Origin: Tsukamurella paurometabola
GTDB lineage: Bacteria; Actinomycetota; Actinomycetes; Mycobacteriales; Mycobacteriaceae
Length of the DNA stretch: 64,000 nucleotides
Assembly (NCBI RefSeq): GCF_900631615.1
Contig: NZ_LR131273.1
Span: 3,008,850-3,072,849, forward strand
Direction of reading: 5' to 3'
Part shown: positions 1 through 64,000 of the stretch, piece after piece
How the letters are laid out: each line of letters starts with the position of its first letter
Position numbering within the stretch: the first letter of the stretch is position 1
Made by a program: the position numbers and the translations under genes
The notes under the pieces: generated by a model
Told to the model about the DNA's origin: nothing
The model's database searches: none
What the model saw: only the letters and a program-made list of their open reading frames with translations

Positions 1-1090
1 CCCGCTCAACCTGGGCGGCGTCGGCGCCACGGGCACCGCGGCGGCCAACGCGATCGCCGCGCGGGCCGACGTCGTCATCGGGATCGGCACGCGCTACAGC
101 GATTTCACCACGGCGAGCCGGACCGCGTTCCAGGACACGGGCGTGCGGTTCGTCAACGTCAACGTCGCCTCGTTCGACGCCTACAAGCACGGATCGCAGC
201 TGCCGGTGATCGCCGACGCGCGGGAGACCCTCGCTACGCTGCGGGGCGAACTCGCCGGCCACCGGGTGCCCGCGGACCACACCGCCGCGGCCGCTTCCGC
301 GAAGGCGGAATGGGACGCGGTCGTCGACGCGGCACTCGCGCCGACCGGCGCGGACCTGCCCGGCCAGCCCGAGGTGATCGGCGCGGTACACGCGGCCATG
401 GACTCCGAAGACGTGATCATCCAGGCTGCGGGGTCGCTTCCCGGTGACCTGCAGAAGCTCTGGCGGGTGCGGGATCCGCTCGGCTACCACGTCGAATACG
501 CCTTCTCCTGCATGGGATACGAGATCGCCGGCGGTCTCGGCGCCAAGCGCGGGCTCCTCGCCCTGGGCGACGACCGGGACGTCGTCGTGATGGTCGGCGA
601 CGGCTCGTACCTCATGCTCAACAGCGAGCTGGTGACCGCCGTCGCCGAGGGGATCAAGCTGATCGTCGTCATCGTCGAGAACCAGGGGTACGCCTCGATC
701 GGCCACCTCTCGGAGACGGTCGGCTCGCAGCGCTACGGCACCCGCTACCGCACCGCGGACGAATCCGGCGGCGTCCCCGCGCCCGACCTCGAGCGGGGGG
801 AGTTCCTCCCCGTCGACCTGGCCGCGAACGCCCGGAGCTACGGCGCGAGGGTGATCGACATCGCGCCCGGACCCGAATCGATCGCGCAGCTCACCGAGGC
901 CGTCCGCGCCGCCAAGGCGGCGACCGGCCCGACCGTGATCCAGATCCACAACGACCCGTTCGTGTACGCGCCCGACGGCGACGGCTGGTGGGACGTCCCG
1001 GTCGCCGAAGTCTCCACGATCGACAGCACCATCACCGCCCGCGCCGAATACCTCGACCAACAGAAGGCACAGCGGCCCCTGCTCGGCTGA
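1..1090 (+). CDS. iolD: 3D-(3,5/4)-trihydroxycyclohexane-1,2-dione hydrolase (C-terminal part)
   Basis: The gene enters from the left edge; the frame is open from base 2 and about 362 residues of the C-terminal part are present. IolD is a thiamine-diphosphate enzyme that opens the ring of diketo-inositol in myo-inositol catabolism. The part seen runs from the central domain (GIGTRYSDF) into the ThDP-binding domain, with the cofactor motif MVGDGSYLMLNSEL and the preceding CMGYEIAGGLGAK stretch. It is followed by iolE, iolG and iolH on the same strand, as in the Corynebacterium iol cluster. The family assignment is firm; the start and N-terminal domain lie outside the window. Confidence 0.93.
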   Translation, partial: PLNLGGVGATGTAAANAIAARADVVIGIGTRYSDFTTASRTAFQDTGVRFVNVNVASFDAYKHGSQLPVIADARETLATLRGELAGHRVPADHTAAAASAKAEWDAVVDAALAPTGADLPGQPEVIGAVHAAMDSEDVIIQAAGSLPGDLQKLWRVRDPLGYHVEYAFSCMGYEIAGGLGAKRGLLALGDDRDVVVMVGDGSYLMLNSELVTAVAEGIKLIVVIVENQGYASIGHLSETVGSQRYGTRYRTADESGGVPAPDLERGEFLPVDLAANARSYGARVIDIAPGPESIAQLTEAVRAAKAATGPTVIQIHNDPFVYAPDGDGWWDVPVAEVSTIDSTITARAEYLDQQKAQRPLLG

Positions 1091-1134
1091 GCCGCGCCCG
1101 CCCCTCCCACGACCAGACCGTAAGGACCACCCTC

Positions 1135-2079
1135 ATGACCGACACCCTGGGCACGACCACCTCCGCCGCCGCGCACACCGAGGGCCTGCGCATCGGCACC
1201 GCCCCCGACTCGTGGGGCGTGTGGTTCCCCGAGCATCCCCGCCAGACGCCGTGGGAGCGCTTCCTCGACGAGGTCGCCGAAGCCGGTTACCACTACATCG
1301 AACTCGGCCCCTACGGCTACCTGCCGACCGATCCCGAGCGGCTCAAGGACGAGCTCGACAAGCGCGACCTCGAGCTCTCCGGCGGCACGATCTTCACCGG
1401 CTTCCACAAGGGTGCCGACCAGTGGGAGCGCGCCTGGAAGCAGGTGAGCGACGTCGCGACGCTCGTGGGCGCCCTCGGCGCCGAGCACATCGTCGTCATC
1501 CCGGACCTGTGGCGCTCCGACCTCACCGGGGAGGCCCTCGAATCCCGCACGCTGGACGACGAGCAGTGGAAGGCGCTCGCCGCGGGACACGACCGGCTCG
1601 GCAAGGCCCTGGCCGAGGAGTACGGCATCACGCAGCAGTTCCATTCCCACGCGGACAGCCACGTGGGAACGACCCGCGAGGTGGAGCGCCTGCTCGCCGA
1701 GACCGACCCGCGGTATCTGAGCCTGTGCCTGGACACCGGGCACTTCGCCTATTACGGCGGCGACAACGTGGCTCTCATGCAGCGTCACCCGGAGCGCATC
1801 GGGTACCTGCACCTCAAGCAGATCGACCCGGAACTGATCTGGGAGGTGCTCAAGAACGACACCCCGTTCGCCGACGCCGCCTCCGCGATCATGGTCGAGC
1901 CGCCGAACGGCGTCCCGGACTTCGCACCCGTCATCGAGGAGGCGCTGCGGATCAACCCGGACCTGTTCGCGATCGTCGAGCAGGACATGCCGGGCTGCGA
2001 CATCGACCTCCCCGCGGGCATCGCCACCCGGACACGGCAGCACATCTTCGGTTGCCACCCGCTCACCCGCACCCGCTGA
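1135..2079 (+). CDS. iolE: Inosose dehydratase-like TIM-barrel protein (IolE)
   Basis: A 314-residue sugar phosphate isomerase/epimerase (AP endonuclease 2-like TIM barrel). The family signs are IGTAPDSWGVWFP near the start, the metal-site stretch QQFHSHADSHVG, the LCLDTGHFAYYGG motif and YLHLKQID. IolE dehydrates 2-keto-myo-inositol, the step before IolD. The position between iolD and iolG, in the order iolD-iolE-iolG-iolH, supports IolE over the related isomerase IolI, though sequence alone does not settle this. The ATG at 1135 is chosen because it follows TAAGGA and lies 44 bases after the iolD stop; an upstream in-frame start inside iolD would give an implausible leader. Confidence 0.8.
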   Translation: MTDTLGTTTSAAAHTEGLRIGTAPDSWGVWFPEHPRQTPWERFLDEVAEAGYHYIELGPYGYLPTDPERLKDELDKRDLELSGGTIFTGFHKGADQWERAWKQVSDVATLVGALGAEHIVVIPDLWRSDLTGEALESRTLDDEQWKALAAGHDRLGKALAEEYGITQQFHSHADSHVGTTREVERLLAETDPRYLSLCLDTGHFAYYGGDNVALMQRHPERIGYLHLKQIDPELIWEVLKNDTPFADAASAIMVEPPNGVPDFAPVIEEALRINPDLFAIVEQDMPGCDIDLPAGIATRTRQHIFGCHPLTRTR

Positions 2080-2117
2080 TCCCGCCCGGAACTCGAAGAC
2101 CTACAAGGAGACAGAGC

Positions 2118-3140
2118 ATGACCAACGACCTCCGCGTCGCCGTGGTGGGCGCCGGCATGATGGGTGCCGACCACGTGAAGCGCATCGCCACCACGATCGC
2201 CGGGGCGACCGTGTCCGCGGTCGTCGAGCCCGATGGGGCGCGCCGTGCCGCCGCCCTCGAGCTCGCCCCCGGTGCCGCCGGCTTCGCCGACCTCGACGAG
2301 GCCCTCGCGTCGGGGGTCGTCGACGCCGTGCTGGTGGCGACCCCCGGACAGTTCCACGAGGACGCGCTGCTCACGGTCCTCGCCGCGGGCCTGCCCGTGT
2401 TGTGCGAGAAACCCCTCACCCAGGACCCCGAATCCTCGTGGCGGGTCGTCGAGGCCGAGATGGCCGGCGGCCGGCAGCTGATCCAGGTCGGGTTCATGCG
2501 GCGCTTCGACCGCGAGTACGAGGAGCTGCGGAAGGTGGTGTCCGCCAAACCCGCCGGCGACCTGGTCATGCTGCACGCCCGCCACCGCAATGCGTCGGTG
2601 CCCGACAGCTACGTGCAGACGATGCTCATCAACGATTCCGTCGTGCACGAGTTCGACGTGGTGCCCTGGCTCGCCGGTGGGGTCGTGACCTCCGTCGAGG
2701 TCAAGTACCCGCGCCGCAACTCACGCAGCCCGGAGCACCTGCGCGAGCCGATCCTCGTGCTCATGGAGCTCGACAACGGCGTCCTCGTCGACGTGGAGAT
2801 GAACGTCTCCATCGAGTTCGGGTACCAGGTCGAGACCGAGGCCGTCTTCGAGCAGGGCGTCGCCCGGATCGGCGAGCCCGCGGGCCTGCAGCTGTGGCAG
2901 CGCGGCCGCTTCTCCGTCGCCGATCACGCCGACTTCACCACGAGGTTCCGCGAGGCCTACGACCGGCAGGTGCAGGCCTGGGTCGATGCGGCGAAGGCCG
3001 GCACGATCGCCGGTCCGTCTGCCTTCGACGGGTACAAGGTGGCCGTGTGCTGCGCCGCCGGGGTGAAGGCACTGGAGACCACCGGACCCGTGCCGGTCGA
3101 ACTCCCCGAGATGCCGGCGTTCTACGCCGAGCGCGCCTAG
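2118..3140 (+). CDS. iolG: Inositol 2-dehydrogenase (Gfo/Idh/MocA family)
   Basis: A 340-residue NAD-dependent dehydrogenase. The N-terminal Rossmann fold shows VAVVGAGMMGADH, followed by the family motif CEKPLT at about residues 96-101 and the substrate-domain stretch INDSVVHEFDVVPWL. That stretch carries the catalytic Asp and His of the IolG group. The enzyme oxidises myo-inositol to 2-keto-myo-inositol (first step of the pathway); some close relatives act on scyllo- or D-chiro-inositol, so the exact substrate is inferred. The ATG follows a strong AAGGAG at 2105-2110. It lies between iolE and iolH in one operon. Confidence 0.88.
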   Translation: MTNDLRVAVVGAGMMGADHVKRIATTIAGATVSAVVEPDGARRAAALELAPGAAGFADLDEALASGVVDAVLVATPGQFHEDALLTVLAAGLPVLCEKPLTQDPESSWRVVEAEMAGGRQLIQVGFMRRFDREYEELRKVVSAKPAGDLVMLHARHRNASVPDSYVQTMLINDSVVHEFDVVPWLAGGVVTSVEVKYPRRNSRSPEHLREPILVLMELDNGVLVDVEMNVSIEFGYQVETEAVFEQGVARIGEPAGLQLWQRGRFSVADHADFTTRFREAYDRQVQAWVDAAKAGTIAGPSAFDGYKVAVCCAAGVKALETTGPVPVELPEMPAFYAERA

Positions 3141-3148
3141 GGGGCATC

Positions 3149-4024
3149 GTGGTCCGCATCGCCCTCGACCCGACGCCCTACCACTCCACCCACGACTTCG
3201 AGGACTTCTTCGACGTCGCCGCGAAGGCCGGCTACGAGTGGATCCAACTGACCCCGCATCCGGACTTCATCCCGTTCTTCGCGCACCCGCGCGTGGACCG
3301 GGCTCAGCTCGCCCGGGTGCGCGAGCGCGCCGCCGCCGCGGGCGTGGGGATCTCCTCGCTGCTGCCCGTGCAGCGCATCTCGTGGCCGGACGAGCCGCAG
3401 CGAGAGACCGCCGTGCGGAACTTCCGGCGCATCATCGCGATCGCCGCCGAACTCGAGGTGCCCGTGATCAACACCGAGTTCAGCGGCCGCCCCGAGCGCG
3501 CCGAGGAATCCGAGGCGGGCTTCTACCGGAGCATGGAGGAGCTCGTCCCGGTCCTCGAGCGGGAGGGCGTCACGCTGAACATCGACCCGCACCCCGACGA
3601 CTTCGTCGAGGACGGACTCGAGGCGTGGCGGATCATCCGCGGCCTGGACTCGCCCGCCGTCGGCTTCGTCTACGTGGGTAGCCACACCTTCCACTACGGC
3701 GACCGCGCCGCTTCGCTGATCCCGCAGCTGGGGGAGCGTCTGGGGGCGGTCTACGCCGCCGACACCTTCGATCACCGCCGCTCGCACGGACTGCGGTACA
3801 TCACCAACCCGCCGGGCAATGCGGTCCGCGTGCACCAGCACCTGACCATCGGCGACGGCGACGTGGATTGGGACGAGCTGTTCGGCCGCCTCGGCGCTTC
3901 CGGGTTCCTCGCGCGCGCGGACGCGATCATCTGCTCCAACGTCTTCGCCGAGGACGAACGTGCCGACGAGGTCTCCGCGCTCCAGCTGGAGAGGATCCGG
4001 TCGCTGGTCGCGGCGCACTCGTGA
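3149..4024 (+). CDS. iolH: Sugar isomerase/epimerase family protein IolH
   Basis: A 291-residue TIM-barrel protein of the isomerase/epimerase family. Features of the inositol-cluster protein IolH are RIALDPTPYHSTHDF at the N-terminus, NTEFSGRPERAEESEAGFY in the middle, NIDPHPDDFVEDG with likely metal ligands, and HGLRYITNPPGNAVRVHQH. The precise reaction of IolH is not well established. A GTG start is used 8 bases after the iolG stop, and the gene is the last of the operon in this window. The stop lies 36 bases before gltX. Confidence 0.8.
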   Translation: MVRIALDPTPYHSTHDFEDFFDVAAKAGYEWIQLTPHPDFIPFFAHPRVDRAQLARVRERAAAAGVGISSLLPVQRISWPDEPQRETAVRNFRRIIAIAAELEVPVINTEFSGRPERAEESEAGFYRSMEELVPVLEREGVTLNIDPHPDDFVEDGLEAWRIIRGLDSPAVGFVYVGSHTFHYGDRAASLIPQLGERLGAVYAADTFDHRRSHGLRYITNPPGNAVRVHQHLTIGDGDVDWDELFGRLGASGFLARADAIICSNVFAEDERADEVSALQLERIRSLVAAHS

Positions 4025-4047
4025 ACGGGTGCGCCGCGCGCGGCGAC

Positions 4048-4053
4048 TACCCT
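4048..4053 (+). promoter_or_regulatory. Candidate -10 for leaderless gltX
   Basis: TACCCT ends 7 nt before the GTG start of gltX, so transcription would begin at or next to the start codon. It lies in the short iolH-gltX gap and there is no Shine-Dalgarno sequence. Confidence 0.45.
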
Positions 4054-4060
4054 GGACGCC

Positions 4061-5587
4061 GTGACTGAGTCTTCCGCCGCACCGTCGAACACCGCCGCAC
4101 CCGGGTCCGTCCGGGTGCGCTTCTGCCCGTCGCCCACCGGCACGCCGCACGTCGGCATGGTGCGCACCGCGCTGTTCAACTTCGCCCACGCGCGACACAC
4201 CGGCGGTACTTTCGTCTTCCGCATCGAGGACACTGACGCCGCCCGCGACAGCGAGGAGAGCTACGCCGCGATCCTCGAATCGCTGCGCTGGCTCGGCCTC
4301 GACTGGGACGAGGGCCCCGAGGTCGGCGGGCCGTACGGCCCCTACCGCCAGTCCGAGCGCAAGGACCTGCACCTGGACGTCGTGCGGCGCCTCGTCGAGG
4401 GCGGCTACGCCTACGAGGCCTTCTCGACGCCGGAGGAGGTGGAGGCGCGGCACGTCGCCGCCGGCCGGAACCCGAAGCTGGGCTACGACAACTTCGACCG
4501 TGACCTCACCGAGGATCAGAAGGCCGCCTACCGCGCCGAGGGGCGCAGCCCCGTCGTGCGCCTGCGCATGCCCGATCACGACTTCACGTGGAACGACATG
4601 GTGCGCGGCGAGACCACCTTCGCCGCGGGCAGCGTGCCGGACTTCGCGCTGACCCGCGCGAACGGCGATCCGCTGTACACCCTCGTCAACCCCGTCGACG
4701 ACGCGATGATGAGGATCACGCACGTGCTCCGCGGCGAGGACCTGCTCAGCTCCACGCCGCGCCAGCTCGCGCTGTACGAGGCGCTGGAGAAGATCGGCGT
4801 CGCCGAGCGCACCCCCGAGTTCGGGCACCTGCCGTTCGTGATGGGGGAGGGCAACAAGAAGCTCTCCAAGCGCGACCCCGAGTCCAACCTCTTCCACCAC
4901 CGCGACCGCGGCTTCCTCCCCGAGGGCCTGCTCAACTATCTGGCGCTGCTCGGCTGGGGCATCTCGCCGGACAACGACGTGTTCAGCCTCGACGAGATGA
5001 TCGCAGCGTTCGACGTGCACCGGGTGAACTCCAACCCGGCGCGCTTCGACCAGAAGAAGGCCGACGCGATCAACGCCGAACACATCCGCCTGCTCGCGCC
5101 GGACGACTTCGCGGCCCGGCTGCGGGCCTTCCTCGTCGAGCGGGGCTTCGTCGACGGTGCGCGCCTGGGGGACGAGTTCGCGACCGCGGCGGAGCTCGTG
5201 CAGACCCGCATCGTGGTGCTGTCGGACGCCTGGGACCTGCTGAAGTTCCTCTACGTCGATGAGGCCGACTTCTCCGTGGACCCGGCGGCCGCGGCGAAGA
5301 ACATCAAGGCCGACGCCGGCCAGGTGCTCGACGAGAGCATTGCCGCGCTCGAGGGGCTCACGGACTGGACCACCGAGGCCATCGAGGGTGCGCTGAAGGG
5401 CCGGCTCATCGACGAGCTGGAGCTCAAGCCGCGCAAGGCCTACGCTCCGATCCGCGTCGGCGTCACGGGCTCACCCATCAGCCCGCCGCTGTTCGAGTCG
5501 CTGGAGTTGCTCGGCCGCGAGCGCACCCTGGGCCGCCTCGCCGCCGCTCGTACGCTTGTCCCCGCCGACGGCGCGGCGCCGCAATAG
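4061..5587 (+). CDS. gltX: Glutamyl-tRNA synthetase
   Basis: A 508-residue class I aminoacyl-tRNA synthetase that charges tRNA-Glu. The HIGH-type signature is in [19 protein letters not shown] near residue 25, the Glu/zinc-region stretch [15 protein letters not shown] follows, and the KMSKS-type loop reads KLSKRDP. In organisms without GlnRS this enzyme also charges tRNA-Gln non-discriminatingly. The gene stands immediately upstream of tRNA-Gln and two tRNA-Glu genes, so enzyme and substrates are linked. The start is GTG with no Shine-Dalgarno but a TACCCT box 7 nt upstream. Confidence 0.95.
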
Positions 5588-5678
5588 GGATGACCTGGCG
5601 ATTTGGCGTTCCCAGCGCGGCTGGGTAAGCTGGATCGCGGCTCAAAACGAGGTCGGAAACGATCTCGGGGAGAGCCAT

Positions 5679-5750
5679 TGGCCTATGGTGTAATTGGCAA
5701 CACAGCTGATTCTGGTTCAGCCATTCTAGGTTCGAGTCCTGGTAGGCCAG
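5679..5750 (+). tRNA. tRNA-Gln (CTG anticodon)
   Basis: The 7-bp acceptor stem pairs TGGCCTA (5679-5685) with TAGGCCA (5743-5749), with G as discriminator base. The anticodon stem GCTGA/TCAGC encloses a loop with anticodon CTG at 5712-5714, and the T arm contains GGTTCGAGTCC. No CCA is encoded. Confidence 0.95.
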
Positions 5751-5757
5751 CGTGACA

Positions 5758-5781
5758 GCGCCCTCCGCATGCGGAGGGCGC
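5758..5781 (+). terminator. 24-nt perfect palindrome between tRNA-Gln and tRNA-Glu
   Basis: Arms GCGCCCTCCGCA and their exact complement abut, giving a strong GC hairpin 7 nt after the tRNA-Gln 3' end. No T-run follows. It may be an intrinsic-type terminator or a structure used in tRNA 3' processing; the sequence does not decide. Confidence 0.5.
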
Positions 5782-5788
5782 AGTCCTA

Positions 5789-5861
5789 GCCCCCGTCGTC
5801 TAGCGGCCTAGGACGCCGCCCTCTCACGGCGGTAGCGTGGGTTCGAATCCCATCGGGGGTA
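5789..5861 (+). tRNA. tRNA-Glu (CTC anticodon), copy 1
   Basis: The acceptor stem is GCCCCCG (5789-5795) with CGGGGGT (5854-5860, a G-U closing pair) and A as discriminator. The anticodon stem CCGCC/GGCGG carries anticodon CTC at 5823-5825. The T arm is GGGTTCGAATCCC. Copy 2 downstream is identical over all 73 bases. Confidence 0.95.
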
Positions 5862-5932
5862 CGTTCGGTGCAGGTGTGCTACCTTCATCGACATCGTCGA
5901 GGCGCCTCGCGCGCGCGTCGGCGCCAGTTCTA

Positions 5933-6005
5933 GCCCCCGTCGTCTAGCGGCCTAGGACGCCGCCCTCTCACGGCGGTAGCGTGGGTTCGAATCCCATCGG
6001 GGGTA
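5933..6005 (+). tRNA. tRNA-Glu (CTC anticodon), copy 2
   Basis: All 73 bases are identical to the copy at 5789-5861. The two copies are separated by 71 bases of unrelated sequence, except that both are preceded by GT(T/C)CTA. The block is followed directly by a strong terminator. Confidence 0.95.
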
Positions 6006-6010
6006 CAACG

Positions 6011-6040
6011 GAAGGCCCGGATCTGACGATCCGGGCCTTC
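6011..6040 (+). terminator. Intrinsic terminator after the tRNA genes
   Basis: A perfect 12-bp stem, GAAGGCCCGGAT (6011-6022) with its complement at 6029-6040, has a 6-nt loop and starts 5 nt after the second tRNA-Glu. There is no long T-tract, as is usual in this group. The 163 bases from 6041 to the next gene show nothing else I can name. Confidence 0.8.
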
Positions 6041-6203
6041 GTCGTCTGCGTGGACCAGTCATTCATGAACCGGCGAGCGATGATCGCGGACCCGTAGCGG
6101 GCGGGCGGCCACTTTTCGGCACACGATATTCTCGGTACGTGATGTCGAATCGATGTTTGCTCGTCGGGCCGGGTGGAGGTGTTCGGAGGTTCGAGGTTCC
6201 GGC

Positions 6204-6743
6204 ATGGTGATCGAGACGCCCTGGGTCGAGCTGGCGGATGTCGCGGCGTCCTCCGTCAGCGGGTGGCGGGCCGTCTGGGTGGTCGTGGGCATCGCGGTGG
6301 CCTTTCTACCGATCGTCGTGTGGAAAGCACGGTGGGCGGAGCGGTGGCAGTGGTGGAAGTCGGTGCTGTTCTTCGTCGCCTGGTTCTGTGTGGGCGTGCC
6401 GATCGCCGCGGTCATCGCCGGCGACACGCACTCCTCCGCGCACGCCGACGATGTTCTGACGCGTGCCTTGACGGCCCAGCCCGCCGTGCTGCAGCCGGGC
6501 TCGGTCGTCGTCGAGCAGTCCGATCACTCGGCGGGAACGTCGATGCATGCGCCGTACCAGGGCGAGGAGACGGATTACACTGTCGCGTTCTCGGTGATCG
6601 CCGCCGATCGGCTGTCGCGCTGCGAGGGCACGGTGACGCTCAAGCGGAACAACGCCCCGCGGGGGCGGAACGCGCCCGTCTTCGCCCGACTCCGGGCGAA
6701 CTGCGCGTCGGCTCCGGTGTCGCCGGCGCCGGCTGCGCCCTGA
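6204..6743 (+). CDS. Hypothetical protein with two predicted membrane segments
   Basis: I do not recognise this 179-residue protein. From the ATG at 6204 there is a first hydrophobic segment (WRAVWVVVGIAVAFLPIVVW), a short basic/aromatic loop and a second one (SVLFFVAWFCVGVPIAAVIAG). A hydrophilic domain of about 110 residues follows, with two cysteines (in RCEGTVTL and RANCASAP) that could form a disulfide outside the membrane. The C-terminus is Pro/Ala rich. A start 51 bases upstream (6153) is in frame but lacks a ribosome site; the chosen start has GA/GG-rich sequence before it. It converges on amiC with a 21-base gap. Confidence 0.6.
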   Translation: MVIETPWVELADVAASSVSGWRAVWVVVGIAVAFLPIVVWKARWAERWQWWKSVLFFVAWFCVGVPIAAVIAGDTHSSAHADDVLTRALTAQPAVLQPGSVVVEQSDHSAGTSMHAPYQGEETDYTVAFSVIAADRLSRCEGTVTLKRNNAPRGRNAPVFARLRANCASAPVSPAPAAP

Positions 6744-6764
6744 GCCGGTCGAACCCGTGCGTCA

Positions 6765-7811
6765 TCAGAGTTGACCGATCACGTCGAAATCGCAGCCCTC
6801 CGCGCGGGCGAGGTACATCCGCTGATGCGCGTGGCCGTCGCGGAGCGCCATGTTGCCGCGGGCACCCTCGTAGTGCACGCCGCCCACCCCGGCCATGATG
6901 TCGCGGACGTCCGTGCTGCGCACCGTCGACAACAGGGACTCGAGCAGGAGCATGCCCTCGAAACAGGACTCACCCATCGACGTGGGCGTGCAGGCGTCGG
7001 GACCGAACCGGCCGAAGTACCGGGAGCCGAACTCCATGGATTCGGAGGTCACCACGGAGTCGAAGTAGCCCGCCGACGCGAACAGGTCGCGCGTGGCGTC
7101 GGGGCCCGAGGCCATGAGCATGTGCTCGTCCATGAGCGGCGAGTAGCGCACGAAGGCCTCGTCCAGGCCCGCCGCGGCGAAGGCGCGATTGAACTCGACC
7201 GCGTCCTGCCCGAGCAGGAGCATCAGTACGCCATCGGCGTCGGATCGGGCGATGTCGGCGACCACCGACGAGAAGTCCTCGGTGCCGACGGGGACGAAGC
7301 GCGCGCCGACCAGGGCGTCGCCGAGACGGCGCGCGAAGCGGACGCAGGCCTTGGCACTGTCGCGAGCCCACAGGTAGTCGCTGCCCACGATCCACCAGCG
7401 GCGCAGGCCGCGCTCGCGGCGGAGCCACTCGAGGGCGGGGAGGATCTGCTCCTCGGGCGTCTCGCCCGTGAGGAAGACCCCCGCCGTGGATTCGCCTCCC
7501 TCGTAGAGCGCCGTGTAGACGTAGGGCACGCGCAGGTCGAGCCGTGCCGAGAGCGCTCGGCGCACGTCGGAGGTGTGCCAGCCGACGATCGCATCGATCT
7601 CGCCCGTCGCCAGTAGGGATTCGACCTCGCGGGTCACGTTCGCGACGCCGGTCGCGGCGTCGATGGGGCGCACGGCCAACTCGCGACCCAGGATGCCGCC
7701 CCTGCTGTTGATGTCGTCGGCCGCCAGCGTCGTGCAACTGAGGCACGACGGACCGAACAGCCCCGCGGGGCCACGTCGGGGATACAGCAACCCAACGGTG
7801 TACTCGCTCAT
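6765..7811 (-). CDS. amiC: Amide-sensing periplasmic-binding-fold protein AmiC
   Basis: A 348-residue type I periplasmic-binding-fold protein (Peripla_BP_6; AmiC/UrtA group). Visible family motifs are TVGLLYPRRGPAG at the N-terminus, DDINSRGGILG, IVGWHTSDVRRAL and PTSMGESCFEGMLLLESL near the C-terminus. There is no signal peptide or lipobox, so it should be cytoplasmic like Pseudomonas AmiC, an amide sensor rather than a transporter component. It lies divergently from the MarR/amiS/amiE/amiB genes, in line with the amidase clusters of Mycobacterium smegmatis and Rhodococcus. The ligand is inferred from context. Confidence 0.78.
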   Translation of the reverse strand: MSEYTVGLLYPRRGPAGLFGPSCLSCTTLAADDINSRGGILGRELAVRPIDAATGVANVTREVESLLATGEIDAIVGWHTSDVRRALSARLDLRVPYVYTALYEGGESTAGVFLTGETPEEQILPALEWLRRERGLRRWWIVGSDYLWARDSAKACVRFARRLGDALVGARFVPVGTEDFSSVVADIARSDADGVLMLLLGQDAVEFNRAFAAAGLDEAFVRYSPLMDEHMLMASGPDATRDLFASAGYFDSVVTSESMEFGSRYFGRFGPDACTPTSMGESCFEGMLLLESLLSTVRSTDVRDIMAGVGGVHYEGARGNMALRDGHAHQRMYLARAEGCDFDVIGQL

Positions 7812-7919
7812 GGACGTCCGCTCGTCTGAAGTCCTGCACTACGGACCGGTGTGCCACCGAGCCTACGCGGAGTGCGCCCGCGCCCGCGGCCGAACGCGAT
7901 ACAGTAGGCGCGGATTGCG

Positions 7920-8300
7920 ATGACACAGTCGAGGATCGAGGCCGGTATGGACGCGAGTGCGGACCTGCGGGAGGCGCCGGGGCGCACCGCGTTCGCAGCC
8001 GTGTGCGAGGCCGACGACCTCGTCCTGAACGTCCTGATCCCGGCCCTCGCGGAGCACGACCTCACCATCGAGCACTTCCGCGCCCTGCGCCTGCTGGCGT
8101 CGGTCGAGGGCGCCACCGTCGGTGAGCTCGCGGCCCGGACGGGCACCACACCGTCGTCGACGACCCGTCTCGTCGACCGGCTCGTCGAGCGCAACCTGGC
8201 CTACCGGCGCCCGGCGCCGGGTGATCGTCGCAGCGTCCTGTTGACGATCTCCGACACCGGCCGCGAGGTCTGGGACTCGCTCGTGCTCCGGCTCTCCTGA
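7920..8300 (+). CDS. MarR-family regulator of the amidase genes
   Basis: A 126-residue winged-helix protein. The helix-turn-helix region reads TVGELAARTGTTPSSTTRLVDRLVERN, and the wing carries the MarR signature RRPAPGDRRSVLLTISDTGR. It ends soon after the wing, so the C-terminal dimerisation helix is short for the family. An in-frame ATG at 7947 is an alternative start. Position and type match AmiA of the M. smegmatis acetamidase cluster. A spaced inverted repeat before amiS (8359-8387) is a plausible binding site. A repressor role is inferred. Confidence 0.8.
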   Translation: MTQSRIEAGMDASADLREAPGRTAFAAVCEADDLVLNVLIPALAEHDLTIEHFRALRLLASVEGATVGELAARTGTTPSSTTRLVDRLVERNLAYRRPAPGDRRSVLLTISDTGREVWDSLVLRLS

Positions 8301-8358
8301 GCGCTCTCACCTGCTTTTTCATCGATTCCGCTGCGCGCAGCGCGCTCCCCGCCAATAC

Positions 8359-8387
8359 TACCGATCAGAGATAGTGCCGAATCGGTA
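8359..8387 (+). promoter_or_regulatory. Inverted repeat in front of amiS
   Basis: TACCGAT (8359-8365) and its exact complement ATCGGTA (8381-8387) are separated by 15 bases in the 104-base gap between the MarR gene and amiS. The right arm runs into TAATAA (8386-8391), a possible -10 hexamer. This would suit an operator for the adjacent MarR protein, but no binding data can be read from the sequence. Confidence 0.4.
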
Positions 8388-8404
8388 ATAAATCGGGAGT
8401 CGCG

Positions 8405-9037
8405 ATGACCACACTCGGATTGCTCTTCGTCGGGGCCGTTCTGTTCGTCAACGGGGCCTGGTTCCTCGGGGCGATCTCCGCCCGTGAGGCCGGCGTCTTC
8501 AACCTCTTCGTCGGGGCGATGCAGGTCATCCTGCCGACCCTGGCGGTGGTCGCCGCCGACGGCGACCTCGGCGGGGTGTTCGGGGCGGGCTCCAGCTACC
8601 TGTTCGGGTTCACCTACCTGTTCGTGGGCGTCAACAACCTCATGGGCAACGACGGCCGCGGCCTCGGCTGGTACTCGATCTTCGTCACCGCCATGGCGAT
8701 CGTCTTCGGCGGCTACTCGCTCGCCACCGATCCGGTCTTCGGCGTCATCTGGTTCGTGTGGGCCGTGATGTGGCTGATGTTCTTCCTCATCCTGGCCTGC
8801 GGGAGGACCGCCCTCATGCCGTTCACCGGGTGGCTCATCCTGATCGGCTCGCACCTGACCTGCACGATCCCCGCGCTCATGGCGTGGCGCGGGAGCTGGC
8901 CCACCAGTGCGTCGGCGGCACTGTGGGCGGCGGTGATCGCCGTCGCCCTCCTGGCGGTCAGCGCCGTGGCCGCCAGGACCGCGCCGACGCTGCCCCTACC
9001 CGCGCGCGACTCCGTCGCCACACCCGAATCCGCGTAA
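8405..9037 (+). CDS. amiS: AmiS/UreI-family membrane channel
   Basis: A 210-residue integral membrane protein with about six hydrophobic segments, starting at the N-terminus ([18 protein letters not shown]). The AmiS/UreI signs are the early GAxLFVNGxWF and [13 protein letters not shown] segments and [16 protein letters not shown]. UreI is a urea channel; AmiS is taken to pass short-chain amides, which fits its position immediately before the amidase. The extra Ala/Pro-rich C-terminal tail is likely cytoplasmic. The start ATG follows CGGGAG. Confidence 0.85.
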
Positions 9038-9075
9038 TCCCCGCCCGACAAGGAAATCCAACGAAAGGTTCCACC

Positions 9076-10113
9076 ATGCGTCACGGAGACATCTCCTCCA
9101 GCCCGGACACCGTCGGCGTCGCCGTCGTCAACTACAAGATGCCGCGCCTGCACGACCGCGCCGGCGTCATCGAGAACTGCCACAAGATCGCCGAGATGAT
9201 CGTCGGCATGAAGGCGGGCCTGCCCGGCATGGACCTCGTCGTCTTCCCCGAGTACTCCACGCAGGGCATCATGTACGACCCCGACGAGATGTACGCCACC
9301 GCCGCCGCCATCCCCGGCGAGGAGACGAAGATCTTCTCGGACGCCTGCCGCAAGGCCGGTACCTGGGGCGTCTTCTCGATCACCGGCGAGCAGCACGAGG
9401 ACCACCCGAACAAGCCGCCCTACAACACCCTGATCCTCATCAACGACCAGGGGGAGATCGTCCAGAAGTACCGCAAGATCATCCCGTGGGCCCCCATCGA
9501 GGGCTGGTACCCCGGCGACTCGACGTACGTGGTCGAAGGCCCCAAGGGGCTGAAGATCTCGCTCATCGTCTGCGACGACGGCAACTACCCCGAGATCTGG
9601 CGCGACTGCGCCATGAAGGGCGCCGAACTCGTCGTGCGCTGCCAGGGCTACATGTACCCGTCGAAGGATCAGCAGGTGCTCATGGCGAAGGCCATGGCCT
9701 GGGCGAACAACGTCTACGTCGCCGTCGCCAACGCCGCGGGCTTCGACGGCGTCTACTCCTACTTCGGCCACTCGTCGATCATCGGCTTCGACGGCCGCAC
9801 CCTCGGCGAAACCGGCGAGGAGGAGTACGGCATCCAGTACGCGCAGCTCTCGGTCTCGACGATCCGCGACGCGCGTAAGCACGACCAGTCGCAGAACCAC
9901 CTGTTCAAGATCCTTCACCGCGGTTACACCGGCATCCACGCCGCGGGCGAGGGCGACAAGGGCGTCGCCGAGTGCCCCTTCGACTTCTACAAGCTGTGGG
10001 TCACCGATGCCGAGGCCGCGCGCGAGCAGGTCGAGTCCTTCACGCGCGACACGATCGGCGTGGCCGAGTGCCCCGTCGGAACCATTCCCACCGAGAAGAC
10101 CCGCGAGGCGTAG
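9076..10113 (+). CDS. amiE: Aliphatic amidase (acetamidase)
   Basis: A 345-residue nitrilase-superfamily amidase that hydrolyses short aliphatic amides such as acetamide to acid and ammonia. The Glu-Lys-Cys triad is visible: E59 in VVFPEYSTQ, the Lys in [10 protein letters not shown], and the Cys in [12 protein letters not shown]. Length and E59 position agree with the Pseudomonas enzyme (346 residues, Glu59). The ATG at 9076 is preceded by GAAAGG, and starts further upstream would run into amiS. amiB follows after 3 bases, so the two are cotranscribed. The stretch [20 protein letters not shown] is typical of AmiE. Confidence 0.96.
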
Positions 10114-10116
10114 ACC

Positions 10117-11253
10117 GTGCCCTTCATCACCGATCGCCTGGCCGCCGAAGGAGTCGACGTCGGCGGCCGGGCGCCCGGCTCCTCCGAGTCCCGCCCCACC
10201 GACGCCGAGTTCGCCAAGGCGGCGATCGGTCGGGTCGACGCGGCGCGGATCCTGGCCCAGCTGCGCGCCAACGTCTTCGGACAGGACCACGCCATCGAGT
10301 CGATCTTCAAGACCCTCTCGGTGGTGCAGGCCGGGCTGACCGACAAGACCCGCCCGCTCGCCAGCCACCTGCTCGTGGGACCCACGGGGACCGGCAAGAC
10401 GGAGATCGTCCGCCAGCTCGCGGCGGCGTTGCGCACCGGGCCGGACGACTTCTGCCAGGTGGACATGTCGGCAATGGCGCAGGAGCACTACGCCGCATCG
10501 TTCGCCGGCGCGCCGCCCGGCTACTCCGGTTCCAAGGAAGGGCTCAGCGTCTTCGACCGCGACCGCATCGAGGGCACCGTCACCATGCCGGGGATCGTGC
10601 TCTTCGACGAGGTGGAGAAGGCGCACACCACGGTCCTGCGGGCCCTGCTGCACGTGCTCGACCGGGGGCAGCTGACCCTCGCGAACGGCCAGCAGCGCTA
10701 CGACTTCCGCAACTGCCTGGTGTTCATGACCTCCAACCTCGGCAGCCGCGAGTTGCGCGCCGAGCAGGAGCGCCCGTGGCATCGGGCGGGTCGGTCGGTC
10801 TCGCGGCTGCTGCCGGCCCCGGCGGGGGAGCGGGTGGACCGGATCCTGGAGGGCCGCCTCGACCGGATCTCCGAGCAGTCGATCGCCCGCTTCTTCGACC
10901 CCGAGTTCCTCAACCGCATCGACGAGGTGACGCTCTTCGAGGAGCTCTCCGCCGGCACCGCGATCGAGGTCGCGCGACATGAGCTGGACATGTTCGCCGA
11001 CCGCGCTCGCAAGCGCGGCGTGGACCTGACGATCGACGACGGCGTCGCAACTCACCTGGTGGAGACCGGCTTCGACCCCGTCTACGGGGCTCGCTCGGTG
11101 CGCCGGGCGATCCGCCACGACGTCTGGCCGATGGTGGCCGAGGCGGTGATCGCGCACCGAGCGGCGCGCGCGAGCGACACCGCGAGCCGGGTCGGCGCGA
11201 GTCTCACGGTCGACGGTGCCGCGGTGCGCTGCCGCGTGGTCGGGTCGGCCTAG
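10117..11253 (+). CDS. amiB: ClpB/ClpX-type AAA+ ATPase AmiB
   Basis: A 378-residue AAA+ protein. Walker A is GPTGTGKT (about residues 88-95), Walker B is IVLFDEVEKAH, sensor-1 is VFMTSNLGSRE, and sensor-2 is in PVYGARSVRRAI. The C-terminal small domain is of the ClpB D2 type, but there is no N-terminal substrate domain. The same kind of gene follows amiE in Pseudomonas (AmiB), where its role, perhaps as chaperone or energiser of amide uptake, is unclear. It starts with GTG 3 bases after amiE and converges on the IclR gene with a 4-base gap. Confidence 0.8.
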   Translation: MPFITDRLAAEGVDVGGRAPGSSESRPTDAEFAKAAIGRVDAARILAQLRANVFGQDHAIESIFKTLSVVQAGLTDKTRPLASHLLVGPTGTGKTEIVRQLAAALRTGPDDFCQVDMSAMAQEHYAASFAGAPPGYSGSKEGLSVFDRDRIEGTVTMPGIVLFDEVEKAHTTVLRALLHVLDRGQLTLANGQQRYDFRNCLVFMTSNLGSRELRAEQERPWHRAGRSVSRLLPAPAGERVDRILEGRLDRISEQSIARFFDPEFLNRIDEVTLFEELSAGTAIEVARHELDMFADRARKRGVDLTIDDGVATHLVETGFDPVYGARSVRRAIRHDVWPMVAEAVIAHRAARASDTASRVGASLTVDGAAVRCRVVGSA

Positions 11254-11257
11254 GCTC

Positions 11258-11980
11258 TCAGAGTCGCCGCTGCAGCGCCTCGGCGGCCTGCAGCAGGTCG
11301 GCCGCCCAGCGCGCACCGGGGCGGCGGCCCATGCGATCGATCGGGCCGGAGACGGAGATCGCCGCGATCACCTCGCCGCGCGGATTGCGGACCGGCGCGG
11401 AGACGCTGGCGACGCCGGACTCGCGCTCGCCGGCGCTCTGCGCCCATCCGCGCTTGCGCACCTCCGCGAGGACGCGGTCGCTGAACGGGGACTCCGCCCG
11501 CGGGTCCGCCCAGGCCGCCAGGACCTTCGCGCCCGAGCCGGCGGTCATCGGCAACCGCGACCCCACCGGTACCGTGTCGCGCAGGCCGGAGGGCGGCTCC
11601 GCGGCGGCCACGCACACGCGGTGATCGCCCTCGCGGCGGTACAACTGCACCGATTCGCCGGTGATCTCCCGCAGCCGGGGCAGCACCATCGCCGCCGTCT
11701 CGACGAGGGCGTCGGCGGTGCTCGCCGCGAGTTCGCGCAGCGCGGAACCGGGGCGCCACAGGCCGTCGCCGTCCCGGGTGAGCAGGCCGTGCAGTTCCAA
11801 GCCCACGGCCAGGCGATGCGCGGTCGCCCGCGGCAGGCCCGTGCGGCCGCACAGATCGGCCAGGCTCGCCGGTTCCTCCGCCGCCGCGCGGAGGACGGCG
11901 ACGGACTTGTCGAGCACGCCGATGCCGCTCACCGGGGTGAGACTTTCGGGGGCGTCCGGCGGTGCGGTATCCTTTCCCAT
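11258..11980 (-). CDS. ltbR: IclR-family repressor of leucine biosynthesis (LtbR-like)
   Basis: A 240-residue IclR-type regulator with an N-terminal winged helix (SLADLCGRTGLPRATAHRL) and a C-terminal effector domain (SGAKVLAAWADP, ASVSAPVRNPRGEVIAAISV). It is divergent from leuCD, exactly as the leucine/tryptophan regulator LtbR is in Corynebacterium glutamicum and as the IclR gene before leuC in M. tuberculosis. The ATG at 11980 is chosen because a TAGTAT box on the minus strand ends 6 nt upstream, predicting a leaderless mRNA. Its target set beyond leuCD is inferred. Confidence 0.85.
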   Translation of the reverse strand: MGKDTAPPDAPESLTPVSGIGVLDKSVAVLRAAAEEPASLADLCGRTGLPRATAHRLAVGLELHGLLTRDGDGLWRPGSALRELAASTADALVETAAMVLPRLREITGESVQLYRREGDHRVCVAAAEPPSGLRDTVPVGSRLPMTAGSGAKVLAAWADPRAESPFSDRVLAEVRKRGWAQSAGERESGVASVSAPVRNPRGEVIAAISVSGPIDRMGRRPGARWAADLLQAAEALQRRL

Positions 11981-11986
11981 AGTTCG

Positions 11987-11996
11987 ATACTAGGCT
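11987..11996. promoter_or_regulatory. Overlapping divergent -10 elements for ltbR and leuCD
   Basis: On the minus strand TAGTAT (11987-11992) ends 6 nt before the ltbR ATG. On the plus strand TAGGCT (11991-11996) would start leuCD transcription near 12003. The two boxes share two bases, so the promoters must compete. Confidence 0.45.
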
Positions 11997-11999
11997 CTC

Positions 12000-12011
12000 G
12001 TATGGTGGGAT
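12000..12011 (+). promoter_or_regulatory. Possible LtbR box at the leuC transcription start
   Basis: GTATGGTGGGAT sits immediately after the leuCD -10 element. It resembles the C. glutamicum LtbR motif as I remember it (CAYATAGTGRGA). A repressor bound here would block the leuC start. Confidence 0.35.
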
Positions 12012-12065
12012 TCAACGCGCAGCCCGCGTCCACCGTCGGGGCCCGACATGGAGCAGGTGGGAATC

Positions 12066-13499
12066 ATGCAGCCGCGCACAATGGCCGAGAAGGTCTGGCA
12101 CCAGCACGTCGTCGTCAAGGGGGAGGGCGAGGGCGCCTCGCGTGAGCCCGACCTCATCTACATCGACCTGCACCTGGTCCACGAGGTGACAAGCCCGCAG
12201 GCCTTCGACGGGCTCCGCCTCAACGGCCGCCGGGTGCGCCGCCCCGACCTCACCATCGCCACCGAGGACCACAACGTGCCCACCGACACGCTGGTCCAGC
12301 CGATCGCGGACGAGGTCTCCCGCACGCAGGTGGAGACGCTGCGCCGCAACTGCGCCGAGTTCGGCGTCCGCCTCCACTCCATGGGCGACGGAGAGCAGGG
12401 CATCGTGCACGTGATGGGACCGCAGCTCGGGCTCACCCAGCCGGGCATGACGGTCGTCTGCGGCGACAGTCACACGTCCACCCACGGCGCCTTCGGCGCC
12501 ATCGCCATGGGGATCGGGACGTCCGAGGTTGAGCACGTCCTGGCCACTCAGACACTGCCGCTCAAGCCGTTCAAGACCATGGCCATCAACGTTTCCGGTG
12601 AGCTGCAGCCCGGCGTGACGTCCAAGGACCTGATCCTGGCGATCATCGCCAAGATCGGCACCGGCGGCGGCCAGGGCTACGTCCTCGAGTACCGGGGCAG
12701 CGCGATCGAGAAGCTCTCGATGGAGGCCCGGATGACCATCTGCAACATGTCGATCGAGGCCGGCGCCCGGGCCGGCATGATCGCGCCCGACCAGACCACC
12801 TACGACTACATCAAGGGTCGCGAGCACGCGCCGAAGGGTGCGGACTGGGACGCGGCGGTCGAGGCCTGGGACGCCCTCCGCACCGACGAGGGTGCGACCT
12901 TCGACGCCGAGGTGGACATCGACGGTAGTGCCCTGACGCCCTTCGTCACCTGGGGCACCAACCCCGGCCAGGGAGCGCCCCTCAGTTCCTCGGTGCCCGA
13001 TCCGGAGTCGTTCGGTTCCGACGGCGAGAAGGAGACCGCCGCGAAGGCGCTGCAGTACATGGGGCTCGAGCCCGGAACTCCGCTGCGTGACATCGCCGTG
13101 GACGCCGTGTTCGTCGGCTCCTGCACCAACGGGCGGATCGAGGATCTGCGTGCCGTCGCCGAGATCCTCCGCGGCCGCAAGGTGGCCGACGGCGTCCGCA
13201 TGCTCGTGGTGCCCGGCTCGATGCGGGTGCGCGCCCAGGCCGAGGAGGAGGGACTGGGGCAGGTCTTCGTCGACGCCGGCGCGGAGTGGCGCCAGGCCGG
13301 GTGCTCGATGTGCCTGGGCATGAACCCCGATCAGCTCGCGGCCGGGGAACGCTCGGCCTCCACGTCGAACCGCAACTTCGAGGGGCGGCAGGGCAAGGGC
13401 AGCCGCACGCACCTGGTCTCGCCGGCGGTCGCCGCCGCCACCGCGGTGCGCGGCACGCTCTCCGCCCCGGCCGATCTGGCCCCCGTCTCCGGCGCCTGA
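12066..13499 (+). CDS. leuC: 3-isopropylmalate dehydratase large subunit
   Basis: A 477-residue aconitase-family protein; with LeuD it isomerises 2- to 3-isopropylmalate in leucine synthesis. The [4Fe-4S] cysteines are in GSCTNGR and in [10 protein letters not shown]. The catalytic region [30 protein letters not shown] is intact. The ATG at 12066 is preferred because GGTGGGA lies just upstream and [11 protein letters not shown] matches the usual LeuC N-terminus; an ATG at 12048 would add six residues. leuD follows 33 bases later with its own AAGGAG. Confidence 0.95.
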
Positions 13500-13532
13500 G
13501 CGCCACCCGACCGCAGCTCAAGGAGAACGACC

Positions 13533-14120
13533 ATGGAAGCCATCGTCACCCACACCGGCATCGGCGTGCCGCTGCGCCGCACCAACGTCGACACCGACCA
13601 GATCATCCCCGCCGTGTACCTCAAGCGCGTGACCCGCACCGGGTTCGAGGACGGTCTCTTCTCGGCCTGGCGCGCCGATCCGAACTTCATCCTCAACGTC
13701 CCGCCCTACGACCGCGGCTCGGTCCTCGTCGCCGGACCCGACTTCGGCACCGGCAGTTCCCGTGAGCACGCCGTGTGGGCGCTCATGGACTACGGCTTCC
13801 GGGTGGTCATCTCGTCGCGGTTCGCGGACATCTTCCGCGGCAACTCGGGCAAGGCGGGCCTCGTGGCCGCACTGGTCGAGCAGGAGAACGTCGAACTGCT
13901 GTGGAAGGCCCTCGAGAACGACCCGGGGCTCGAGGTCACCGTCGACCTCGAGGACCGGACGGTGACCGCCGGGGACTTGGTAGTCCCGTTCACGATCGAC
14001 GACCCGGTCCGGCATCGCCTGATGGCGGGGCTGGACGACATCGGCATCACCCTGCAGCAGGACGCCGCCATCTCTGATTTTGAAAGTCATAGGCCCGCAT
14101 ACAAACCCGTGACTCTGTAG
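13533..14120 (+). CDS. leuD: 3-isopropylmalate dehydratase small subunit
   Basis: A 195-residue swivelling-domain subunit of isopropylmalate isomerase. Typical stretches are [19 protein letters not shown], the substrate loop [14 protein letters not shown], and [18 protein letters not shown]. Its length is normal for the family. The start follows AAGGAGAACGACC. It ends the leuCD operon and is followed by a strong terminator. Confidence 0.95.
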
Positions 14121-14134
14121 CGCGTGAACCCGCC

Positions 14135-14168
14135 AGTGGCGGCACCGGATCGAACCGGTGCCGCCACT
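14135..14168 (+). terminator. Terminator after leuCD
   Basis: A perfect 14-bp stem, AGTGGCGGCACCGG (14135-14148) with its complement at 14155-14168, has a 6-nt loop and starts 14 nt after the leuD stop. It separates leuCD from hupB. Confidence 0.85.
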
Positions 14169-14208
14169 TGTCATTCCGACACACCTTCGATCAAATCTGG
14201 CGTGGCTC

Positions 14209-14264
14209 TTGGATTGAATGCAATTCTGCGTTTACGGTGTCCCTAGTTGGCTCAGCGGTGAGCC
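14209..14264 (+). promoter_or_regulatory. Possible hupB promoter and leader hairpin
   Basis: TTGGAT (14209-14214) and TACGGT (14233-14238) are 18 nt apart. They are followed by a small hairpin, GGCTCA/TGAGCC (14249-14264), 24 nt before the ATG. GAGGAAG precedes the start. The promoter hexamers are weak matches; the hairpin is exact. Confidence 0.35.
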
Positions 14265-14288
14265 TCCGACCACAGAGGAAGATCGTCA

Positions 14289-15008
14289 ATGAACAAGGCA
14301 GAACTGATCGAGGCGCTCACCGAGAAGCTGGGCACCGACCGCCGGACCGCCGGCGCCGCCGTCGAGGCGATCGTGGACACGATCGTCCGTGCCGTCCACG
14401 CCGGTGAGTCCGTCACCATCACGGGCTTCGGTGTCTTCGAGCAGCGCAAGCGCGCCGCCCGCGTCGCCCGCAATCCCCGCACCGGCGAGACCGTCAAGGT
14501 CAAGCCCACGTCCGTCCCGGCGTTCCGTCCCGGCGCGCAGTTCAAGGCCGTGATCTCCGGCTCGGCGAAGCTGCCGGCCTCGGGCCCCGCCGTCCGCCGC
14601 AGCTCGGCCACCACGGCCGCGCCCGCCAAGAAGACGGCCGCGAAGAAGGCACCGGCGAAGGCCGCGAAGGCGACCGCCACGAAGGCGGCCGCGAAGAAGG
14701 CGCCGGCGAAGGCGACCAAGGCCGCCCCCGCGAAGAAGGCCGCGACCAAGGCGCCCGCCAAGAAGGCCGCGACCAAGGCCACCCCGGCGAAGAAGGCCGC
14801 GACCAAGGCGCCCGCCAAGAAGGCCGCGACCAAGGCCACCCCGGCGAAGAAGGCCGCGACCAAGGCGCCCGCCAAGAAGGCCGCCACCAAGGCCACCCCG
14901 GCGAAGAAGGCGGCGACCAAGGCGCCCGCGAAGAAGGCCGCGACCAAGGCGCCCGCGAAGAAGGCTCCGGCCAAGAAGGCCCCCGCCAAGAAGGCCGCCA
15001 AGAAGTAA
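14289..15008 (+). CDS. hupB: HU-family nucleoid protein with Lys/Ala-rich tail
   Basis: A 239-residue HU protein of the mycobacterial type. Residues 1-90 are a standard HU core ([15 protein letters not shown] at the start, [22 protein letters not shown] at the DNA-binding arm). The remainder is a low-complexity tail of PAKKA, KAATKAP and KAATKATPA units rich in Lys, Ala, Pro and Thr, like histone H1. The tail binds DNA, and in mycobacteria it is acetylated and involved in nucleoid compaction. At DNA level the tail contains 57-bp near-identical tandem repeats, so its length may vary between strains. mutT1 converges from the other side. Confidence 0.95.
14739..14950 (+). repeat. hupB: 57-bp tandem repeat within hupB
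   Basis: Three full copies begin at 14739, 14796 and 14853, and a partial fourth at 14910. Each encodes the 19 residues [19 protein letters not shown]. The copies differ at only a few third positions, which suggests recent expansion by slippage or unequal recombination. Confidence 0.85.
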
Positions 15009-15023
15009 CCGACCGTCGTCGGG

Positions 15024-15062
15024 CCGCTGCCCCTGGACGCCTCAGTGCTCCAGGGGCAGCGG
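15024..15062. terminator. Bidirectional terminator between hupB and mutT1
   Basis: A 13-bp perfect stem, CCGCTGCCCCTGG (15024-15036) with its complement at 15050-15062, has a 13-nt loop. It lies 16 nt after the hupB stop, and its right arm is inside the last codons of mutT1, so it can serve both convergent genes. Confidence 0.75.
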
Positions 15063-15989
15063 GCTGTCGATGTGGTCCATCGTCAGCAGCCGCCCGCCGT
15101 CGGTGGTGAGCACCCACACGCTTGCCTTGCGGTTCCGGGCGGCGGGCAGGCGCACGTCGTCCGCGCCGGCCCACCAGGCGGTGAGATCGGGGATCACGCC
15201 GCCCTGGCTGCACACTACGGGCACCGTTCCCGATTCCTCGCCCTGCCGAGCGATCTCGCGGATCCGCCGATGCGCGGCCGCCGGGTCGCGTGCGTAGGCC
15301 GCCTCCGACATCGTCGGCTCCTCCACCAGGGGCAGGCCCGTCTCGGCCGCCAGCGGCTCCAGGGTCTGCGTGCATCGCACCGGCGGCGCCGAGAGCAGGC
15401 GACCGGGCCCGAAGGCGCTCAGGAGGTCCACCAGGGCCTCCGCCTGCGCCCGCCCGTTCCGGTCCAGCGGTCGCGCGAGATCGTCGCCCTGGTACCCCTG
15501 CTTCCGGCCCGCCTTCGCGTGCCGCACGATGAGCATCGTCGACGTCGACCGCGGCTGCTTGCCGAACGACCGCAGGATCCGCCGGTCGATCGGATAGCTC
15601 AGCAGCGCCGTCGCCTCCTTCACCGGGAGCCACCGCAGTTCGTCGGTCTCCTCGTTCGGCACGAACACCCCGGACCCGGCCAGCGCGGACCAGTAGCCGA
15701 CGCGCTTGCGCACGGTCGCGCCGCCCGGACCGTGCCGCTTGCGCCGCGGCACGTCGTAGGACACCTGGCCGACCGCGCGCACGAAGCGGGCGGAGAAGCC
15801 CGTCTCCTCGACCACCTCCCGCAGCCCGGCCACGACGGGGTTCTCGTCCGCCTCCACGTGCCCCTTGGGCAGCGACCAATCGTCGTAGCGGGGGCGGTGC
15901 ACCACAGCCACTTCCGGGCCGCCCGGGGCGGGGCGCCAGAGCACGCCGCCGGAGGCGCGGACGACCGCGCCCTCGCCTCCGCCGCTCAC
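15042..15989 (-). CDS. mutT1: Nudix hydrolase fused to histidine phosphatase (MutT1)
   Basis: A 315-residue two-domain protein. Residues 1-140 form a Nudix domain with a complete box GX5EX7REVXEEXGF (starting GHVEADE). From about residue 150 a histidine-phosphatase domain starts with LIVRHAKAG and carries the second conserved His region later. In mycobacteria this fusion sanitises 8-oxo-GTP/dGTP and hydrolyses diadenosine polyphosphates. The GTG start overlaps the ppk1 stop by 4 bases (GTGA), making it the third gene of an fbiD-ppk1-mutT1 operon. Confidence 0.9.
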
Positions 15990-18178
15990 CGCTGGCTCGC
16001 GCGGTGCGGGCGCATCAGTTCCCGCTGGTGATCCCGCACGGTCTCGCCCGGGATGGGGGAGGCGTTCCAGTTGCCGTCACCGTCGAGCACCCAGCAGCGC
16101 GTCGCGGGATCGAGGGCGGAGTCGAACATCTCGCCCAACTGCCGCGTGAGTCGCGGATCCTTCACCTGCGCCATCACCTCGACTCGGCGGTCGAGGTTGC
16201 GGTGCATCATGTCCGCGCTGCCGATCCAGAACTCGTCCGCGCCGCGGAAGTGCAGGATGCGCGAGTGCTCGAGGAACTGCCCGAGAATCGAGCGGACCGT
16301 GATGTTCTCACTCACGCCCGGGACGCCGGGACGCAGCGCACAGATTCCGCGGACCACGACCTCCACGGGCACCCCCGCCTGGCTCGCCCGGTAGAGCGCA
16401 TCGATGATCTGCTCGTCCACCACGGCGTTCGCCTTGAGCTGGACGCCGGCGGGCTTCCCCGCGAGACGCAGCTCGATCTCGCGGTCGATCCGCTCGACGA
16501 TGCCCGAGCGGATCCCGTGCGGCGCGACCATGAGGTTGCGGTACTCCTCCTTGCGGGAGTAACCCGTGAGCCGGTTGAACAGGTCCGTCAGGTCCGCGCC
16601 CAGATCGGGGTCCGCCGTGAACAGGCCGACGTCCTCGTACAGGCGCGCGGTCTTCGGGTTGTAGTTCCCCGTGCCGATATGGCAGTAGCGGCGGATCGTC
16701 GAGCCCTCGCGCCGGACCACCAGGCAGGTCTTGCAATGGGTCTTGAGGCCGACGAGGCCGTACACGACGTGCACGCCCGCCTGCTCCAGCTTGCGCGCCC
16801 ACTTGATGTTCGCCTGCTCGTCGAAGCGCGCCTTGATCTCGACCAGCGCCACGACCTGCTTGCCGGCCTCCGCCGCGTCGATCAGGGCGTCGACGATCGG
16901 CGAATCGCCCGAGGTGCGGTACAGCGTCTGCTTGATCGCGAGGACGTGGGGGTCTGCGGCCGCCTGCTCGATGAACCGCTGCACGCTGGTCGAGAAGGAG
17001 TCGTACGGGTGGTGCACGAGCACGTCGCCCTCGCGGAGCGTGGAGAAGACGCTCTTCGGGGTCTCCCGCTCACCGAACGCGGGGTGGGTCACCGGGACGA
17101 AGGGCTTCTCCTTCAGGTCCGGACGGTCCACGCCGTACAACTCGAACATGCAGTTCAGGTCCAGCAGGCCGGGCACGGTGATGACATCGGCCGGGTCGAC
17201 ATCCATCTCGCGCAGCAGCAGATCGAGCATGTGCTCGGACATGTCCTCCGCCACCTCAAGGCGGACCGGCGAACCGAAGCGGCGCCGCGCGAGCTCGCGT
17301 TCGAGCGCCTGCAGCAGGTCCTCGTCGCGGTCCTCCTCGACCTCGAAATCGGCGTTGCGCGTGATCCGGAAGACGTGATGCTCGGACACCGTCATCCCCG
17401 GGAACAGGACGTCGAGGTGCGCGGAGATCAGGTCCTCGAGGGGGAGAACCGCGTGATCCATCCGCTCGCTGCGCACCGAGACCATCCGTGCGACGTTGTC
17501 CGGCACCTTGACGCGGGCGAAATGCTCGCCGCCCGTGGTCGTGTCGACCACCGCCACCGCCAGGTTGAGCGAGAGACCCGAGATGTACGGGAACGGGTGC
17601 GCCGGGTCGACGGCCAGCGGCGTGAGCACCGGGAAGACCTGCGTGTGGAAGTACGCGGTGAGGTCCTCGCGCTCGGCCGGCGTCAGGTCCGCCCAGCTGA
17701 CCACCGAGATGCCCTGCGCCGCCAGCTCCGGGCGCACCGCGTCGCTGAACACGAGGGCGTGCTTGTGCGAGAGCTCCTGGGTGCGCTGGGCGATCAGGCG
17801 CAGCTGCTCCCGGGGCGAGAGGCCATCGGCCGAGCGGACGGACAGTCCCATCTGGTCGCGACGCTTGAGGCCCGCCACCCGGACCATGAAGAACTCGTCC
17901 AGGTTCGACGCGAAGATCGCGAGGAACTTGGCCCGCTCCAGCAGTGGCAGCGAGGCGTCCTCCGCCATCGCCAGCACGCGCGCGTTGAAGTCGAGCCAGC
18001 TCAGTTCCCGGTTCAGGTAGCGGTCCGCCGGCAGGTCGCTGGTCACCTCGGCCGGCGCCGCGGGCGGCGCCGTCGGGATCGCCGTCGGCCTGCCGGAGGG
18101 CGGGAGGGCCGGCTCGGCCACCGCGGTGCTCGGGGCTTGCGTCGGTTCGGCGGAGGGGGCGGGAGGCTCGGTCGTCAC
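15986..18178 (-). CDS. ppk1: Polyphosphate kinase 1
   Basis: A 730-residue enzyme that reversibly transfers the ATP gamma-phosphate to polyphosphate. After a Pro/Ala-rich N-terminal extension of about 50 residues comes the N domain ([16 protein letters not shown]), the head domain, and two PLD-like catalytic domains. [19 protein letters not shown] bears the phospho-accepting His, and [16 protein letters not shown] the second site. The GTG at 18178 is chosen because it forms a GTGA overlap with the fbiD stop; the open frame continues far upstream but through fbiD in another phase. mutT1 overlaps at the 3' end. Confidence 0.95.
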
Positions 18179-18876
18179 CGTTCCATTCTGGCGTATCGGA
18201 CGCGTGCATTCGACGCGAAGCCCCGATCGGCCGCGGCGAGCGCCTCGGTGGTGCGTTCTCCCAGGGGCCGCGCACCGGCGAGGTCCTGCGGGGTGTCGAC
18301 GTCGGTGCGCAGACCGGGCCAGGGACCGGCGTGCCGGGCGGCACCCCCGGCCTCGTGCGCCGCCGCGGAGTCCGGCCCGAAGGCGGCGCCCAGGTCCGTC
18401 CCCGGAGGCGCGTAGAGCGCGGCGGTCCCCGTCCCCGCGTGGTCCGGCACGAATCCCCGGCGGCCCTCCGTCGCGGCGAGGAAGGCCCCGAGTTCGGTGG
18501 GCGTGACCCCCGGCAGGTCCGCCTGGAGCGCCAGGACCGCGACCGCGGGGCCGTGCTCGGCGCGCGCGGCCCGCGCCCCCGCCTCCAGAGCGGCGTTCAG
18601 GCCACCGGGCCGGGGCTCGTCGACGGTCCGTGCGCCGGCGGCCTCCGCCGCCGCGCGCACGGCGGGATCCGGGGAGACCACGTGCACGCCGATGACCCCG
18701 GCAGTCGCGGCGGCCGCGGCCAGTGTGTCCCGCAGCATCGCCAGCACCAGCCCGGGAACGGCGTCCCGCAGGCCGTCCCCGGGCGCGGCGAACCGCGACT
18801 TGGCGGCGTCGAGCGACTTCACAGCGGTCACCACCACGACGGCGGGGCGGGCGGAGGCCCCGTGCGGTGAGCTCAT
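18175..18876 (-). CDS. fbiD: Phosphoenolpyruvate/2-phospho-L-lactate guanylyltransferase (FbiD/CofC)
   Basis: A 233-residue nucleotidyltransferase of coenzyme F420 biosynthesis. It activates phosphoenolpyruvate (in mycobacteria) or phospholactate with GTP. The family pattern is seen in [33 protein letters not shown] and [12 protein letters not shown]. The same position, between gpsA and ppk1, is held by Rv2983 (FbiD) in M. tuberculosis as I recall. The ATG at 18876 is preferred over an in-frame TTG three codons upstream, because TACATT on the minus strand ends 7 nt before it. Cotranscription with ppk1 is likely from the 4-base overlap. Confidence 0.88.
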
Positions 18877-18883
18877 GAGCACC

Positions 18884-18889
18884 AATGTA
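18884..18889 (-). promoter_or_regulatory. Candidate -10 for leaderless fbiD-ppk1-mutT1
   Basis: TACATT on the minus strand ends 7 nt before the fbiD ATG at 18876, and no Shine-Dalgarno is present. Confidence 0.45.
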
Positions 18890-18989
18890 GGCGCGCCGAA
18901 CCGAACCCGCCGTCTCCGGGCGGGCGATAGGCTCGGCCCGGGTGCCCACGGATCGGGTGGGACCGGTGCGCTGCGAGGAGGGGTCTCGG

Positions 18990-20021
18990 ATGGTCGACGT
19001 TGCGGTGATGGGGGCGGGGTCGTTCGGAACCGCGATGGCGAAGGTCTTCGCGGAGGCCACCCGTCCGGAGCCGCACCGCGTCCGGATGTGGTGCCGGCGG
19101 CAGGAGGTCGCCGATCAGATCAACGACACCAGGATCAACGCCCAGTACCTCCCGGAGGGGGTGCTCCCCGAGAACCTCACCGCGACACACGATCCGGAGG
19201 AGGCGATGCGCGGGGCGGGGCTCGTGGTGCTCGCCGTCCCATCGCAGTCGCTGCGCGCGAACCTGCGCGACTGGGGCCACCTCATCCCGCCGGACATCAC
19301 CGTCGTCAACCTGGCCAAGGGCATCGAGATCGGGACGCTGGACCGGATGAGTGAGGTCGTCGTCGACGCCGCTGGCATCGACCGGGACCGCCTCGCCGTG
19401 CTCACCGGTCCGAACTTCGCCAAGGAGATCGCGAAGGGACAGCCCACCCTCGCCGTCGTCGCCTCCGACAACGCCGACCGGGCCTCCAGTACCCAGTACC
19501 TCGTCCGGACCGACTACTTCCGTCCCTACACGAGCGACGACGTCGTCGGCTGCGAGATCGGCGGCGCCACCAAGAACGTCATCGCCCTCGTCTGCGGTAT
19601 CGCCTCCGGCATCGACCTGGGCGAGAACTCGCGCGCGGCGATCATCACCCGCGGCCTCGCCGAGACGCTGCGCCTCGGCACGGCGCTCGGGGCCCAGCCG
19701 CTGACCCTGGCTGGGCTCGCCGGCGTGGGCGATCTGGTCGCGACGTGCAGCTCGCCCCAGTCCCGCAACTTCAGCTTCGGCGCGCGCCTCGGACAGGGCA
19801 TGACGGTGGAACAGGCGCAGGCCGCCGCGCACGGCCAGGTCGCCGAGGGCGCCAAGTCGTGCATCTCCATCGCGGACCTGGCACGCCGCGTCGGGGTCGA
19901 GATGCCGCTCACCGAGGCCGTGCGCGCCGTCTGCTACGACGGGGTGCCCGTCTCCCGGGCCATGGACGACCTGCTCAACCGCGACGTCGGCGGCGAATGG
20001 CGGCCCAACGACGCCGAGTAG
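18990..20021 (+). CDS. gpsA: Glycerol-3-phosphate dehydrogenase [NAD(P)+]
   Basis: A 343-residue enzyme reducing dihydroxyacetone phosphate to sn-glycerol-3-phosphate for phospholipid synthesis. The Rossmann motif is [14 protein letters not shown]. Further family motifs are [32 protein letters not shown] (catalytic Lys) and [11 protein letters not shown]. The ATG at 18990 follows a strong GAGGAGGGG. An in-frame GTG at 18942 preceded by TAGGCT could serve a leaderless form with 16 extra residues, but those residues are not part of the family. ddl follows in the same direction. Confidence 0.94.
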
Positions 20022-20061
20022 CCGACGCGGTAACCACGTGGCCCTCCGATCCGGCGACACG

Positions 20062-20067
20062 TAAGGT
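20062..20067 (+). promoter_or_regulatory. Candidate -10 for leaderless ddl
   Basis: TAAGGT ends 8 nt before the GTG start of ddl, in the 54-base gap after gpsA, with no Shine-Dalgarno. Confidence 0.45.
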
Positions 20068-20075
20068 GGGCGACC

Positions 20076-21161
20076 GTGACGGAGCGAATCAGGGTGGCAG
20101 TGGTCTTCGGCGGGCGCAGCAGCGAGCACGCGGTCTCGTGCGTTTCGGCGGGCAGCATCCTCGCCCACCTCGACCCCGAGCGCTACCAGGTGGTCCCCGT
20201 CGGCATCACCCAGGCGGGCTCGTGGGTGCTCTCCGACGGTGACGCCGACGCGCTGCGCTTTACGGACCGCAGCCTGCCCAGCGTGCCCGAGGGCCCCACG
20301 GACCTCGCCCTGCTCCCCGGCGCCGAACTGGTATCCGTGGACGCCGACGCGGCGGGGTCCGTGCTCGGGAGCGTCGACGTCGTCTTCCCCGTGCTGCACG
20401 GCCCGTACGGCGAGGACGGCACGCTGCAGGGCCTGCTGGAGATGGTGGGCGTGCCCTACGTCGGCGCGGGCGTCCTCGCCTCGGCCGCGGGAATGGACAA
20501 GGAGTTCGCGAAGAAGCTGCTCGCCGCCGACGGCCTGCCCGTCGGCGACTTCCACGTACTCCGCCAGCGCGACACCGAGGTCCCGCCGGACGTCCTGCAC
20601 CGCCTGGGCCTGCCGCTCTTCGTCAAGCCCGCCCGCGGCGGCTCGTCGATCGGCATCACCCGGGTGACCGACCTGACCGAGCTCCCCGCCGCGATCGCCG
20701 AGGCCCGGAAGTGGGACCCGAAGGTGATCATCGAGGCGGCCGTGATCGGCCGCGAGGTCGAGATCGGCGTCCTCGAACGGCCCGACGGCGACGTCGCCGC
20801 ATCGGCGATCGCCGAGATCGAGATGGCGGCCGACGCCGAGCACTCCTTCTACGACTTCGAGACCAAGTACCTCGACGACCGCGCCCGGTACACCGTGCCC
20901 GCGAACCTCACCGAGGAGCAGGCGGCGGCGATCCGCGACCTCGCGGTGCGCGCCTTCCACGCCTTCGACGGCCAGGGCCTCGCCCGCGTCGACTTCTTCC
21001 AGACCCCCGACGGCCCGGTGATCAACGAGGTCAACACCATGCCGGGCTTCACGTCGACGTCGATGTACCCGCGGATGTGGGCCGAGTCCGGCGTCGGCTA
21101 CGCCGAACTGCTCACCGTGCTCATCGAGACCGCCCTCGCCCGGGGCACCGGCCTCCGCTGA
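20076..21161 (+). CDS. ddl: D-alanine--D-alanine ligase
   Basis: A 361-residue ATP-grasp ligase that makes the D-Ala-D-Ala dipeptide of peptidoglycan. The N-terminal [13 protein letters not shown], the ATP-grasp loop [13 protein letters not shown], and the C-terminal [25 protein letters not shown] (metal-binding Glu and Asn) are intact. Its length is normal for the actinobacterial enzyme. GTG start, predicted leaderless. It is target of D-cycloserine in related bacteria (family knowledge). Confidence 0.96.
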
Positions 21162-21179
21162 CGGCGGAGCGGGAGCGGG

Positions 21180-21764
21180 CTACCTACCCAGGTCGAGCGA
21201 GGCGGCCTGCAGGTGCTCGCGGATCGCGTCCGACGTCGCCTGCACGGCCGAGGTACCGGCACCGTCGGGCACCCACAGGGTGACGTACGGGCGATGATCC
21301 ACGGCGGTCCAGTAGCTGCCGCCGTCGGGAGCGGGGGCGCCCGCGGGAGTCGCCTGCAGCCACTGCACTCCGTTGATGATCTGCAGCTTCGACGTCGCGG
21401 ACAGGTCGGCGGGACGGTCGGTGCCGCATCGCACCTCGACGGCCCCGGCCTTCTCGCCGCTCCAGCGGGCGAAGCCCCCGGGCTCGTCGTCGCCGGTGCG
21501 GCGGAAGCCGTCGAGGTCGGCGGGGATCGCGCCGAGCAGCTTCGCGCACGCCCCGTCGCCGGACGACGGCGCCGCGATCGACTTCAGGTGGCCGGCCTCC
21601 GCCGCGTCGCGGGCCTCGCCCTGCTTCTGCTGCGCGAGCACCAGGAAGACGACGAAGCACGCGACCACCGCGAGCGGCAGCGCCACCGCCGTCGCGAGGA
21701 AGGCGGGGCTGCGGCGCTCCGTCGTGCCCGGCGCCGCGGTGGTCTGGTCGTCTGCATCGCTCAC
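21180..21764 (-). CDS. DUF3515 family membrane-anchored protein
   Basis: A 194-residue protein. After a short Thr/Asp-rich cytoplasmic stretch, one hydrophobic segment ([21 protein letters not shown]) anchors it. The outer domain has two conserved cysteines ([11 protein letters not shown] and [10 protein letters not shown]) and the family stretch GFARWSG. A DUF3515 gene in this place, between ddl and thiL, is typical of mycobacteria (Rv2980), but its function is unknown. A GTG start at 21764 is chosen; TACCGT on the minus strand ends 7 nt upstream. It converges on ddl. Confidence 0.8.
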
Positions 21765-21770
21765 GTCCGA

Positions 21771-21777
21771 TACGGTA
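21771..21777. promoter_or_regulatory. Shared symmetric -10 for divergent DUF3515 and thiL genes
   Basis: The 7-base sequence TACGGTA reads TACGGT on the plus strand (7 nt before the thiL ATG) and TACCGT on the minus strand (7 nt before the DUF3515 GTG). Only 19 bases separate the two start codons, so both genes would be leaderless and driven from one -10 element. Confidence 0.5.
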
Positions 21778-21783
21778 GCCGCG

Positions 21784-22800
21784 ATGACATCAGAGGAGCC
21801 GGACAGCCCTGCGCACACCCGCGTGCGCACCGTGGCCGAACTGGGGGAGGACGGCGTGATCGCGCTGGCCACCGGCGGTGTGCGCCCCGATCCGCGGGTA
21901 CCGGTCGGCCCGGGCGACGACGCTGCGGTCGTCGTCGCCCCCGACGGCCGGACGGTGGTCTCCTCGGACGCGCTCGTCGAGGGCCGGCACTTCCGGTTCG
22001 AGCTGACCACGCCCGAGCACGTGGGCCGGCGCGCGATCGCGCAGAACGCCGCCGATATCGCGGCGATGGGCGCCGTGTGCACCGCCTTCACCGTGACGCT
22101 GGGCTGTCCGTCGGAGACGGGCGAGGACGTGATCGCGGGTATCGCTCGGGGCACCACGCTCGGCGCCGCGGAGGCGGGCGGCGCGATCGCCGGGGGAGAC
22201 GTGGTGCGCACCGACCAGGTGCTGCTCGCGGTCACCGTCCTCGGCGACCTCCAGGGCAGGGAACCGGTGCTGCTCTCGGGCGCGCGGCCGGGCGACGTGG
22301 TCGCCGTCCGCGGCACGCTCGGACACTCCGCCGCGGGCCTGGACGTCCTCCTCGCGGGGTACGACGGTTTCGACGGGCTCGTCGAGACCTACCGCTGCCC
22401 GGCCCCTCCGCTCGCCGCCGGGCCGCAGGCCGCCGACGCCGGCGCGACCGCCCTCACCGACGTCTCCGACGGACTGCTCCGGGACGCCCGCGCCCTCGCC
22501 CGGGCCTCGGGCGTGACGATCGCGCTCGACGGTGCGCTCCTCGCGCCCGACGCCGAGCTGACCGCCTGCGCCGCCGCGCTCGGCGCCGACGCCGACCGGT
22601 GGGTCCGCACGGGCGGCGAGGATCACGCACTGCTCGCGACGTTCCCCGCGGGGAGCCCTCTCCCGGGCGGATGGCGCGCCATCGGCACGGCCGCCGAGCC
22701 CGGCGAACGGCCCGCGGGCACCGTCACCGTCGACGGCGACGCCGGGCCGGCCGGCGGCGGCTGGAACACCTTCACCGAGGCAGAGGAGGACGCGCGATGA
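21784..22800 (+). CDS. thiL: Thiamine-monophosphate kinase
   Basis: A 338-residue AIR-synthase-fold kinase that makes thiamine diphosphate from thiamine monophosphate. Motifs are [15 protein letters not shown] (metal/ATP), [23 protein letters not shown] and [14 protein letters not shown]. IolD in this window uses the same cofactor, a coincidence rather than a link. The ATG at 21784 is leaderless by position. The stop overlaps the ung start (ATGA), so thiL-ung is an operon. Confidence 0.95.
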
Positions 22801-23492
22801 CGGCGAGACCACTGGCGGACAGCGTCGAGGCGGGATGGGCGGAGGCGCTCGCGCCCGTCGCCGACGAGATCGCCGCGCTCGGCGACTTCCTGCGCGCCGA
22901 GAACGCCTCCGGGCGGGGGTACCTGCCCGCCGGCGCCAACGTGCTGCGCGCCTTCCGGCAGCCGTTCGCCGACGTGCGCGTGCTCATCGTCGGCCAGGAC
23001 CCGTATCCGACGCCCGGGCACGCCGTGGGACTGTCCTTCTCGGTCGACCCGGCGGTGCGACCGGTCCCGCGCAGCCTGCAGAACATCTACCGCGAGTACT
23101 GCGACGATCTCGGCCTGCCGATGCCCGCCAACGGCGACCTCTCGCCGTGGACCGAGCAGGGCGTGCTGCTGCTCAACCGCGTCCTCACCGTGCGTCCGGG
23201 GACGCCCGCCTCACACCGTGGGAAGGGCTGGGAGAAGGTGACCGAGTGCGCCATCGACGCGCTGGTCGCGCGCGACGCTCCACTGGTGGCGATCCTGTGG
23301 GGCCGCGACGCGGCGTCGCTCGGGCCGCGCCTCGGGGACGCTCCGCGGATCGAGTCGGTGCACCCGTCGCCGTTGTCCGCGTCGCGGGGCTTCTTCGGAT
23401 CCCGCCCCTTCTCGAAGGCCAACGAGGCGTTGGTCGCCCTGGGCGCCGATCCCGTGGACTGGCGGCTGCCGCACCTCGCGCAGGTTCCCTGA
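22797..23492 (+). CDS. ung: Uracil-DNA glycosylase
   Basis: A 231-residue family-1 UDG that removes uracil from DNA. The water-activating loop [17 protein letters not shown] contains the catalytic Asp (residue 68). The Leu-intercalation loop [14 protein letters not shown] contains the second catalytic residue, His. Its length is normal. It overlaps thiL by four bases. The GntR gene converges on it 17 bases downstream. Confidence 0.96.
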
Positions 23493-23509
23493 GAGGTTCG
23501 GCGCCGGAA

Positions 23510-23869
23510 TCAGCGATGCATCGTCGCGGGAGTGCTCAGGGCGTCCTCGACGAGACCGAGGATCGTCGCACGGGGCACGCCCAGGGACCGCATCTCGGCG
23601 ACGAAGGCATGCGCGCGTGCCGCGGGGGCCGCCGACGCATCGGCCACGACGGTTCCGCCCCGACCGCGCGTGACGACGACGCCGGACTGCTCCAGCTCGC
23701 GGTAGGCGCGGGCCACGGTGTTGGGGGCGATGTCGAGGTCCGCGGCGAGGCGCCGCACCGACGGGAGCCGGGTGCCCGGCGCGAGCGCGCCGCTCGCCGC
23801 GGCGGCCGCGATCTGCGAACGGATCTGTTCGAAGGCCGGGGTGGGGGAGTCCGGGTCGTAGACGATCAT
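23510..23869 (-). CDS. GntR-family regulator (YtrA-like)
   Basis: A 119-residue short GntR regulator. The winged helix covers residues 1-75 (FEQIRSQIAAAAASG, LPSVRRLAADLDIAPNTVARAYRELE). It is followed by only a short helical dimerisation tail, the YtrA-subfamily form. Such regulators usually control a neighbouring membrane or ABC system. Here the start ATG overlaps the stop of the membrane-protein gene upstream (ATGA), so both are one operon. A pair of palindromes before that operon (24716-24747) is a good operator candidate, implying autoregulation. Confidence 0.85.
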   Translation of the reverse strand: MIVYDPDSPTPAFEQIRSQIAAAAASGALAPGTRLPSVRRLAADLDIAPNTVARAYRELEQSGVVVTRGRGGTVVADASAAPAARAHAFVAEMRSLGVPRATILGLVEDALSTPATMHR

Positions 23870-24678
23870 CGCGAGAGGGCACCGCGCGGGCCGTGCGTAC
23901 CGTCCTTCTCGGCGCGTGCGGAGACCACCAGTCCCACGGCGAGCGCGGATGCCGCGGCCCCGCACAGGACGAGGATGGCGTACCCGGCGAGTTGCGCGTC
24001 AGCCGGATACGGCGCGGAATTGGCCTTGAGCAGAGCGTCCGCCGCGTAGGCGAGCCACAGCACGACCGCGACGACGGCGTAGGCGGGGACCAGGTTGGTG
24101 AACCGGACCAGGTACCGCGCTCGGGCGCGGTTCGCCGCCCGGAGGTCCTCCGGCGTGTCCGCGCGCAGCGGGTGCCCGACGACGGCGCGGACGCCGAGTT
24201 CGGCACAGATCCATCCGATGACCGCGACGGCGGAGGCGCCGATCGCGACCGGCAGTGCGACGCTGAGTCCCGAGTCGGTGTGATGGGCCGGCCAGCGCAC
24301 GAGCAGGACCGTGCCGACCCCGACCGCCACCACGACGGCGGGGGCCGCGCGCATGGTGGTGAGGTTCATCCGCGGCAGGTAGTCGTGCGCGGTGACTCCG
24401 ACCCCGAGGGCGACCCGCCGCCCGGGGGCAGCCTTCGTCCTTCGCAGCACGGAGATCAATTCGCCGATCACCGTCCCGCCGGCGAAGGCGATCAGGGCTC
24501 CCGCCCACCACAGCTCCGTGTTCCCCCAGGACGCCGCGGCCAGAACCACGAACGGTGCAGCGATGACGAGCCCGGTGTACAGCGTCGGCTCCGGCGCGCG
24601 CCGGCCCGTCGTGCCGTAGACGGCGTTCGCCTGCCGCCCGACCATGCCGAGGAGAAGGATGATCCACACCAGCGTCAT
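23866..24678 (-). CDS. Multi-pass membrane protein of unknown function
   Basis: A 270-residue protein with about seven hydrophobic segments (for example LVWIILLLGMV at the N-terminus, VIAAPFVVLAAASW, VALPVAIGASAVAVIGWI, VVAVVLWLAYAADAL, LAGYAILVLCGAAASALAVGLVV). The cytoplasmic loops are rich in Arg. I do not recognise the family. It is translationally coupled to a YtrA-like GntR regulator, which usually goes with stress-responsive membrane systems. The start at 24678 is supported by CGGAGG 10 nt upstream. Longer in-frame starts run through the rpmB terminator and are not credible. Confidence 0.7.
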   Translation of the reverse strand: MTLVWIILLLGMVGRQANAVYGTTGRRAPEPTLYTGLVIAAPFVVLAAASWGNTELWWAGALIAFAGGTVIGELISVLRRTKAAPGRRVALGVGVTAHDYLPRMNLTTMRAAPAVVVAVGVGTVLLVRWPAHHTDSGLSVALPVAIGASAVAVIGWICAELGVRAVVGHPLRADTPEDLRAANRARARYLVRFTNLVPAYAVVAVVLWLAYAADALLKANSAPYPADAQLAGYAILVLCGAAASALAVGLVVSARAEKDGTHGPRGALSR

Positions 24679-24715
24679 GACTGCCTCCGTCCGGGTGCGC
24701 TCCGGCTTCCGCATG

Positions 24716-24747
24716 TGTGTCGATACACCACCGAATGTATCAATACA
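24716..24747. promoter_or_regulatory. Twin 12-bp palindromic operator, GntR type
   Basis: TGTGTCGATACA (24716-24727) and TGTATCAATACA (24736-24747) fit the dyad TGTRT-N2-ATACA, and their centres are 20 bp apart, about two helical turns. They lie 38-69 bp upstream of the membrane protein-GntR operon, in a notably AT-rich gap. The regulator encoded in that operon is the obvious candidate to bind here. Confidence 0.6.
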
Positions 24748-24825
24748 TAAATGGTCCGGCAAGCGCCTCGCGGCGCGGTGGTGGGCGCTCGGCGACGGCC
24801 GAGTGCGGATCACGAGGACGGCGGA

Positions 24826-24868
24826 CGCCACAAGGCCCGCGACCGAAACGGTCGCGGGCCTTGTGGCG
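24826..24868. terminator. Strong terminator downstream of rpmB
   Basis: A 19-bp perfect stem (24826-24844 with 24850-24868) has a 5-nt GAAAC loop and starts 13 nt beyond the rpmB stop on the minus strand. It insulates rpmB from the GntR operon promoter. Confidence 0.9.
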
Positions 24869-24881
24869 TGGGTGTCGCGTA

Positions 24882-25073
24882 CTAGCCGCGGACGACCTTG
24901 CCGGCCTTGATGCACGAGGTGCACACGTTCAGCCGGCGGGTCTGGCCGGGCGCGACCTGGGCGCGCACGGTCTGGATGTTCGGGTTCCACCGGCGGTTGG
25001 TACGCCGGTGCGAGTGCGAGACCGACTTACCGAAGCCGGGGCCCTTGTCGCAGACGTCGCAGACGGCAGCCAT
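24882..25073 (-). CDS. rpmB: 50S ribosomal protein L28 (zinc-ribbon form)
   Basis: A 63-residue L28. MAAVCDVCDKGPGFG and CTSCIKAGKV carry two CxxC pairs, the C+ form that binds zinc. Actinobacteria often also have a zinc-free copy under Zur control; this one is probably the default copy. The family core SHRRTNRRWNPNIQ is intact. ACGAGGAG precedes the start. L28 next to a DAK2 gene and recG is a gene order found widely in Gram-positive bacteria. Confidence 0.95.
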   Translation of the reverse strand: MAAVCDVCDKGPGFGKSVSHSHRRTNRRWNPNIQTVRAQVAPGQTRRLNVCTSCIKAGKVVRG

Positions 25074-25229
25074 AGTCGTGTACTCCTCGTATCGTTGAAA
25101 ACCTGTGCTTCGCCCCGGCGGTCGCAGACGTGAAGGACACGCACGGACGCGAGGCAACCCTGCAAGCATAGCCGAGCCCGGCGACGGAGCCAAACCGCTC
25201 CGGAGCCCGTACCGCGCGGGCGCGCCCAC

Positions 25230-25235
25230 TAGGCT
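25230..25235 (+). promoter_or_regulatory. Candidate -10 for leaderless DAK2 gene
   Basis: TAGGCT ends 7 nt before the GTG start at 25243, and no Shine-Dalgarno is present. Confidence 0.45.
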
Positions 25236-25242
25236 GGCACCC

Positions 25243-26913
25243 GTGACGGGACCGAATGCGGAGGACGGCCGCGTGGTGGTGGCCTGGCTGCGGCGCGCCG
25301 TCCTCGGACTCGAGCGCGCCGTCGACGAGATCAACACGCTCAACGTGTTCCCGGTCGCGGACGCGGATACCGGCACGAACATGCTGGTCACTCTCCGCGC
25401 CGCCGCCCGCTCCGCCGAGGAGGCCGACCGCGCCGAGGGGCCGCACGCCGTGGCCCGCGCCACGGTCGCCGGCGCGGTGGCGGGGGCGCGGGGCAATTCG
25501 GGGGTCATCGTCTCGCAGATCATGCGGGGCCTGGCCGCGCAGCTCGGTCCCGACGCCGACCTCACCGCCGAGGGCCTGGCGACCGGCCTGAGGAACGCGA
25601 CCGAGTTGGTCACCACCGCGGTCGCCGATCCGATCGAGGGCACCATCCTCTCCGTCCTGCGGGCCGCCGGCGACGGGGCCGGGGCGGCCCTCTCCGGCGG
25701 GGGCGACCTCGCCGCCTGCGCGCGCGGTTCCGCGGACGCCGCCTTCGACGCCCTGCTGCGCACGCGCGACCAGCTCGCCGACAACGCCGCGGCCGGAGTG
25801 GTCGACGCCGGCGGGCGCGGCCTGCTCGTCCTGCTCGACGCTCTCGTCGAGGTGACGTCCGGCACCGTGCCCGAGCGCCCCCGGTTCGGCCGCCAGGTGG
25901 CACCGCACGTGCAGGTGCACGTCGAGGAGGGGCACGGTCACGCGCACGATCACGGTGCGCACGCCGACCCGCCCCGCGGTCCGCACGCCGACTACGAGGT
26001 CATGTACCTCCTCCCCGCCGCGACCGAGGCCACCGCGAACCGGCTGCGGGCGGAGCTGCAGGCCTTCGGCGACTCGGTCGTCGTGGTCGCCGCGGCCGAC
26101 CCGGACCCCGTCGCGACCTGGTCGGTGCACACGCACACGACAGAGCCCGGTGCCGCGATCCAGGCCGGGCTGCGGCACGGCAAACTCCGCAGCATCGCCG
26201 TCAACGTGCTGCAGGAGGCGGGCCACGCGGAGACGCCCCTGCAGGCACTGCTGGACGCGCCGCGCGCGATCGTCGCGCTCGTCTCCGGCGACGGTGCCGC
26301 GGAGCTGTTCACGAGCGCGGGGGCGGAGGTGATCCGCTGCGACGGCGGCATGACCCACGCGGAGTTGCTGGCCGCACTGCACCGGTTCGAGGGCCGCGAG
26401 GTGCTGCTCATGCCGAACGGCGCGCTCCCCACCCCGGAACTGCTGGCGGTCGCGGCGCGGTCCCGCGAATCGGGGGTGCTCGTGACCCTGCTGCCGACCT
26501 CGTCGATGGTGCAGGCGATCGCCGCGCTCGCGGTGCACGAGCCGAACGGCCACGCCGCCGACGACACCTACTCGATGGCGGAGGCCGCCGCCGGTGCGCG
26601 GTGCGGCTCGGTCGTCGCCGTCACCGAGGATGCGCTGACGATCCTCGGCCCCTGCGGCCCCGGCGACTACCTGGGCATGGTCGGAGGCGAGGTGGTGGTT
26701 CTCGAGGAGGACCAGTACTCCGCGGGCGAGGCGCTCGCCGAACTGCTGCTGGCCACGGGCGGCGACATGGTGACGGTCCTCCTGGGCGAGGCCGGCGACG
26801 GCGACTTCCCCGACCGGGTCAGCGCCGCCCTGCGGCCGGACCGCCCCGAGGTCGAGGTGATCGGCTACCGGGGCGGACAGACCGCGAGCGTGATGGAGAT
26901 CGGCGTCGAATGA
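25243..26913 (+). CDS. DAK2-domain fatty acid kinase (FakA-like)
   Basis: A 556-residue protein with an N-terminal DAK2 kinase domain (NVFPVADADTGTNM binds ATP/Mg; VAGARGNSGVIVSQIMRG). A linker with a His-rich stretch (about residues 224-250) follows, then a C-terminal FakB-contacting domain (SMVQAIAALAVHEP, LLGEAGDGD). In Staphylococcus FakA phosphorylates fatty acids held by DegV/FakB proteins; a DegV gene is at 50421 in this window. recG overlaps by 4 bases. Function in actinobacteria is inferred from the family. GTG start, predicted leaderless. Confidence 0.85.
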   Translation: MTGPNAEDGRVVVAWLRRAVLGLERAVDEINTLNVFPVADADTGTNMLVTLRAAARSAEEADRAEGPHAVARATVAGAVAGARGNSGVIVSQIMRGLAAQLGPDADLTAEGLATGLRNATELVTTAVADPIEGTILSVLRAAGDGAGAALSGGGDLAACARGSADAAFDALLRTRDQLADNAAAGVVDAGGRGLLVLLDALVEVTSGTVPERPRFGRQVAPHVQVHVEEGHGHAHDHGAHADPPRGPHADYEVMYLLPAATEATANRLRAELQAFGDSVVVVAAADPDPVATWSVHTHTTEPGAAIQAGLRHGKLRSIAVNVLQEAGHAETPLQALLDAPRAIVALVSGDGAAELFTSAGAEVIRCDGGMTHAELLAALHRFEGREVLLMPNGALPTPELLAVAARSRESGVLVTLLPTSSMVQAIAALAVHEPNGHAADDTYSMAEAAAGARCGSVVAVTEDALTILGPCGPGDYLGMVGGEVVVLEEDQYSAGEALAELLLATGGDMVTVLLGEAGDGDFPDRVSAALRPDRPEVEVIGYRGGQTASVMEIGVE

Positions 26914-29261
26914 GCTCTGCGCGCACCCTCACGCTGCAGACGCCGCTGGCGGAGGCCGTCGACCCCGAGATCGCCGACGTGGCGACCGCCGAACTCGGGT
27001 TGGCCACCGTCGGTGACCTGCTGCGGCACTTCCCGTTCCGGTACGAGGGCGGCGCCGTCGAGGACGACGGCACGCGGCGCTCCGAACCCCGCATCGGCGA
27101 CGACATCGTCGTGATCGGCACCGTCACCGCGATCACGCCCCCGAAGCCGCATCATCGCGGCAAGAAGATGTTCCGGGTCCAGGTGGTGAACAAGGTCCGG
27201 GCCTACGAGGTGACCTTTTTCAACTACCTGCCCAAGCCGATCCAGCCCGACCGGCAACTGCTGCTGATCGGCCGGCTCGGCGAGTTCAACGGCAAGCTGC
27301 AACTCACCCATCCCGAGTGGCTGGTCCTGCCGGACACCACGATCACCTCGGCCGAGGCGCTCGCCGCCAACGAGGCGGGATCGACCAAGGCCGGTTCCAA
27401 ACGACTCAAGTTCGCCGACCTGAGCCTGTTGATGCAGCCCACCGTGCCGATCTACCACGGCACCAAGAACATGCCGACGTGGCTGATCCTCTCGCTGGTG
27501 GACAGCGTCCTGAAAAGGCTCGCGCCGGTGCCGGAATCACTGCCGCCCGCGTTCCTCGCGCTGCACGGGCTCATGAGCCTCGACGACGCGGTGCGCGCCG
27601 CGCACAAGCCGGACGGTCGCGCGCAGGCCGACCGGGCGCGCCGCCGCCTCGCCTTCGACGAGGCCGTCGCGATCGAGACCGCCCTCGCCCGGCGGGCGCA
27701 CGACGTCGGCATCGTCGGCGCGCCGCCGTTGCACGCGCCCGACGGTCCGCTGCAGGCCGGGCTGCGCGAGCGGCTCCCGTTCGCGCTCACCGCGGGGCAG
27801 GAGGGCGTGCTGGCCGAGATCCTCGGCGACATGGCCCGCGACCACCCGATGACCCGGCTGCTGCAGGGCGAGGTCGGCTCCGGCAAGACCCTCGTAGCGC
27901 TGCTGGCGATGCTCGCCGCGGTGGATGCAGGGCACCAGGCCGTGCTCCTGGCGCCGACGGAAGTCCTGGCGACGCAGCACCTCCTGTCCATCACGGCGAT
28001 GCTCGGCGACCTGGCCGAGGCGGGCCAGCTGGGCGCGGCGGACGCGGCGACGACGGTGACCCTGCTGACGGGGTCGATGACCGTCAAGCAGCGCCGGGCG
28101 GCGCTGCTGCGCATCGTGACCGGCGAGGCCGGCATCGTGATCGGCACGCACGCACTGCTGGAGGACACCGTCGAGTTCTTCCGGCTGGGGCTCGTGGTGG
28201 TCGACGAACAGCACCGGTTCGGCGTGGAGCAGCGTGACCGCCTGCGGCGCAAGGGCACCGGGGAGAGCACCGACGACGAGTCGATGCCGCACCTGCTGGT
28301 GATGACGGCGACGCCGATTCCGCGCACCGTCGCCCTCGCGCAGTTCGGCGACATGGCGACATCCGTGTTGCGGGAGCTGCCGCGCGGCCGGCAGCCGATC
28401 CAGACCTCCGTCGTCCCCGAGGACCGCGAGGCGTGGGTCGCCCGGGCCTGGGCGCGCGTCGACGAGGAGGTCCGCGCCGGCCGCCAGGTGTACGTCGTGT
28501 GCCCGCGGATCGGCGACGATGCGACCGGTGAGCAGGCCAAAGCCGGGTTCACCGACGAGGACTACGACTTCGAGGCACCCGCGGCGGAACCGAAGGCGTC
28601 CGGGAGGAGCGCATCCCGCGGAGCGCCGAACGCGGACGAGGCGGAGAAGCCGAAGACCGTCTCCGCGATCGAGATGTACGACCAGCTCGCCGCCGGCCCG
28701 CTCGGCCGGCACCGGATCGCCCTGCTGCACGGCCGGCTCCCCGCCGAGGAGAAGTCGGAGATCATGGCGTCGTTCGCCGCCGGGGAGATCGACATCCTGG
28801 TGGCGACGACCGTGATCGAGGTCGGCGTGGATGTCGCGAACGCGACCACGATGGTGGTGCGCGACGCCGACCGGTTCGGCATCAGTCAGCTGCATCAGCT
28901 CCGTGGCCGCGTCGGCCGCGGCGGGCTGCCGGGGCTGTGCCTGCTCCTCACCGCCACCGGGTCCGAGCGCACGCTGGAGCGGCTGCACCGTGTCGCCGAG
29001 ACCGTCGACGGCTTCGCGCTGGCGCAGCTCGACCTCGAGTACCGCGGCTTCGGCGACATCCTGGGCGTGGACCAGTCCGGCCTCGCACGGCGCCTGAGCT
29101 TCCTCGACCTCGCGCAGGACGGCGACGTGCTCCAGGCCGCGCGGGATCTCGCCTACGAGATCGTCGGCGAGGATCCCGAACTCGAGCGCCACGAGGCCCT
29201 GCGCAGCATGAACGAGGTCATCCTCGGCGGCGACCGCGGCGACTACCTCGACAAGGCCTAG
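26910..29261 (+). CDS. recG: ATP-dependent DNA helicase RecG
   Basis: A 783-residue helicase acting on replication forks and recombination intermediates. It has an N-terminal wedge/OB domain, Walker A in QGEVGSGKTLVALL, the RecG-specific DEQHRFGVEQR box, motif III VMTATPIPRTVAL, and motif VI LHQLRGRVGRGG. An acidic, Pro/Ala insertion of about 45 residues (near 28545-28665) sits in the second helicase domain, as in other mycobacterial RecGs. The ATG overlaps the DAK2 stop (ATGA). The TetR gene converges 17 bases downstream. Confidence 0.95.
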   Translation: MSSARTLTLQTPLAEAVDPEIADVATAELGLATVGDLLRHFPFRYEGGAVEDDGTRRSEPRIGDDIVVIGTVTAITPPKPHHRGKKMFRVQVVNKVRAYEVTFFNYLPKPIQPDRQLLLIGRLGEFNGKLQLTHPEWLVLPDTTITSAEALAANEAGSTKAGSKRLKFADLSLLMQPTVPIYHGTKNMPTWLILSLVDSVLKRLAPVPESLPPAFLALHGLMSLDDAVRAAHKPDGRAQADRARRRLAFDEAVAIETALARRAHDVGIVGAPPLHAPDGPLQAGLRERLPFALTAGQEGVLAEILGDMARDHPMTRLLQGEVGSGKTLVALLAMLAAVDAGHQAVLLAPTEVLATQHLLSITAMLGDLAEAGQLGAADAATTVTLLTGSMTVKQRRAALLRIVTGEAGIVIGTHALLEDTVEFFRLGLVVVDEQHRFGVEQRDRLRRKGTGESTDDESMPHLLVMTATPIPRTVALAQFGDMATSVLRELPRGRQPIQTSVVPEDREAWVARAWARVDEEVRAGRQVYVVCPRIGDDATGEQAKAGFTDEDYDFEAPAAEPKASGRSASRGAPNADEAEKPKTVSAIEMYDQLAAGPLGRHRIALLHGRLPAEEKSEIMASFAAGEIDILVATTVIEVGVDVANATTMVVRDADRFGISQLHQLRGRVGRGGLPGLCLLLTATGSERTLERLHRVAETVDGFALAQLDLEYRGFGDILGVDQSGLARRLSFLDLAQDGDVLQAARDLAYEIVGEDPELERHEALRSMNEVILGGDRGDYLDKA

Positions 29262-29278
29262 CGAGCACGGCGACGCGC

Positions 29279-29893
29279 TCAGCGGGCGACGAAGATCGCC
29301 GCCAGCTGCCGGCCCCAGAAGTCGACGACCTGCTCGCGGCGGGCGGCATCGTCGGAGAGCAGGTCGGCGAGGCCGAGGCCGCGGGCGAGGTCCAGCGTGG
29401 CCTGCACGGCCCGGCGGGCCTCCTCGTCGTCCCGGTCCACGCCGAGCAGGCGCATGGCGAGGGCGAAGACCTCACGGGAATGCTTGTTCTCGAAGGGCAG
29501 CATCCGCTCGCGGAGTGCGTCGTCGCTCGCGGCCGCCGTCCACACGTGCAGCGCGGCCTTGAACAGGTCGTCCGTGTAGTACTCGACGATGAGCCGCGCC
29601 ACCGCGTACGGACGGTCGGGCCCCTCGGGCACCGCCGCACCCGCCTGCGCCACCTGCGCGAGCCGCTGCTCGCCCATGTACTCGAGCGCGGCGCTGATCA
29701 GATCCTCCCGAGTGGGGAAGTGATGCTGGGCGGCGCCCCGCGAGACCCCCGCCTGCCGTGCCACGCTGCCCACCGTGGTGGCCGTCCACCCGCGTGCGGC
29801 GAGCGACGCGATGGTGGTCTCCAGCAAACGCTGCCGGGTCTCCCGGCTGCGGGACTGCTGGGGTGCGCGGATGGGCGGGCGGAGGGGAGTCAT
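29279..29893 (-). CDS. TetR-family regulator of the acyl-CoA operon
   Basis: A 204-residue TetR protein. The N-terminal HTH is SLAARGWTATTVGSVARQAGVSRGAAQHHF, and a helical ligand domain fills the rest. It is the last gene of a 10-kb minus-strand operon, only 10 bases after the enoyl-CoA hydratase gene, so it is probably cotranscribed and autoregulated. The perfect palindrome at 39222-39243 before the first gene of the operon is the likely operator. The ligand is presumably an acyl-CoA intermediate (inference). Confidence 0.85.
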   Translation of the reverse strand: MTPLRPPIRAPQQSRSRETRQRLLETTIASLAARGWTATTVGSVARQAGVSRGAAQHHFPTREDLISAALEYMGEQRLAQVAQAGAAVPEGPDRPYAVARLIVEYYTDDLFKAALHVWTAAASDDALRERMLPFENKHSREVFALAMRLLGVDRDDEEARRAVQATLDLARGLGLADLLSDDAARREQVVDFWGRQLAAIFVAR

Positions 29894-29903
29894 CAGCAGC
29901 AGC

Positions 29904-30692
29904 CTATTCCGCCGGTGCCGGTTCGGCCCAGCTCGGCGCGCGCTTCTGCAGGAACGCCGTGATCCCCTCGACGGATTCCGGGGAACCGAACAGTCGCGCC
30001 GACTGCTCGCCCAGGGCGTCCGCCCGCTCGTCGAAGGAGCGCAGCACGTCGTGCCACAGGATCTGCTTGGTCTCCCGCAAGCCCTGCGGGCTGCACAGCT
30101 GCAGCTCGCGGAGCTGCTCCGCGACCGCGGACGCCGGATCGGCGACCGCCGCGGTGATCAGGCCGTAGCCGGCGGCCTCGGCACCGTCGAACTTCCGGCC
30201 GGTGAGCAGCAGCGTGGAGGCGACCCGCGAGGGCAGGTGCGGCAGCAGCACCAGCGAGACCATCGCCGGCGCGACGCCGATCCGCGTCTCCGTGACCGCG
30301 AACGACGCGCCGGGACCCGCGAACACGAAGTCGCACGAGCCGATCAGGCCGAAGCCGCCGGCTCGGACGTGCCCGTCGACCTGGGCGATCACCGGCTTCG
30401 GGCACTCGATGATCCCGCGCATGGCGCCGATCATCGCCAGCGTGCGCGACTTCGGATCGCTCCCTGCCCCGTTGGCCGCGGCCTCCTTGAGATCGGCGCC
30501 CGCGCAGAACGTCGTGCCGGTGTGGGTGAGCACCACCGCCCGGGCGGCGTCGTCCGCGGCGGCACGCTCCAGACCCGCGCTCAGGTCGGCGAGCAGCCGC
30601 TGCGAGATCGCGTTCCGGTTGTGCGGGCTGTCGATCGTGAGGTACGCGGCGCCGCCGCGCGTCTCGTACCGGACCAGGGAATCGTCGGTCAT
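29904..30692 (-). CDS. Enoyl-CoA hydratase/isomerase family protein
   Basis: A 262-residue crotonase-fold protein. The oxyanion-hole segments are FCAGADLKEA and DGHVRAGGFGLIGSCDFVFA; in the second the usual catalytic Glu region reads TETRIGVAPAM, so the Glu is present. It resembles AtuE/LiuC-like hydratases that act after the carboxylase step of leucine or terpene breakdown. It lies between the acyl-CoA dehydrogenase and TetR genes in the operon. Confidence 0.85.
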   Translation of the reverse strand: MTDDSLVRYETRGGAAYLTIDSPHNRNAISQRLLADLSAGLERAAADDAARAVVLTHTGTTFCAGADLKEAAANGAGSDPKSRTLAMIGAMRGIIECPKPVIAQVDGHVRAGGFGLIGSCDFVFAGPGASFAVTETRIGVAPAMVSLVLLPHLPSRVASTLLLTGRKFDGAEAAGYGLITAAVADPASAVAEQLRELQLCSPQGLRETKQILWHDVLRSFDERADALGEQSARLFGSPESVEGITAFLQKRAPSWAEPAPAE

Positions 30693-30702
30693 CGGCTGCC
30701 TC

Positions 30703-31881
30703 CTAGTAGCTCTTGGGCAGGCCGAGCGAGTGCTCGGAGATGAAGTTGAGCACCATCTCGCGGCTGACCGGGGCGATGCGGAACAGGCGCGACGCCACCA
30801 GCATCTGCGCGAGGCCGTACTCGGTGGTGAGGCCGTTGCCACCGAGCGAGTGGATCGCCCGGTCGACGGCCTTCGCGCCCGCCTCGCCGCCGGCGAACTT
30901 CGCCATGTTCGCGGCCTCGGCGGCGGCGAACTCCTGGCCGGCGTCGTACAGGGTCGCGGCCTTCTGCAACATCAGCTTCGCCAGTTCGGTCTCGACCTTG
31001 AGCTCGGCGAGGGGGTGTGCGATGGCCTGGTGCGCGCCGATCGGGACCTTGAAGACGGTGCGCTCCTTGGCGTACGCCACGGCGCGGTCGATCGCGTAGC
31101 GGGCCGAGCCCACGGCGCCCGCCGCGGCCATGATCCGCTCGGGATTGAGCCCCGCGAACAGCTGCGCGATGGCGGCGTCGGGCTCGCCGACGAGTGCCTC
31201 GGCCGGGAGCCGGACGTCGTCGAAGAACAGCGTCCACTGCGATTCCGGAAGCCCCACCTCCATGGGGATCCTCGTCTTCTGCAGGCCGGGCGAGTCGGTG
31301 GGCATGAGGAACAGCGCGGGGCGCAGCTTGCCCGTCTTCGCGTCCTCGGTGCGCGAGACGACGAGGACCACGTCGGCGAGCTCGATCCCCGAGATGAAGG
31401 TCTTCTGGCCGGAGATGATCCAGTCGGAGCCGTCGCGGCGGGCGGTGGTGGTGATCCGGTGGCTGTTGCTGCCCGCATCGGGCTCGGTGATCGCGAAGGC
31501 GGCGATGGTCTCGCCGGAGGCGATGCCCGGCAGCCAGCGCTGCTTCTGCTCCTCGGTGCCGAACTTGGAGATGATGGTGCCGTTGATGGCGGGGGAGACC
31601 ACCAGCATCAGCAGCGACGAGCCGGCCGCGGCGAGCTCCTCGCCGACGATGCCCAGCTCGTACATCCCGGCGCCGCCGCCGCCGTACTGCTCGGCGATGT
31701 TCACGCCGATGAGGCCGAGATCGCCCGCGGCCTTCCAGAGCTCGGTCGGGCCCTCGCCGGCCGCGATCTTCTCGCGCATGTACTCGGGGCCGAACTTCTT
31801 CCCCAGGTCCGAGACCGTCTGCCGGAGCGCCTGGCGCTCCTCGGACTCGATGACATCCATAGCGATGCTGGTGGTGCTCAT
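30703..31881 (-). CDS. Acyl-CoA dehydrogenase
   Basis: A 392-residue FAD enzyme with the three-domain acyl-CoA dehydrogenase fold. Signature stretches are AFAITEPDAGSNSHRITTTA (flavin/substrate), IISGQKTFISGIELAD, and the C-terminal SLGGNGLTTEYGLAQM. The gene order suggests it oxidises the intermediate adjacent to the carboxylase step. A second, different dehydrogenase lies at 35502-36674. The start overlaps the stop of the carboxylase gene (ATGA). Confidence 0.9.
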   Translation of the reverse strand: MSTTSIAMDVIESEERQALRQTVSDLGKKFGPEYMREKIAAGEGPTELWKAAGDLGLIGVNIAEQYGGGGAGMYELGIVGEELAAAGSSLLMLVVSPAINGTIISKFGTEEQKQRWLPGIASGETIAAFAITEPDAGSNSHRITTTARRDGSDWIISGQKTFISGIELADVVLVVSRTEDAKTGKLRPALFLMPTDSPGLQKTRIPMEVGLPESQWTLFFDDVRLPAEALVGEPDAAIAQLFAGLNPERIMAAAGAVGSARYAIDRAVAYAKERTVFKVPIGAHQAIAHPLAELKVETELAKLMLQKAATLYDAGQEFAAAEAANMAKFAGGEAGAKAVDRAIHSLGGNGLTTEYGLAQMLVASRLFRIAPVSREMVLNFISEHSLGLPKSY

Positions 31882-33851
31882 TCCTCGTTGTCTCCTGAAT
31901 CTTCCAGCACGGCGACGACGGCGCCGGCATCGATGTTCTGGCCCACCTCGACCGCGATCGCGGTGATGACGCCGTCGGCGGGGGCGGAGATGGCGTGCTC
32001 CATCTTCATCGCCTCCATCCACAGCACGGGCTGCCCGGTGGTGACGGAATCGCCCACCTGGGAGCCGATCCGGGTGATCACGCCGGGCATTGGCGCGAGC
32101 AGGGATCCCGCGGCCGCGGCGGCGTCCGCCGAGGGCAGCGGGTCGACGAGCGTCAGCGTCGCGGCGCCGCGCGCCGTCTCCACCTCCACGACGGTGCGGT
32201 CCCCGGAGTAGGTGGTGACGGCGACGGTGCGCCGGATCCCGTCGCGCTCGACGGCGACGCGCGCGCTCACGCCGTCGTCGGTGACGGTCGCGACCTGCCC
32301 GCTGTCGGCGCGGAACTCGCGCTCATCGGCCGTGCGGAACTCGGGCACCAGGGTGCGCGAGCCGAGGTTGCGCCAGCCGGGCGCGACGTGCGGCAGCGGG
32401 CTCGCGGCGGCGCCCCGGCGGTCCAGCACCGCGCCGGCGGCCGACGCGGCCTCGGCGAGCTCGGCCTCGTCGAGCAGGGGCGCGGCGAGGCGGTCCAACC
32501 GGTCGCCGGTGAGGAAGTCGGTCGCGAAGTCGCCGGCCTTGAAGTCGGCGTCCGCGAGGACCCGTACCAGCAGGTCGCGGTTGGTGGTGATGCCGTGGAT
32601 GACGGCCTTGCGCAGCGCGGCCTCGGTGATCGCGAGGGCCTGCGCGCGGGTTGGCGCGAAGCCGATCACCTTGGCCAGCATCGGATCGTAGAAGACCTCC
32701 ACGACGCTGTCGCGCGGCGCGAGGGCGCTGTCGAGCCGGATGCCGGGGCGGTCCGGGCCGGTGAACTCGCTCACGACGCCGGGCACCTCGAAGCGATGGA
32801 CCGTGCCGGCCGCGGGCCGCCAATCGTTGGCGGGGTCCTCGGCGTAGAGGCGGGCCTCGATGGCCCAGCCGCGCGTGGCGGGAGGCTCGGGCGAGGGCAG
32901 CGGCAGGCCGGCGGCCACGTCGAACTGCAGTCCGACGAGGTCGAGCCCGGTGGTGGCCTCGGTGACCGGGTGTTCCACCTGCAGGCGCGTGTTGACCTCG
33001 AGGAAGAAGAACTCGCCCGCGTCGGTGGCGAGGAACTCGACGGTGCCCGCCCCGGTGTAGCCGATGGCCTTGGCGGCGTTGGCCGCCGCCTCGTACAGGG
33101 CGGCCCGCATCGCCGGATGCCGCTCGACCAGCGGCGACGGGGCCTCCTCGAGGACCTTCTGGTGGCGGCGTTGGATCGAGCACTCGCGCTCGCCCACCGC
33201 CCAGACGGTGCCCTGGGCGTCGGCCATCACCTGGACCTCGATGTGGCGGCCGCGCTCGAGGTAGCGCTCGCAGAACACGGTGCCGTCCCCGAACGCCGAC
33301 TTCGCCTCGCGCTCTGCGGCGTCGAGGTTGTCCTGCAATTCGGCGCGGGTACGGACCACGCGCATGCCGCGGCCGCCGCCGCCGGCGGAGGCCTTGACCA
33401 GGACGGGGAAGTCGCCGTCGGACACCTGATCCGGGGTCAGGTTGGTGAGCATGGGGACGCCGGCCTCGGCGAGGCGGGCCTTCGCCGCCACCTTGGAACC
33501 CATCGCGGTGATGGCCTCGGGGGACGGCCCGATCCAGACGATGCCCGCTGCCTGGACCGCGGCGGCGAACTCGGCGTTCTCGGAGAGGAAGCCGTACCCG
33601 GGGTGGATGGCCCGGGCGCCGGTGGCCTTCGCCGCGGCGATGATCTTCTCGCCCTGCAGGTAGGTATCGGCCGGGGATTCGCCGGGCAGGCGCACGGCCT
33701 CGTCGGCCTCCGCGACGTGCGGCGCGTTCGCATCCGGGTCGGAGTAGACGGCGACGGCGCGCAGGCCACGGGCATGGGCCGCGGCGATGACGCGGCGGGC
33801 GATCTCGCCGCGGTTGGCGACGAGGACGGAATCGAAGGTGGTGTCAGTCAT
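31878..33851 (-). CDS. Acyl-CoA carboxylase alpha subunit (biotin carboxylase + BCCP)
   Basis: A 657-residue biotin-dependent subunit. The biotin carboxylase domain starts with VLVANRGEIARRVI and includes the ATP loop KASAGGGGRGMRVV, ECSIQRRHQKVLEEAPSP and EVNTRLQVEHPVTEATTGLDLV. The C-terminal biotinyl domain carries WMEAMKMEHAI, with the biotinylated Lys. The layout matches 3-methylcrotonyl-CoA and geranyl-CoA carboxylase alpha subunits (LiuD/AtuF). The gene overlaps the following dehydrogenase by 4 bases and follows the carboxyltransferase gene by 8. The substrate is inferred from the company of an AtuA-like protein. Confidence 0.9.
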   Translation of the reverse strand: MTDTTFDSVLVANRGEIARRVIAAAHARGLRAVAVYSDPDANAPHVAEADEAVRLPGESPADTYLQGEKIIAAAKATGARAIHPGYGFLSENAEFAAAVQAAGIVWIGPSPEAITAMGSKVAAKARLAEAGVPMLTNLTPDQVSDGDFPVLVKASAGGGGRGMRVVRTRAELQDNLDAAEREAKSAFGDGTVFCERYLERGRHIEVQVMADAQGTVWAVGERECSIQRRHQKVLEEAPSPLVERHPAMRAALYEAAANAAKAIGYTGAGTVEFLATDAGEFFFLEVNTRLQVEHPVTEATTGLDLVGLQFDVAAGLPLPSPEPPATRGWAIEARLYAEDPANDWRPAAGTVHRFEVPGVVSEFTGPDRPGIRLDSALAPRDSVVEVFYDPMLAKVIGFAPTRAQALAITEAALRKAVIHGITTNRDLLVRVLADADFKAGDFATDFLTGDRLDRLAAPLLDEAELAEAASAAGAVLDRRGAAASPLPHVAPGWRNLGSRTLVPEFRTADEREFRADSGQVATVTDDGVSARVAVERDGIRRTVAVTTYSGDRTVVEVETARGAATLTLVDPLPSADAAAAAGSLLAPMPGVITRIGSQVGDSVTTGQPVLWMEAMKMEHAISAPADGVITAIAVEVGQNIDAGAVVAVLEDSGDNEE

Positions 33852-33859
33852 GTCTTCTC

Positions 33860-35449
33860 TCACATCCGGAAGACGCCGAAGGCGTCGGTGCCGTGGACGG
33901 GGCCGTTGTTGATGGCGGAGAGCGCCATACCGAGCACCGTGCGGGTGTCGCGGGGGTCGATGATGCCGTCGTCGTAGAGCATCCCGGACATGAAGGCCGG
34001 CAGGGACTCCTTGTCGATCTGGGTCTCGATCGCGGTACGCATGCCGTCGACGAAGGCGGGGTCCATGGCCTGGCCGCGGGACGCGGCGGAGGCCGCGGCC
34101 ACCTCGGTCACCACGTCCGCGAGCTGCTTGGCGCCCATGACCGCCGAGCGTGCACTGGGCCAGGAGAACAGGAACCGCGGGTTGAAGGCGCGGCCCGCCA
34201 TGCCGTAGTGGCCGGCGCCGTAGGAGGCGCCCGCGATCAGCGAGAGATGGGGGACCTCGGAGTTGGAGACGGCGTTGATCATCATCGAGCCGTGCTTGAT
34301 CATGCCGCCGCGCTCGTACTCCGCGCCCACCATGTAGCCGGTGGTGTTGTGGATGAACAGGAGCGGCGTGTCGTAGCGGTTGGCCAACTGGATGAACTGC
34401 GTGGCCTTCTGCGCCTCCTCGGAGAACAGGACACCGCGGGCGTTGGCGAGGATGCCGATGGGGTAGCCGTGCAGGTTCGCCCAGCCGGTGGTGAGCGAAC
34501 CGCCGTACAGCGGCTTGAACTCGTCGTAGTCGGAGTCGTCGACGATGTGGGCGATGATCTCCCGCGGGTCGAAGGGGATCTTCAGATCGTCCGGGACGAT
34601 GTCGAGCAGGCCCTCGGCGTCGTAGCGCGGGGGCTTGACCAGGCTCGACGGTGCCGTGCCCTGCTTGCGCCAGTTGAGTCGCTTGACGATCGAGCGGGCG
34701 ATCCGCGCCGCGTCGAGCTCGTCGGTGGCGAGGTAGTCGCCGAGGCCCGAGGTCCGCGAGTGCATCTCGGCGCCGCCGAGCGTCTCGTCGTCGGAGATCT
34801 CGCCCGTCGCGGCCTTCACCAGGGGAGGTCCGGCGAGGAAGACCTTGGAGCGCTCCTTGATCATCACCACGTGATCGCTCATGCCGGGGATGTACGCGCC
34901 GCCCGCGGTGGAGTTGCCGTAGACCACGGAGATCGTGGGGATGCCCGCCTTCGACAGCTGCGTGAGGTTGCGGAACATCGCACCGCCGGGGACGAACACC
35001 TCCTTCTGCGTCGGCAGATCGGCACCGCCGGACTCGACCAGCGAGAGCACCGGCAGGCGGTTCTCCTTCGCGATGTCGTTGAGACGCAGCGACTTGCGCA
35101 GCGTCCACGGGTTGGAGGTGCCGCCCTTGACGGTCGGGTCGTTGGCGACGACCATCACCTCGACTCCCTCGACGACGCCGATGCCGCCGACGAGGGAGGC
35201 GCCGACCTGGAAGTCACTGCCCCAGGCGGCGAGCGGCATCAGCTCGAGGAACGGGGAGGCGGGATCGAGCACGCTGTCGATGCGCTCCCGGGCCGTCAGC
35301 TTGCCGCGCCCCCGGTGCCGCTCCACGTACTTCTCGCCGCCGCCCGCGAGGGCCTTGTCGAATTCGGCGGTGAGATCGGCCAGCTTGTCGAGCATCGTCT
35401 TGCGGTACGCGGCCGCGTCGGGGGCGGGGGTGCTGCGGAGCACCGTCAT
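33860..35449 (-). CDS. Acyl-CoA carboxylase carboxyltransferase subunit
   Basis: A 529-residue carboxyltransferase of the MccB/AtuC type, a single chain with two crotonase-like halves. LVESGGADLPTQKEVFVPGG and VYGNSTAGGAYIPGMSDH are in the N half. LLFIHNTTGYMVGAEYERGG and GASYGAGHYGMAGRAFNPRF are in the C half. These agree with 3-methylcrotonyl- or geranyl-CoA carboxylase beta subunits rather than with propionyl-CoA carboxylase. It is paired with the alpha subunit immediately downstream. Confidence 0.9.
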   Translation of the reverse strand: MTVLRSTPAPDAAAYRKTMLDKLADLTAEFDKALAGGGEKYVERHRGRGKLTARERIDSVLDPASPFLELMPLAAWGSDFQVGASLVGGIGVVEGVEVMVVANDPTVKGGTSNPWTLRKSLRLNDIAKENRLPVLSLVESGGADLPTQKEVFVPGGAMFRNLTQLSKAGIPTISVVYGNSTAGGAYIPGMSDHVVMIKERSKVFLAGPPLVKAATGEISDDETLGGAEMHSRTSGLGDYLATDELDAARIARSIVKRLNWRKQGTAPSSLVKPPRYDAEGLLDIVPDDLKIPFDPREIIAHIVDDSDYDEFKPLYGGSLTTGWANLHGYPIGILANARGVLFSEEAQKATQFIQLANRYDTPLLFIHNTTGYMVGAEYERGGMIKHGSMMINAVSNSEVPHLSLIAGASYGAGHYGMAGRAFNPRFLFSWPSARSAVMGAKQLADVVTEVAAASAASRGQAMDPAFVDGMRTAIETQIDKESLPAFMSGMLYDDGIIDPRDTRTVLGMALSAINNGPVHGTDAFGVFRM

Positions 35450-35501
35450 GAGTGGAGTCCTTTGCCGTTGTGGGTACCGGAGTGGGTGCCTGGGAGGGGG
35501 A

Positions 35502-36674
35502 TCACTTGTAGCCGAGTCGGTTGGCCGCGAGCGTGGTGAGGATCTGGGTGGTGCCGCCGCCGATGCCGAGGATGCGGACGTCGCGGTAATGGCGCGAGAC
35601 CTCGTACTCGGACATGTAGCCGTGGCCGCCGAAGAGCTGCACCGCCTCGTTCGCGACCCACTCGCCGCACTCGACGGCGGTGTTCTTCGCGAAGCACGCC
35701 TGCGGCACGAGCTCCGCGGCGGCGGCGGGACCGCCGGATTCGAGGGCCTCGGCGTACAGATCGGCGACGTGCCGGCTGTACACGCGGGCGACCTCGATCT
35801 TCCGTCGCATCTCGGTGACCGTGTTCTGCACGGCCTGCCGGGTGATGAGCGGGGCGCCGAAGGTCTCGCGCTCGCGGACCCAGTCGAGGGTGAGGTCGAG
35901 ACAGCGCTGCGCGTGCGAGTAGGCCTGCACCGCGAGGGCGAGCCGTTCGGTGACGAAGGCGGCGCCGATGAGGAGGAAACCGCTGCCCTCGGGGCCGATG
36001 AGGTTCTCGGCGGGGACGCGGACGTCCGTGAAGGAGAGCTCGGCGGTGTCCGAGGCGTGCCAGCCCATCTTCTTCAGTGGGGCGCTCACCTCGAATCCGT
36101 CCAGGCCCTTGGGGATCACCAGCAGGCTGATCCCGCCGGCGCCCTCGCCGCCCGTGCGGACCGCTGTGACCACCCAGTCCGCGCGGATGCCGGAGGTGAT
36201 GAACGTCTTGGCGCCGTTGACGATGTAGTGGTCGCCGTCCTTGCGGGCGGTGGTCGTGAGGTGTCCCACGTCGGAGCCGCCGCCGGGCTCGGTGATACCG
36301 AGTGAGCTGATCCTGTCGCCGGCGAGGACCGGGGCCACCCACTTCTGCTTCTGCTCGTCGGTGCCGGCGAGGATGATGTGCGGCACCGAGATCCCGCAGG
36401 TGAACAGCGACGCGAACAGGCCACCGGAGCCGCCCGCCTCGTGCATCGCCTCGCACACGATGAGCGCGTCGCGGGGGTCGCCGTCGCCGCCGCCCACCGA
36501 CTCGGGGAAGGAGACGCCGAGGAGGCCGAGGTCGCCCGCCTTCTTGTGGAGTTCGCGGGGGAGCAACCCGCCGGCCTCCCACTCGTCCAGGTTCGGCAGG
36601 ATCTCACGTTCGGTGAACGCGGTCACCGTCTTCCGCAGCGCGAGCCGCTCGTCGGACTCCCACAGGCTGGTCAT
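35502..36674 (-). CDS. Acyl-CoA dehydrogenase
   Basis: A 390-residue acyl-CoA dehydrogenase with SSLGITEPGGGSDVGHLTTTA, IVNGAKTFITSGIRADW and LFGGHGYMSEYEVSRHYRDVRIL. It is clearly different from the second dehydrogenase of the operon at 30703. Close relatives act on citronellyl- or isovaleryl-type CoA esters in terpene and leucine catabolism. The ATG overlaps the AtuA stop (ATGA). Confidence 0.9.
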   Translation of the reverse strand: MTSLWESDERLALRKTVTAFTEREILPNLDEWEAGGLLPRELHKKAGDLGLLGVSFPESVGGGDGDPRDALIVCEAMHEAGGSGGLFASLFTCGISVPHIILAGTDEQKQKWVAPVLAGDRISSLGITEPGGGSDVGHLTTTARKDGDHYIVNGAKTFITSGIRADWVVTAVRTGGEGAGGISLLVIPKGLDGFEVSAPLKKMGWHASDTAELSFTDVRVPAENLIGPEGSGFLLIGAAFVTERLALAVQAYSHAQRCLDLTLDWVRERETFGAPLITRQAVQNTVTEMRRKIEVARVYSRHVADLYAEALESGGPAAAAELVPQACFAKNTAVECGEWVANEAVQLFGGHGYMSEYEVSRHYRDVRILGIGGGTTQILTTLAANRLGYK

Positions 36675-38413
36675 GCGATCTCCTTCGTGGTGTGGCCGGC
36701 GGGGAGCAGGCCGGTGGGCAGGTCGACGTAGCGGCCCCGCAGCCACTCGCCGACGCCCTTGGCCTGCGGGTCGAACCGGTAGCCGTGGGCGACGCCCTTG
36801 CCGAGCAGATCCTCGATGACGAAGTTGAGGGCCTTGAGGTTGGGCAGTTCGTAGCGGCGGACGGGAAGGTCCGCGGCCTCCGGAAGGAGTTCGCGCAGAG
36901 CCTGTTCGGTCAGGTTACTGCGGAGCCATTCGTACCCCGCATCGGACTCCGCCCAGACGCCGACGTTCGCGCTGCCGCCCTTGTCGCCGCTGCGCGCGCC
37001 GAAGACCGTGCCGAGCGGGACGCGGACCGTCGGGCCGACGGGGCGCACCGTGTCCTCGCCCGGCTGGGACGGATCCGTGACGAGCTCCTGGACGACCTCG
37101 GGCGGCGCGATGTCGACGACGGTGCCGTCGGGCCGGTGGGCGCGGTGGGGGACGTCACCGTTCGGTACGTAGACCGCGCGGTACACACCGTAGGGGCCGC
37201 CGCTCGACGGCGGGGCCATCGGGGAGGCACCGGGGTACGTGGCGAGCGCGAGTTCCACGGCGGCGGAGCTGAAGGCGCGGCCGACACGGTTCGGATCGGC
37301 GTCCCACGCGACCACCGTCAGCGTGGCCGACGCCGCGGCCTCGGTGGGGGCGTCGGGATGATCGGTGCGCGCCAGGCGGAACTGCAGGTCCGACGGTGCG
37401 CCGCCGGTCCGGTCGAGCGCGTCGCGGAGCTGTGCCTCCAGCAGTGCGGCCTTGCGCTCGACGTCGATCCCGGTGAGCAGGAAGGCGATCTCGTTGCGGA
37501 AGCCGCCGAGCGTGGTGGTCGCGACCTTGGTCGTGGTCGACGGCGCCTCGCCGCGCACGCCCGTGACGGTCACCCGGTCCGGGCCGTCCTGGGCGAGGGA
37601 CATGGAGTCGAGCCGCAGCGTCACGTCGGGGTTCGCGTACCGCTGGCCCGTGACCTCGTAGAGCAGTTGCGCCGTGACGGTGCCCACCTCCACCACGCCG
37701 CCCGTGCCGGGCTGCTTGGTGATGGCGAAGGAGCCGTCGGCGGCGATCTCGGCGATGGGGAAGCCGGGGTGCAGCAGCTGCTCGATCGGGTGACGGTCGA
37801 AGAAGGCGTAGTTGCCTCCCGTGGCCTGCGTGCCGCACTCGATGATGTGGCCCGCGGCGACGGCGCCGGCGAGAGCGTCGAAGTCGGTGCGCTGCCAGCC
37901 GAATTCGGCGATGGCCGGGCCGAGGATGACGGAGGCGTCGGTGACCCGGCCGGTGATCACGATGTCGGCGCCCGCGGCGAGGCAATCGGCGATGCCGAAC
38001 GCACCGAGGTAGGCGTTGGCGGTCACGGCGTTCGGCACGCCGAGGTCGGCGGACCGGGCGACGAGGTCGTCACCGTCGACCCACCCCACGGCGAGGTCGA
38101 CGCCGGCCTCCGCGACGGCCTTCTCGACCGCGGCCGCGAGGCCGCCCGGGTTGAGGCCGCCGGCATTGACGACGACCTTGGTGCCGCGCTCGGCGAGCAG
38201 GCCGAGGTGGGGGGTGAGGTGCCGCAGGAAGGTCTTGGCGTAGCCGAGGTCCGCGTCCTTGAGCCGGTCGCGGCCGAGGATGAGCATGGTGAGCTCGGCG
38301 AGGTAGTCGCCGGTGATGTAGTCGACGCGCGGGCCGGCGAGCATCTCGCCGATCGCCGCGGCGCGGTCGCCGTAGAAGCCGGAGACGTTGGCGATGCTGA
38401 TGGTGCGGGTCAT
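36671..38413 (-). CDS. AtuA-like acyclic terpene utilisation protein (DUF1446)
   Basis: A 580-residue protein. Its N-terminal two thirds match the DUF1446/AtuA family: ISIANVSGFYGDRAAAIGEML, ITGDYLAELTMLILGRDRLKD, VVNAGGLNPGGLA, IVITGRVTDASVILGP and HIIECGTQATGGNYAFFD. The C-terminal part carries the associated domain with VFGARSGDKGGSANVGVW. AtuA is required for citronellol/geraniol degradation in Pseudomonas, but its reaction is unknown. Its linkage to a carboxylase is the main reason to see this operon as isoprenoid or branched acyl-CoA catabolism. Confidence 0.85.
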   Translation of the reverse strand: MTRTISIANVSGFYGDRAAAIGEMLAGPRVDYITGDYLAELTMLILGRDRLKDADLGYAKTFLRHLTPHLGLLAERGTKVVVNAGGLNPGGLAAAVEKAVAEAGVDLAVGWVDGDDLVARSADLGVPNAVTANAYLGAFGIADCLAAGADIVITGRVTDASVILGPAIAEFGWQRTDFDALAGAVAAGHIIECGTQATGGNYAFFDRHPIEQLLHPGFPIAEIAADGSFAITKQPGTGGVVEVGTVTAQLLYEVTGQRYANPDVTLRLDSMSLAQDGPDRVTVTGVRGEAPSTTTKVATTTLGGFRNEIAFLLTGIDVERKAALLEAQLRDALDRTGGAPSDLQFRLARTDHPDAPTEAAASATLTVVAWDADPNRVGRAFSSAAVELALATYPGASPMAPPSSGGPYGVYRAVYVPNGDVPHRAHRPDGTVVDIAPPEVVQELVTDPSQPGEDTVRPVGPTVRVPLGTVFGARSGDKGGSANVGVWAESDAGYEWLRSNLTEQALRELLPEAADLPVRRYELPNLKALNFVIEDLLGKGVAHGYRFDPQAKGVGEWLRGRYVDLPTGLLPAGHTTKEIA

Positions 38414-39198
38414 GGACGTCCCTCCTGCGGGGCGCGGCCGGTGCCGGGGGCGCCGGCGAAGCACTGCGCGATGGTGAGCCAGTGGGCGGCGTCCGCACCC
38501 GTGGCGACGAGATCGGTGTCGGCGACGTTGATGCGCTGCGTCGCGAGGCGGCAGAAGTCCTCGAGTGAGCCGGTGACGCGCTGTGCGGCATCGCCGGGGC
38601 CGAAGGTGATCTCCGCGCCGTCGGCGGCGACGAGGAAGACGTCGAAGGGCTCGGCCGGCGGCGTCTCGCCGTTCACCGTGTACGCGAAGTCGCGGGTCTT
38701 GTAGGCGATCTTCGCGACGTGGGGGAGCGCCTCGGGTGCGTCCAGTTCGGTGCCGGCCGCGTCGGCGATGTCGAGGCCGTGCGCCCAGGTCTCCATGAGG
38801 CGGGCGTTCGCCATGGTGGCGGGCCGCATGGGCGGGCCGAACCAGGGGAGCGGCGTGCCGGGGTCCGCCTCGCGGAGCGCGACGGCGAGGGCGGCGCGAC
38901 CGCGGTCCCAGCGCGCGCGGAGGTCCGGGTCCGTGGCCAGCTCGGCGGCGCCGGCGTCGACGAAACCCATCGGGTCCGCCATCGCGTCCTTCAGGATCGC
39001 GGCGAAGCCGTCGGGGTCGGTGGCGGCGACGAGCGAGACCTCGTCGGTCCAGGTCAGGTGGGCGACCTGGTGGGCGACGGTCCAGCCCTCGGCGGGCGTG
39101 GCGATCGACCAGTCGGGAAGCGAATCCGCGATGGCGGCGACGGCGGCCGAGGTGGACTCGAGCGCGTCGAACACGGGGGCTGAAGTGGGCACGCCCAC
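38410..39198 (-). CDS. TIGR03084-family DinB-like protein
   Basis: A 262-residue protein of the mycothiol-dependent maleylpyruvate isomerase/DinB superfamily (TIGR03084 group). The helical N-terminal bundle shows TPAEGWTVAHQVAHLTWTDEV and MRPATMANARLMETWAHGLDIADAAG, with His and Asp/Glu residues that could bind a metal. A C-terminal SCP2-like part follows. Its function is unknown; it is usually found with terpene-type acyl-CoA genes in actinobacteria. It is the first gene of the operon. GTG at 39198 is used; GTG at 39192 is an alternative. It overlaps the AtuA-like gene by four bases. Confidence 0.75.
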   Translation of the reverse strand: MGVPTSAPVFDALESTSAAVAAIADSLPDWSIATPAEGWTVAHQVAHLTWTDEVSLVAATDPDGFAAILKDAMADPMGFVDAGAAELATDPDLRARWDRGRAALAVALREADPGTPLPWFGPPMRPATMANARLMETWAHGLDIADAAGTELDAPEALPHVAKIAYKTRDFAYTVNGETPPAEPFDVFLVAADGAEITFGPGDAAQRVTGSLEDFCRLATQRINVADTDLVATGADAAHWLTIAQCFAGAPGTGRAPQEGRP

Positions 39199-39221
39199 AC
39201 TCTGTCAGCTGGAGGCGAAAA

Positions 39222-39243
39222 AAACAAGCAGCACTGCTTGTTT
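39222..39243. promoter_or_regulatory. Perfect inverted repeat, probable TetR operator
   Basis: The left arm AAACAAGCAG (39222-39231) is exactly complementary to the right arm at 39234-39243, with a 2-bp centre. It lies 24-45 bp upstream of the first gene of the acyl-CoA operon and about 93 bp upstream of the divergent defence-like gene. Size and symmetry suit a TetR dimer. Confidence 0.65.
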
Positions 39244-39336
39244 GCATCCGATAGCTACGGTCAGTAAGTCGCGCTATGGTTGCAAAAGACAAGTATTGGG
39301 AACTTAGGATGCGTTTATATAGAAGGTGGGGATCGG

Positions 39337-42300
39337 TTGAGCGGCACTGCGGGGGCATCGGGTTATCGATACCAGTATCTCTACACGGTCGAACGAATGC
39401 TGGTTCTGCTTGAACGAGGAATTGATGTGCGGTCGTCAATTTCGGTTGACGGTGACGCCGCAGAAGATCTTCGAGATTCACATGTTGTGGACTTTGCCGT
39501 CCGCGACAAGGAGGGATCTCTCCTGGAGATTCATCAAGTCAAGTCGACAATAAAGAGTGACGAGAGTGCGTACTCGCCCGCGGATGCGATTCGAGTTCTC
39601 ACGCGAATGATTCGTAACGAATCCGCGCGCCTATACGTATTGACGACCAACGCGCGCCCGAGTTTGGGGCTGGCGGAATTGGTAGAAGCGCTGAAGAGTT
39701 TCCGAACGGGCGAAATCGGTGGGGACGACCTTGTCGTCCGACTCAGGGAGATTTGTTGGAGATCGCCGGCCGCATTGCAACATATCGATCGCGTTGAGGC
39801 TGACGACCTTGTCCAGCGGTTCTCGCTTTGCGAGATTGAGGCCCGATCCGAATCGGAGACAGACGTATCAGCACGGATTCTGGACCGTGTCTCATCGTGG
39901 AGAAGATCTATACAACTCCCATTGGGGCAACGCGCAGGAGGGGTTCTTTGCGGATACCTCGAGAATGCTGTGTTCAAACGCGGCGCGTCCCACGGTTCGG
40001 GGCTGGATTCGAGTTCGATGACATTCGAGGAATTTTGTCGAGAGCTCGCAATGGCGAGCGAGATTATCGCAGATGTAGTCTCGCTCAGGGAATATGGAGA
40101 CGGAATTTTTGCTGTACCTCCGGCGAGTGGGGTTTTGCGGACGCGAGAGATGACGTTGCTTGAAGATCGTCTACTTGCGGGCGGAAAATCTAGCATAGGC
40201 CCCAAGCGGTGTGCGTTGGTCGGGAAGTCTGGAATCGGCAAGACACGCCTGGCGGCGATGTACTGTCATCGAAACCGTGCCCTCTATGACAGGATCGTTT
40301 GGATAGACGCTGAATCGGATTCCTCGATCGTTAGCTCGCTGGCACGATCGAAAATCTTCTCCGATCTGGTTTCAACCGAATCGTCGAGTAGAGAATCAGC
40401 GCCGCACGTTTCAGAAAGATTCCGGTCCCGCATTGATGACACACCGGGGCGTTGGCTGTTGGTACTTGATAACGCTGTATCGTTCGGGGCTATTGAAAAA
40501 TGGATACCGCGGCATAGCGATATTCATGTCGTGTTCACGTCTATCAATGCCAGAGATTGGGGCTCGACACAGCCGATTGAGGTGCGCCGATTCGAGCGGC
40601 ATGAGTCCGTCCAACTGCTTCTCGCCAGCGTTGTTGATGATGGGTGTGAGATCGAAAGCGGCCAGATTGAATCTGCCGCGGATGCTGTATGCGATCTATT
40701 AGGTGATTGGCCGCTGGCGATTAGAGTTGCGGCCGCAAGCCTCGGCACACGGGGGCGTTTGATAACACACTGTGACCTCTATCGCGATGAGATCGACAGA
40801 TATCGCTTGTTGGCGGACGATGAGCTGGAACGCGACGGATATGATAAGCCTCTACTTGCTGCGCTACATATCGCTGTTGACGGCGTTCTAAGCAGATCCT
40901 ACGAGCGTGCCATCAGTGACTCCGGCGAGGTTGCCTCCGAGTTTGCAGCTGTCTGTTCCGTTCTAGCTCCGACAGCGATTCCTGCTAAGATGGTGTATGA
41001 GGCCGCCACGACCGATCTGAGTGTGCTTATTGATACTTCGCGGAGTCCGGCGACCGATGTCGATGAGTACAGTCTACTGCGCACGATCAATTCGCTGCGG
41101 ACCGCGTCACTAATCAACGATTCAGTTGAGGTCGATGCTCGTAGCAATGTGGGCGCGCTTTCTGATCGATACGACATGAATGAGATTGTGCAGCATGTTA
41201 TTCGACAGAAGTTCGACCTCTATGTCGTCGTCGAACAAGTCGGAGGATTTGTTTCCCATTGGATTGCGCATTACATGGATCACGACTCGATAAGGTTCGC
41301 GCTGGAAGTGGAGCCGCACGCTGAGGCGCTATTGACTAGGCTTCATCAATTGTCCGATCCCCCGAATCTCTGCGCGCTGTTGGCCGGGAACCTTGCGCAT
41401 TTGTACCATAAGCAAGGGCGCTATGACGACGCTGAGCGACTTCTGAATGATGAATTAAACTGGCTTGAAGCGAAGGAGCGACCTCATCTGGTGTCGCTGT
41501 GCAAGACCCATCAACAGCTTGCTACGGTTCTTCTGAACCGCGGCGACGATCGGTCAGCGGTAGTTGAACATCTCATCCAGTCGCTGGAGGCTATGAACGG
41601 CGAAGTGGCCAGGTCGGGATGGGATTGGGATGGCGGTGGTGTAGCGGCAAGTATCGTCGATATCGTTGGAATGCTTGAAAGGCGCATCTCTGCGGAACGG
41701 CCAGGAGGTCGGGGCTCGGAGCGGGAAATTATCCTCTCGATCCGCGCCGAGGCAATTGCGGCAATGAAGAGATTTGGATTTGCTAGCCCGTTTCTGATCG
41801 AGTACAGCTCGATTCAACGCGATCTAGAGGTTGGCGATTATCCGGCGGTCCTTGACAAGTGTCGTCAGGTTCGACAGTCGCTAAAACTAACCAGTGAACA
41901 AAGAGTTGAAGTTGATCTGTGTGAGATTGAGGCTTTGGCGTACACCTCGAACTATTCCAAGCTGGAGGAATGTGTAGGTGACCTGAAGGTACGCCTAGAT
42001 CTGGAACCCAACGTTCACGCCGAGGCTGCAGCAAGCATTCTCGACTGCGTTCAAGCTCTGATTGTGCCCGGCATTCTTGGAGGGGTGTCGTCGAAATTGG
42101 CCTGCCGGACTCTGTTGGGTCTCGCGAACGGGATGCGCTTGAATGACTTTGATCGCTATTGCTCAAAGATCTTCACATGCTGTTTGGAACGTTGGCTGGG
42201 GAATCGCGACGCATTCCGTGAACAGAGGAACGAGGTTGCGCTGCTGGATCCCGTGGCCCCTGGTCAGCGTCGTCGTGTCGGGCCTGGCATCCCCGACATG

Positions 42301-42411
42301 CCTAAGATGCTCCGAGATTACGCGATGACGGATCCCGAGCCAGTGGCAAGGCGGCAGTTTCAGCTGACAATGCTCGACTGGATGCTCAAACTTGAACAGA
42401 ACCGGAACTAG
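39337..42411 (+). CDS. Candidate antiphage STAND protein: Cap4-like nuclease + NB-ARC NTPase + TPR
   Basis: A 1024-residue protein unlike its surroundings. Residues 1-150 look like a PD-(D/E)xK nuclease of the Cap4/DUF4297 type: SGTAGASGYRYQYLYTVERML, then D52 in HVVDFAV and Q67-V-K69 in LEIHQVKS (a D-QxK site). Residues about 290-470 are an NB-ARC STAND NTPase: Walker A GKSGIGKT (296-303), Walker B WLLVLDNA (373-380), and GDWPLA near 456. The rest is helical with at least one TPR pair near 680-740. The TTG at 39337 has GAAGGTGGGG 5 nt upstream; a TTG at 39280 is possible. G+C is near 50% (29 of 60 in 39361-39420) against about 70% around it, indicating horizontal origin. Defence is inferred from architecture. 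Confidence 0.8.
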   Translation: MSGTAGASGYRYQYLYTVERMLVLLERGIDVRSSISVDGDAAEDLRDSHVVDFAVRDKEGSLLEIHQVKSTIKSDESAYSPADAIRVLTRMIRNESARLYVLTTNARPSLGLAELVEALKSFRTGEIGGDDLVVRLREICWRSPAALQHIDRVEADDLVQRFSLCEIEARSESETDVSARILDRVSSWRRSIQLPLGQRAGGVLCGYLENAVFKRGASHGSGLDSSSMTFEEFCRELAMASEIIADVVSLREYGDGIFAVPPASGVLRTREMTLLEDRLLAGGKSSIGPKRCALVGKSGIGKTRLAAMYCHRNRALYDRIVWIDAESDSSIVSSLARSKIFSDLVSTESSSRESAPHVSERFRSRIDDTPGRWLLVLDNAVSFGAIEKWIPRHSDIHVVFTSINARDWGSTQPIEVRRFERHESVQLLLASVVDDGCEIESGQIESAADAVCDLLGDWPLAIRVAAASLGTRGRLITHCDLYRDEIDRYRLLADDELERDGYDKPLLAALHIAVDGVLSRSYERAISDSGEVASEFAAVCSVLAPTAIPAKMVYEAATTDLSVLIDTSRSPATDVDEYSLLRTINSLRTASLINDSVEVDARSNVGALSDRYDMNEIVQHVIRQKFDLYVVVEQVGGFVSHWIAHYMDHDSIRFALEVEPHAEALLTRLHQLSDPPNLCALLAGNLAHLYHKQGRYDDAERLLNDELNWLEAKERPHLVSLCKTHQQLATVLLNRGDDRSAVVEHLIQSLEAMNGEVARSGWDWDGGGVAASIVDIVGMLERRISAERPGGRGSEREIILSIRAEAIAAMKRFGFASPFLIEYSSIQRDLEVGDYPAVLDKCRQVRQSLKLTSEQRVEVDLCEIEALAYTSNYSKLEECVGDLKVRLDLEPNVHAEAAASILDCVQALIVPGILGGVSSKLACRTLLGLANGMRLNDFDRYCSKIFTCCLERWLGNRDAFREQRNEVALLDPVAPGQRRRVGPGIPDMPKMLRDYAMTDPEPVARRQFQLTMLDWMLKLEQNRN

Positions 42412-42416
42412 GTCTC

Positions 42417-43151
42417 CTACGGTTGACATAGATTGTCGGCTTGCACGATGACGGCGGCGGAGGAGCGGTCGACGGACAGGCCGTACTCGCGGGCGACGAA
42501 CGCGAACTGCTGCGCGTACTGGCAGTGGAAGCGCTCGTTGGACGGCATCCAGCGGCCCGGGGGAGAGTCGCGCTTGTTCTCGTTCGCCGGCCCGTCCACC
42601 GCGACGAGATTCCTCGGATCGTTGGCGAACGCGGCGCGTCTGGTGTCGTCCCACGACCAGGCGCCCATGTCCCAGGCGTAGGCCAGCGCGATGACGTGGT
42701 CGATCTGCACCTTGGCCGAGGTCTTCGCGCCGCGCTCGAACCGGATCGTCGCGCCGCCGTACGGGTCGACCAGCACTCCCGTGGCGACTGCGCGGGGGCA
42801 CGTCGAGGTGCGGACGTAGGTCTTGTCCGTCAGGTCGCGGTCCAGCACGTCGTTGCGGGTGTCGCAGCCGTTGTGCCCGAGCGGCGCCGACTGGTCGTCC
42901 GTCCACGCCTTCCCGAAGGCCGCGCGACGGTAGGGCTGCGGGGCGCGCTCCCGGGTGGCGACGATCCGGACGCCGGCGAGCGGCGCACCGTCGGGCACCG
43001 TGGCCGAGGGGGCCACCGGGCCGGTGCCGGGCTCCGCGCCGGACCGGTCCCGGTACGCCCCGATCGCGACGAAGACGGCCGTGGCCGTGACCAGTACGAG
43101 CGCCAGCCACGACCGCCGGGACAGGCTGCGGGTGGATCTCCGACGGGACAC
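42417..43151 (-). CDS. Secreted HNH nuclease-family protein (DUF1524-like)
   Basis: A 244-residue protein with an N-terminal Arg-rich stretch and a signal anchor (WLALVLVTATAVFVAIGAY), so the catalytic part is outside the membrane. The HNH core is VQIDHVIALAYAWDMGAW, followed by FANDPRNLVAVDGPANENKRDSPP and the WMPSNERFHCQYAQQF stretch, as in the common actinobacterial extracellular HNH proteins. The GTG at 43151 is chosen because TACGTT on the minus strand ends 6 nt before it. Its stop is only 5 bases from the stop of the convergent STAND gene. Its base composition is that of the core genome. Confidence 0.82.
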   Translation of the reverse strand: MSRRRSTRSLSRRSWLALVLVTATAVFVAIGAYRDRSGAEPGTGPVAPSATVPDGAPLAGVRIVATRERAPQPYRRAAFGKAWTDDQSAPLGHNGCDTRNDVLDRDLTDKTYVRTSTCPRAVATGVLVDPYGGATIRFERGAKTSAKVQIDHVIALAYAWDMGAWSWDDTRRAAFANDPRNLVAVDGPANENKRDSPPGRWMPSNERFHCQYAQQFAFVAREYGLSVDRSSAAVIVQADNLCQP

Positions 43152-43157
43152 GAGCGC

Positions 43158-43163
43158 AACGTA
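43158..43163 (-). promoter_or_regulatory. Candidate -10 for leaderless HNH gene
   Basis: TACGTT on the minus strand ends 6 nt before the GTG at 43151. The divergent proA -10 lies 31 bp away. Confidence 0.4.
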
Positions 43164-43194
43164 ACACCGCGCACCGACGATTCCGGCCGCCCCG

Positions 43195-43200
43195 TATTCT
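43195..43200 (+). promoter_or_regulatory. Candidate -10 for leaderless proA
   Basis: TATTCT ends 6 nt before the proA ATG at 43207, and no Shine-Dalgarno is present. Confidence 0.5.
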
Positions 43201-43206
43201 CGGACC

Positions 43207-44481
43207 ATGAGCACGCCCACCGCCCAGGACGCCGAACTGCAGACCGCGACCGCCGCGGTCGAGGAGGCGGCCCGCGCCGCCCGCGCCGCGTCGAAGCAGC
43301 TGATCACGCTGACCACCGAGCAGAAGAACGCCGCGCTGCACGCCGCCGCCGACGCGCTGCTGGCGAGCAAGGACCGCATCCTCGCCGCGAACGCCGAGGA
43401 CGTCGAACGGGCCCGCGCCGCCGGCACCGAGGAGTCGCTCATCGACCGGCTCGCCCTCAACGCGGCTCGCGTGGACGGCATCGCGTCGGGCCTGCGGCAG
43501 GTCGCCGGCCTGCCGGACCCGATCGGGAACGTGCTACGCGGCTCCACGCTGCCCAACGGCCTCGAGCTGCGACAGGTGGCCGTGCCGCTCGGCGTCGTGG
43601 GCATCGTCTACGAGGCCCGGCCCAACGTCACCGTCGACGCCTTCGGGCTCACGCTCAAGTCCGGCAATGCCGTGCTGCTGCGCGGCTCGAGTTCGGCGGC
43701 CTCGTCGAACGCCGCCCTCGTGGCGATCCTGCGCGAGTCCCTCACGGCGAGCGGCATCACGCCCGACGCGGTCTCGCTGCTCTCCGCCGACTCCCGGGCC
43801 AGCGTGACCGCGCTGATCCGAGCCCGCGGCCTGGTCGACGTGGTCATCCCTCGCGGCGGCGCCGGACTCATCGCGGCCGTGGTGCGCGACGCGACCGTGC
43901 CGACCATCGAGACGGGCGTCGGCAACTGCCACATCTACGTCCACCCCGCGGCCGACCTCGACATGGCCGAGGAGATCGTGCTCAACGCCAAGACGCGCCG
44001 GCCCAGCGTCTGCAACACCGTCGAGACCGTGCTGGTCGATCGCGCGCTCGCCGACACCTTCCTGCCCCGCCTCCTGAGCACCTTCCAGGCCGAGGGCGTG
44101 ATCGTGCACGGCGACGAGAACGGCATGGTGCCCGCCACCGAGACCGACTGGGCCGACGAATACCTCAGCCTGGACGTCGCGGTGAAGCTGGTCGACGGGC
44201 TGGACGCCGCGATCGCGCACATCGACCACTACGGCACCGGGCACACCGAAGCCATCGTCACCGGCGACCTCGCGGCGGCCCGCGCCTTCACCACCCGCGT
44301 CGACGCCGCCGCCGTGATGGTCAACGCGTCCACCGCGTTCACCGACGGCGAGCAGTTCGGGTTCGGTGCGGAGATCGGGATCTCCACGCAGAAGCTCCAC
44401 GCCCGCGGCCCGATGGGGCTCCCGGAACTGACCTCCACCAAGTGGATCGCGTGGGGCGACGGGCACGTCCGGCCCCGGTAA
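43207..44481 (+). CDS. proA: Gamma-glutamyl phosphate reductase
   Basis: A 424-residue aldehyde-dehydrogenase-fold enzyme, the second step of proline synthesis. Signature stretches are [18 protein letters not shown], the catalytic Cys in [25 protein letters not shown] and [21 protein letters not shown]. Its length is normal. It stands first in a block that M. tuberculosis also has (proA, MoxR, VWA, nadD). ATG start with no Shine-Dalgarno, predicted leaderless. Confidence 0.96.
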
Positions 44482-44515
44482 TTCCGACCCGCCCGGAACC
44501 GGGTGCCCTCGGGGG

Positions 44516-44521
44516 TAGGTT
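44516..44521 (+). promoter_or_regulatory. Candidate -10 for leaderless first SRPBCC gene
   Basis: TAGGTT ends 7 nt before the ATG at 44529. Confidence 0.45.
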
Positions 44522-44528
44522 GTCGGGC

Positions 44529-44978
44529 ATGGCAATCAACGAGTCCCTCGAATTCGACATCGACGCGCCGGTTTCGCTGGTGCTGGACACCCTCGCGGAC
44601 GTCGAGGCGCTGCCGGACTGGTCGTCGGCGCACAGCAACGTCAAGGTCGTCGAGCGCGACGCGAACGGCCGCCCGAGCGTGGTCGACGCCTCCGTCGGCC
44701 TCATGATGTTCAGCGACAACCTCACCTTCGACTACGTCTTCACCGACGTCAGCTGCAAGTGGGACACCCGCAACGAGGGCACCGCCGTGCGCAGCCAGGG
44801 CGGCATCTACGAGCTCGCACCCAAGGGCGACGATCAGACCCACGTCAAGGTCACCATGTACCTCGATCCCAAGGTCAAGGCGCCCGGATTCGTGGTGAAG
44901 AAGGGCATCAAGCTGGCGATGGACATCATCAAGAACGGCCTCACCAAGGAGGTCCTCAAGCGCAAGGCCGCGGCCTGA
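44529..44978 (+). CDS. SRPBCC (START/Bet v1-like) family protein, copy 1
   Basis: A 149-residue polyketide-cyclase/START-like protein that should form a single ligand-binding helix-grip fold. It begins MAINESLEFDIDAPVSLVLD, has VEALPDWSSAHSNVKVVERDA, and ends with a basic helix (GLTKEVLKRKAAA). It is a close paralogue of the next gene, sharing the opening, the PWSS-type region, the RSQGG(I/Y)Y motif and the KEVLKRKAA ending. The ligand is unknown. A hairpin separates the two copies. Confidence 0.82.
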   Translation: MAINESLEFDIDAPVSLVLDTLADVEALPDWSSAHSNVKVVERDANGRPSVVDASVGLMMFSDNLTFDYVFTDVSCKWDTRNEGTAVRSQGGIYELAPKGDDQTHVKVTMYLDPKVKAPGFVVKKGIKLAMDIIKNGLTKEVLKRKAAA

Positions 44979-44984
44979 CGCTCC

Positions 44985-45017
44985 GCCGCCGGGCTCGCCG
45001 TCCGAGGGCCCGGCGGC
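44985..45017 (+). terminator. Hairpin between the two SRPBCC genes
   Basis: GCCGCCGGGC (44985-44994) pairs with its complement at 45008-45017 across a 13-nt loop, 6 nt after the first SRPBCC stop. Together with a separate -10 for the second copy it suggests two transcription units. Confidence 0.6.
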
Positions 45018-45022
45018 CTCGC

Positions 45023-45028
45023 TAGATT
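45023..45028 (+). promoter_or_regulatory. Candidate -10 for leaderless second SRPBCC gene
   Basis: TAGATT, a good -10 match, ends 6 nt before the ATG at 45035, which places the expected transcription start on the A of the start codon. Confidence 0.55.
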
Positions 45029-45034
45029 GTTGCA

Positions 45035-45487
45035 ATGGCAATCAAGGAGAAGGTCGAGTTCGAGATCGATGCGCCCGCCGCGCTCGCCTACGCGACGCTG
45101 CTGGACGTCGAATCGCTTCCCGAGTGGTCGTCGTCGCACAAGCGGGTGACGGTCGTCGAGCGCGATGCGGAGGGGGACCCGCGGGTCGTCGAGGTCGAGG
45201 CCGGCATGGTCGGCATCAGCGACTCGATGCGGTTCCGCTACGAGTTCACACCCGTGACCAGGGTCGCCTGGCAGTCGGAGAGCGAGGGCGTCGCCGTGCG
45301 CTCCCAGGGCGGGTACTACCAGCTCACGCCGGTCGGTGACGACAAAGTGCACGTCCTGTGCGAGATGAACATCGCCCTCAAGATCAAGCTGCCCGGCTTC
45401 GTCGTGCGCAAGGGTGTGAAGATGAGTGCAGAGATCGCGTCGAAGGGCTTCTCGAAGGAGGTCCTCAAACGGAAGGCTGCACGCTGA
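45035..45487 (+). CDS. SRPBCC (START/Bet v1-like) family protein, copy 2
   Basis: A 150-residue paralogue of the gene at 44529. It opens MAIKEKVEFEIDAPAALAYA, continues with VESLPEWSSSHKRVTVVERDA and VAVRSQGGYYQLTPVG, and closes with KEVLKRKAAR. The duplication looks old, since only motif residues are shared. It leads directly into the MoxR ATPase gene with a 4-base overlap (CTGA), so a structural or regulatory link with MoxR-VWA is plausible but unproven. Confidence 0.82.
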   Translation: MAIKEKVEFEIDAPAALAYATLLDVESLPEWSSSHKRVTVVERDAEGDPRVVEVEAGMVGISDSMRFRYEFTPVTRVAWQSESEGVAVRSQGGYYQLTPVGDDKVHVLCEMNIALKIKLPGFVVRKGVKMSAEIASKGFSKEVLKRKAAR

Positions 45488-46389
45488 GCACCGACATCAC
45501 GACCCCCGCGCCCACCGCGTTGTTCACCAGCGTCGACGACGTCGCCGCGGCACTGCGCGAGACCGGCTACATCCCGTCGGTCGCCACCGCCACGGCCGTC
45601 TTCCTCGCCGACAGACTGGGCAAGCCGCTCCTCGTGGAGGGCCCCGCCGGCGTCGGAAAGACCGAGCTGGCCCGCGCCTGCGCCCAGGCCAGCGCCGCCC
45701 GCTTCGTCCGCCTGCAGTGCTACGAGGGCATCGACGAGGCCCGCGCCCTGTACGAGTGGAACCACGCCAAGCAGATCCTGCGCATCCAGTCCTCCGGCGG
45801 CGACGGCGACTGGGACGACACCAAGCAGGACGTCTTCTCCGAGGAGTTCCTCCTCCCGCGCCCGCTCCTGCAGGCGGTGCGGGAGGGCGGACCGTCGGTC
45901 CTGCTCATCGACGAGGCCGACAAGGCCGATCTCGAGTTCGAGGGGCTGCTGCTGGAGGTCCTCTCGGACTACGCGGTGACGGTGCCCGAACTGGGCACCA
46001 TCGTCGCCGAGCGCAAGCCGCTGGTCTTCCTCACCTCGAACGCCACCCGTGAGCTGTCGGAGGCGCTCAAGCGCCGCTGCCTGTACCTGCACATCGACTT
46101 CCCGGACGCCGAGCTGGAACTGTCGATCATCCGCAGCCGCGTTCCCGACCTGCCGACCGAGGTCGCGCAGCAGTTGCTGCGCGTCATCTCGACGCTGCGC
46201 GGTCTCGATCTGAAGAAGAAGCCGTCCGTCTCGGAGACGCTCGACTGGTGCCGCACCCTGCTCGCGCTCGGCGTGACCGGCAGCGCCAGCGGGTCCATCG
46301 ACAAGGCGGCCCTCCGCTCGACGCTCGGCGTGGTGCTCAAGCACCAGGTCGACATCGAGACCGCCGCGGCGGCGCTGGGCCTGTCATGA
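45484..46389 (+). CDS. MoxR-type AAA+ ATPase
   Basis: An AAA+ ATPase of the MoxR family, about 301 residues. Walker A is VEGPAGVGKTELARAC, Walker B is SVLLIDEADKADLEFEG, and sensor-1 is PLVFLTSNATRELSEALKRRC. MoxR ATPases act with VWA proteins as metal-dependent chaperones, and the VWA gene follows with an ATGA overlap. There is no ATG, GTG or Shine-Dalgarno-preceded start near the upstream stop. A CTG at 45484 overlapping the previous stop (CTGA) and preceded by GGAAGG is proposed; TTG at 45520 is the alternative. The function of the target is unknown. Confidence 0.85.
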   Translation: MSTDITTPAPTALFTSVDDVAAALRETGYIPSVATATAVFLADRLGKPLLVEGPAGVGKTELARACAQASAARFVRLQCYEGIDEARALYEWNHAKQILRIQSSGGDGDWDDTKQDVFSEEFLLPRPLLQAVREGGPSVLLIDEADKADLEFEGLLLEVLSDYAVTVPELGTIVAERKPLVFLTSNATRELSEALKRRCLYLHIDFPDAELELSIIRSRVPDLPTEVAQQLLRVISTLRGLDLKKKPSVSETLDWCRTLLALGVTGSASGSIDKAALRSTLGVVLKHQVDIETAAAALGLS

Positions 46390-47894
46390 CCAGCGTGCGG
46401 GATCCGGGCGCCGGCACGCCTCTGGATACGCACCTGCACGCCTTCGTGCGGACCCTGCGTGAGCGCGGCATGGCCATCGGCCCGGGCGAGGCGATCACCG
46501 CCGCCGAGGTGCTGACGGTGCTCGACCTCACCGACCGCGGCCAGCTCCGCGAGGGCCTCGCCGCGGTGCTGCTGCGCGAGCAGATGCACCGCAAGACCTT
46601 CGACGTCATCTTCGATCTGTACTTCCCCGTCCGCGGCGGCTTCGGCGCGGCGGGGAGCGGGCCCGACGGTGCCACCGGGTCCGGCGGGGAGGGCTGCTCG
46701 GGGGCGCCAGGCGAGGCGCCCGACCAGGTCGACCCGTTGAAGATGCCCGCTCCCGACACGCCGCCCGATCCGGACGCCGTCCGCGAGGCGCTGCGGCAGG
46801 AGGCCGTCGCCGCGCTCGTCGCCGGCGGCGACCACGACGGCATCGCCAGCCAGATCGTCGAGCAGCTCGGCGAGTACCAGTCGGCGACCGGCACGGCCTT
46901 CTCCTCGTACCAGGCGCTTAAGGCGTTGAACCCGCAGACGCTCATCGCCGCCATCGCCAACGGCCTGCTCGCCGCCGCCGGGGAGGACGGCGCCGCGCCC
47001 GGCAGCTTCGAGTACGAGTCCGCGCGCCGCGTCGCGCGCTCGCGCGTCGCCGGGCTCACGGAGCGGGTGCAGGAGCTCACCTCCGTCGCCATGGCCGCTC
47101 GACGGGGCCCCGAGGCCGTCGCGCAGTACGCCGCTCCGCAGCTGCCCGAGAACGTCGCCTTCTTCGCCGCCACCCGCACCGAGCTGCACCGCATGGAGCA
47201 GACCGTCCGGCCGCTGGCCCGCCAGCTGTCCACACGCCTGCTGGTGCGGCGGCGCCGCGCCCGCCGCGGCCCCATCGACCTGCGCCGCACGCTGCGCAAG
47301 TCGATGTCGACCGGCGGCGTGCCGATCGATCTGGCGCACCGTCGACCCCGGCCCACCAAGCCCGAGCTCGTGCTCCTGTGCGACCTCTCCGGCTCCGTCG
47401 CGGGCTTCTCCAACTTCACGCTGCTGCTCACGCACGCGCTCAGCGCCGAGTTCTCCAAGATCCGCGTGTTCGGCTTCGTCGACTCCGTGGACGAGATCAC
47501 CGACTACATCGACCCGTCGCGCACGCTCACCGTCGACACCGTGGTGGACATGTTCGACCGGGTGATCCGGGAGACCAAGGTCGCCCGGTTCGGCGGCTCC
47601 GACTACGGCAACGTGCTGCGCACGTTCGTCCGCGACTTCCCCGACGCGGTCACGCACCGCGGGACCCTGCTGATCCTCGGCGACGCCCGGTCCAACCACA
47701 CCGATCCCGCGCTGGCGGAGCTCGACGAGCTCGTCGAGCGGGCGCGCCACGCGTTCTGGCTCAACCCGGAGCGGAAGGCCTCGTGGGGCACGGGAGACTC
47801 GGTCGCGGACAAGTACGGGCGGCTCATCGACATGTACGAATGCCGCACCGCGGGGCAGCTGGCCGAGGTCATCGGGCGCCTGCTGCCCGTCTGA
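46386..47894 (+). CDS. VWA-domain protein (MoxR partner, CoxE-like)
   Basis: A 502-residue protein. The N-terminal helical region has a Gly/Pro/Ser-rich linker (about residues 85-125). The C-terminal third is a von Willebrand A domain with a complete MIDAS site: [11 protein letters not shown] (DxSxS), the Thr/Asp region near FGGSDYG, and ILGDARSN. It also carries a long Arg-rich stretch ([14 protein letters not shown]). In M. tuberculosis Rv2426c/Rv2425c are the same pair. It overlaps the MoxR stop by four bases. Confidence 0.88.
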
Positions 47895-47911
47895 CCCGCG
47901 GGCGGGATGCA

Positions 47912-47917
47912 TAGGAT
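47912..47917 (+). promoter_or_regulatory. Candidate -10 for leaderless nadD
   Basis: TAGGAT ends 8 nt before the ATG at 47926, in the 31-base gap after the VWA gene. Confidence 0.45.
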
Positions 47918-47925
47918 GGACCGTT

Positions 47926-48597
47926 ATGCGTGAGTCCAGCACCGCCGGGCGCCGTCGCGGCAGCGATCACGGTCGCCGCCGCGTGGGCGTCATGGGTGGG
48001 ACCTTCGACCCGATCCACCACGGTCACCTCGTGGCCGCCAGCGAGGTGGCGGACCGATTCGATCTCGACGAGGTGATCTTCGTCCCCACCGGCCGACCGT
48101 GGCAGAAGAGCGAGGTCACGCCCGCCGAGGACCGCTACCTGATGACGGTGATCGCGACCGCGTCGAACCCGCGTTTCTCCGTGAGCCGAGTGGACATCGA
48201 CCGCGGCGGCGACACCTACACCGTGGACACGCTGCGCGACCTGCACCGGCAGAACCCCGACACCGACCTGTTCTTCATCACCGGCGCCGATGCCCTCGCC
48301 TCCATCCTCAGCTGGCAGGACTGGGAGGAGCTGTTCGGGCTCGCCACCTTCATCGGCGTCTCCCGGCCCGGCTACCACCTGGCGGCGGATCACCTGTCGG
48401 ACGTGCCGAAGGATAGATTGTTCCTCGTGGAGGTGCCCGCGCTGGCCATCTCGTCGACCGACTGTCGCGCACGCGCCGACGCCGGACGGCCCGTCTGGTA
48501 CCTCGTGCCCGACGGCGTGGTGCAGTACATCGCCAAGCGAGCTCTCTATCAGAGCCGCCCGGCACCGGACCAGACCGTGAACCCAGGAGGATCATGA
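47926..48597 (+). CDS. nadD: Nicotinate-nucleotide adenylyltransferase
   Basis: A 223-residue nucleotidyltransferase, the penultimate step of NAD synthesis. The ATP motif is [19 protein letters not shown] (HxGH), the second motif is [14 protein letters not shown], and the C-terminal [21 protein letters not shown] corresponds to the ISSTxIR signature with a Cys replacing the usual residue. A basic N-terminal extension of about 18 residues precedes the fold; the GTG at the fold start would be an alternative. rsfS overlaps (ATGA). Confidence 0.95.
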
Positions 48598-49010
48598 CCG
48601 CATCCGATCAGGCCCGTACCCTCGCCGCCGTCGCGGCCCGCGCGGCCGACGACAAGCTCGCGAGCGACGTCGTCGTGCTCGACGTCTCGGAGCAGCTCGT
48701 ACTGACCGAGGCCTTCGTCATCGCGTCGGCGAGCAACGAGCGTCAGGTGAACGCCATCGTCGAGGAGGTCGAGGACAAGCTCCGCGAGGCCGGCGTCAAG
48801 CCCACCCGCCGCGAGGGCGCGCGCGAGGGCCGCTGGGCCCTGCTGGACTTCCTCGACATCGTCGTGCACGTCTTCCACGAGGAGGAGCGCGAGTACTACG
48901 CCCTCGAGAAGCTGTGGAAGGACTGCCCGCACATCGAGGTCGAGGGCCTCGGTGAGCACGACCGCGCCGACGGCGCCGCGGACTCCGGCGGGGACCGCGA
49001 GGGCGCCTGA
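48594..49010 (+). CDS. rsfS: Ribosomal silencing factor RsfS
   Basis: A 138-residue DUF143 protein that binds L14 and blocks subunit joining in starvation. The core reads [22 protein letters not shown] and [21 protein letters not shown]. The C-terminal tail is Asp/Gly rich. The nadD-rsfS-phosphatase order is widely conserved. The stop overlaps the next start by one base (TGATG). Confidence 0.94.
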
Positions 49011-49699
49011 TGCACGTGGAGGACGGGCTCGACTCGTCGGTCGAGCGCCTGACCCCGACGGTGCGCCGTCTCATCCTGCTCCGGCACGGCCAGACGGCGT
49101 CGAACGCCGAAGGCCGCATGCAGGGCCAGCTCGACACGGACCTCACCGACCTGGGACGCCGGCAGGCCGCCGCGGCCGCCGACGCGCTCGGCGACCGCGA
49201 TCCGATCGCGATCGTCAGCTCCGACCTGCGCCGCGCCCGCGACACCGCGGACGCGCTCGCCGCGGTGACCGGCGGCACCGTCGAGACCGACGTCCGGCTG
49301 CGGGAGACCATGCTGGGGGACTGGCAGGGCATGACCCACCGCGAGGTCGACGCGTACATGCCCGGCGCGCGGCTGCGCTGGCGCGACGCCCCCGAATGGG
49401 CGCCGCCCGGTGGCGAGGCCCGCGTCGACGTCGCGGCCCGCTCGTACCCGCTGGTGGAGGAACTGATCGAGCGGCTGCCCGCCTGGGGCGACTCCGAGCG
49501 CCCCGTCGTGCTCGTGGCGCACGGCGGCCTCGTCGCCGCGCTCACCGCCCGCCTGCTGGACCTGCCGGTGACCTCCTGGCCGATCCTCGGTGGCCTCGGC
49601 AACTGCAGTTGGGTGCAGCTCTCCGGCCACGGCGACGTACCGCGGTGGCGGCTCGACGTGTGGAACGCCTCGTCGGACGTGGCGCCCGAGGTCCAGTGA
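49010..49699 (+). CDS. gpgP: Histidine phosphatase, probable glucosyl-3-phosphoglycerate phosphatase
   Basis: A 229-residue histidine phosphatase. LILLRHGQTASNAEGRMQGQLD carries the RHG nucleophile, and VVLVAHGGLVAALTARLL carries the second catalytic His. The mycobacterial protein in this position (Rv2419c, GpgP) dephosphorylates glucosyl-3-phosphoglycerate, the second step of methylglucose lipopolysaccharide synthesis. The next gene belongs to the same pathway, which supports the specific call over a generic phosphoglycerate mutase. Confidence 0.85.
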   Translation: MHVEDGLDSSVERLTPTVRRLILLRHGQTASNAEGRMQGQLDTDLTDLGRRQAAAAADALGDRDPIAIVSSDLRRARDTADALAAVTGGTVETDVRLRETMLGDWQGMTHREVDAYMPGARLRWRDAPEWAPPGGEARVDVAARSYPLVEELIERLPAWGDSERPVVLVAHGGLVAALTARLLDLPVTSWPILGGLGNCSWVQLSGHGDVPRWRLDVWNASSDVAPEVQ

Positions 49700-50424
49700 G
49701 CGCATCGGCGACCGGCACCCTCCTGGTGCTCAGCGACTCCCTGGGCTTCTACGGACCCGAGGGTGCGCTGCCCACCTCGGACCCGCGGATCTGGCCCAAT
49801 CTCGTGGCCGCCGAACTGGGGCTGCGGTGCGAGCTCTTCGCCCGCGTCGGCTGGACCACCCGCGACGGCTGGTGGTGCGTGACCCAGGACCCGCGGGTGT
49901 GGGCGGCCGTGCCGACCGTCGAGGCGGCGGTCCTCGCGCTCGGCGGCATGGATTCGCTGCCCTCGCCGCTGCCGACCGCGCTGCGCGAACAGATCCGGTA
50001 CCTGCGGCCCGCCTCCGTGCGCGCCCGCGCCCGCGACGGCTACGCGACGATCCAGAGGGTCTTCGCGCCGGTGGGCTGGCCCATGGCGCTGCCGCCGAAG
50101 GTCACCGTCGACTACCTCGCCAAGACCTACGACTCGATCCACTCCCTGCGCCCGCAGGCCCCGGTCGCGGTGCTCGAGCCGCCGACGCACCGCGCGCTGG
50201 CCTACTCGTTCGCGCACCCCGGGTGGGCCCGCACGCAGCGGGCGATGCGCTCCTGGTCCGACGGTGCGGGCGTGCCGACCGTTCCCGTGCGTGACCTGTG
50301 CGACTGGTCGTTCGACCTGGGGATCAATAACATCGACGGGATCCACTGGTCGTTCGAGATGCACGAGCAGGTGGCGCAGCGGGTGCTGCGCGCGCTGCGC
50401 GGTGCGGGAGGGGGTGCGCCATGA
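49696..50424 (+). CDS. octT: SGNH-fold acyltransferase, probable diglucosylglycerate octanoyltransferase
   Basis: A 242-residue SGNH/GDSL-fold protein: TLLVLSDSLGFYGPEG contains the nucleophile Ser block, and NNIDGIHWSFEMH the Asp-His block. In mycobacteria the homologue (Rv2418c, OctT) transfers octanoate to diglucosylglycerate, an early step of methylglucose lipopolysaccharide synthesis. A GTG start overlaps the gpgP stop by four bases, and degV overlaps at the other end, so all are cotranscribed. Confidence 0.8.
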   Translation: MSASATGTLLVLSDSLGFYGPEGALPTSDPRIWPNLVAAELGLRCELFARVGWTTRDGWWCVTQDPRVWAAVPTVEAAVLALGGMDSLPSPLPTALREQIRYLRPASVRARARDGYATIQRVFAPVGWPMALPPKVTVDYLAKTYDSIHSLRPQAPVAVLEPPTHRALAYSFAHPGWARTQRAMRSWSDGAGVPTVPVRDLCDWSFDLGINNIDGIHWSFEMHEQVAQRVLRALRGAGGGAP

Positions 50425-51275
50425 GTGTCGTCGTCGTGACCGACGCCTCGGCCGCGATCGCCCCGGAGCGGGTCGCCGAGCTCGGCATCCACATCCTCCC
50501 GTTGCACGTCCTCTCGGGCGACGCCGAGTACATCGACCGCGGCACGGGTTACCAGGCCGAGCGGTTCGTCAAGGAGGGCGTGACCACGTCCGGCCCGTCG
50601 GTCGGCGAGGTCCGCGAGGTGCTCGCCGCCGCGGTCGCCGAGGCCGGCGGTGACGGCGTCGTGGTGATCACCATGAGCTCCCACCTGAGCTCCACCTACT
50701 CGACGTCGGTCGCGCAGGCCGCGCTCATGGACGCCGACATCACCGTGGTCGACTCGCGGAGCATCGACATGGCGATGGGATTCGGCGTGCTGGAGGCGGC
50801 GCGGCTGGCCCGCGCCGGCGCGCCCGCCGACGAGGTCGCGGAGGCCGCGCGGCAGGTGCTCGACGGCGCCGAGGGCTTCTTCTGTGTCGCCACGCTCGAT
50901 CACCTGCGGGCGGGCGGCCGCGTGAGCGCCCTCGCGAAGCTGCTCGGCGGGGCGCTGCAGATCGTGCCGGTGCTGCGGCTGCAGGACGGCCGGATCGTCT
51001 CCGAGCGCAAGACCCGCACGGTCTCCCGCGCGCGGGACCAGCTCGCCGCCCTGGCCTCCCAGCACCTCGGGAACCGGCCCGCGCGGGTCGCGGTGCACCA
51101 CGTCGAGGCGCCCGAGGCCGCCGAGCACGTCGCCGCTCTGGTCAAGGAGGAGTTCCCGCAGCTCCAGGAACTGGTGACCGGGCCGTTCGGCGGCACCATC
51201 GCCGCGCACCTCGGACCGGGCGCGGTGGGCGTCGCGGTGGCGCCCGCGCTGGTCGACGGCGCGGATCCGGCCTAG
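50421..51275 (+). CDS. DegV family fatty-acid-binding protein (FakB-like)
   Basis: A 284-residue DegV protein. It shows VVVTDASAAIAPERVAELGIHILPLHV, the fatty acid carboxylate site region VVITMSSHLSSTYSTSVAQA and the following VVDSRSIDMAMGFGVLEAA. DegV/FakB proteins hold a fatty acid for phosphorylation by a FakA kinase; a FakA-like DAK2 protein is encoded at 25243. The operon context with an octanoyltransferase is interesting in this light. ATGA overlap with octT. Confidence 0.9.
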   Translation: MSVVVVTDASAAIAPERVAELGIHILPLHVLSGDAEYIDRGTGYQAERFVKEGVTTSGPSVGEVREVLAAAVAEAGGDGVVVITMSSHLSSTYSTSVAQAALMDADITVVDSRSIDMAMGFGVLEAARLARAGAPADEVAEAARQVLDGAEGFFCVATLDHLRAGGRVSALAKLLGGALQIVPVLRLQDGRIVSERKTRTVSRARDQLAALASQHLGNRPARVAVHHVEAPEAAEHVAALVKEEFPQLQELVTGPFGGTIAAHLGPGAVGVAVAPALVDGADPA

Positions 51276-51311
51276 CACAACGCTGCGACGGATCGCGCTC
51301 CGGCGAGCGGG

Positions 51312-51338
51312 TTCTCCACAGGTTCGGGGTTATCCACA
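51312..51338. promoter_or_regulatory. Two DnaA-box-like sequences upstream of comEA
   Basis: TTATCCACA (51330-51338) is a perfect consensus DnaA box, and TTCTCCACA (51312-51320) differs at one base. Both face the same way, 18 bp apart, in the 125-base gap between degV and comEA. Confidence 0.6.
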
Positions 51339-51388
51339 GGCGGCCCCGGTTCGCGCTCTCGTCGAGCGTTCCGGCGGTGCCGGCGCCC

Positions 51389-51394
51389 TACGGT
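51389..51394 (+). promoter_or_regulatory. Candidate -10 for leaderless comEA
   Basis: TACGGT ends 6 nt before the ATG at 51401, which supports that start over the in-frame GTG at 51377. Confidence 0.45.
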
Positions 51395-51400
51395 CGTCGC

Positions 51401-52357
51401 ATGAACGGCGAACGAGAGGCGGCGGCCGGAAGCGGCGTCGCGGACGAGCAGATCTTCGCGCGGCCCGCGTGGCTCGACGACTTCGCGCCGGCCCGCCGGG
51501 AGTACGCCGAGCCGGTCGACCCCGGGCGGGACGGTGACGGGCGCGGCACCGGGGTCACGCCGTCGCGCCGGGTGCGCATGGAGGACGACGACTTCTGGGA
51601 CGAGCAGGAACCCGTCGGGTGGCGCGCCACCGTCGAGCGGGTGCGGACGACGCCCCGGGCCGCGATCGCACTCGTCGTGGTGGGCGTGATCGCCGCCGTG
51701 GTGGCGGCGGTGACGGTCCTCGGACCGTCGCGCGAGGGCGGCGGGCAGTACCCGGTCGTGGATTTCGCGGGCGCGTCCTCGTCGGCGGAGCCGTCCGCGC
51801 CGTCGGGGGCGGCCGCGTCCGCCGGGGCCGGCGCTGCGACCGGATCGGGGTCGGCGCCGTCGGATCTGGTCGTGGCGGTCGTCGGTCTGGTGCGGGCCCC
51901 CGGGTTGCACCGGCTGCGGCCCGGTGCCCGGGTGGCCGACGCCCTGACCGCCGCCCGCGGCACGCTCGGCGGTGCCGACACCGCGAGCCTGAACCTGGCG
52001 CAGCCGCTGCGCGACGGCGATCAGGTGGTCGTCGGCGTTGTGGATCCGAAGGCCGGAGTGACGCTGCGCAGTTCCGTGCGGTCCGGCTCGGTGGCGGGCG
52101 CGGCGGGCGCGTCGTCGGGGGCACCGGGAGGGGCGGTGGGCGGTGCGGGCGGCGCCGACGCGGCGGGTGCGGTCAACATCAACACGGCGAGCGCCGCCGA
52201 GCTCGACCGGTTGCCCGGCGTGGGCGCGGCGACCGCCGCCGCGATCATCGCCTACCGCGACAAGAACGGGCCGTTCCGCACCGTCGACGACCTCGCGAAG
52301 GTCAGCGGCATCGGCGAGGCGAAGCTCGCCAAGATCAAGCCGATGGCCACGGTGTGA
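51401..52357 (+). CDS. comEA: ComEA-type DNA-binding competence protein
   Basis: A 318-residue membrane-anchored protein. A cytoplasmic stretch of about 75 residues, rich in acidic and basic residues, is followed by one transmembrane segment (AAIALVVVGVIAAVVAAVTV) and a Ser/Ala/Gly linker. Then come an SLBB domain (LVRAPGLHRLRPGARVADAL) and a C-terminal helix-hairpin-helix pair (VNINTASAAELDRLPGVGAA, ISGIGEAK-like VSGIGEAKLAKI). ComEA binds incoming DNA at the outer face. comEC follows one base after the stop. Confidence 0.9.
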   Translation: MNGEREAAAGSGVADEQIFARPAWLDDFAPARREYAEPVDPGRDGDGRGTGVTPSRRVRMEDDDFWDEQEPVGWRATVERVRTTPRAAIALVVVGVIAAVVAAVTVLGPSREGGGQYPVVDFAGASSSAEPSAPSGAAASAGAGAATGSGSAPSDLVVAVVGLVRAPGLHRLRPGARVADALTAARGTLGGADTASLNLAQPLRDGDQVVVGVVDPKAGVTLRSSVRSGSVAGAAGASSGAPGGAVGGAGGADAAGAVNINTASAAELDRLPGVGAATAAAIIAYRDKNGPFRTVDDLAKVSGIGEAKLAKIKPMATV

Positions 52358-52358
52358 C

Positions 52359-53972
52359 GTGCGCGAGCGGCTGGATCTGCGCCTTCTCCCGGCGGCGATC
52401 GTCTGTTGGGCGGCGGCCGCGGTCGCACTGATCTCCGCCGTCGCGGCGTGGTGGACGGCCGGAATACTCGCGGCGGTGGCAGTGGCGGCGGCGGTGCTCC
52501 GCCGCAGGCGGCCGGGGCCGGTGATCCAGGCGGTGAGCCTGGTCGTCGTCGCGGCCGCGGGACTCGGCGCCGGCGTGGCCGCATCGGTCGCGGTGCGGGT
52601 GCACGACCGGGAGCGGGCCCCGATCGTGGCGTACGACGGGGCAGGACCGGTCGAGGTGCTGCTCGAGGTTGACGAGTGGCCGCGGCAGCGCTCCGGATCC
52701 CCGGGCGGGCACCTCGACGCGTCGCGCGTACTGGTCGCAGCGACGGTGCAGGGGGTGCGGACCGATGCGACGACTCCGGCTCGGGGAGGAGTGCTCCTCC
52801 TGGGTGCGACGCAGGATCTCGGCGGCCTGGTACCGGGCGAGCGGGTCGCGATCCGCGCGACGGTGCTCCGGAGCACGCGGCCGGGCCTCGTCGCGGTTGT
52901 GCTCGTCGGGGCGGGGGAGCCGACGGTACTCGGCCGTGCGCCGCCGTACTTCCGTGCCGCCGCTGCGGTCCGTCGCGCGCTTGCCGCGGTCGCTGCGGAG
53001 GCGCTCCCCGCCGACGCCGCCGGGCTCCTGCCCGCGCTCGTGCTGGGCGACGAGTCCGCCACGCTGCCGACCGTGCGCGGCGACTTCCAGGACTCCGGCC
53101 TCACCCACCTCACGGCGGTGAGCGGCGCCAACTTCGCGATCATCGCCCTCTGCGTGCTGGGGCTGTGCGCGGCGGCGGGCGTGCCGCTCACCGCGCGGGC
53201 CGCGGTGACGACGGTGGCGATCGTCGCCTTCGTCGGGCTGGTGGGGCCCACGGGCTCCGTGGTGCGGGCCGCGGTGATGGGACTGGTCGGGGTGGCGGCG
53301 CTGGCGCTGCGGCGCGGGCGGCAACCGTTGGTCGCGCTGTTCGTCGCGGTGGTCGTGCTGATGCTGGTGCGCCCGGCGCTCGCCCGCGACATCGGTTTCG
53401 CGCTATCGGTGGCGGCCACCGCCGGGCTGGTGCTGTGGTCGCCGGTGGTGCGCGATCGCCTGGTCCTCGCGCGGGTGCCGGACACGCTCGCCGGCCTGCT
53501 CGCGGTGACGATCGTGGCGCAGGTCGTGACGTTGCCGCTCGTGATCGCCTTCTCGGGCCGCGTGCCGCTGGGCGGGGTCGTGGCGAACCTCCTCGCCGGG
53601 CCGGTGATCCCGATCATCACGGTGGTCGGAACGCTCGCCGCGGTGGCGGCCCCGGTCGCCGGGCCCGTCGCCGCGCTCGCGGTGTCGGCGACGGGGCCGG
53701 AGCTGTGGTGGGTCATCACGGTCGCGCGGTGGTGTGCGCGGATCGGCGTCCTCCCCGTGCCGGGCGGTGCGGGCACGGGCGTCGCGCTGGTCGTGGCGTG
53801 CGTGGTCGTCGGTGGGGTCTGGAAGTATGGGAGCCGTGGTGGACAGCGCGCGCGTACACGTGGTGGTGGGGACCGAGGGCCTCCTGGTGGAGCGGGCGGT
53901 CTCGTCGATCGTCGAGTCGGCGCGCGCGGCGGCGGGCGACGGAGGTATGGGCCTGCCGGGCGGCGCGGGTGA
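52359..53972 (+). CDS. comEC: ComEC/Rec2-family membrane channel protein
   Basis: A 537-residue protein with some ten membrane segments. The competence-domain motif GLTHLTAVSGANFAIIALC is intact, as are the N-terminal DUF4131-like part and repeated helices VATAGLVLWSP, VTIVAQVVTLPLVIAF. The C-terminal metallo-beta-lactamase domain found in Bacillus ComEC is absent, as in mycobacteria. The last 49 residues or so are low-complexity Gly/Arg sequence that runs 146 bases into holA in another frame, so the true functional end is probably near 53825. GTG start one base after comEA. Confidence 0.88.
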   Translation: MRERLDLRLLPAAIVCWAAAAVALISAVAAWWTAGILAAVAVAAAVLRRRRPGPVIQAVSLVVVAAAGLGAGVAASVAVRVHDRERAPIVAYDGAGPVEVLLEVDEWPRQRSGSPGGHLDASRVLVAATVQGVRTDATTPARGGVLLLGATQDLGGLVPGERVAIRATVLRSTRPGLVAVVLVGAGEPTVLGRAPPYFRAAAAVRRALAAVAAEALPADAAGLLPALVLGDESATLPTVRGDFQDSGLTHLTAVSGANFAIIALCVLGLCAAAGVPLTARAAVTTVAIVAFVGLVGPTGSVVRAAVMGLVGVAALALRRGRQPLVALFVAVVVLMLVRPALARDIGFALSVAATAGLVLWSPVVRDRLVLARVPDTLAGLLAVTIVAQVVTLPLVIAFSGRVPLGGVVANLLAGPVIPIITVVGTLAAVAAPVAGPVAALAVSATGPELWWVITVARWCARIGVLPVPGGAGTGVALVVACVVVGGVWKYGSRGGQRARTRGGGDRGPPGGAGGLVDRRVGARGGGRRRYGPAGRRG

Positions 53973-54828
53973 CGCCGTGCCGGTCACCCGGATCCGCGCC
54001 GGCGATGTCGACCAGTCCGAGCTGGTGGAGCTGCTGAGCCCCTCGCTGTTCGCCGAGGAGCGCATCGTCGTGCTCGAGTCCGCCGGCGAGGCGGGCAAGG
54101 CGCCCGTGGATCTCATCGTCGAGGCGGCGAAGAACCCGCCCGACGGGATCACCCTGGTGATCGAGCACAGCGGCGGTGGCCGCGCGAAGTCGATGGTCGC
54201 CGCGCTCAAGAAGGCGGGCGCCGCAATGGTGGAGGTGCCCACGATCACCTCCGCGCGCGACCGGGCGGACTTCGCGAAGTCGGAGTTCCGGGCGCAGAAG
54301 GTCCGTGTCTCCGACGAGCTCGTCGATCTGCTGGTCGATTCCGTCGGAAAGGACCTGCGGGAGCTCGCCGCGGCGATCGCGCAACTCGTCGCCGACACGG
54401 GCGGCCGCGTGGACCTCGCCGCGGTGCACCGCTACTACGCGGGCCGCGCCGAGGTCACCGGCTTCGAGATCGCCGACAAGGCCGTCGCCGGGCAGGTGGC
54501 GGCCGCGCTGGAGGCGCTGCGCTGGGCCCAGCACCGCGGCACGCCGCACGTGCTCATCGCCGACGCACTCGCCGACGCGGTGCACTCCGTCGCACGGATC
54601 CGCGGCCTGGGCCGCACCCCCGACCAGTACCGGGACGCGGGGGAGCTGGGCATGGCGCCGTGGAAGGTGAAGAAGATGACGCAGGTCGCGCGACGGTGGC
54701 GCGCCGAGAACGTCGCCGGTGCGTTGCAGGCGGTCGCCGCCGCCAACGCCGATGTGAAGGGCCAGGCGGCGGACCCGGACTACGCGCTGGAGATCGCGGT
54801 CCGCAGGGTCGCCACACTCGCGGGCTGA
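53827..54828 (+). CDS. holA: DNA polymerase III delta subunit
   Basis: A 333-residue clamp-loader subunit that opens the beta clamp. The N-terminal P-loop-like fold begins ARVHVVVGTEGLLVERAVSSI, followed by LVELLSPSLFAEERIVVLES, the lid region, and the C-terminal collar domain (GRTPDQYRDAGELGMAPWKV). The ATG at 53827 is used; the GTG at 53836 is possible. The start lies within comEC (146-base overlap in another frame). In mycobacteria the same order comEA-comEC-holA-rpsT occurs. Confidence 0.92.
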   Translation: MGAVVDSARVHVVVGTEGLLVERAVSSIVESARAAAGDGGMGLPGGAGDAVPVTRIRAGDVDQSELVELLSPSLFAEERIVVLESAGEAGKAPVDLIVEAAKNPPDGITLVIEHSGGGRAKSMVAALKKAGAAMVEVPTITSARDRADFAKSEFRAQKVRVSDELVDLLVDSVGKDLRELAAAIAQLVADTGGRVDLAAVHRYYAGRAEVTGFEIADKAVAGQVAAALEALRWAQHRGTPHVLIADALADAVHSVARIRGLGRTPDQYRDAGELGMAPWKVKKMTQVARRWRAENVAGALQAVAAANADVKGQAADPDYALEIAVRRVATLAG

Positions 54829-54834
54829 GGGAGC

Positions 54835-54855
54835 GGACGCGCGGACCGCGCGTCC
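54835..54855 (+). terminator. Hairpin after holA
   Basis: GGACGCGCGG and its exact complement flank a single base, starting 7 nt after the holA stop. It is short but very GC-rich. A second, larger structure follows at 54925. Confidence 0.5.
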
Positions 54856-54924
54856 GGTCACGGCAGGGGCGCGGGGTGCGAGGAGCGGACCGTCGACCCG
54901 GCGCGCCCGTCGTGGATACGCGAA

Positions 54925-54976
54925 AACCGCGCCGCACCAGTCCCGGCCCGCGTGGTGCCGGTGGGTGGTGCGGCGC
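54925..54976. terminator. Bidirectional terminator between holA and rpsT
   Basis: A 13-bp perfect stem, CCGCGCCGCACCA (54925-54937) with its complement at 54964-54976, encloses 26 nt and is preceded by AAAA. On the minus strand it lies 26 nt after the rpsT stop and is followed by TTTT, the classical form. Confidence 0.75.
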
Positions 54977-55001
54977 GGTGATACGCGCGTCTAGCGGACG
55001 A

Positions 55002-55262
55002 TCAGAGCTTGTTCAGCGCGAGCGCCAGCGCCGACTTCTTGTTGGCGGCCTGGTTGGCGTGGATCACGCCCTTGCTGGCGGCCTTGTCGAGCTGGCGGCT
55101 GGTGCTCACGAGGAGCTCGCCGGCCTTGGTCTTGTCCCCGGCCTCGACGGCCTCACGGAAGTGGCGGATGGCGGTACGCAGCGACGACTTCGCCGACTGG
55201 TTGCGCAGGCGGTTGCGCTCGTTGGTCTTGATCCGCTTGATCTGGGACTTGATGTTGGCCAC
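55002..55262 (-). CDS. rpsT: 30S ribosomal protein S20
   Basis: An 86-residue S20. [21 protein letters not shown] at the N-terminus and [20 protein letters not shown] at the C-terminus are typical. The GTG start at 55262 gives the normal length; the open frame continues upstream without a ribosome site. It converges on holA and diverges from the ATP-grasp gene. Confidence 0.96.
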
Positions 55263-55444
55263 GCGTTCAAACTCTCTTGTCTCGAAAGGGACAGCCGGTA
55301 CTGACTGCCGACGTACCAGGTTACCAGCGGTCCGGACACAACCCAAATCGCGGCACCGCCTGCGGGAACGGCGCCCGACACCCACATTGCCACGCCGTGA
55401 ACGAGAGCGCTGCCGAAACCGCGCGGGTGCGGCACGATGTGCGA

Positions 55445-57130
55445 GTGACCCCGCAGAAACAGGCCAAGTCCGGCAGTTCGGGACGCACGGCGTCCGCGCC
55501 CCGGAAGCAGGCCGCCGCCCCCCGACTGTCCGACGAGGCGCCCCTCTTCGCGGGCTACGACGATGCTCCGTCGTTCGGGCGGGCGTTCGATGAGATGTTC
55601 GCCGACGACGGCACCGTCCGCGCCCCGTACAAGCGGATCTTCGGCGCCCTCTCCTCGGCGGACGAATCGGATCTGGCGGCCCGCGTCGACGCCCTCGGCG
55701 CCGCGTTCATCGACCAGGGCATCACCTTCTCGCTGGAGGGCCGCGAGCGGCCGTTCCCGCTGGATCTCGTGCCCCGCGTGATCGCCGCCGCGGAGTGGAA
55801 CCGCCTGGAGAAGGGCATCAAGCAGCGGGTCCAGGCGTTGGAGATGTTCCTCGACGACATCTACTCCGAGCAGGAGATCCTGCGCGACGGCGTGGTCCCC
55901 AAGCGGTTGGTCACCTCGTGTGCGCACTTCCATCGTCAGGCCGCGGGCATCCGCCCACCCAACGGCGTCCGCATCCACGTCGCCGGAATCGATCTCATCC
56001 GCGACGCGGAAGGCACCTTCCGCGTGCTCGAGGACAACCTGCGGTCACCGTCCGGCGTGAGCTACGTGATGGAGAACCGCCGGACGATGGCGCAGGTCTT
56101 CCCGGACCTGTTCCAGCGGCACCGCGTGCGCGCCGTCGCCGACTACAGCTCGCACCTCCTGCGCGCCCTGCGGCGCAGCGCCGCGTCGAACGAGGCCGAC
56201 CCGACGGTGGTGGTGCTCACGCCTGGCATGGCGAACTCCGCCTACTTCGAGCACTCGCTGCTGGCGCGCCAGATGGGCGTCGAGCTGGTCGAGGGCCGCG
56301 ACCTCTTCTGTCGCGACAACGTGGTCTACATGCGCACCACGAGCGGTGAGCAGCAGGTCGACGTGATCTACCGTCGCATCGACGACGAGTTCCTCGACCC
56401 GATGCAGTTCCTCCCGAACTCGGTACTCGGCGTCGCGGGCCTGCTCAACGCGGCGCGCGCCGGCAACGTCGTGATCAGCTCCGCGGTCGGTAACGGCGTC
56501 GCCGACGACAAGCTGACCTACACCTACGTGCCGGACATCATCGACTACTACCTCGGTGAGAAGCCGATGCTGCAGAACGTCGACACCCTGCGCTGCTGGC
56601 TCGACGACGAGCGCGAGGAGGTGCTCGACCGGATCGACGAGCTGGTGATCAAGCCCGTGGAGGGGTCCGGCGGCTACGGCATCGTCTTCGGTCCCGACGC
56701 GAGCGAGAAGGAGCTCGCGACGATGCGACGCAAGGTCGCCGCCGACCCCCGCGGTTGGATCGCGCAGCCCGTCATGCAGCTGTCGACGGTGCCGACGAAG
56801 ATCGGCGAGCAGGCCCGTCCGCGCCATGTGGACCTGCGCCCGTTCGCGGTCAACGACGGCGACGACGTCTGGGTGCTCCCCGGCGGCCTGACCCGCGTCG
56901 CCCTGCCGGAGGGCTCGCTCGTCGTGAACTCGAGCCAGGGCGGCGGCTCCAAGGACACCTGGGTGCTCGCGGCCCGCTCGTCGGCCGCCGAGGCCGAACT
57001 GGAGGGCGCCGAGGTGGTCCCCAGCCGGGATCTGGCCGAGCAGCAGCAGGTGGAGCTCGGGCCCGAGCTCAGTTCGCAGGACCAACAGCAACAGCAGGCA
57101 CGAGAGGAGGAGCGCCATGCTCGCCCGTAA
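55445..57130 (+). CDS. Circularly permuted ATP-grasp protein
   Basis: A 561-residue protein of the circularly permuted ATP-grasp type 2 family (Rv2411c group). Typical stretches are [58 protein letters not shown] (the ATP loop) and [22 protein letters not shown]. The C-terminus is a Gln-rich tail. Its substrate is unknown. It forms an operon with an alpha-E protein and a transglutaminase-like protein; this trio occurs in many bacteria and suggests a peptide ligation or modification system. GTG at 55445 (or 55439) is chosen as start. Confidence 0.88.
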
Positions 57131-58100
57131 CGCCGAGGCGCTGTACTGGATCGGCCGGTACGCCGAGCGCGCGGACGACACCGCCCGCATGCTCGACGTG
57201 ACCGTGCATCAGTTCCTCGAGGACGCTACCGTCGACGAGGACCGCGTCTCCCGCCAGCTGGTCCGCGTCCTCGGCATCCCCGAGCCGCCCGCCGATCAGC
57301 CGCTGGACCTGCGTGCCGTCACCGAGGTCGTCGCCTACAACCGGGATCCGGGCAGCGGCTCGATCGCCGCCAGCGTCGCCTCGGCGCGTGAGAACGCCCG
57401 CGGCGCCCGCGAGGTGACGAGTTCGGAGATGTGGGAGTGCCTGAACGCCACCTACAACGGTCTCGCCGAACGTGAGCGCGCCGCGCGCCGGCTCGGGCCG
57501 CACGAGTTCCTCAACTACATCAAGAATCGTGCGGCGATGTTCTCCGGTCTCACCGATTCGACCCTGTCGCGTGACGAGGGCTACCGGTTCCTGCTCCTCG
57601 GGCGCTCGATCGAGCGGATGGACATGGCGGTCCGGCTGCTGCTCTCCCGTGCCGGTGATCGCGCCGGCTCGCCCACCTGGGTGACGGTGCTCCGTGCGAC
57701 GGGCGCCCACGACACCTACCTGCGGACGTACCGCGGGGTCCTGGACGCGACGCGCGTGGTCGAATTCATCCTGGTCGACCGCCTCTTTCCGCGGTCGGTG
57801 ATCCACGCGCTGACCACCGCCGAGGACTGCCTCGGCGCCATCGAGGGCGGCCGCGAGGGCCGGCTCGGCACCCGCACCGAGGCGCAGCGCCTGCTGGGCC
57901 GCGCGCGCGGCGAGCTCGAGTACCTCGCGCCCGGCGAGCTCCTCGACGATCTGCAGCGCAGGCTCCTCGCGTTGCAGGAGCTCGGGCAGGCCGCGGGCGA
58001 GGCGATCACCGCCCGGTACTTCCACGTGACGCCGTACGTCGCCTGGACCGACGCCCGCGCCCGGGGCGAGATCGACACCATCCTGGAGGGGGAGCTGTGA
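57117..58100 (+). CDS. Alpha-E domain protein
   Basis: A 327-residue all-helical protein of the alpha-E family (Rv2410c group). It begins [27 protein letters not shown] and contains YRFLLLGRSIERMDMAVRLLL and FLNYIKNRAAMFSGL. The function is unknown, but it always accompanies the ATP-grasp and transglutaminase partners. It overlaps the ATP-grasp gene by 14 bases and the transglutaminase gene by four. Confidence 0.9.
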   Translation: MLARNAEALYWIGRYAERADDTARMLDVTVHQFLEDATVDEDRVSRQLVRVLGIPEPPADQPLDLRAVTEVVAYNRDPGSGSIAASVASARENARGAREVTSSEMWECLNATYNGLAERERAARRLGPHEFLNYIKNRAAMFSGLTDSTLSRDEGYRFLLLGRSIERMDMAVRLLLSRAGDRAGSPTWVTVLRATGAHDTYLRTYRGVLDATRVVEFILVDRLFPRSVIHALTTAEDCLGAIEGGREGRLGTRTEAQRLLGRARGELEYLAPGELLDDLQRRLLALQELGQAAGEAITARYFHVTPYVAWTDARARGEIDTILEGEL

Positions 58101-58939
58101 GCTGGCGTCTTCGAGTCGTGCACTCGACCGGTTTCGGCTACAACGCACCGGTCACCTCGTCGTACAACGAGGCCCGCCTGACGCCGCGGAGCGACCAGCG
58201 GCAGAACGTCATCCTCAACCGCGTGGAGACGGTGCCCGCCACCCGCGCCTACCGGTACACCGACTACTGGGGCACCGCGGTCACGGCGTTCGACCTGCAC
58301 GCGCCGCACACCGCGCTCGAGGTGACCGGTGCCTCGGTCGTGGAGACCGAGGCCGCCGACGACACGGGCGACGTCGTCGGCTGGGACGAGCTCGCGACGG
58401 ACCGCGTGCGGGACCGGTTCGACGAGCTGCTCAGCTACACCGACTACGTACCGAAGCATCGCAAGCTGACGGCGCAGGCGAAGAAGCTGGTCAAGGACCT
58501 CGAGCCCGATGAGGCCGTGCTCGCGGTGTGCCGCTGGGTGCACGACGAGCTGGACTACGTGCCGGGCACCACCGGGGTGCACTCGTCCGCGATCGACGCG
58601 TGGGACGAACGCAAGGGGGTCTGCCAGGACTACGCGCACCTCACGTTGCTCCTGCTGCGCAGCGTCGGGATCCCGGCCCGGTACGTGTCCGGGTATCTGC
58701 ACCCGCAGCGCGATGCGGAGGTCGGCTCGACGGTGGCGGGGGAGTCGCACGCCTGGATCGAGGCGTGGACGGGGCAGTGGCGCGGCTACGACCCGACCAA
58801 CGACGTCCCGATCGGCGAGCGGCACGTCTCCGTGGGCGTGGGGCGCGACTACGCCGACGTTCCCCCGCTGCGCGGGGTGATCGCGGGCGGCGGAGCCTCG
58901 GATCTCGATGTGATCGTGGAGATCACCCGCCTCGCGTGA
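58097..58939 (+). CDS. Transglutaminase-like cysteine peptidase family protein
   Basis: A 280-residue protein with an N-terminal bacterial transglutaminase-type beta domain (residues 1-85, SWRLRVVHSTGFGYNAPV). The papain-like core follows with a full triad: Cys in KGVCQDYAHLTLLLLRS, His in SHAWIEAWTG and Asp in YDPTNDVPIGE. It could be a peptidase or an amide ligase. It is the third gene of the ATP-grasp/alpha-E operon, which in mycobacteria is Rv2411c-Rv2409c. The GTG start overlaps the alpha-E stop (GTGA). Confidence 0.9.
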   Translation: MSWRLRVVHSTGFGYNAPVTSSYNEARLTPRSDQRQNVILNRVETVPATRAYRYTDYWGTAVTAFDLHAPHTALEVTGASVVETEAADDTGDVVGWDELATDRVRDRFDELLSYTDYVPKHRKLTAQAKKLVKDLEPDEAVLAVCRWVHDELDYVPGTTGVHSSAIDAWDERKGVCQDYAHLTLLLLRSVGIPARYVSGYLHPQRDAEVGSTVAGESHAWIEAWTGQWRGYDPTNDVPIGERHVSVGVGRDYADVPPLRGVIAGGGASDLDVIVEITRLA

Positions 58940-58985
58940 TGTCCCGGTCATGGCGCGCCGGCGCACGTCTTCCGCGATGTGTGCA

Positions 58986-59019
58986 TTGCTTACATGAGCG
59001 GGAACCGCTAATGTAAGCA
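58986..59019 (+). promoter_or_regulatory. Promoter embedded in a 33-nt palindrome before the DJ-1 gene
   Basis: TTGCTT (58986-58991) and TAATGT (59009-59014) are 17 nt apart, a good sigma-70-type promoter. Superimposed on it is a dyad: TGCTTACAT (58987-58995) pairs with ATGTAAGCA (59011-59019), and inner arms AGCGG/CCGCT (58997-59001/59005-59009) continue it. A protein bound to the dyad would cover both hexamers. Confidence 0.65.
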
Positions 59020-59051
59020 GTGTTAACCGCAATCGTCGCCGGGAGCCCGCC

Positions 59052-59735
59052 ATGCCGAAGCGCATTCTCAACGTCGTCACCAATGTCGGTCACTACGACG
59101 ACCCGTCGCACAGGACGGGGCTGTGGCTCTCCGAGCTCACCCACGCCTGGCACGTCTTCGAGGCGGCCGGTTTCGATCAGGTGATCGTCAGCCCGCAGGG
59201 CGGCCCCGTGCCGCTCGAGCCGCGCTCGCTGAAGTTCCCCAACTACGACAGGACCGCGAAGGCGTGGCGGGCCGATCCCGCGCGGATGGCTCTGCTGGAG
59301 AACACCGCCGCGCCGGACGACATCGATTCGGCCGATTTCGACGCGATCTACTTCACGGGCGGCCACGCCGTGATGTACGACTTCCCGGACAGCGAGGGGT
59401 TGCAGCGGATCAGCCGCGAGCTCTTCGAGCGGGGCGCCATCGTGTCCTCGGTGTGCCACGGCTACTGCGGTCTGCTCAACACCCGGCTCTCGAACGGCGA
59501 GTACCTCGTCGCCGGACGGAAGGTGACCGGTTTCGCCTGGCAGGAGGAGGTCCTGGCCCGCGTCGACAAGCTGGTCCCGTACAACGCGGAGGAGGAGATG
59601 AAGAAGCGGGGCGCGCGCTACGAGAAGGCCAGGCTCCCGTTCGTCTCGTACGCCGTGGTCGACGGCAACCTGGTCACCGGCCAGAACCCGGGCTCGGCCA
59701 AGGAGACCGCACAGAAGGTCGCGGGCCTGCTCTGA
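59052..59735 (+). CDS. DJ-1/PfpI family protein (Hsp31-like)
   Basis: A 227-residue class I glutamine-amidotransferase-like protein. The nucleophile elbow is VSSVCHGYCGLLN, and the acidic/oxyanion region is AIYFTGGHAVMYDFPDSE. The C-terminal part includes FVSYAVVDGNLVTGQNPGSA. Relatives act as chaperones, glyoxalases or deglycases in carbonyl stress. A ribosome site GGGAG precedes the ATG. The upstream promoter-palindrome suggests tight control by an unlinked repressor. RidA follows after 25 bases and may be cotranscribed. Confidence 0.85.
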   Translation: MPKRILNVVTNVGHYDDPSHRTGLWLSELTHAWHVFEAAGFDQVIVSPQGGPVPLEPRSLKFPNYDRTAKAWRADPARMALLENTAAPDDIDSADFDAIYFTGGHAVMYDFPDSEGLQRISRELFERGAIVSSVCHGYCGLLNTRLSNGEYLVAGRKVTGFAWQEEVLARVDKLVPYNAEEEMKKRGARYEKARLPFVSYAVVDGNLVTGQNPGSAKETAQKVAGLL

Positions 59736-59760
59736 CCGTGGGGTGTGGCAAGGTCGGGGG

Positions 59761-60168
59761 ATGTCCGATCACGTCCGGTTGATCAGGTCGACGGGGCTCA
59801 GCGACGTCGCGCAGTACGCGTACGTCTCGACCGTGCGAGGCGGATCCCGTTTGGTGTTCCCCGCCGGCGCGTGCCCGCTGGATGCGGACGGTCGTACCGT
59901 CGGCGTGGGTGACTACGCCGCGCAGGCCGTGCAGTGCGTGGCGAATCTCCGACTCGCCCTGGGCGCCGCAGGCGCTCGGTTCGCGGATGTGGTGTACACC
60001 CGGGTACTCGTCGCGTCGACACGACAACGCGACCTCGTGGCCGCGTGGGACGTGGTGCGCGCAGCGTTCGGGGATCATGACGTGCCCAGCACCCTGATGG
60101 GCGTCACCGTTCTCGGCTACGACGATCAACTGGTCGAGATCGAAGCCGTAGCCGCCGTGGCGGAATGA
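59761..60168 (+). CDS. RidA/YjgF-family protein
   Basis: A 135-residue RidA-fold protein. The catalytic Arg is in DVVYTRVLVAS and the catalytic Glu in LVEIEAVAAV, so imine/enamine deaminase activity is possible. It converges on the PemK-like gene with a one-base gap between stop codons. The ATG at 59761 gives the normal family length; GTG at 59743 would add six unlikely residues. It may follow the DJ-1 gene in one transcript, combining two damage-control enzymes. Confidence 0.85.
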   Translation: MSDHVRLIRSTGLSDVAQYAYVSTVRGGSRLVFPAGACPLDADGRTVGVGDYAAQAVQCVANLRLALGAAGARFADVVYTRVLVASTRQRDLVAAWDVVRAAFGDHDVPSTLMGVTVLGYDDQLVEIEAVAAVAE

Positions 60169-60169
60169 C

Positions 60170-60784
60170 TCAGGTCCAGCCGTAGTCGTCGCGCAGGCGC
60201 TGCGCGACGGCCTCGAAACGCCGCCGGTCCAGCACGGCGCCCTCACGCCGGATGCCGTCCTCCGGCACGTCGAGGACCCGGTCGAGACGCACCCACGAGG
60301 GACGCTGGTCCGCGTCCCACGGACCGGAACCGATGCCGACCCAGTCCGGGTCACCCATGTGCCGCTCCTGGCTGGACAGCATGAGTCCGAGCAGGCTGTT
60401 CACCGACCGCCCGACCACGAGCACCGGCCGGTCCTTGCCCTGGCCCGCGTTCGGCCCCGTCGTCTCCTCGAACTCGACCCACGTCCACACGATCTCGCCC
60501 GGGTCGGCCTGGCCGTCGAGCTGGGGGGCGTAGAAGACGCCCCGCGCCATCAGCGCGGTCGGGGTGGACGTGCGGGTGACCGGCCGGCCCGGCGTGAACT
60601 CCTTGGGCTCGGGCGGTGCCTCCAGCCCGAGCGCCTGATTCACCGTCTGCGTCACCGCCTGGGTGATCGCCTCGCGACCCGCTCGGACCGGAGGACTGTT
60701 CACGACCTGCGCGGCGAGCCGGGGCCCGTGCTCGCGCGCGAGCTTGGCCGCCACGGCCGCGAAGCGGGTGAAGTCGTTCGCCAT
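60170..60784 (-). CDS. PemK/MazF-like family protein without antitoxin
   Basis: A 204-residue protein. The N-terminal 75 residues are a helical segment (ARLAAQVV, ITQAVTQTVNQALGL). The C-terminal part resembles the PemK/MazF SH3-like fold: ADPGEIVWTWVEFEETTGP, then KDRPVLVVGRSVNSLLGLMLSS, and VRLDRVLDVPEDGI. No antitoxin-like gene is adjacent, so it is unlikely to be a free toxin; mycobacteria have a similar gene near the transglutaminase operon. The ATG at 60784 has TATCCT ending 6 nt upstream on the minus strand. Confidence 0.72.
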   Translation of the reverse strand: MANDFTRFAAVAAKLAREHGPRLAAQVVNSPPVRAGREAITQAVTQTVNQALGLEAPPEPKEFTPGRPVTRTSTPTALMARGVFYAPQLDGQADPGEIVWTWVEFEETTGPNAGQGKDRPVLVVGRSVNSLLGLMLSSQERHMGDPDWVGIGSGPWDADQRPSWVRLDRVLDVPEDGIRREGAVLDRRRFEAVAQRLRDDYGWT

Positions 60785-60790
60785 GTCCCC

Positions 60791-60796
60791 AGGATA
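60791..60796 (-). promoter_or_regulatory. Candidate -10 for leaderless PemK-like gene
   Basis: TATCCT on the minus strand ends 6 nt before the ATG at 60784. Confidence 0.45.
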
Positions 60797-60899
60797 GGCC
60801 CGCACCCGGGACGCCCGCGCGCGGCGAATCGCGCGACGAATTCCGGCGGCCCCGCTCGTATGCATCTGTGACGACCGTTTCCGAGCACAGGAGAGCACC

Positions 60900-61511
60900 A
60901 TGACCATCCGTACCGACACCGACCTGTACGACGCCACCGTCGCCGAGCGCGCCCGGATGGCGGCGATCCTCGAGGACCTCGCCCCCGAGCGGTGGGCCGC
61001 CGATTCGCTGTGTGCGGGCTGGCGCATCCGCGAGGTGGTCGCGCACCTGACCATGACCGACACCCAGACCCAGGAGGAGTTCGGGGCCGCGCTCGCCGAG
61101 GCGGGCGGGGACGTCGACGTCGCGGTCGACCGCACCGCCCGCGCCGACGTCGCACGATTCTCCGACGCCGAGCTGCTGGCGATCCAGAGGGCCCGGGTCG
61201 CGAGCCGCTGGACACCCGGTCCCGGTGCCCTGCAGGGCGCGCTCGCCCACGAGGTCATTCACGGCCTCGACATCACGGTGCCGCTCGGCCTGCCGGGGCC
61301 CGCGCCGGAGGTGCTCGCGGCGGCGGTCGCCGGATCGACCCCGGAGGGGCTCGCCTTCTTCGGTGTCGATCTCGCCGGCCTGCGGCTCACGGCCGTCGAT
61401 TCCGACCTCGTCCTCGGCGACGGTCCGCGGGACGTCCCGCTGCCGACGCTCACCATCGTGCTGATCGCGACGGGGCGAGAGCCGGTCCCGGCCCCCAGCG
61501 CCGTGGGATGA
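60900..61511 (+). CDS. Maleylpyruvate isomerase/DinB-like family protein (TIGR03083-like)
   Basis: A 203-residue protein of the mycothiol-dependent isomerase superfamily. The metal-binding pattern is His in VVAHLTMTD and His residues in ALAHEVIHGLDITVP. The first helix is ATVAERARMAAILEDLAPERWAADSLCAGW. The reaction is unknown; many members use mycothiol. ACAGGAGAGCACC gives a good ribosome site. It lies 7 bases before the ECF sigma gene and may be cotranscribed with it. Confidence 0.82.
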   Translation: MTIRTDTDLYDATVAERARMAAILEDLAPERWAADSLCAGWRIREVVAHLTMTDTQTQEEFGAALAEAGGDVDVAVDRTARADVARFSDAELLAIQRARVASRWTPGPGALQGALAHEVIHGLDITVPLGLPGPAPEVLAAAVAGSTPEGLAFFGVDLAGLRLTAVDSDLVLGDGPRDVPLPTLTIVLIATGREPVPAPSAVG

Positions 61512-61518
61512 TCGCGCC

Positions 61519-62475
61519 GTGGCGGTGATCGATGCGGCGATCGACGAGGACGTCCTCGGCGAGCTGCGTCCCGAGCTGGTCCGGTACTGCTACCGCATGA
61601 TCGGCGACGGTGCCGGCGCGGAGGACGCCGCGCAGGAGGTGCTGCTGCGGCTGTGGCGCTCCCGGGAGGGCTACGACCCGGCGCGCGCGAGCATCCGGAC
61701 CTGGGCGTACGCGATCGCGTCGCGGTACTGCATCGACCTGCTGCGGGCCGCGCCCCGCAAAGCCCTCCCGACGGACCTCTCGGAGCGGAACGGGCCCGGC
61801 GACCAGGCCCTCGCGCAGCTGCGGCCGGGCGCGTGGGTCACGCCGCTCCCGGACGCCGGCGGAGATCCGGCGGCCGCCGCTGAGCGCCACGAGTCGATCC
61901 GGATGGCCTTCGTCGCGGCGCTGCAGCGCCTCACACCCTCGCAGCGCGCCGTGCTGGTGCTGCGCGACGTCTACCGGCACAGTGCCGCCGAGACCGCGGC
62001 GATCCTCGGGATCAGTGCGACCGCGGTTCATTCCGCGTTGCAGCGCGCCCGGAAGGCGCTCGCGAGTGCCGGCCCGCCACCGTCGGACCTCCCCGCCGGC
62101 GAGGTGGATCCCCGCCTGCTCGACGGCTTCGTGCGAGCCTTCGAGCGGCACGACGTCGCGGGCCTGGCCGCCCTGCTCGCGGAGGACGTCGTCTTCTCCA
62201 TGCCTCCGGTCGCGTTCTGGCTCCGCGGTGCCGTCGATTACGCGACCCTGTTCGGCTCGGGCGACGCCTGCGTCGGCCACCGGCTCGTCCCGACGACGGC
62301 GAACGGCGCCCCCGCGTTCGGGCAGTACGCGCCCGATTCCGGGGGCGCCATGCGTCCGTTCGCGCTCGTCGTCGTCGAGTCCGACGGTGCCCGGATCACG
62401 CGGGTGACCACGTGCCTGGACCAGGCGGACCGGTTCGAGGCCTTCGGCCTGCCGGCCCACCTGACCGCGGACTGA
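61519..62475 (+). CDS. ECF sigma factor with SnoaL-like C-terminal domain
   Basis: A 318-residue sigma factor. Region 2 is RPELVRYCYRMIGDGAGAEDAAQEVLLRLW, and region 4 is LQRLTPSQRAVLVLRDVYRH followed by ISATAVHSALQRARKAL. The last 120 residues form a SnoaL/NTF2-like domain (LLDGFVRAFERHDVAGLAALLAEDVVFSMPP). Fused SnoaL domains are thought to sense a ligand or control the sigma factor in place of an anti-sigma protein (SigG/SigJ-type groups). No anti-sigma gene is nearby. GTG start; no clear Shine-Dalgarno. Confidence 0.9.
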   Translation: MAVIDAAIDEDVLGELRPELVRYCYRMIGDGAGAEDAAQEVLLRLWRSREGYDPARASIRTWAYAIASRYCIDLLRAAPRKALPTDLSERNGPGDQALAQLRPGAWVTPLPDAGGDPAAAAERHESIRMAFVAALQRLTPSQRAVLVLRDVYRHSAAETAAILGISATAVHSALQRARKALASAGPPPSDLPAGEVDPRLLDGFVRAFERHDVAGLAALLAEDVVFSMPPVAFWLRGAVDYATLFGSGDACVGHRLVPTTANGAPAFGQYAPDSGGAMRPFALVVVESDGARITRVTTCLDQADRFEAFGLPAHLTAD

Positions 62476-62498
62476 CCGCCGCCGGAGCGCGGCGCCGG

Positions 62499-64000
62499 TC
62501 AGCGGCCGGCGGCCACCAGCTCCGCGCAGCGTTCGCCGACGAGCATCACGGTGATGTTCGGGTTCACCGTGGTGTGCTCGGGGAACACGGACGCGTCCGC
62601 CACCCGGAGGCCCGCGGTGCCCTTGACCCGCAGCTCGGGGTCCAGCGGCGACATCGGGTCGTCGGCCGCGCCCATCCGCACCGTGCCCGCGGGGTGGTAG
62701 ACGGTGTTGTGGGTGCGCCGGATGTAGTCGGCGAGCTCCGCATCCGTCTGTGCGCCCGGTCCCGGGTACAGCTCGCGCTCGATCCACTCCTTGAGCGGCC
62801 CCGCCTCGGCGATCTCGCGCGCCTTCCGGATGCCCGCGATCATCACCTTCATGTCGTGCCCCTCGGGGTCGGTGAAGTACCGCGGGTCCACCTTGGGCTT
62901 GTCCCGGAAGTCCCGCGACCGCAGCCGGACGGTGCCGCGCGAGCGCGCGTGCGTGACGTTCGGGGTGAGGCAGAAGGTGTTCTCCGCCGTCGGGTAGCCC
63001 TGGCGCAGCGTGTGCATGTCGAACGGGACGCTGCCGTAGTGCATCATCAGGTCGGGCCGGTCGAGGCCGTACTCGGTGGGCGTGAAGATCCCGATCTCCC
63101 ACCACTGGGTGGACTCGCGGACCATCGGCCGCGTGGTCTCGAAACCGATCACGCCCTCGGGGTGGTCCTGCAGGTGCGCGCCCACGCCGGGGGAGTCGAC
63201 GAGCACGTCGACGCCCGTCTCGCGCAGGTGATCGGCGGGGCCGATCCCGGACAGCATGAGCAACTTCGGCGAATCGATGGCGCCCGCGCTGACGATCACC
63301 TCCCGTCGTGCGGCCACGCGCGTCGTGCGGCCGAACGCGTTGTCGGTGATGTCCACGCCCACGGCGCGCGGCACGTCGCCGGCCGTGTCGAAGACGACCC
63401 TCTTGGCCCACGCGCCGGTCCGGATCGTGAGGTTCTCGCGGTCGAGCGCGGGGTGCAGGTAGCTCACCGACGACGACGAACGGGTCCCGTCGGCGCGGCG
63501 GTTGATCTGGAAGAAGTTGGCACCGCTGAGCACCGTCTCACCCGAGTTGAACTCGACGCGGGGGATGCCGACCTCCTCGCAGGAGTCGAGCAGCGCGACG
63601 CCGCAGGGGTCGTTCGGGGGCACCGTCATGATGTGCACCGGCCCGGAGCGCCCGTGGTGCTCGCCCGGCGCGTCGTTGGTCTCGATCTTCGGGTACAGCC
63701 GGTACACCGAGTCGGCTCCCCAGCCCGTCGCGCCGTGGTCGCGCTCCCAGGAGTCGAGGTCCTCCCGCGGTGCCCAGAAGGCGATGCAGCTGTTGTGGGA
63801 GCTGCAGCCGCCCAGGACCTTCGCGCGCGCGTGCCGCATGAACGAGTTGCCGTTCTCCTGCGGTTCGATCGGGTAGTCCCAGTCGTACCCCGACTCGAGC
63901 AGCTCCATCCACCGGTCCAGCTGGAGGATCGCCTGGTCGCCCACGTCCGACGGGCCCGCCTCCAGCAGGCAGACCGTCACCGTCGGATCCTCGGACAGGC
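62499..64000 (-). CDS. GMC oxidoreductase (choline dehydrogenase-like), 5' end outside window
   Basis: The gene runs off the right edge; about 500 residues are present and the FAD GxGxxG motif lies beyond. The remaining FAD fingerprint VTVCLLEAG is seen at the edge, followed by GGCSSHNSCIAFWAPREDLDSW, GAIDSPKLLMLSGIGP, and the C-terminal active-site region TVYHPAGTVRMG and EHTTVNPNITVMLVGERCA (His and Asn pair). It is a glucose-methanol-choline family enzyme; choline or a longer alcohol could be the substrate, and the exact activity is not settled here. Confidence 0.88.
   Translation of the reverse strand, partial: LSEDPTVTVCLLEAGPSDVGDQAILQLDRWMELLESGYDWDYPIEPQENGNSFMRHARAKVLGGCSSHNSCIAFWAPREDLDSWERDHGATGWGADSVYRLYPKIETNDAPGEHHGRSGPVHIMTVPPNDPCGVALLDSCEEVGIPRVEFNSGETVLSGANFFQINRRADGTRSSSSVSYLHPALDRENLTIRTGAWAKRVVFDTAGDVPRAVGVDITDNAFGRTTRVAARREVIVSAGAIDSPKLLMLSGIGPADHLRETGVDVLVDSPGVGAHLQDHPEGVIGFETTRPMVRESTQWWEIGIFTPTEYGLDRPDLMMHYGSVPFDMHTLRQGYPTAENTFCLTPNVTHARSRGTVRLRSRDFRDKPKVDPRYFTDPEGHDMKVMIAGIRKAREIAEAGPLKEWIERELYPGPGAQTDAELADYIRRTHNTVYHPAGTVRMGAADDPMSPLDPELRVKGTAGLRVADASVFPEHTTVNPNITVMLVGERCAELVAAGR

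Follow-up and report, generated by a model that had tools for sequence, protein, structure and literature searches.

A single gene in the window, by which we mean the whole 64,000-nucleotide stretch of Tsukamurella paurometabola DNA analysed here, probably encodes a self-contained NLR-like defence protein that joins a sensor and a DNase in one chain, making it a candidate antiphage system. The protein carries a predicted Cap4/LmuA-type nuclease region, an NB-ARC module and a TPR-like C-terminus in that order, its predicted catalytic and nucleotide-binding residues are conserved, its gene was acquired horizontally, and it belongs to a family of single-chain proteins (Table 1).

Table 1 Features of the gene and its insertion site (window coordinates).
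Feature	Position	Strand	Basis or remark
Inserted stretch of about 3.2 kb holding the gene	39245..42436		Absent from the 7 congeners with matches to both flanks, among which the right edge shifts by about 10 bases
Palindrome AACAAGCAG-CA-CTGCTTGTT at the left edge	39223..39242		Terminator-like on the - strand; by eye
Purine-rich ribosome-binding-like stretch AGAAGGTGGG	39321..39330	+	By eye; 6 bases 5' of the TTG start
Cap4-STAND(NB-ARC)-TPR gene	39337..42411	+	1,024 codons plus stop, intact
Cap4/LmuA-type nuclease region and linker (predicted), residues 7-239	39355..40053	+	LmuA PDLC03848, E 6.8e-8
D52, predicted metal ligand	39490..39492	+	Identical in 13/13 N-terminal rows
Q67-V68-K69 motif	39535..39543	+	Q and K in 13/13 rows; V in 11/13, I in two
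NB-ARC/AP-ATPase module, residues 290-478	40204..40770	+	PF00931, 28.5 bits (cut-off 23.5); predicted fold
Walker A GKSGIGKT, residues 296-303	40222..40245	+	Sequence
Walker B WLLVLDNA, residues 373-380	40453..40476	+	D378 identical in 13/13 STAND rows
WPLA, residues 458-461, which we take to be the GLPL-type motif	40708..40719	+	PLA identical in 13/13 STAND rows
MNEIVQ, residues 614-619, presumably the MHD-motif position	41176..41193	+	Place expected of the MHD motif
TPR-like stretch, residues 680-742	41374..41562	+	TPR_12 E 1.6e-5, below cut-off; inside predicted all-helical C-terminus

The gene encodes a nuclease-type region, an NB-ARC switch and a helical C-terminus

The open frame spans 39280-42411. 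The TTG at 39337 is taken as the start, in agreement with the N-termini of relatives; a longer alternative would begin at the TTG at 39280, and the relatives' alignment begins at 39337. Across the three forward frames of 39245-42437 the longest open stretch is 1,047 codons, as compared to a maximum of 224 in 200 mononucleotide shuffles.

PADLOC profiles were used to scan the window protein, and LmuA was the sole match at E <= 1; the same profile was matched by 4/8 members scanned at E <= 0.01. The Pfam Cap4_nuclease model gave no match to the window protein at E <= 1, and matched only one relative, the piece in genome G001 (E 1.8e-4, below cut-off). Nucleases of the PD-(D/E)xK type follow a motif rule of a conserved Asp and a (D/E/Q)xK, which D52, Q67 and K69 satisfy. 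Across 13 N-terminal rows (alignment A10: the 11 intact members, G001 and G1119; G547, whose N-terminus is missing, and L003 were left out), the identical positions are G9, Q13, D52, Q67, K69, R189 and P261. The core of such nucleases runs helix, three strands, helix, with the catalytic residues on strands 2 and 3. A model of residues 1-272, which is poor (two rows, pLDDT 45.6), displays a helix, three strands and a helix, and places D52 and the QVK motif on strands 2 and 3. Profile and motif thus support a predicted nuclease of the Cap4/LmuA type in the N-terminal region.

Downstream of the linker, Walker A and B motifs are present in all 13 STAND rows (the 11 intact members, G001 and G547; G1119, whose STAND part is missing, and L003 were left out), and G296, G299, G301, K302, D378 and PLA 459-461 are identical throughout. 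At the MHD place, ten of the 13 rows have Asn and three have His. The family profile matches AfsR at E 2e-12. We modelled residues 255-1024 (mean pLDDT 52.9, pTM 0.32), with pLDDT over residues 265-404 mostly 69-85 and one ten-residue block at 54; this model matches plant NRC proteins and Apaf-1, and its top Foldseek match is 6mfv, a STAND protein with a TPR sensor (E 8.8e-6). By profile, motifs and predicted fold, the module is a STAND NTPase of the NB-ARC/AP-ATPase type.

The C-terminal part of the same model, in which pLDDT over residues 665-814 is 52-82, matches helical-repeat proteins, although such matches show little beyond the type of repeat because helical repeats match each other easily. 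C-termini vary among family members. By eye, an extra C-terminal stretch of about 150-200 residues is seen in L072, L073, L076, L111, L112, L123 and the L126 piece and is missing from the window copy; in those members it is possibly a second sensor domain.

The initial annotation, made from the letters alone, had read this protein as a Cap4-type nuclease, an NB-ARC switch and a helical/TPR C-terminus. All three parts were borne out: the first by the LmuA match and the invariant D52, Q67 and K69, the second by PF00931 above its cut-off, AfsR and the fold matches, and the third as a TPR-like, predicted all-helical stretch with TPR_12 below its cut-off. Profile searches do return both nuclease and NB-ARC matches. 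On recheck, its positions for D52, Q67-V68-K69, Walker A and Walker B were all correct, and its G+C counts (29/60 within the gene, 42/60 outside) were exact.

The gene was acquired at a variable intergenic slot

Both flanks of the inserted stretch could be matched in 7/15 congeners (L022, L025-L029 and L031), and the gene is absent from all seven, with 18 to 87 bases between the flanks in six of them and 526 other bases in L022. The other eight congeners are no test of the slot, because their left flank was unmatched within about 1.5 kb beyond the right neighbour. Among 16 genomes of the genus, no full-length copy was found besides the window's own (1/16), so the gene is not universal at this locus, and its composition is not core-like: it is 54.4% G+C, against a mean of 71.7% (SD 1.9, minimum 68.2%) for 219 other 3,075-base stretches of the window. 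The recent acquisition proposed in the initial annotation is thus supported by a slot that lacks the gene in 7/7 congeners and by foreign composition (54% vs 72% G+C). A comparison of gene and flank G+C that covers seven relatives, with L122-L124 left out, found the gene lower by more than 0.1 in L076, L111 and L112, within 0.04 of the flanks in L067, L073 and L113, and richer in L072. The palindrome at the left edge is the same or similar, by eye, in 7/8 relatives' stretches.

The intergenic slot itself is variable: in L022 it is filled by the 526 other bases (3538-4063), and in L023 (1-738) its left flank is replaced by different sequence. The adjoining frame at 42417-43604 (-) has a GmrSD_C nuclease-type domain (PF07510, E 4.5e-13). 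DNA matches from the 3' end of this frame (42437-42450) in 10/15 congeners, and its last codons, by eye, are unlike those of the congeners at the insertion edge.

Intact relatives define a small family

We identified 11 intact full-length members: the window copy, L067, L072, L073, L076, L111, L112, L113, L122, L123 and L124. Eight of the ten relatives come from the window's class, one from a Mycolicibacterium arabiense plasmid and one from Acidipropionibacterium thoenii; incomplete copies were found in G001, G1119, G547 and G029 (L003). The M. arabiense protein (WP_163916444.1, 910 residues) was retrieved by tblastn against plasmids, with 24% identity over residues 3-705, and its first 309 residues matched 3/249 genomes of the order at E <= 1e-4, the window's own genome included. 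The A. thoenii member came from a search with alignment A2, which in genome_contigs matched at least four loci, among the matches listed only L076 with a Cap4 region. By eye, L077 and L078 (TIR-looking N-termini) and L079 (kinase-looking N-terminus) are not Cap4 members, and at least one A2 match in viral_contigs is a TIR-looking STAND protein. Candidate H5 (Nonomuraea, L068) was dropped, its match not being readable as one frame.

Rates from three wider searches are lower bounds, because scoring was confined to 5 to 7 first-look candidates in each genome: the five-row model A3 matched 106 of 394 genomes of the class at E <= 1e-6, and among the matches listed four genomes (own included) span Cap4, linker and P-loop at >= 200 bits, while the remaining ones listed reach <= 51 bits and start at model position >= 214 (linker end, P-loop); the eight-row model A9 matched eight of 377 genomes of the order at E <= 1e-20, own included, six over the whole region, G1119 over the Cap4-linker part only and G547 from the linker end on only; and across 296 genomes drawn from the phylum nothing but the own genome matched. 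Run against 396 phylum genomes, the window protein had matches in 11 at E <= 1e-10, which outside its own genome were confined to the STAND part; among 151 genomes of the family, its N-terminus was matched in G001 and its own genome only. No relative turned up in genome_contigs or viral_contigs when peptide patterns of the window protein alone were scanned, viral_contigs likewise yielded no match to A3 or A6, tblastn against phages gave no match, and PHROGs gave weak P-loop-region matches only.

A simple motif search placed Cap4 motifs upstream in the same frame in 0/59 other NB-ARC stretches, some with little upstream sequence, vs 11/13 family rows; scores in this comparison favour the family, with labels set by hand and the profile built from the family itself. 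In a tree of 71 STAND stretches, which leaves out one of two L079 stretches and duplicate loci, the 13 family rows and L003 fall on one side of a weakly supported branch (49/76), and 11/13 family rows with L003 form a clade (97/84). The window and M. arabiense rows, both unlike the rest in letter make-up, are not firmly inside this clade. Since its placement is not firm, the window copy's membership rests on the Cap4-linker-STAND order and the identical residues. Taken together, these comparisons of sequence support a little-described subfamily of single-chain proteins. The initial annotation had suggested a little-studied subfamily, which the ten further intact relatives uphold; its word orphan holds for a single gene alone at its locus and fails for a gene with a family of relatives.

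Three of the incomplete copies lie beside transposase-like genes. In G001 the slot lacks the gene, the Cap4 part lies at one contig end and the STAND part at another, and outwards of each lies part of a transposase-like gene, recognised through an HTH_38 match in one case and by eye in the other; because its STAND part groups with L113 and not with the window copy, G001 looks like a separate acquisition. G1119 retains the Cap4 part, downstream of which lies an integrase-core gene; in G547 the STAND part is retained and such a gene lies upstream of it. In each of these three copies reduced to pieces (L013, L002, L125, L126), the transposase-like gene is on the side of the missing half. Only a fragment is present in L003 (genome 66% complete), and its frame is without the P-loop. 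Such breakage would fit a costly or rapidly lost gene, but there are few cases and not all assemblies are complete.

Of the ten intact loci besides the window's, three have Pycsar/TIR genes or a CRISPR-like array nearby; taken as a raw count, this defence neighbourhood is supporting evidence and not proof. Close to L067 are cyclases and an annotated Pycsar effector; L072 has in its vicinity two TIR proteins, one of them of the PDC-S35/PycTIR type; and L122 is accompanied by a caspase-kinase protein and a CRISPR-like array. The neighbours of the remaining seven were read by eye only, apart from a frame near L112 with a weak, below-cut-off phage-integrase match. In the L122 array (1407-4152) a 31-base repeat occurs up to 19 times (weakest copies 61% and 68% alike), mostly at 61-base spacing, around a masked stretch. 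Among broken copies, that of G547 is near hsdM, and a Roco (LRR-Roc-COR) protein (L125 10230-14576, -) adjoins the Cap4 copy in G1119.

Proposed working and alternatives

Autoinhibition, nucleotide exchange, oligomerisation, DNA cutting and phage defence are attributed to this protein by analogy with the STAND superfamily. At rest, the NB-ARC module, presumably ADP-bound, and the helical/TPR C-terminus would keep the Cap4-type nuclease inactive. On sensing an invader-derived or infection-induced signal through the C-terminus, the protein would exchange nucleotide and the switch would open; chains would then oligomerise through the NB-ARC module, bringing the Cap4 domains together to cut DNA, and the phage would be stopped with or without cell death. 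We propose this working because it follows the STAND logic set out for Avs (PMC12931631) and bNACHT25 (PMC12169576).

The same switch and nuclease could be aimed mainly at plasmids or conjugative elements, with transfer proteins, or plasmid DNA as it enters or replicates, as the signal. Lamassu acts on plasmids too, and its LmuA is the nuclease region's only PADLOC match; one relative is carried on a 434-kb plasmid, and L112 has its weak, below-cut-off integrase match nearby. However, the repeat at the C-terminus suggests that the signal is a protein and not DNA, and those Avs relatives whose triggers are known detect phage proteins (PMC12931631); we consider plasmids unlikely as the main target.

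Highly improbable is a role as regulator or accessory of a RiPP (FxSxx-COOH) peptide system, like FxsT, in which the N-terminal domain would serve for DNA binding. AP-ATPase-TPR proteins do accompany FxSxx peptide systems (PMC7159879), and a scan of eight members gave an NCBIfam FxSxx_TPR match at E <= 0.01 for every one, the likeness to FxsT lying in the STAND module (residues 268-625, best E 2.5e-52). Yet the window protein scores 178.5 bits against a cut-off of 300 for NF040586 and differs from FxsT in its Cap4-type N-terminal region, the predicted catalytic residues are kept in 13/13 N-termini, upstream Cap4 motifs separate the family from the 59 other NB-ARC stretches, and reading the frames at 34000-48000 by eye revealed no radical-SAM or peptide gene. 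Least probable of all is that the window copy is a passenger, a foreign gene weakly or not expressed and being lost, as the three relatives in pieces beside transposase-like genes, the L003 fragment and the TTG start might suggest, given a frame intact over 1,024 codons, kept motifs and a ribosome-binding-like sequence.

Relation to known systems

A single-chain antiphage sensor and DNase, as preferred here, resembles Avs1-Avs4 (AVAST) in its nuclease-STAND-sensor order; PMC12931631 describes these as an N-terminal nuclease, a central STAND NTPase and a C-terminal sensor with altruistic DNA cutting. In contrast, the window protein matches no PADLOC Avs model at E <= 1, and its NTPase is of the NB-ARC/AP-ATPase type. 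With bNACHT25 and bNACHT32, whose N-terminal PD-(D/E)XK DNase needs D48 for defence and precedes a central NLR-type switch (PMC12169576), it shares an N-terminal nuclease-type region and a central NLR-type switch; theirs, however, is a NACHT switch with an NCH1 C-terminus, and the window protein has no PF05729 (NACHT) match at E <= 1, with weak matches in 4/8 members at E <= 0.1. The N-terminal region resembles Lamassu LmuA by profile and the CBASS Cap4 nuclease through the one below-cut-off match in a relative, but in the window protein this region continues into a STAND-TPR chain, and a reading of the adjoining frames by eye revealed no SMC-like LmuB partner. Plant NLRs (NRC2/3, Sr35) and Apaf-1/CED-4 share the NB-ARC module by sequence and predicted fold, whereas the window protein is bacterial, with a DNase-type effector region and a TPR-like C-terminus.

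Bacterial AP-ATPase proteins are mentioned in print (PMC12169576, PMC7159879). A literature search limited to open-licence papers found no paper on a Cap4-NB-ARC-TPR fusion, and the accessible parts of PMC13092281, PMC8195603 and PMC12881547 describe no such Cap4 fusion. Tentatively, the family might constitute a bacterial lineage of its own among NB-ARC (plant-NLR-type) immune receptors, with a DNase effector, a one-gene 'resistosome' distinct from Avs and bNACHT, in which Asn mostly takes the place of the MHD His (10/13) and C-termini have diversified for different triggers.

The characterised bacterial NLR-like nucleases in the literature that we found have Avs-type or NACHT modules. With a compact one-gene NB-ARC system, the way in which a plant/apoptosome-type switch controls a bacterial DNase could be compared directly, and experiments on one gene could address what bacterial AP-ATPases sense.
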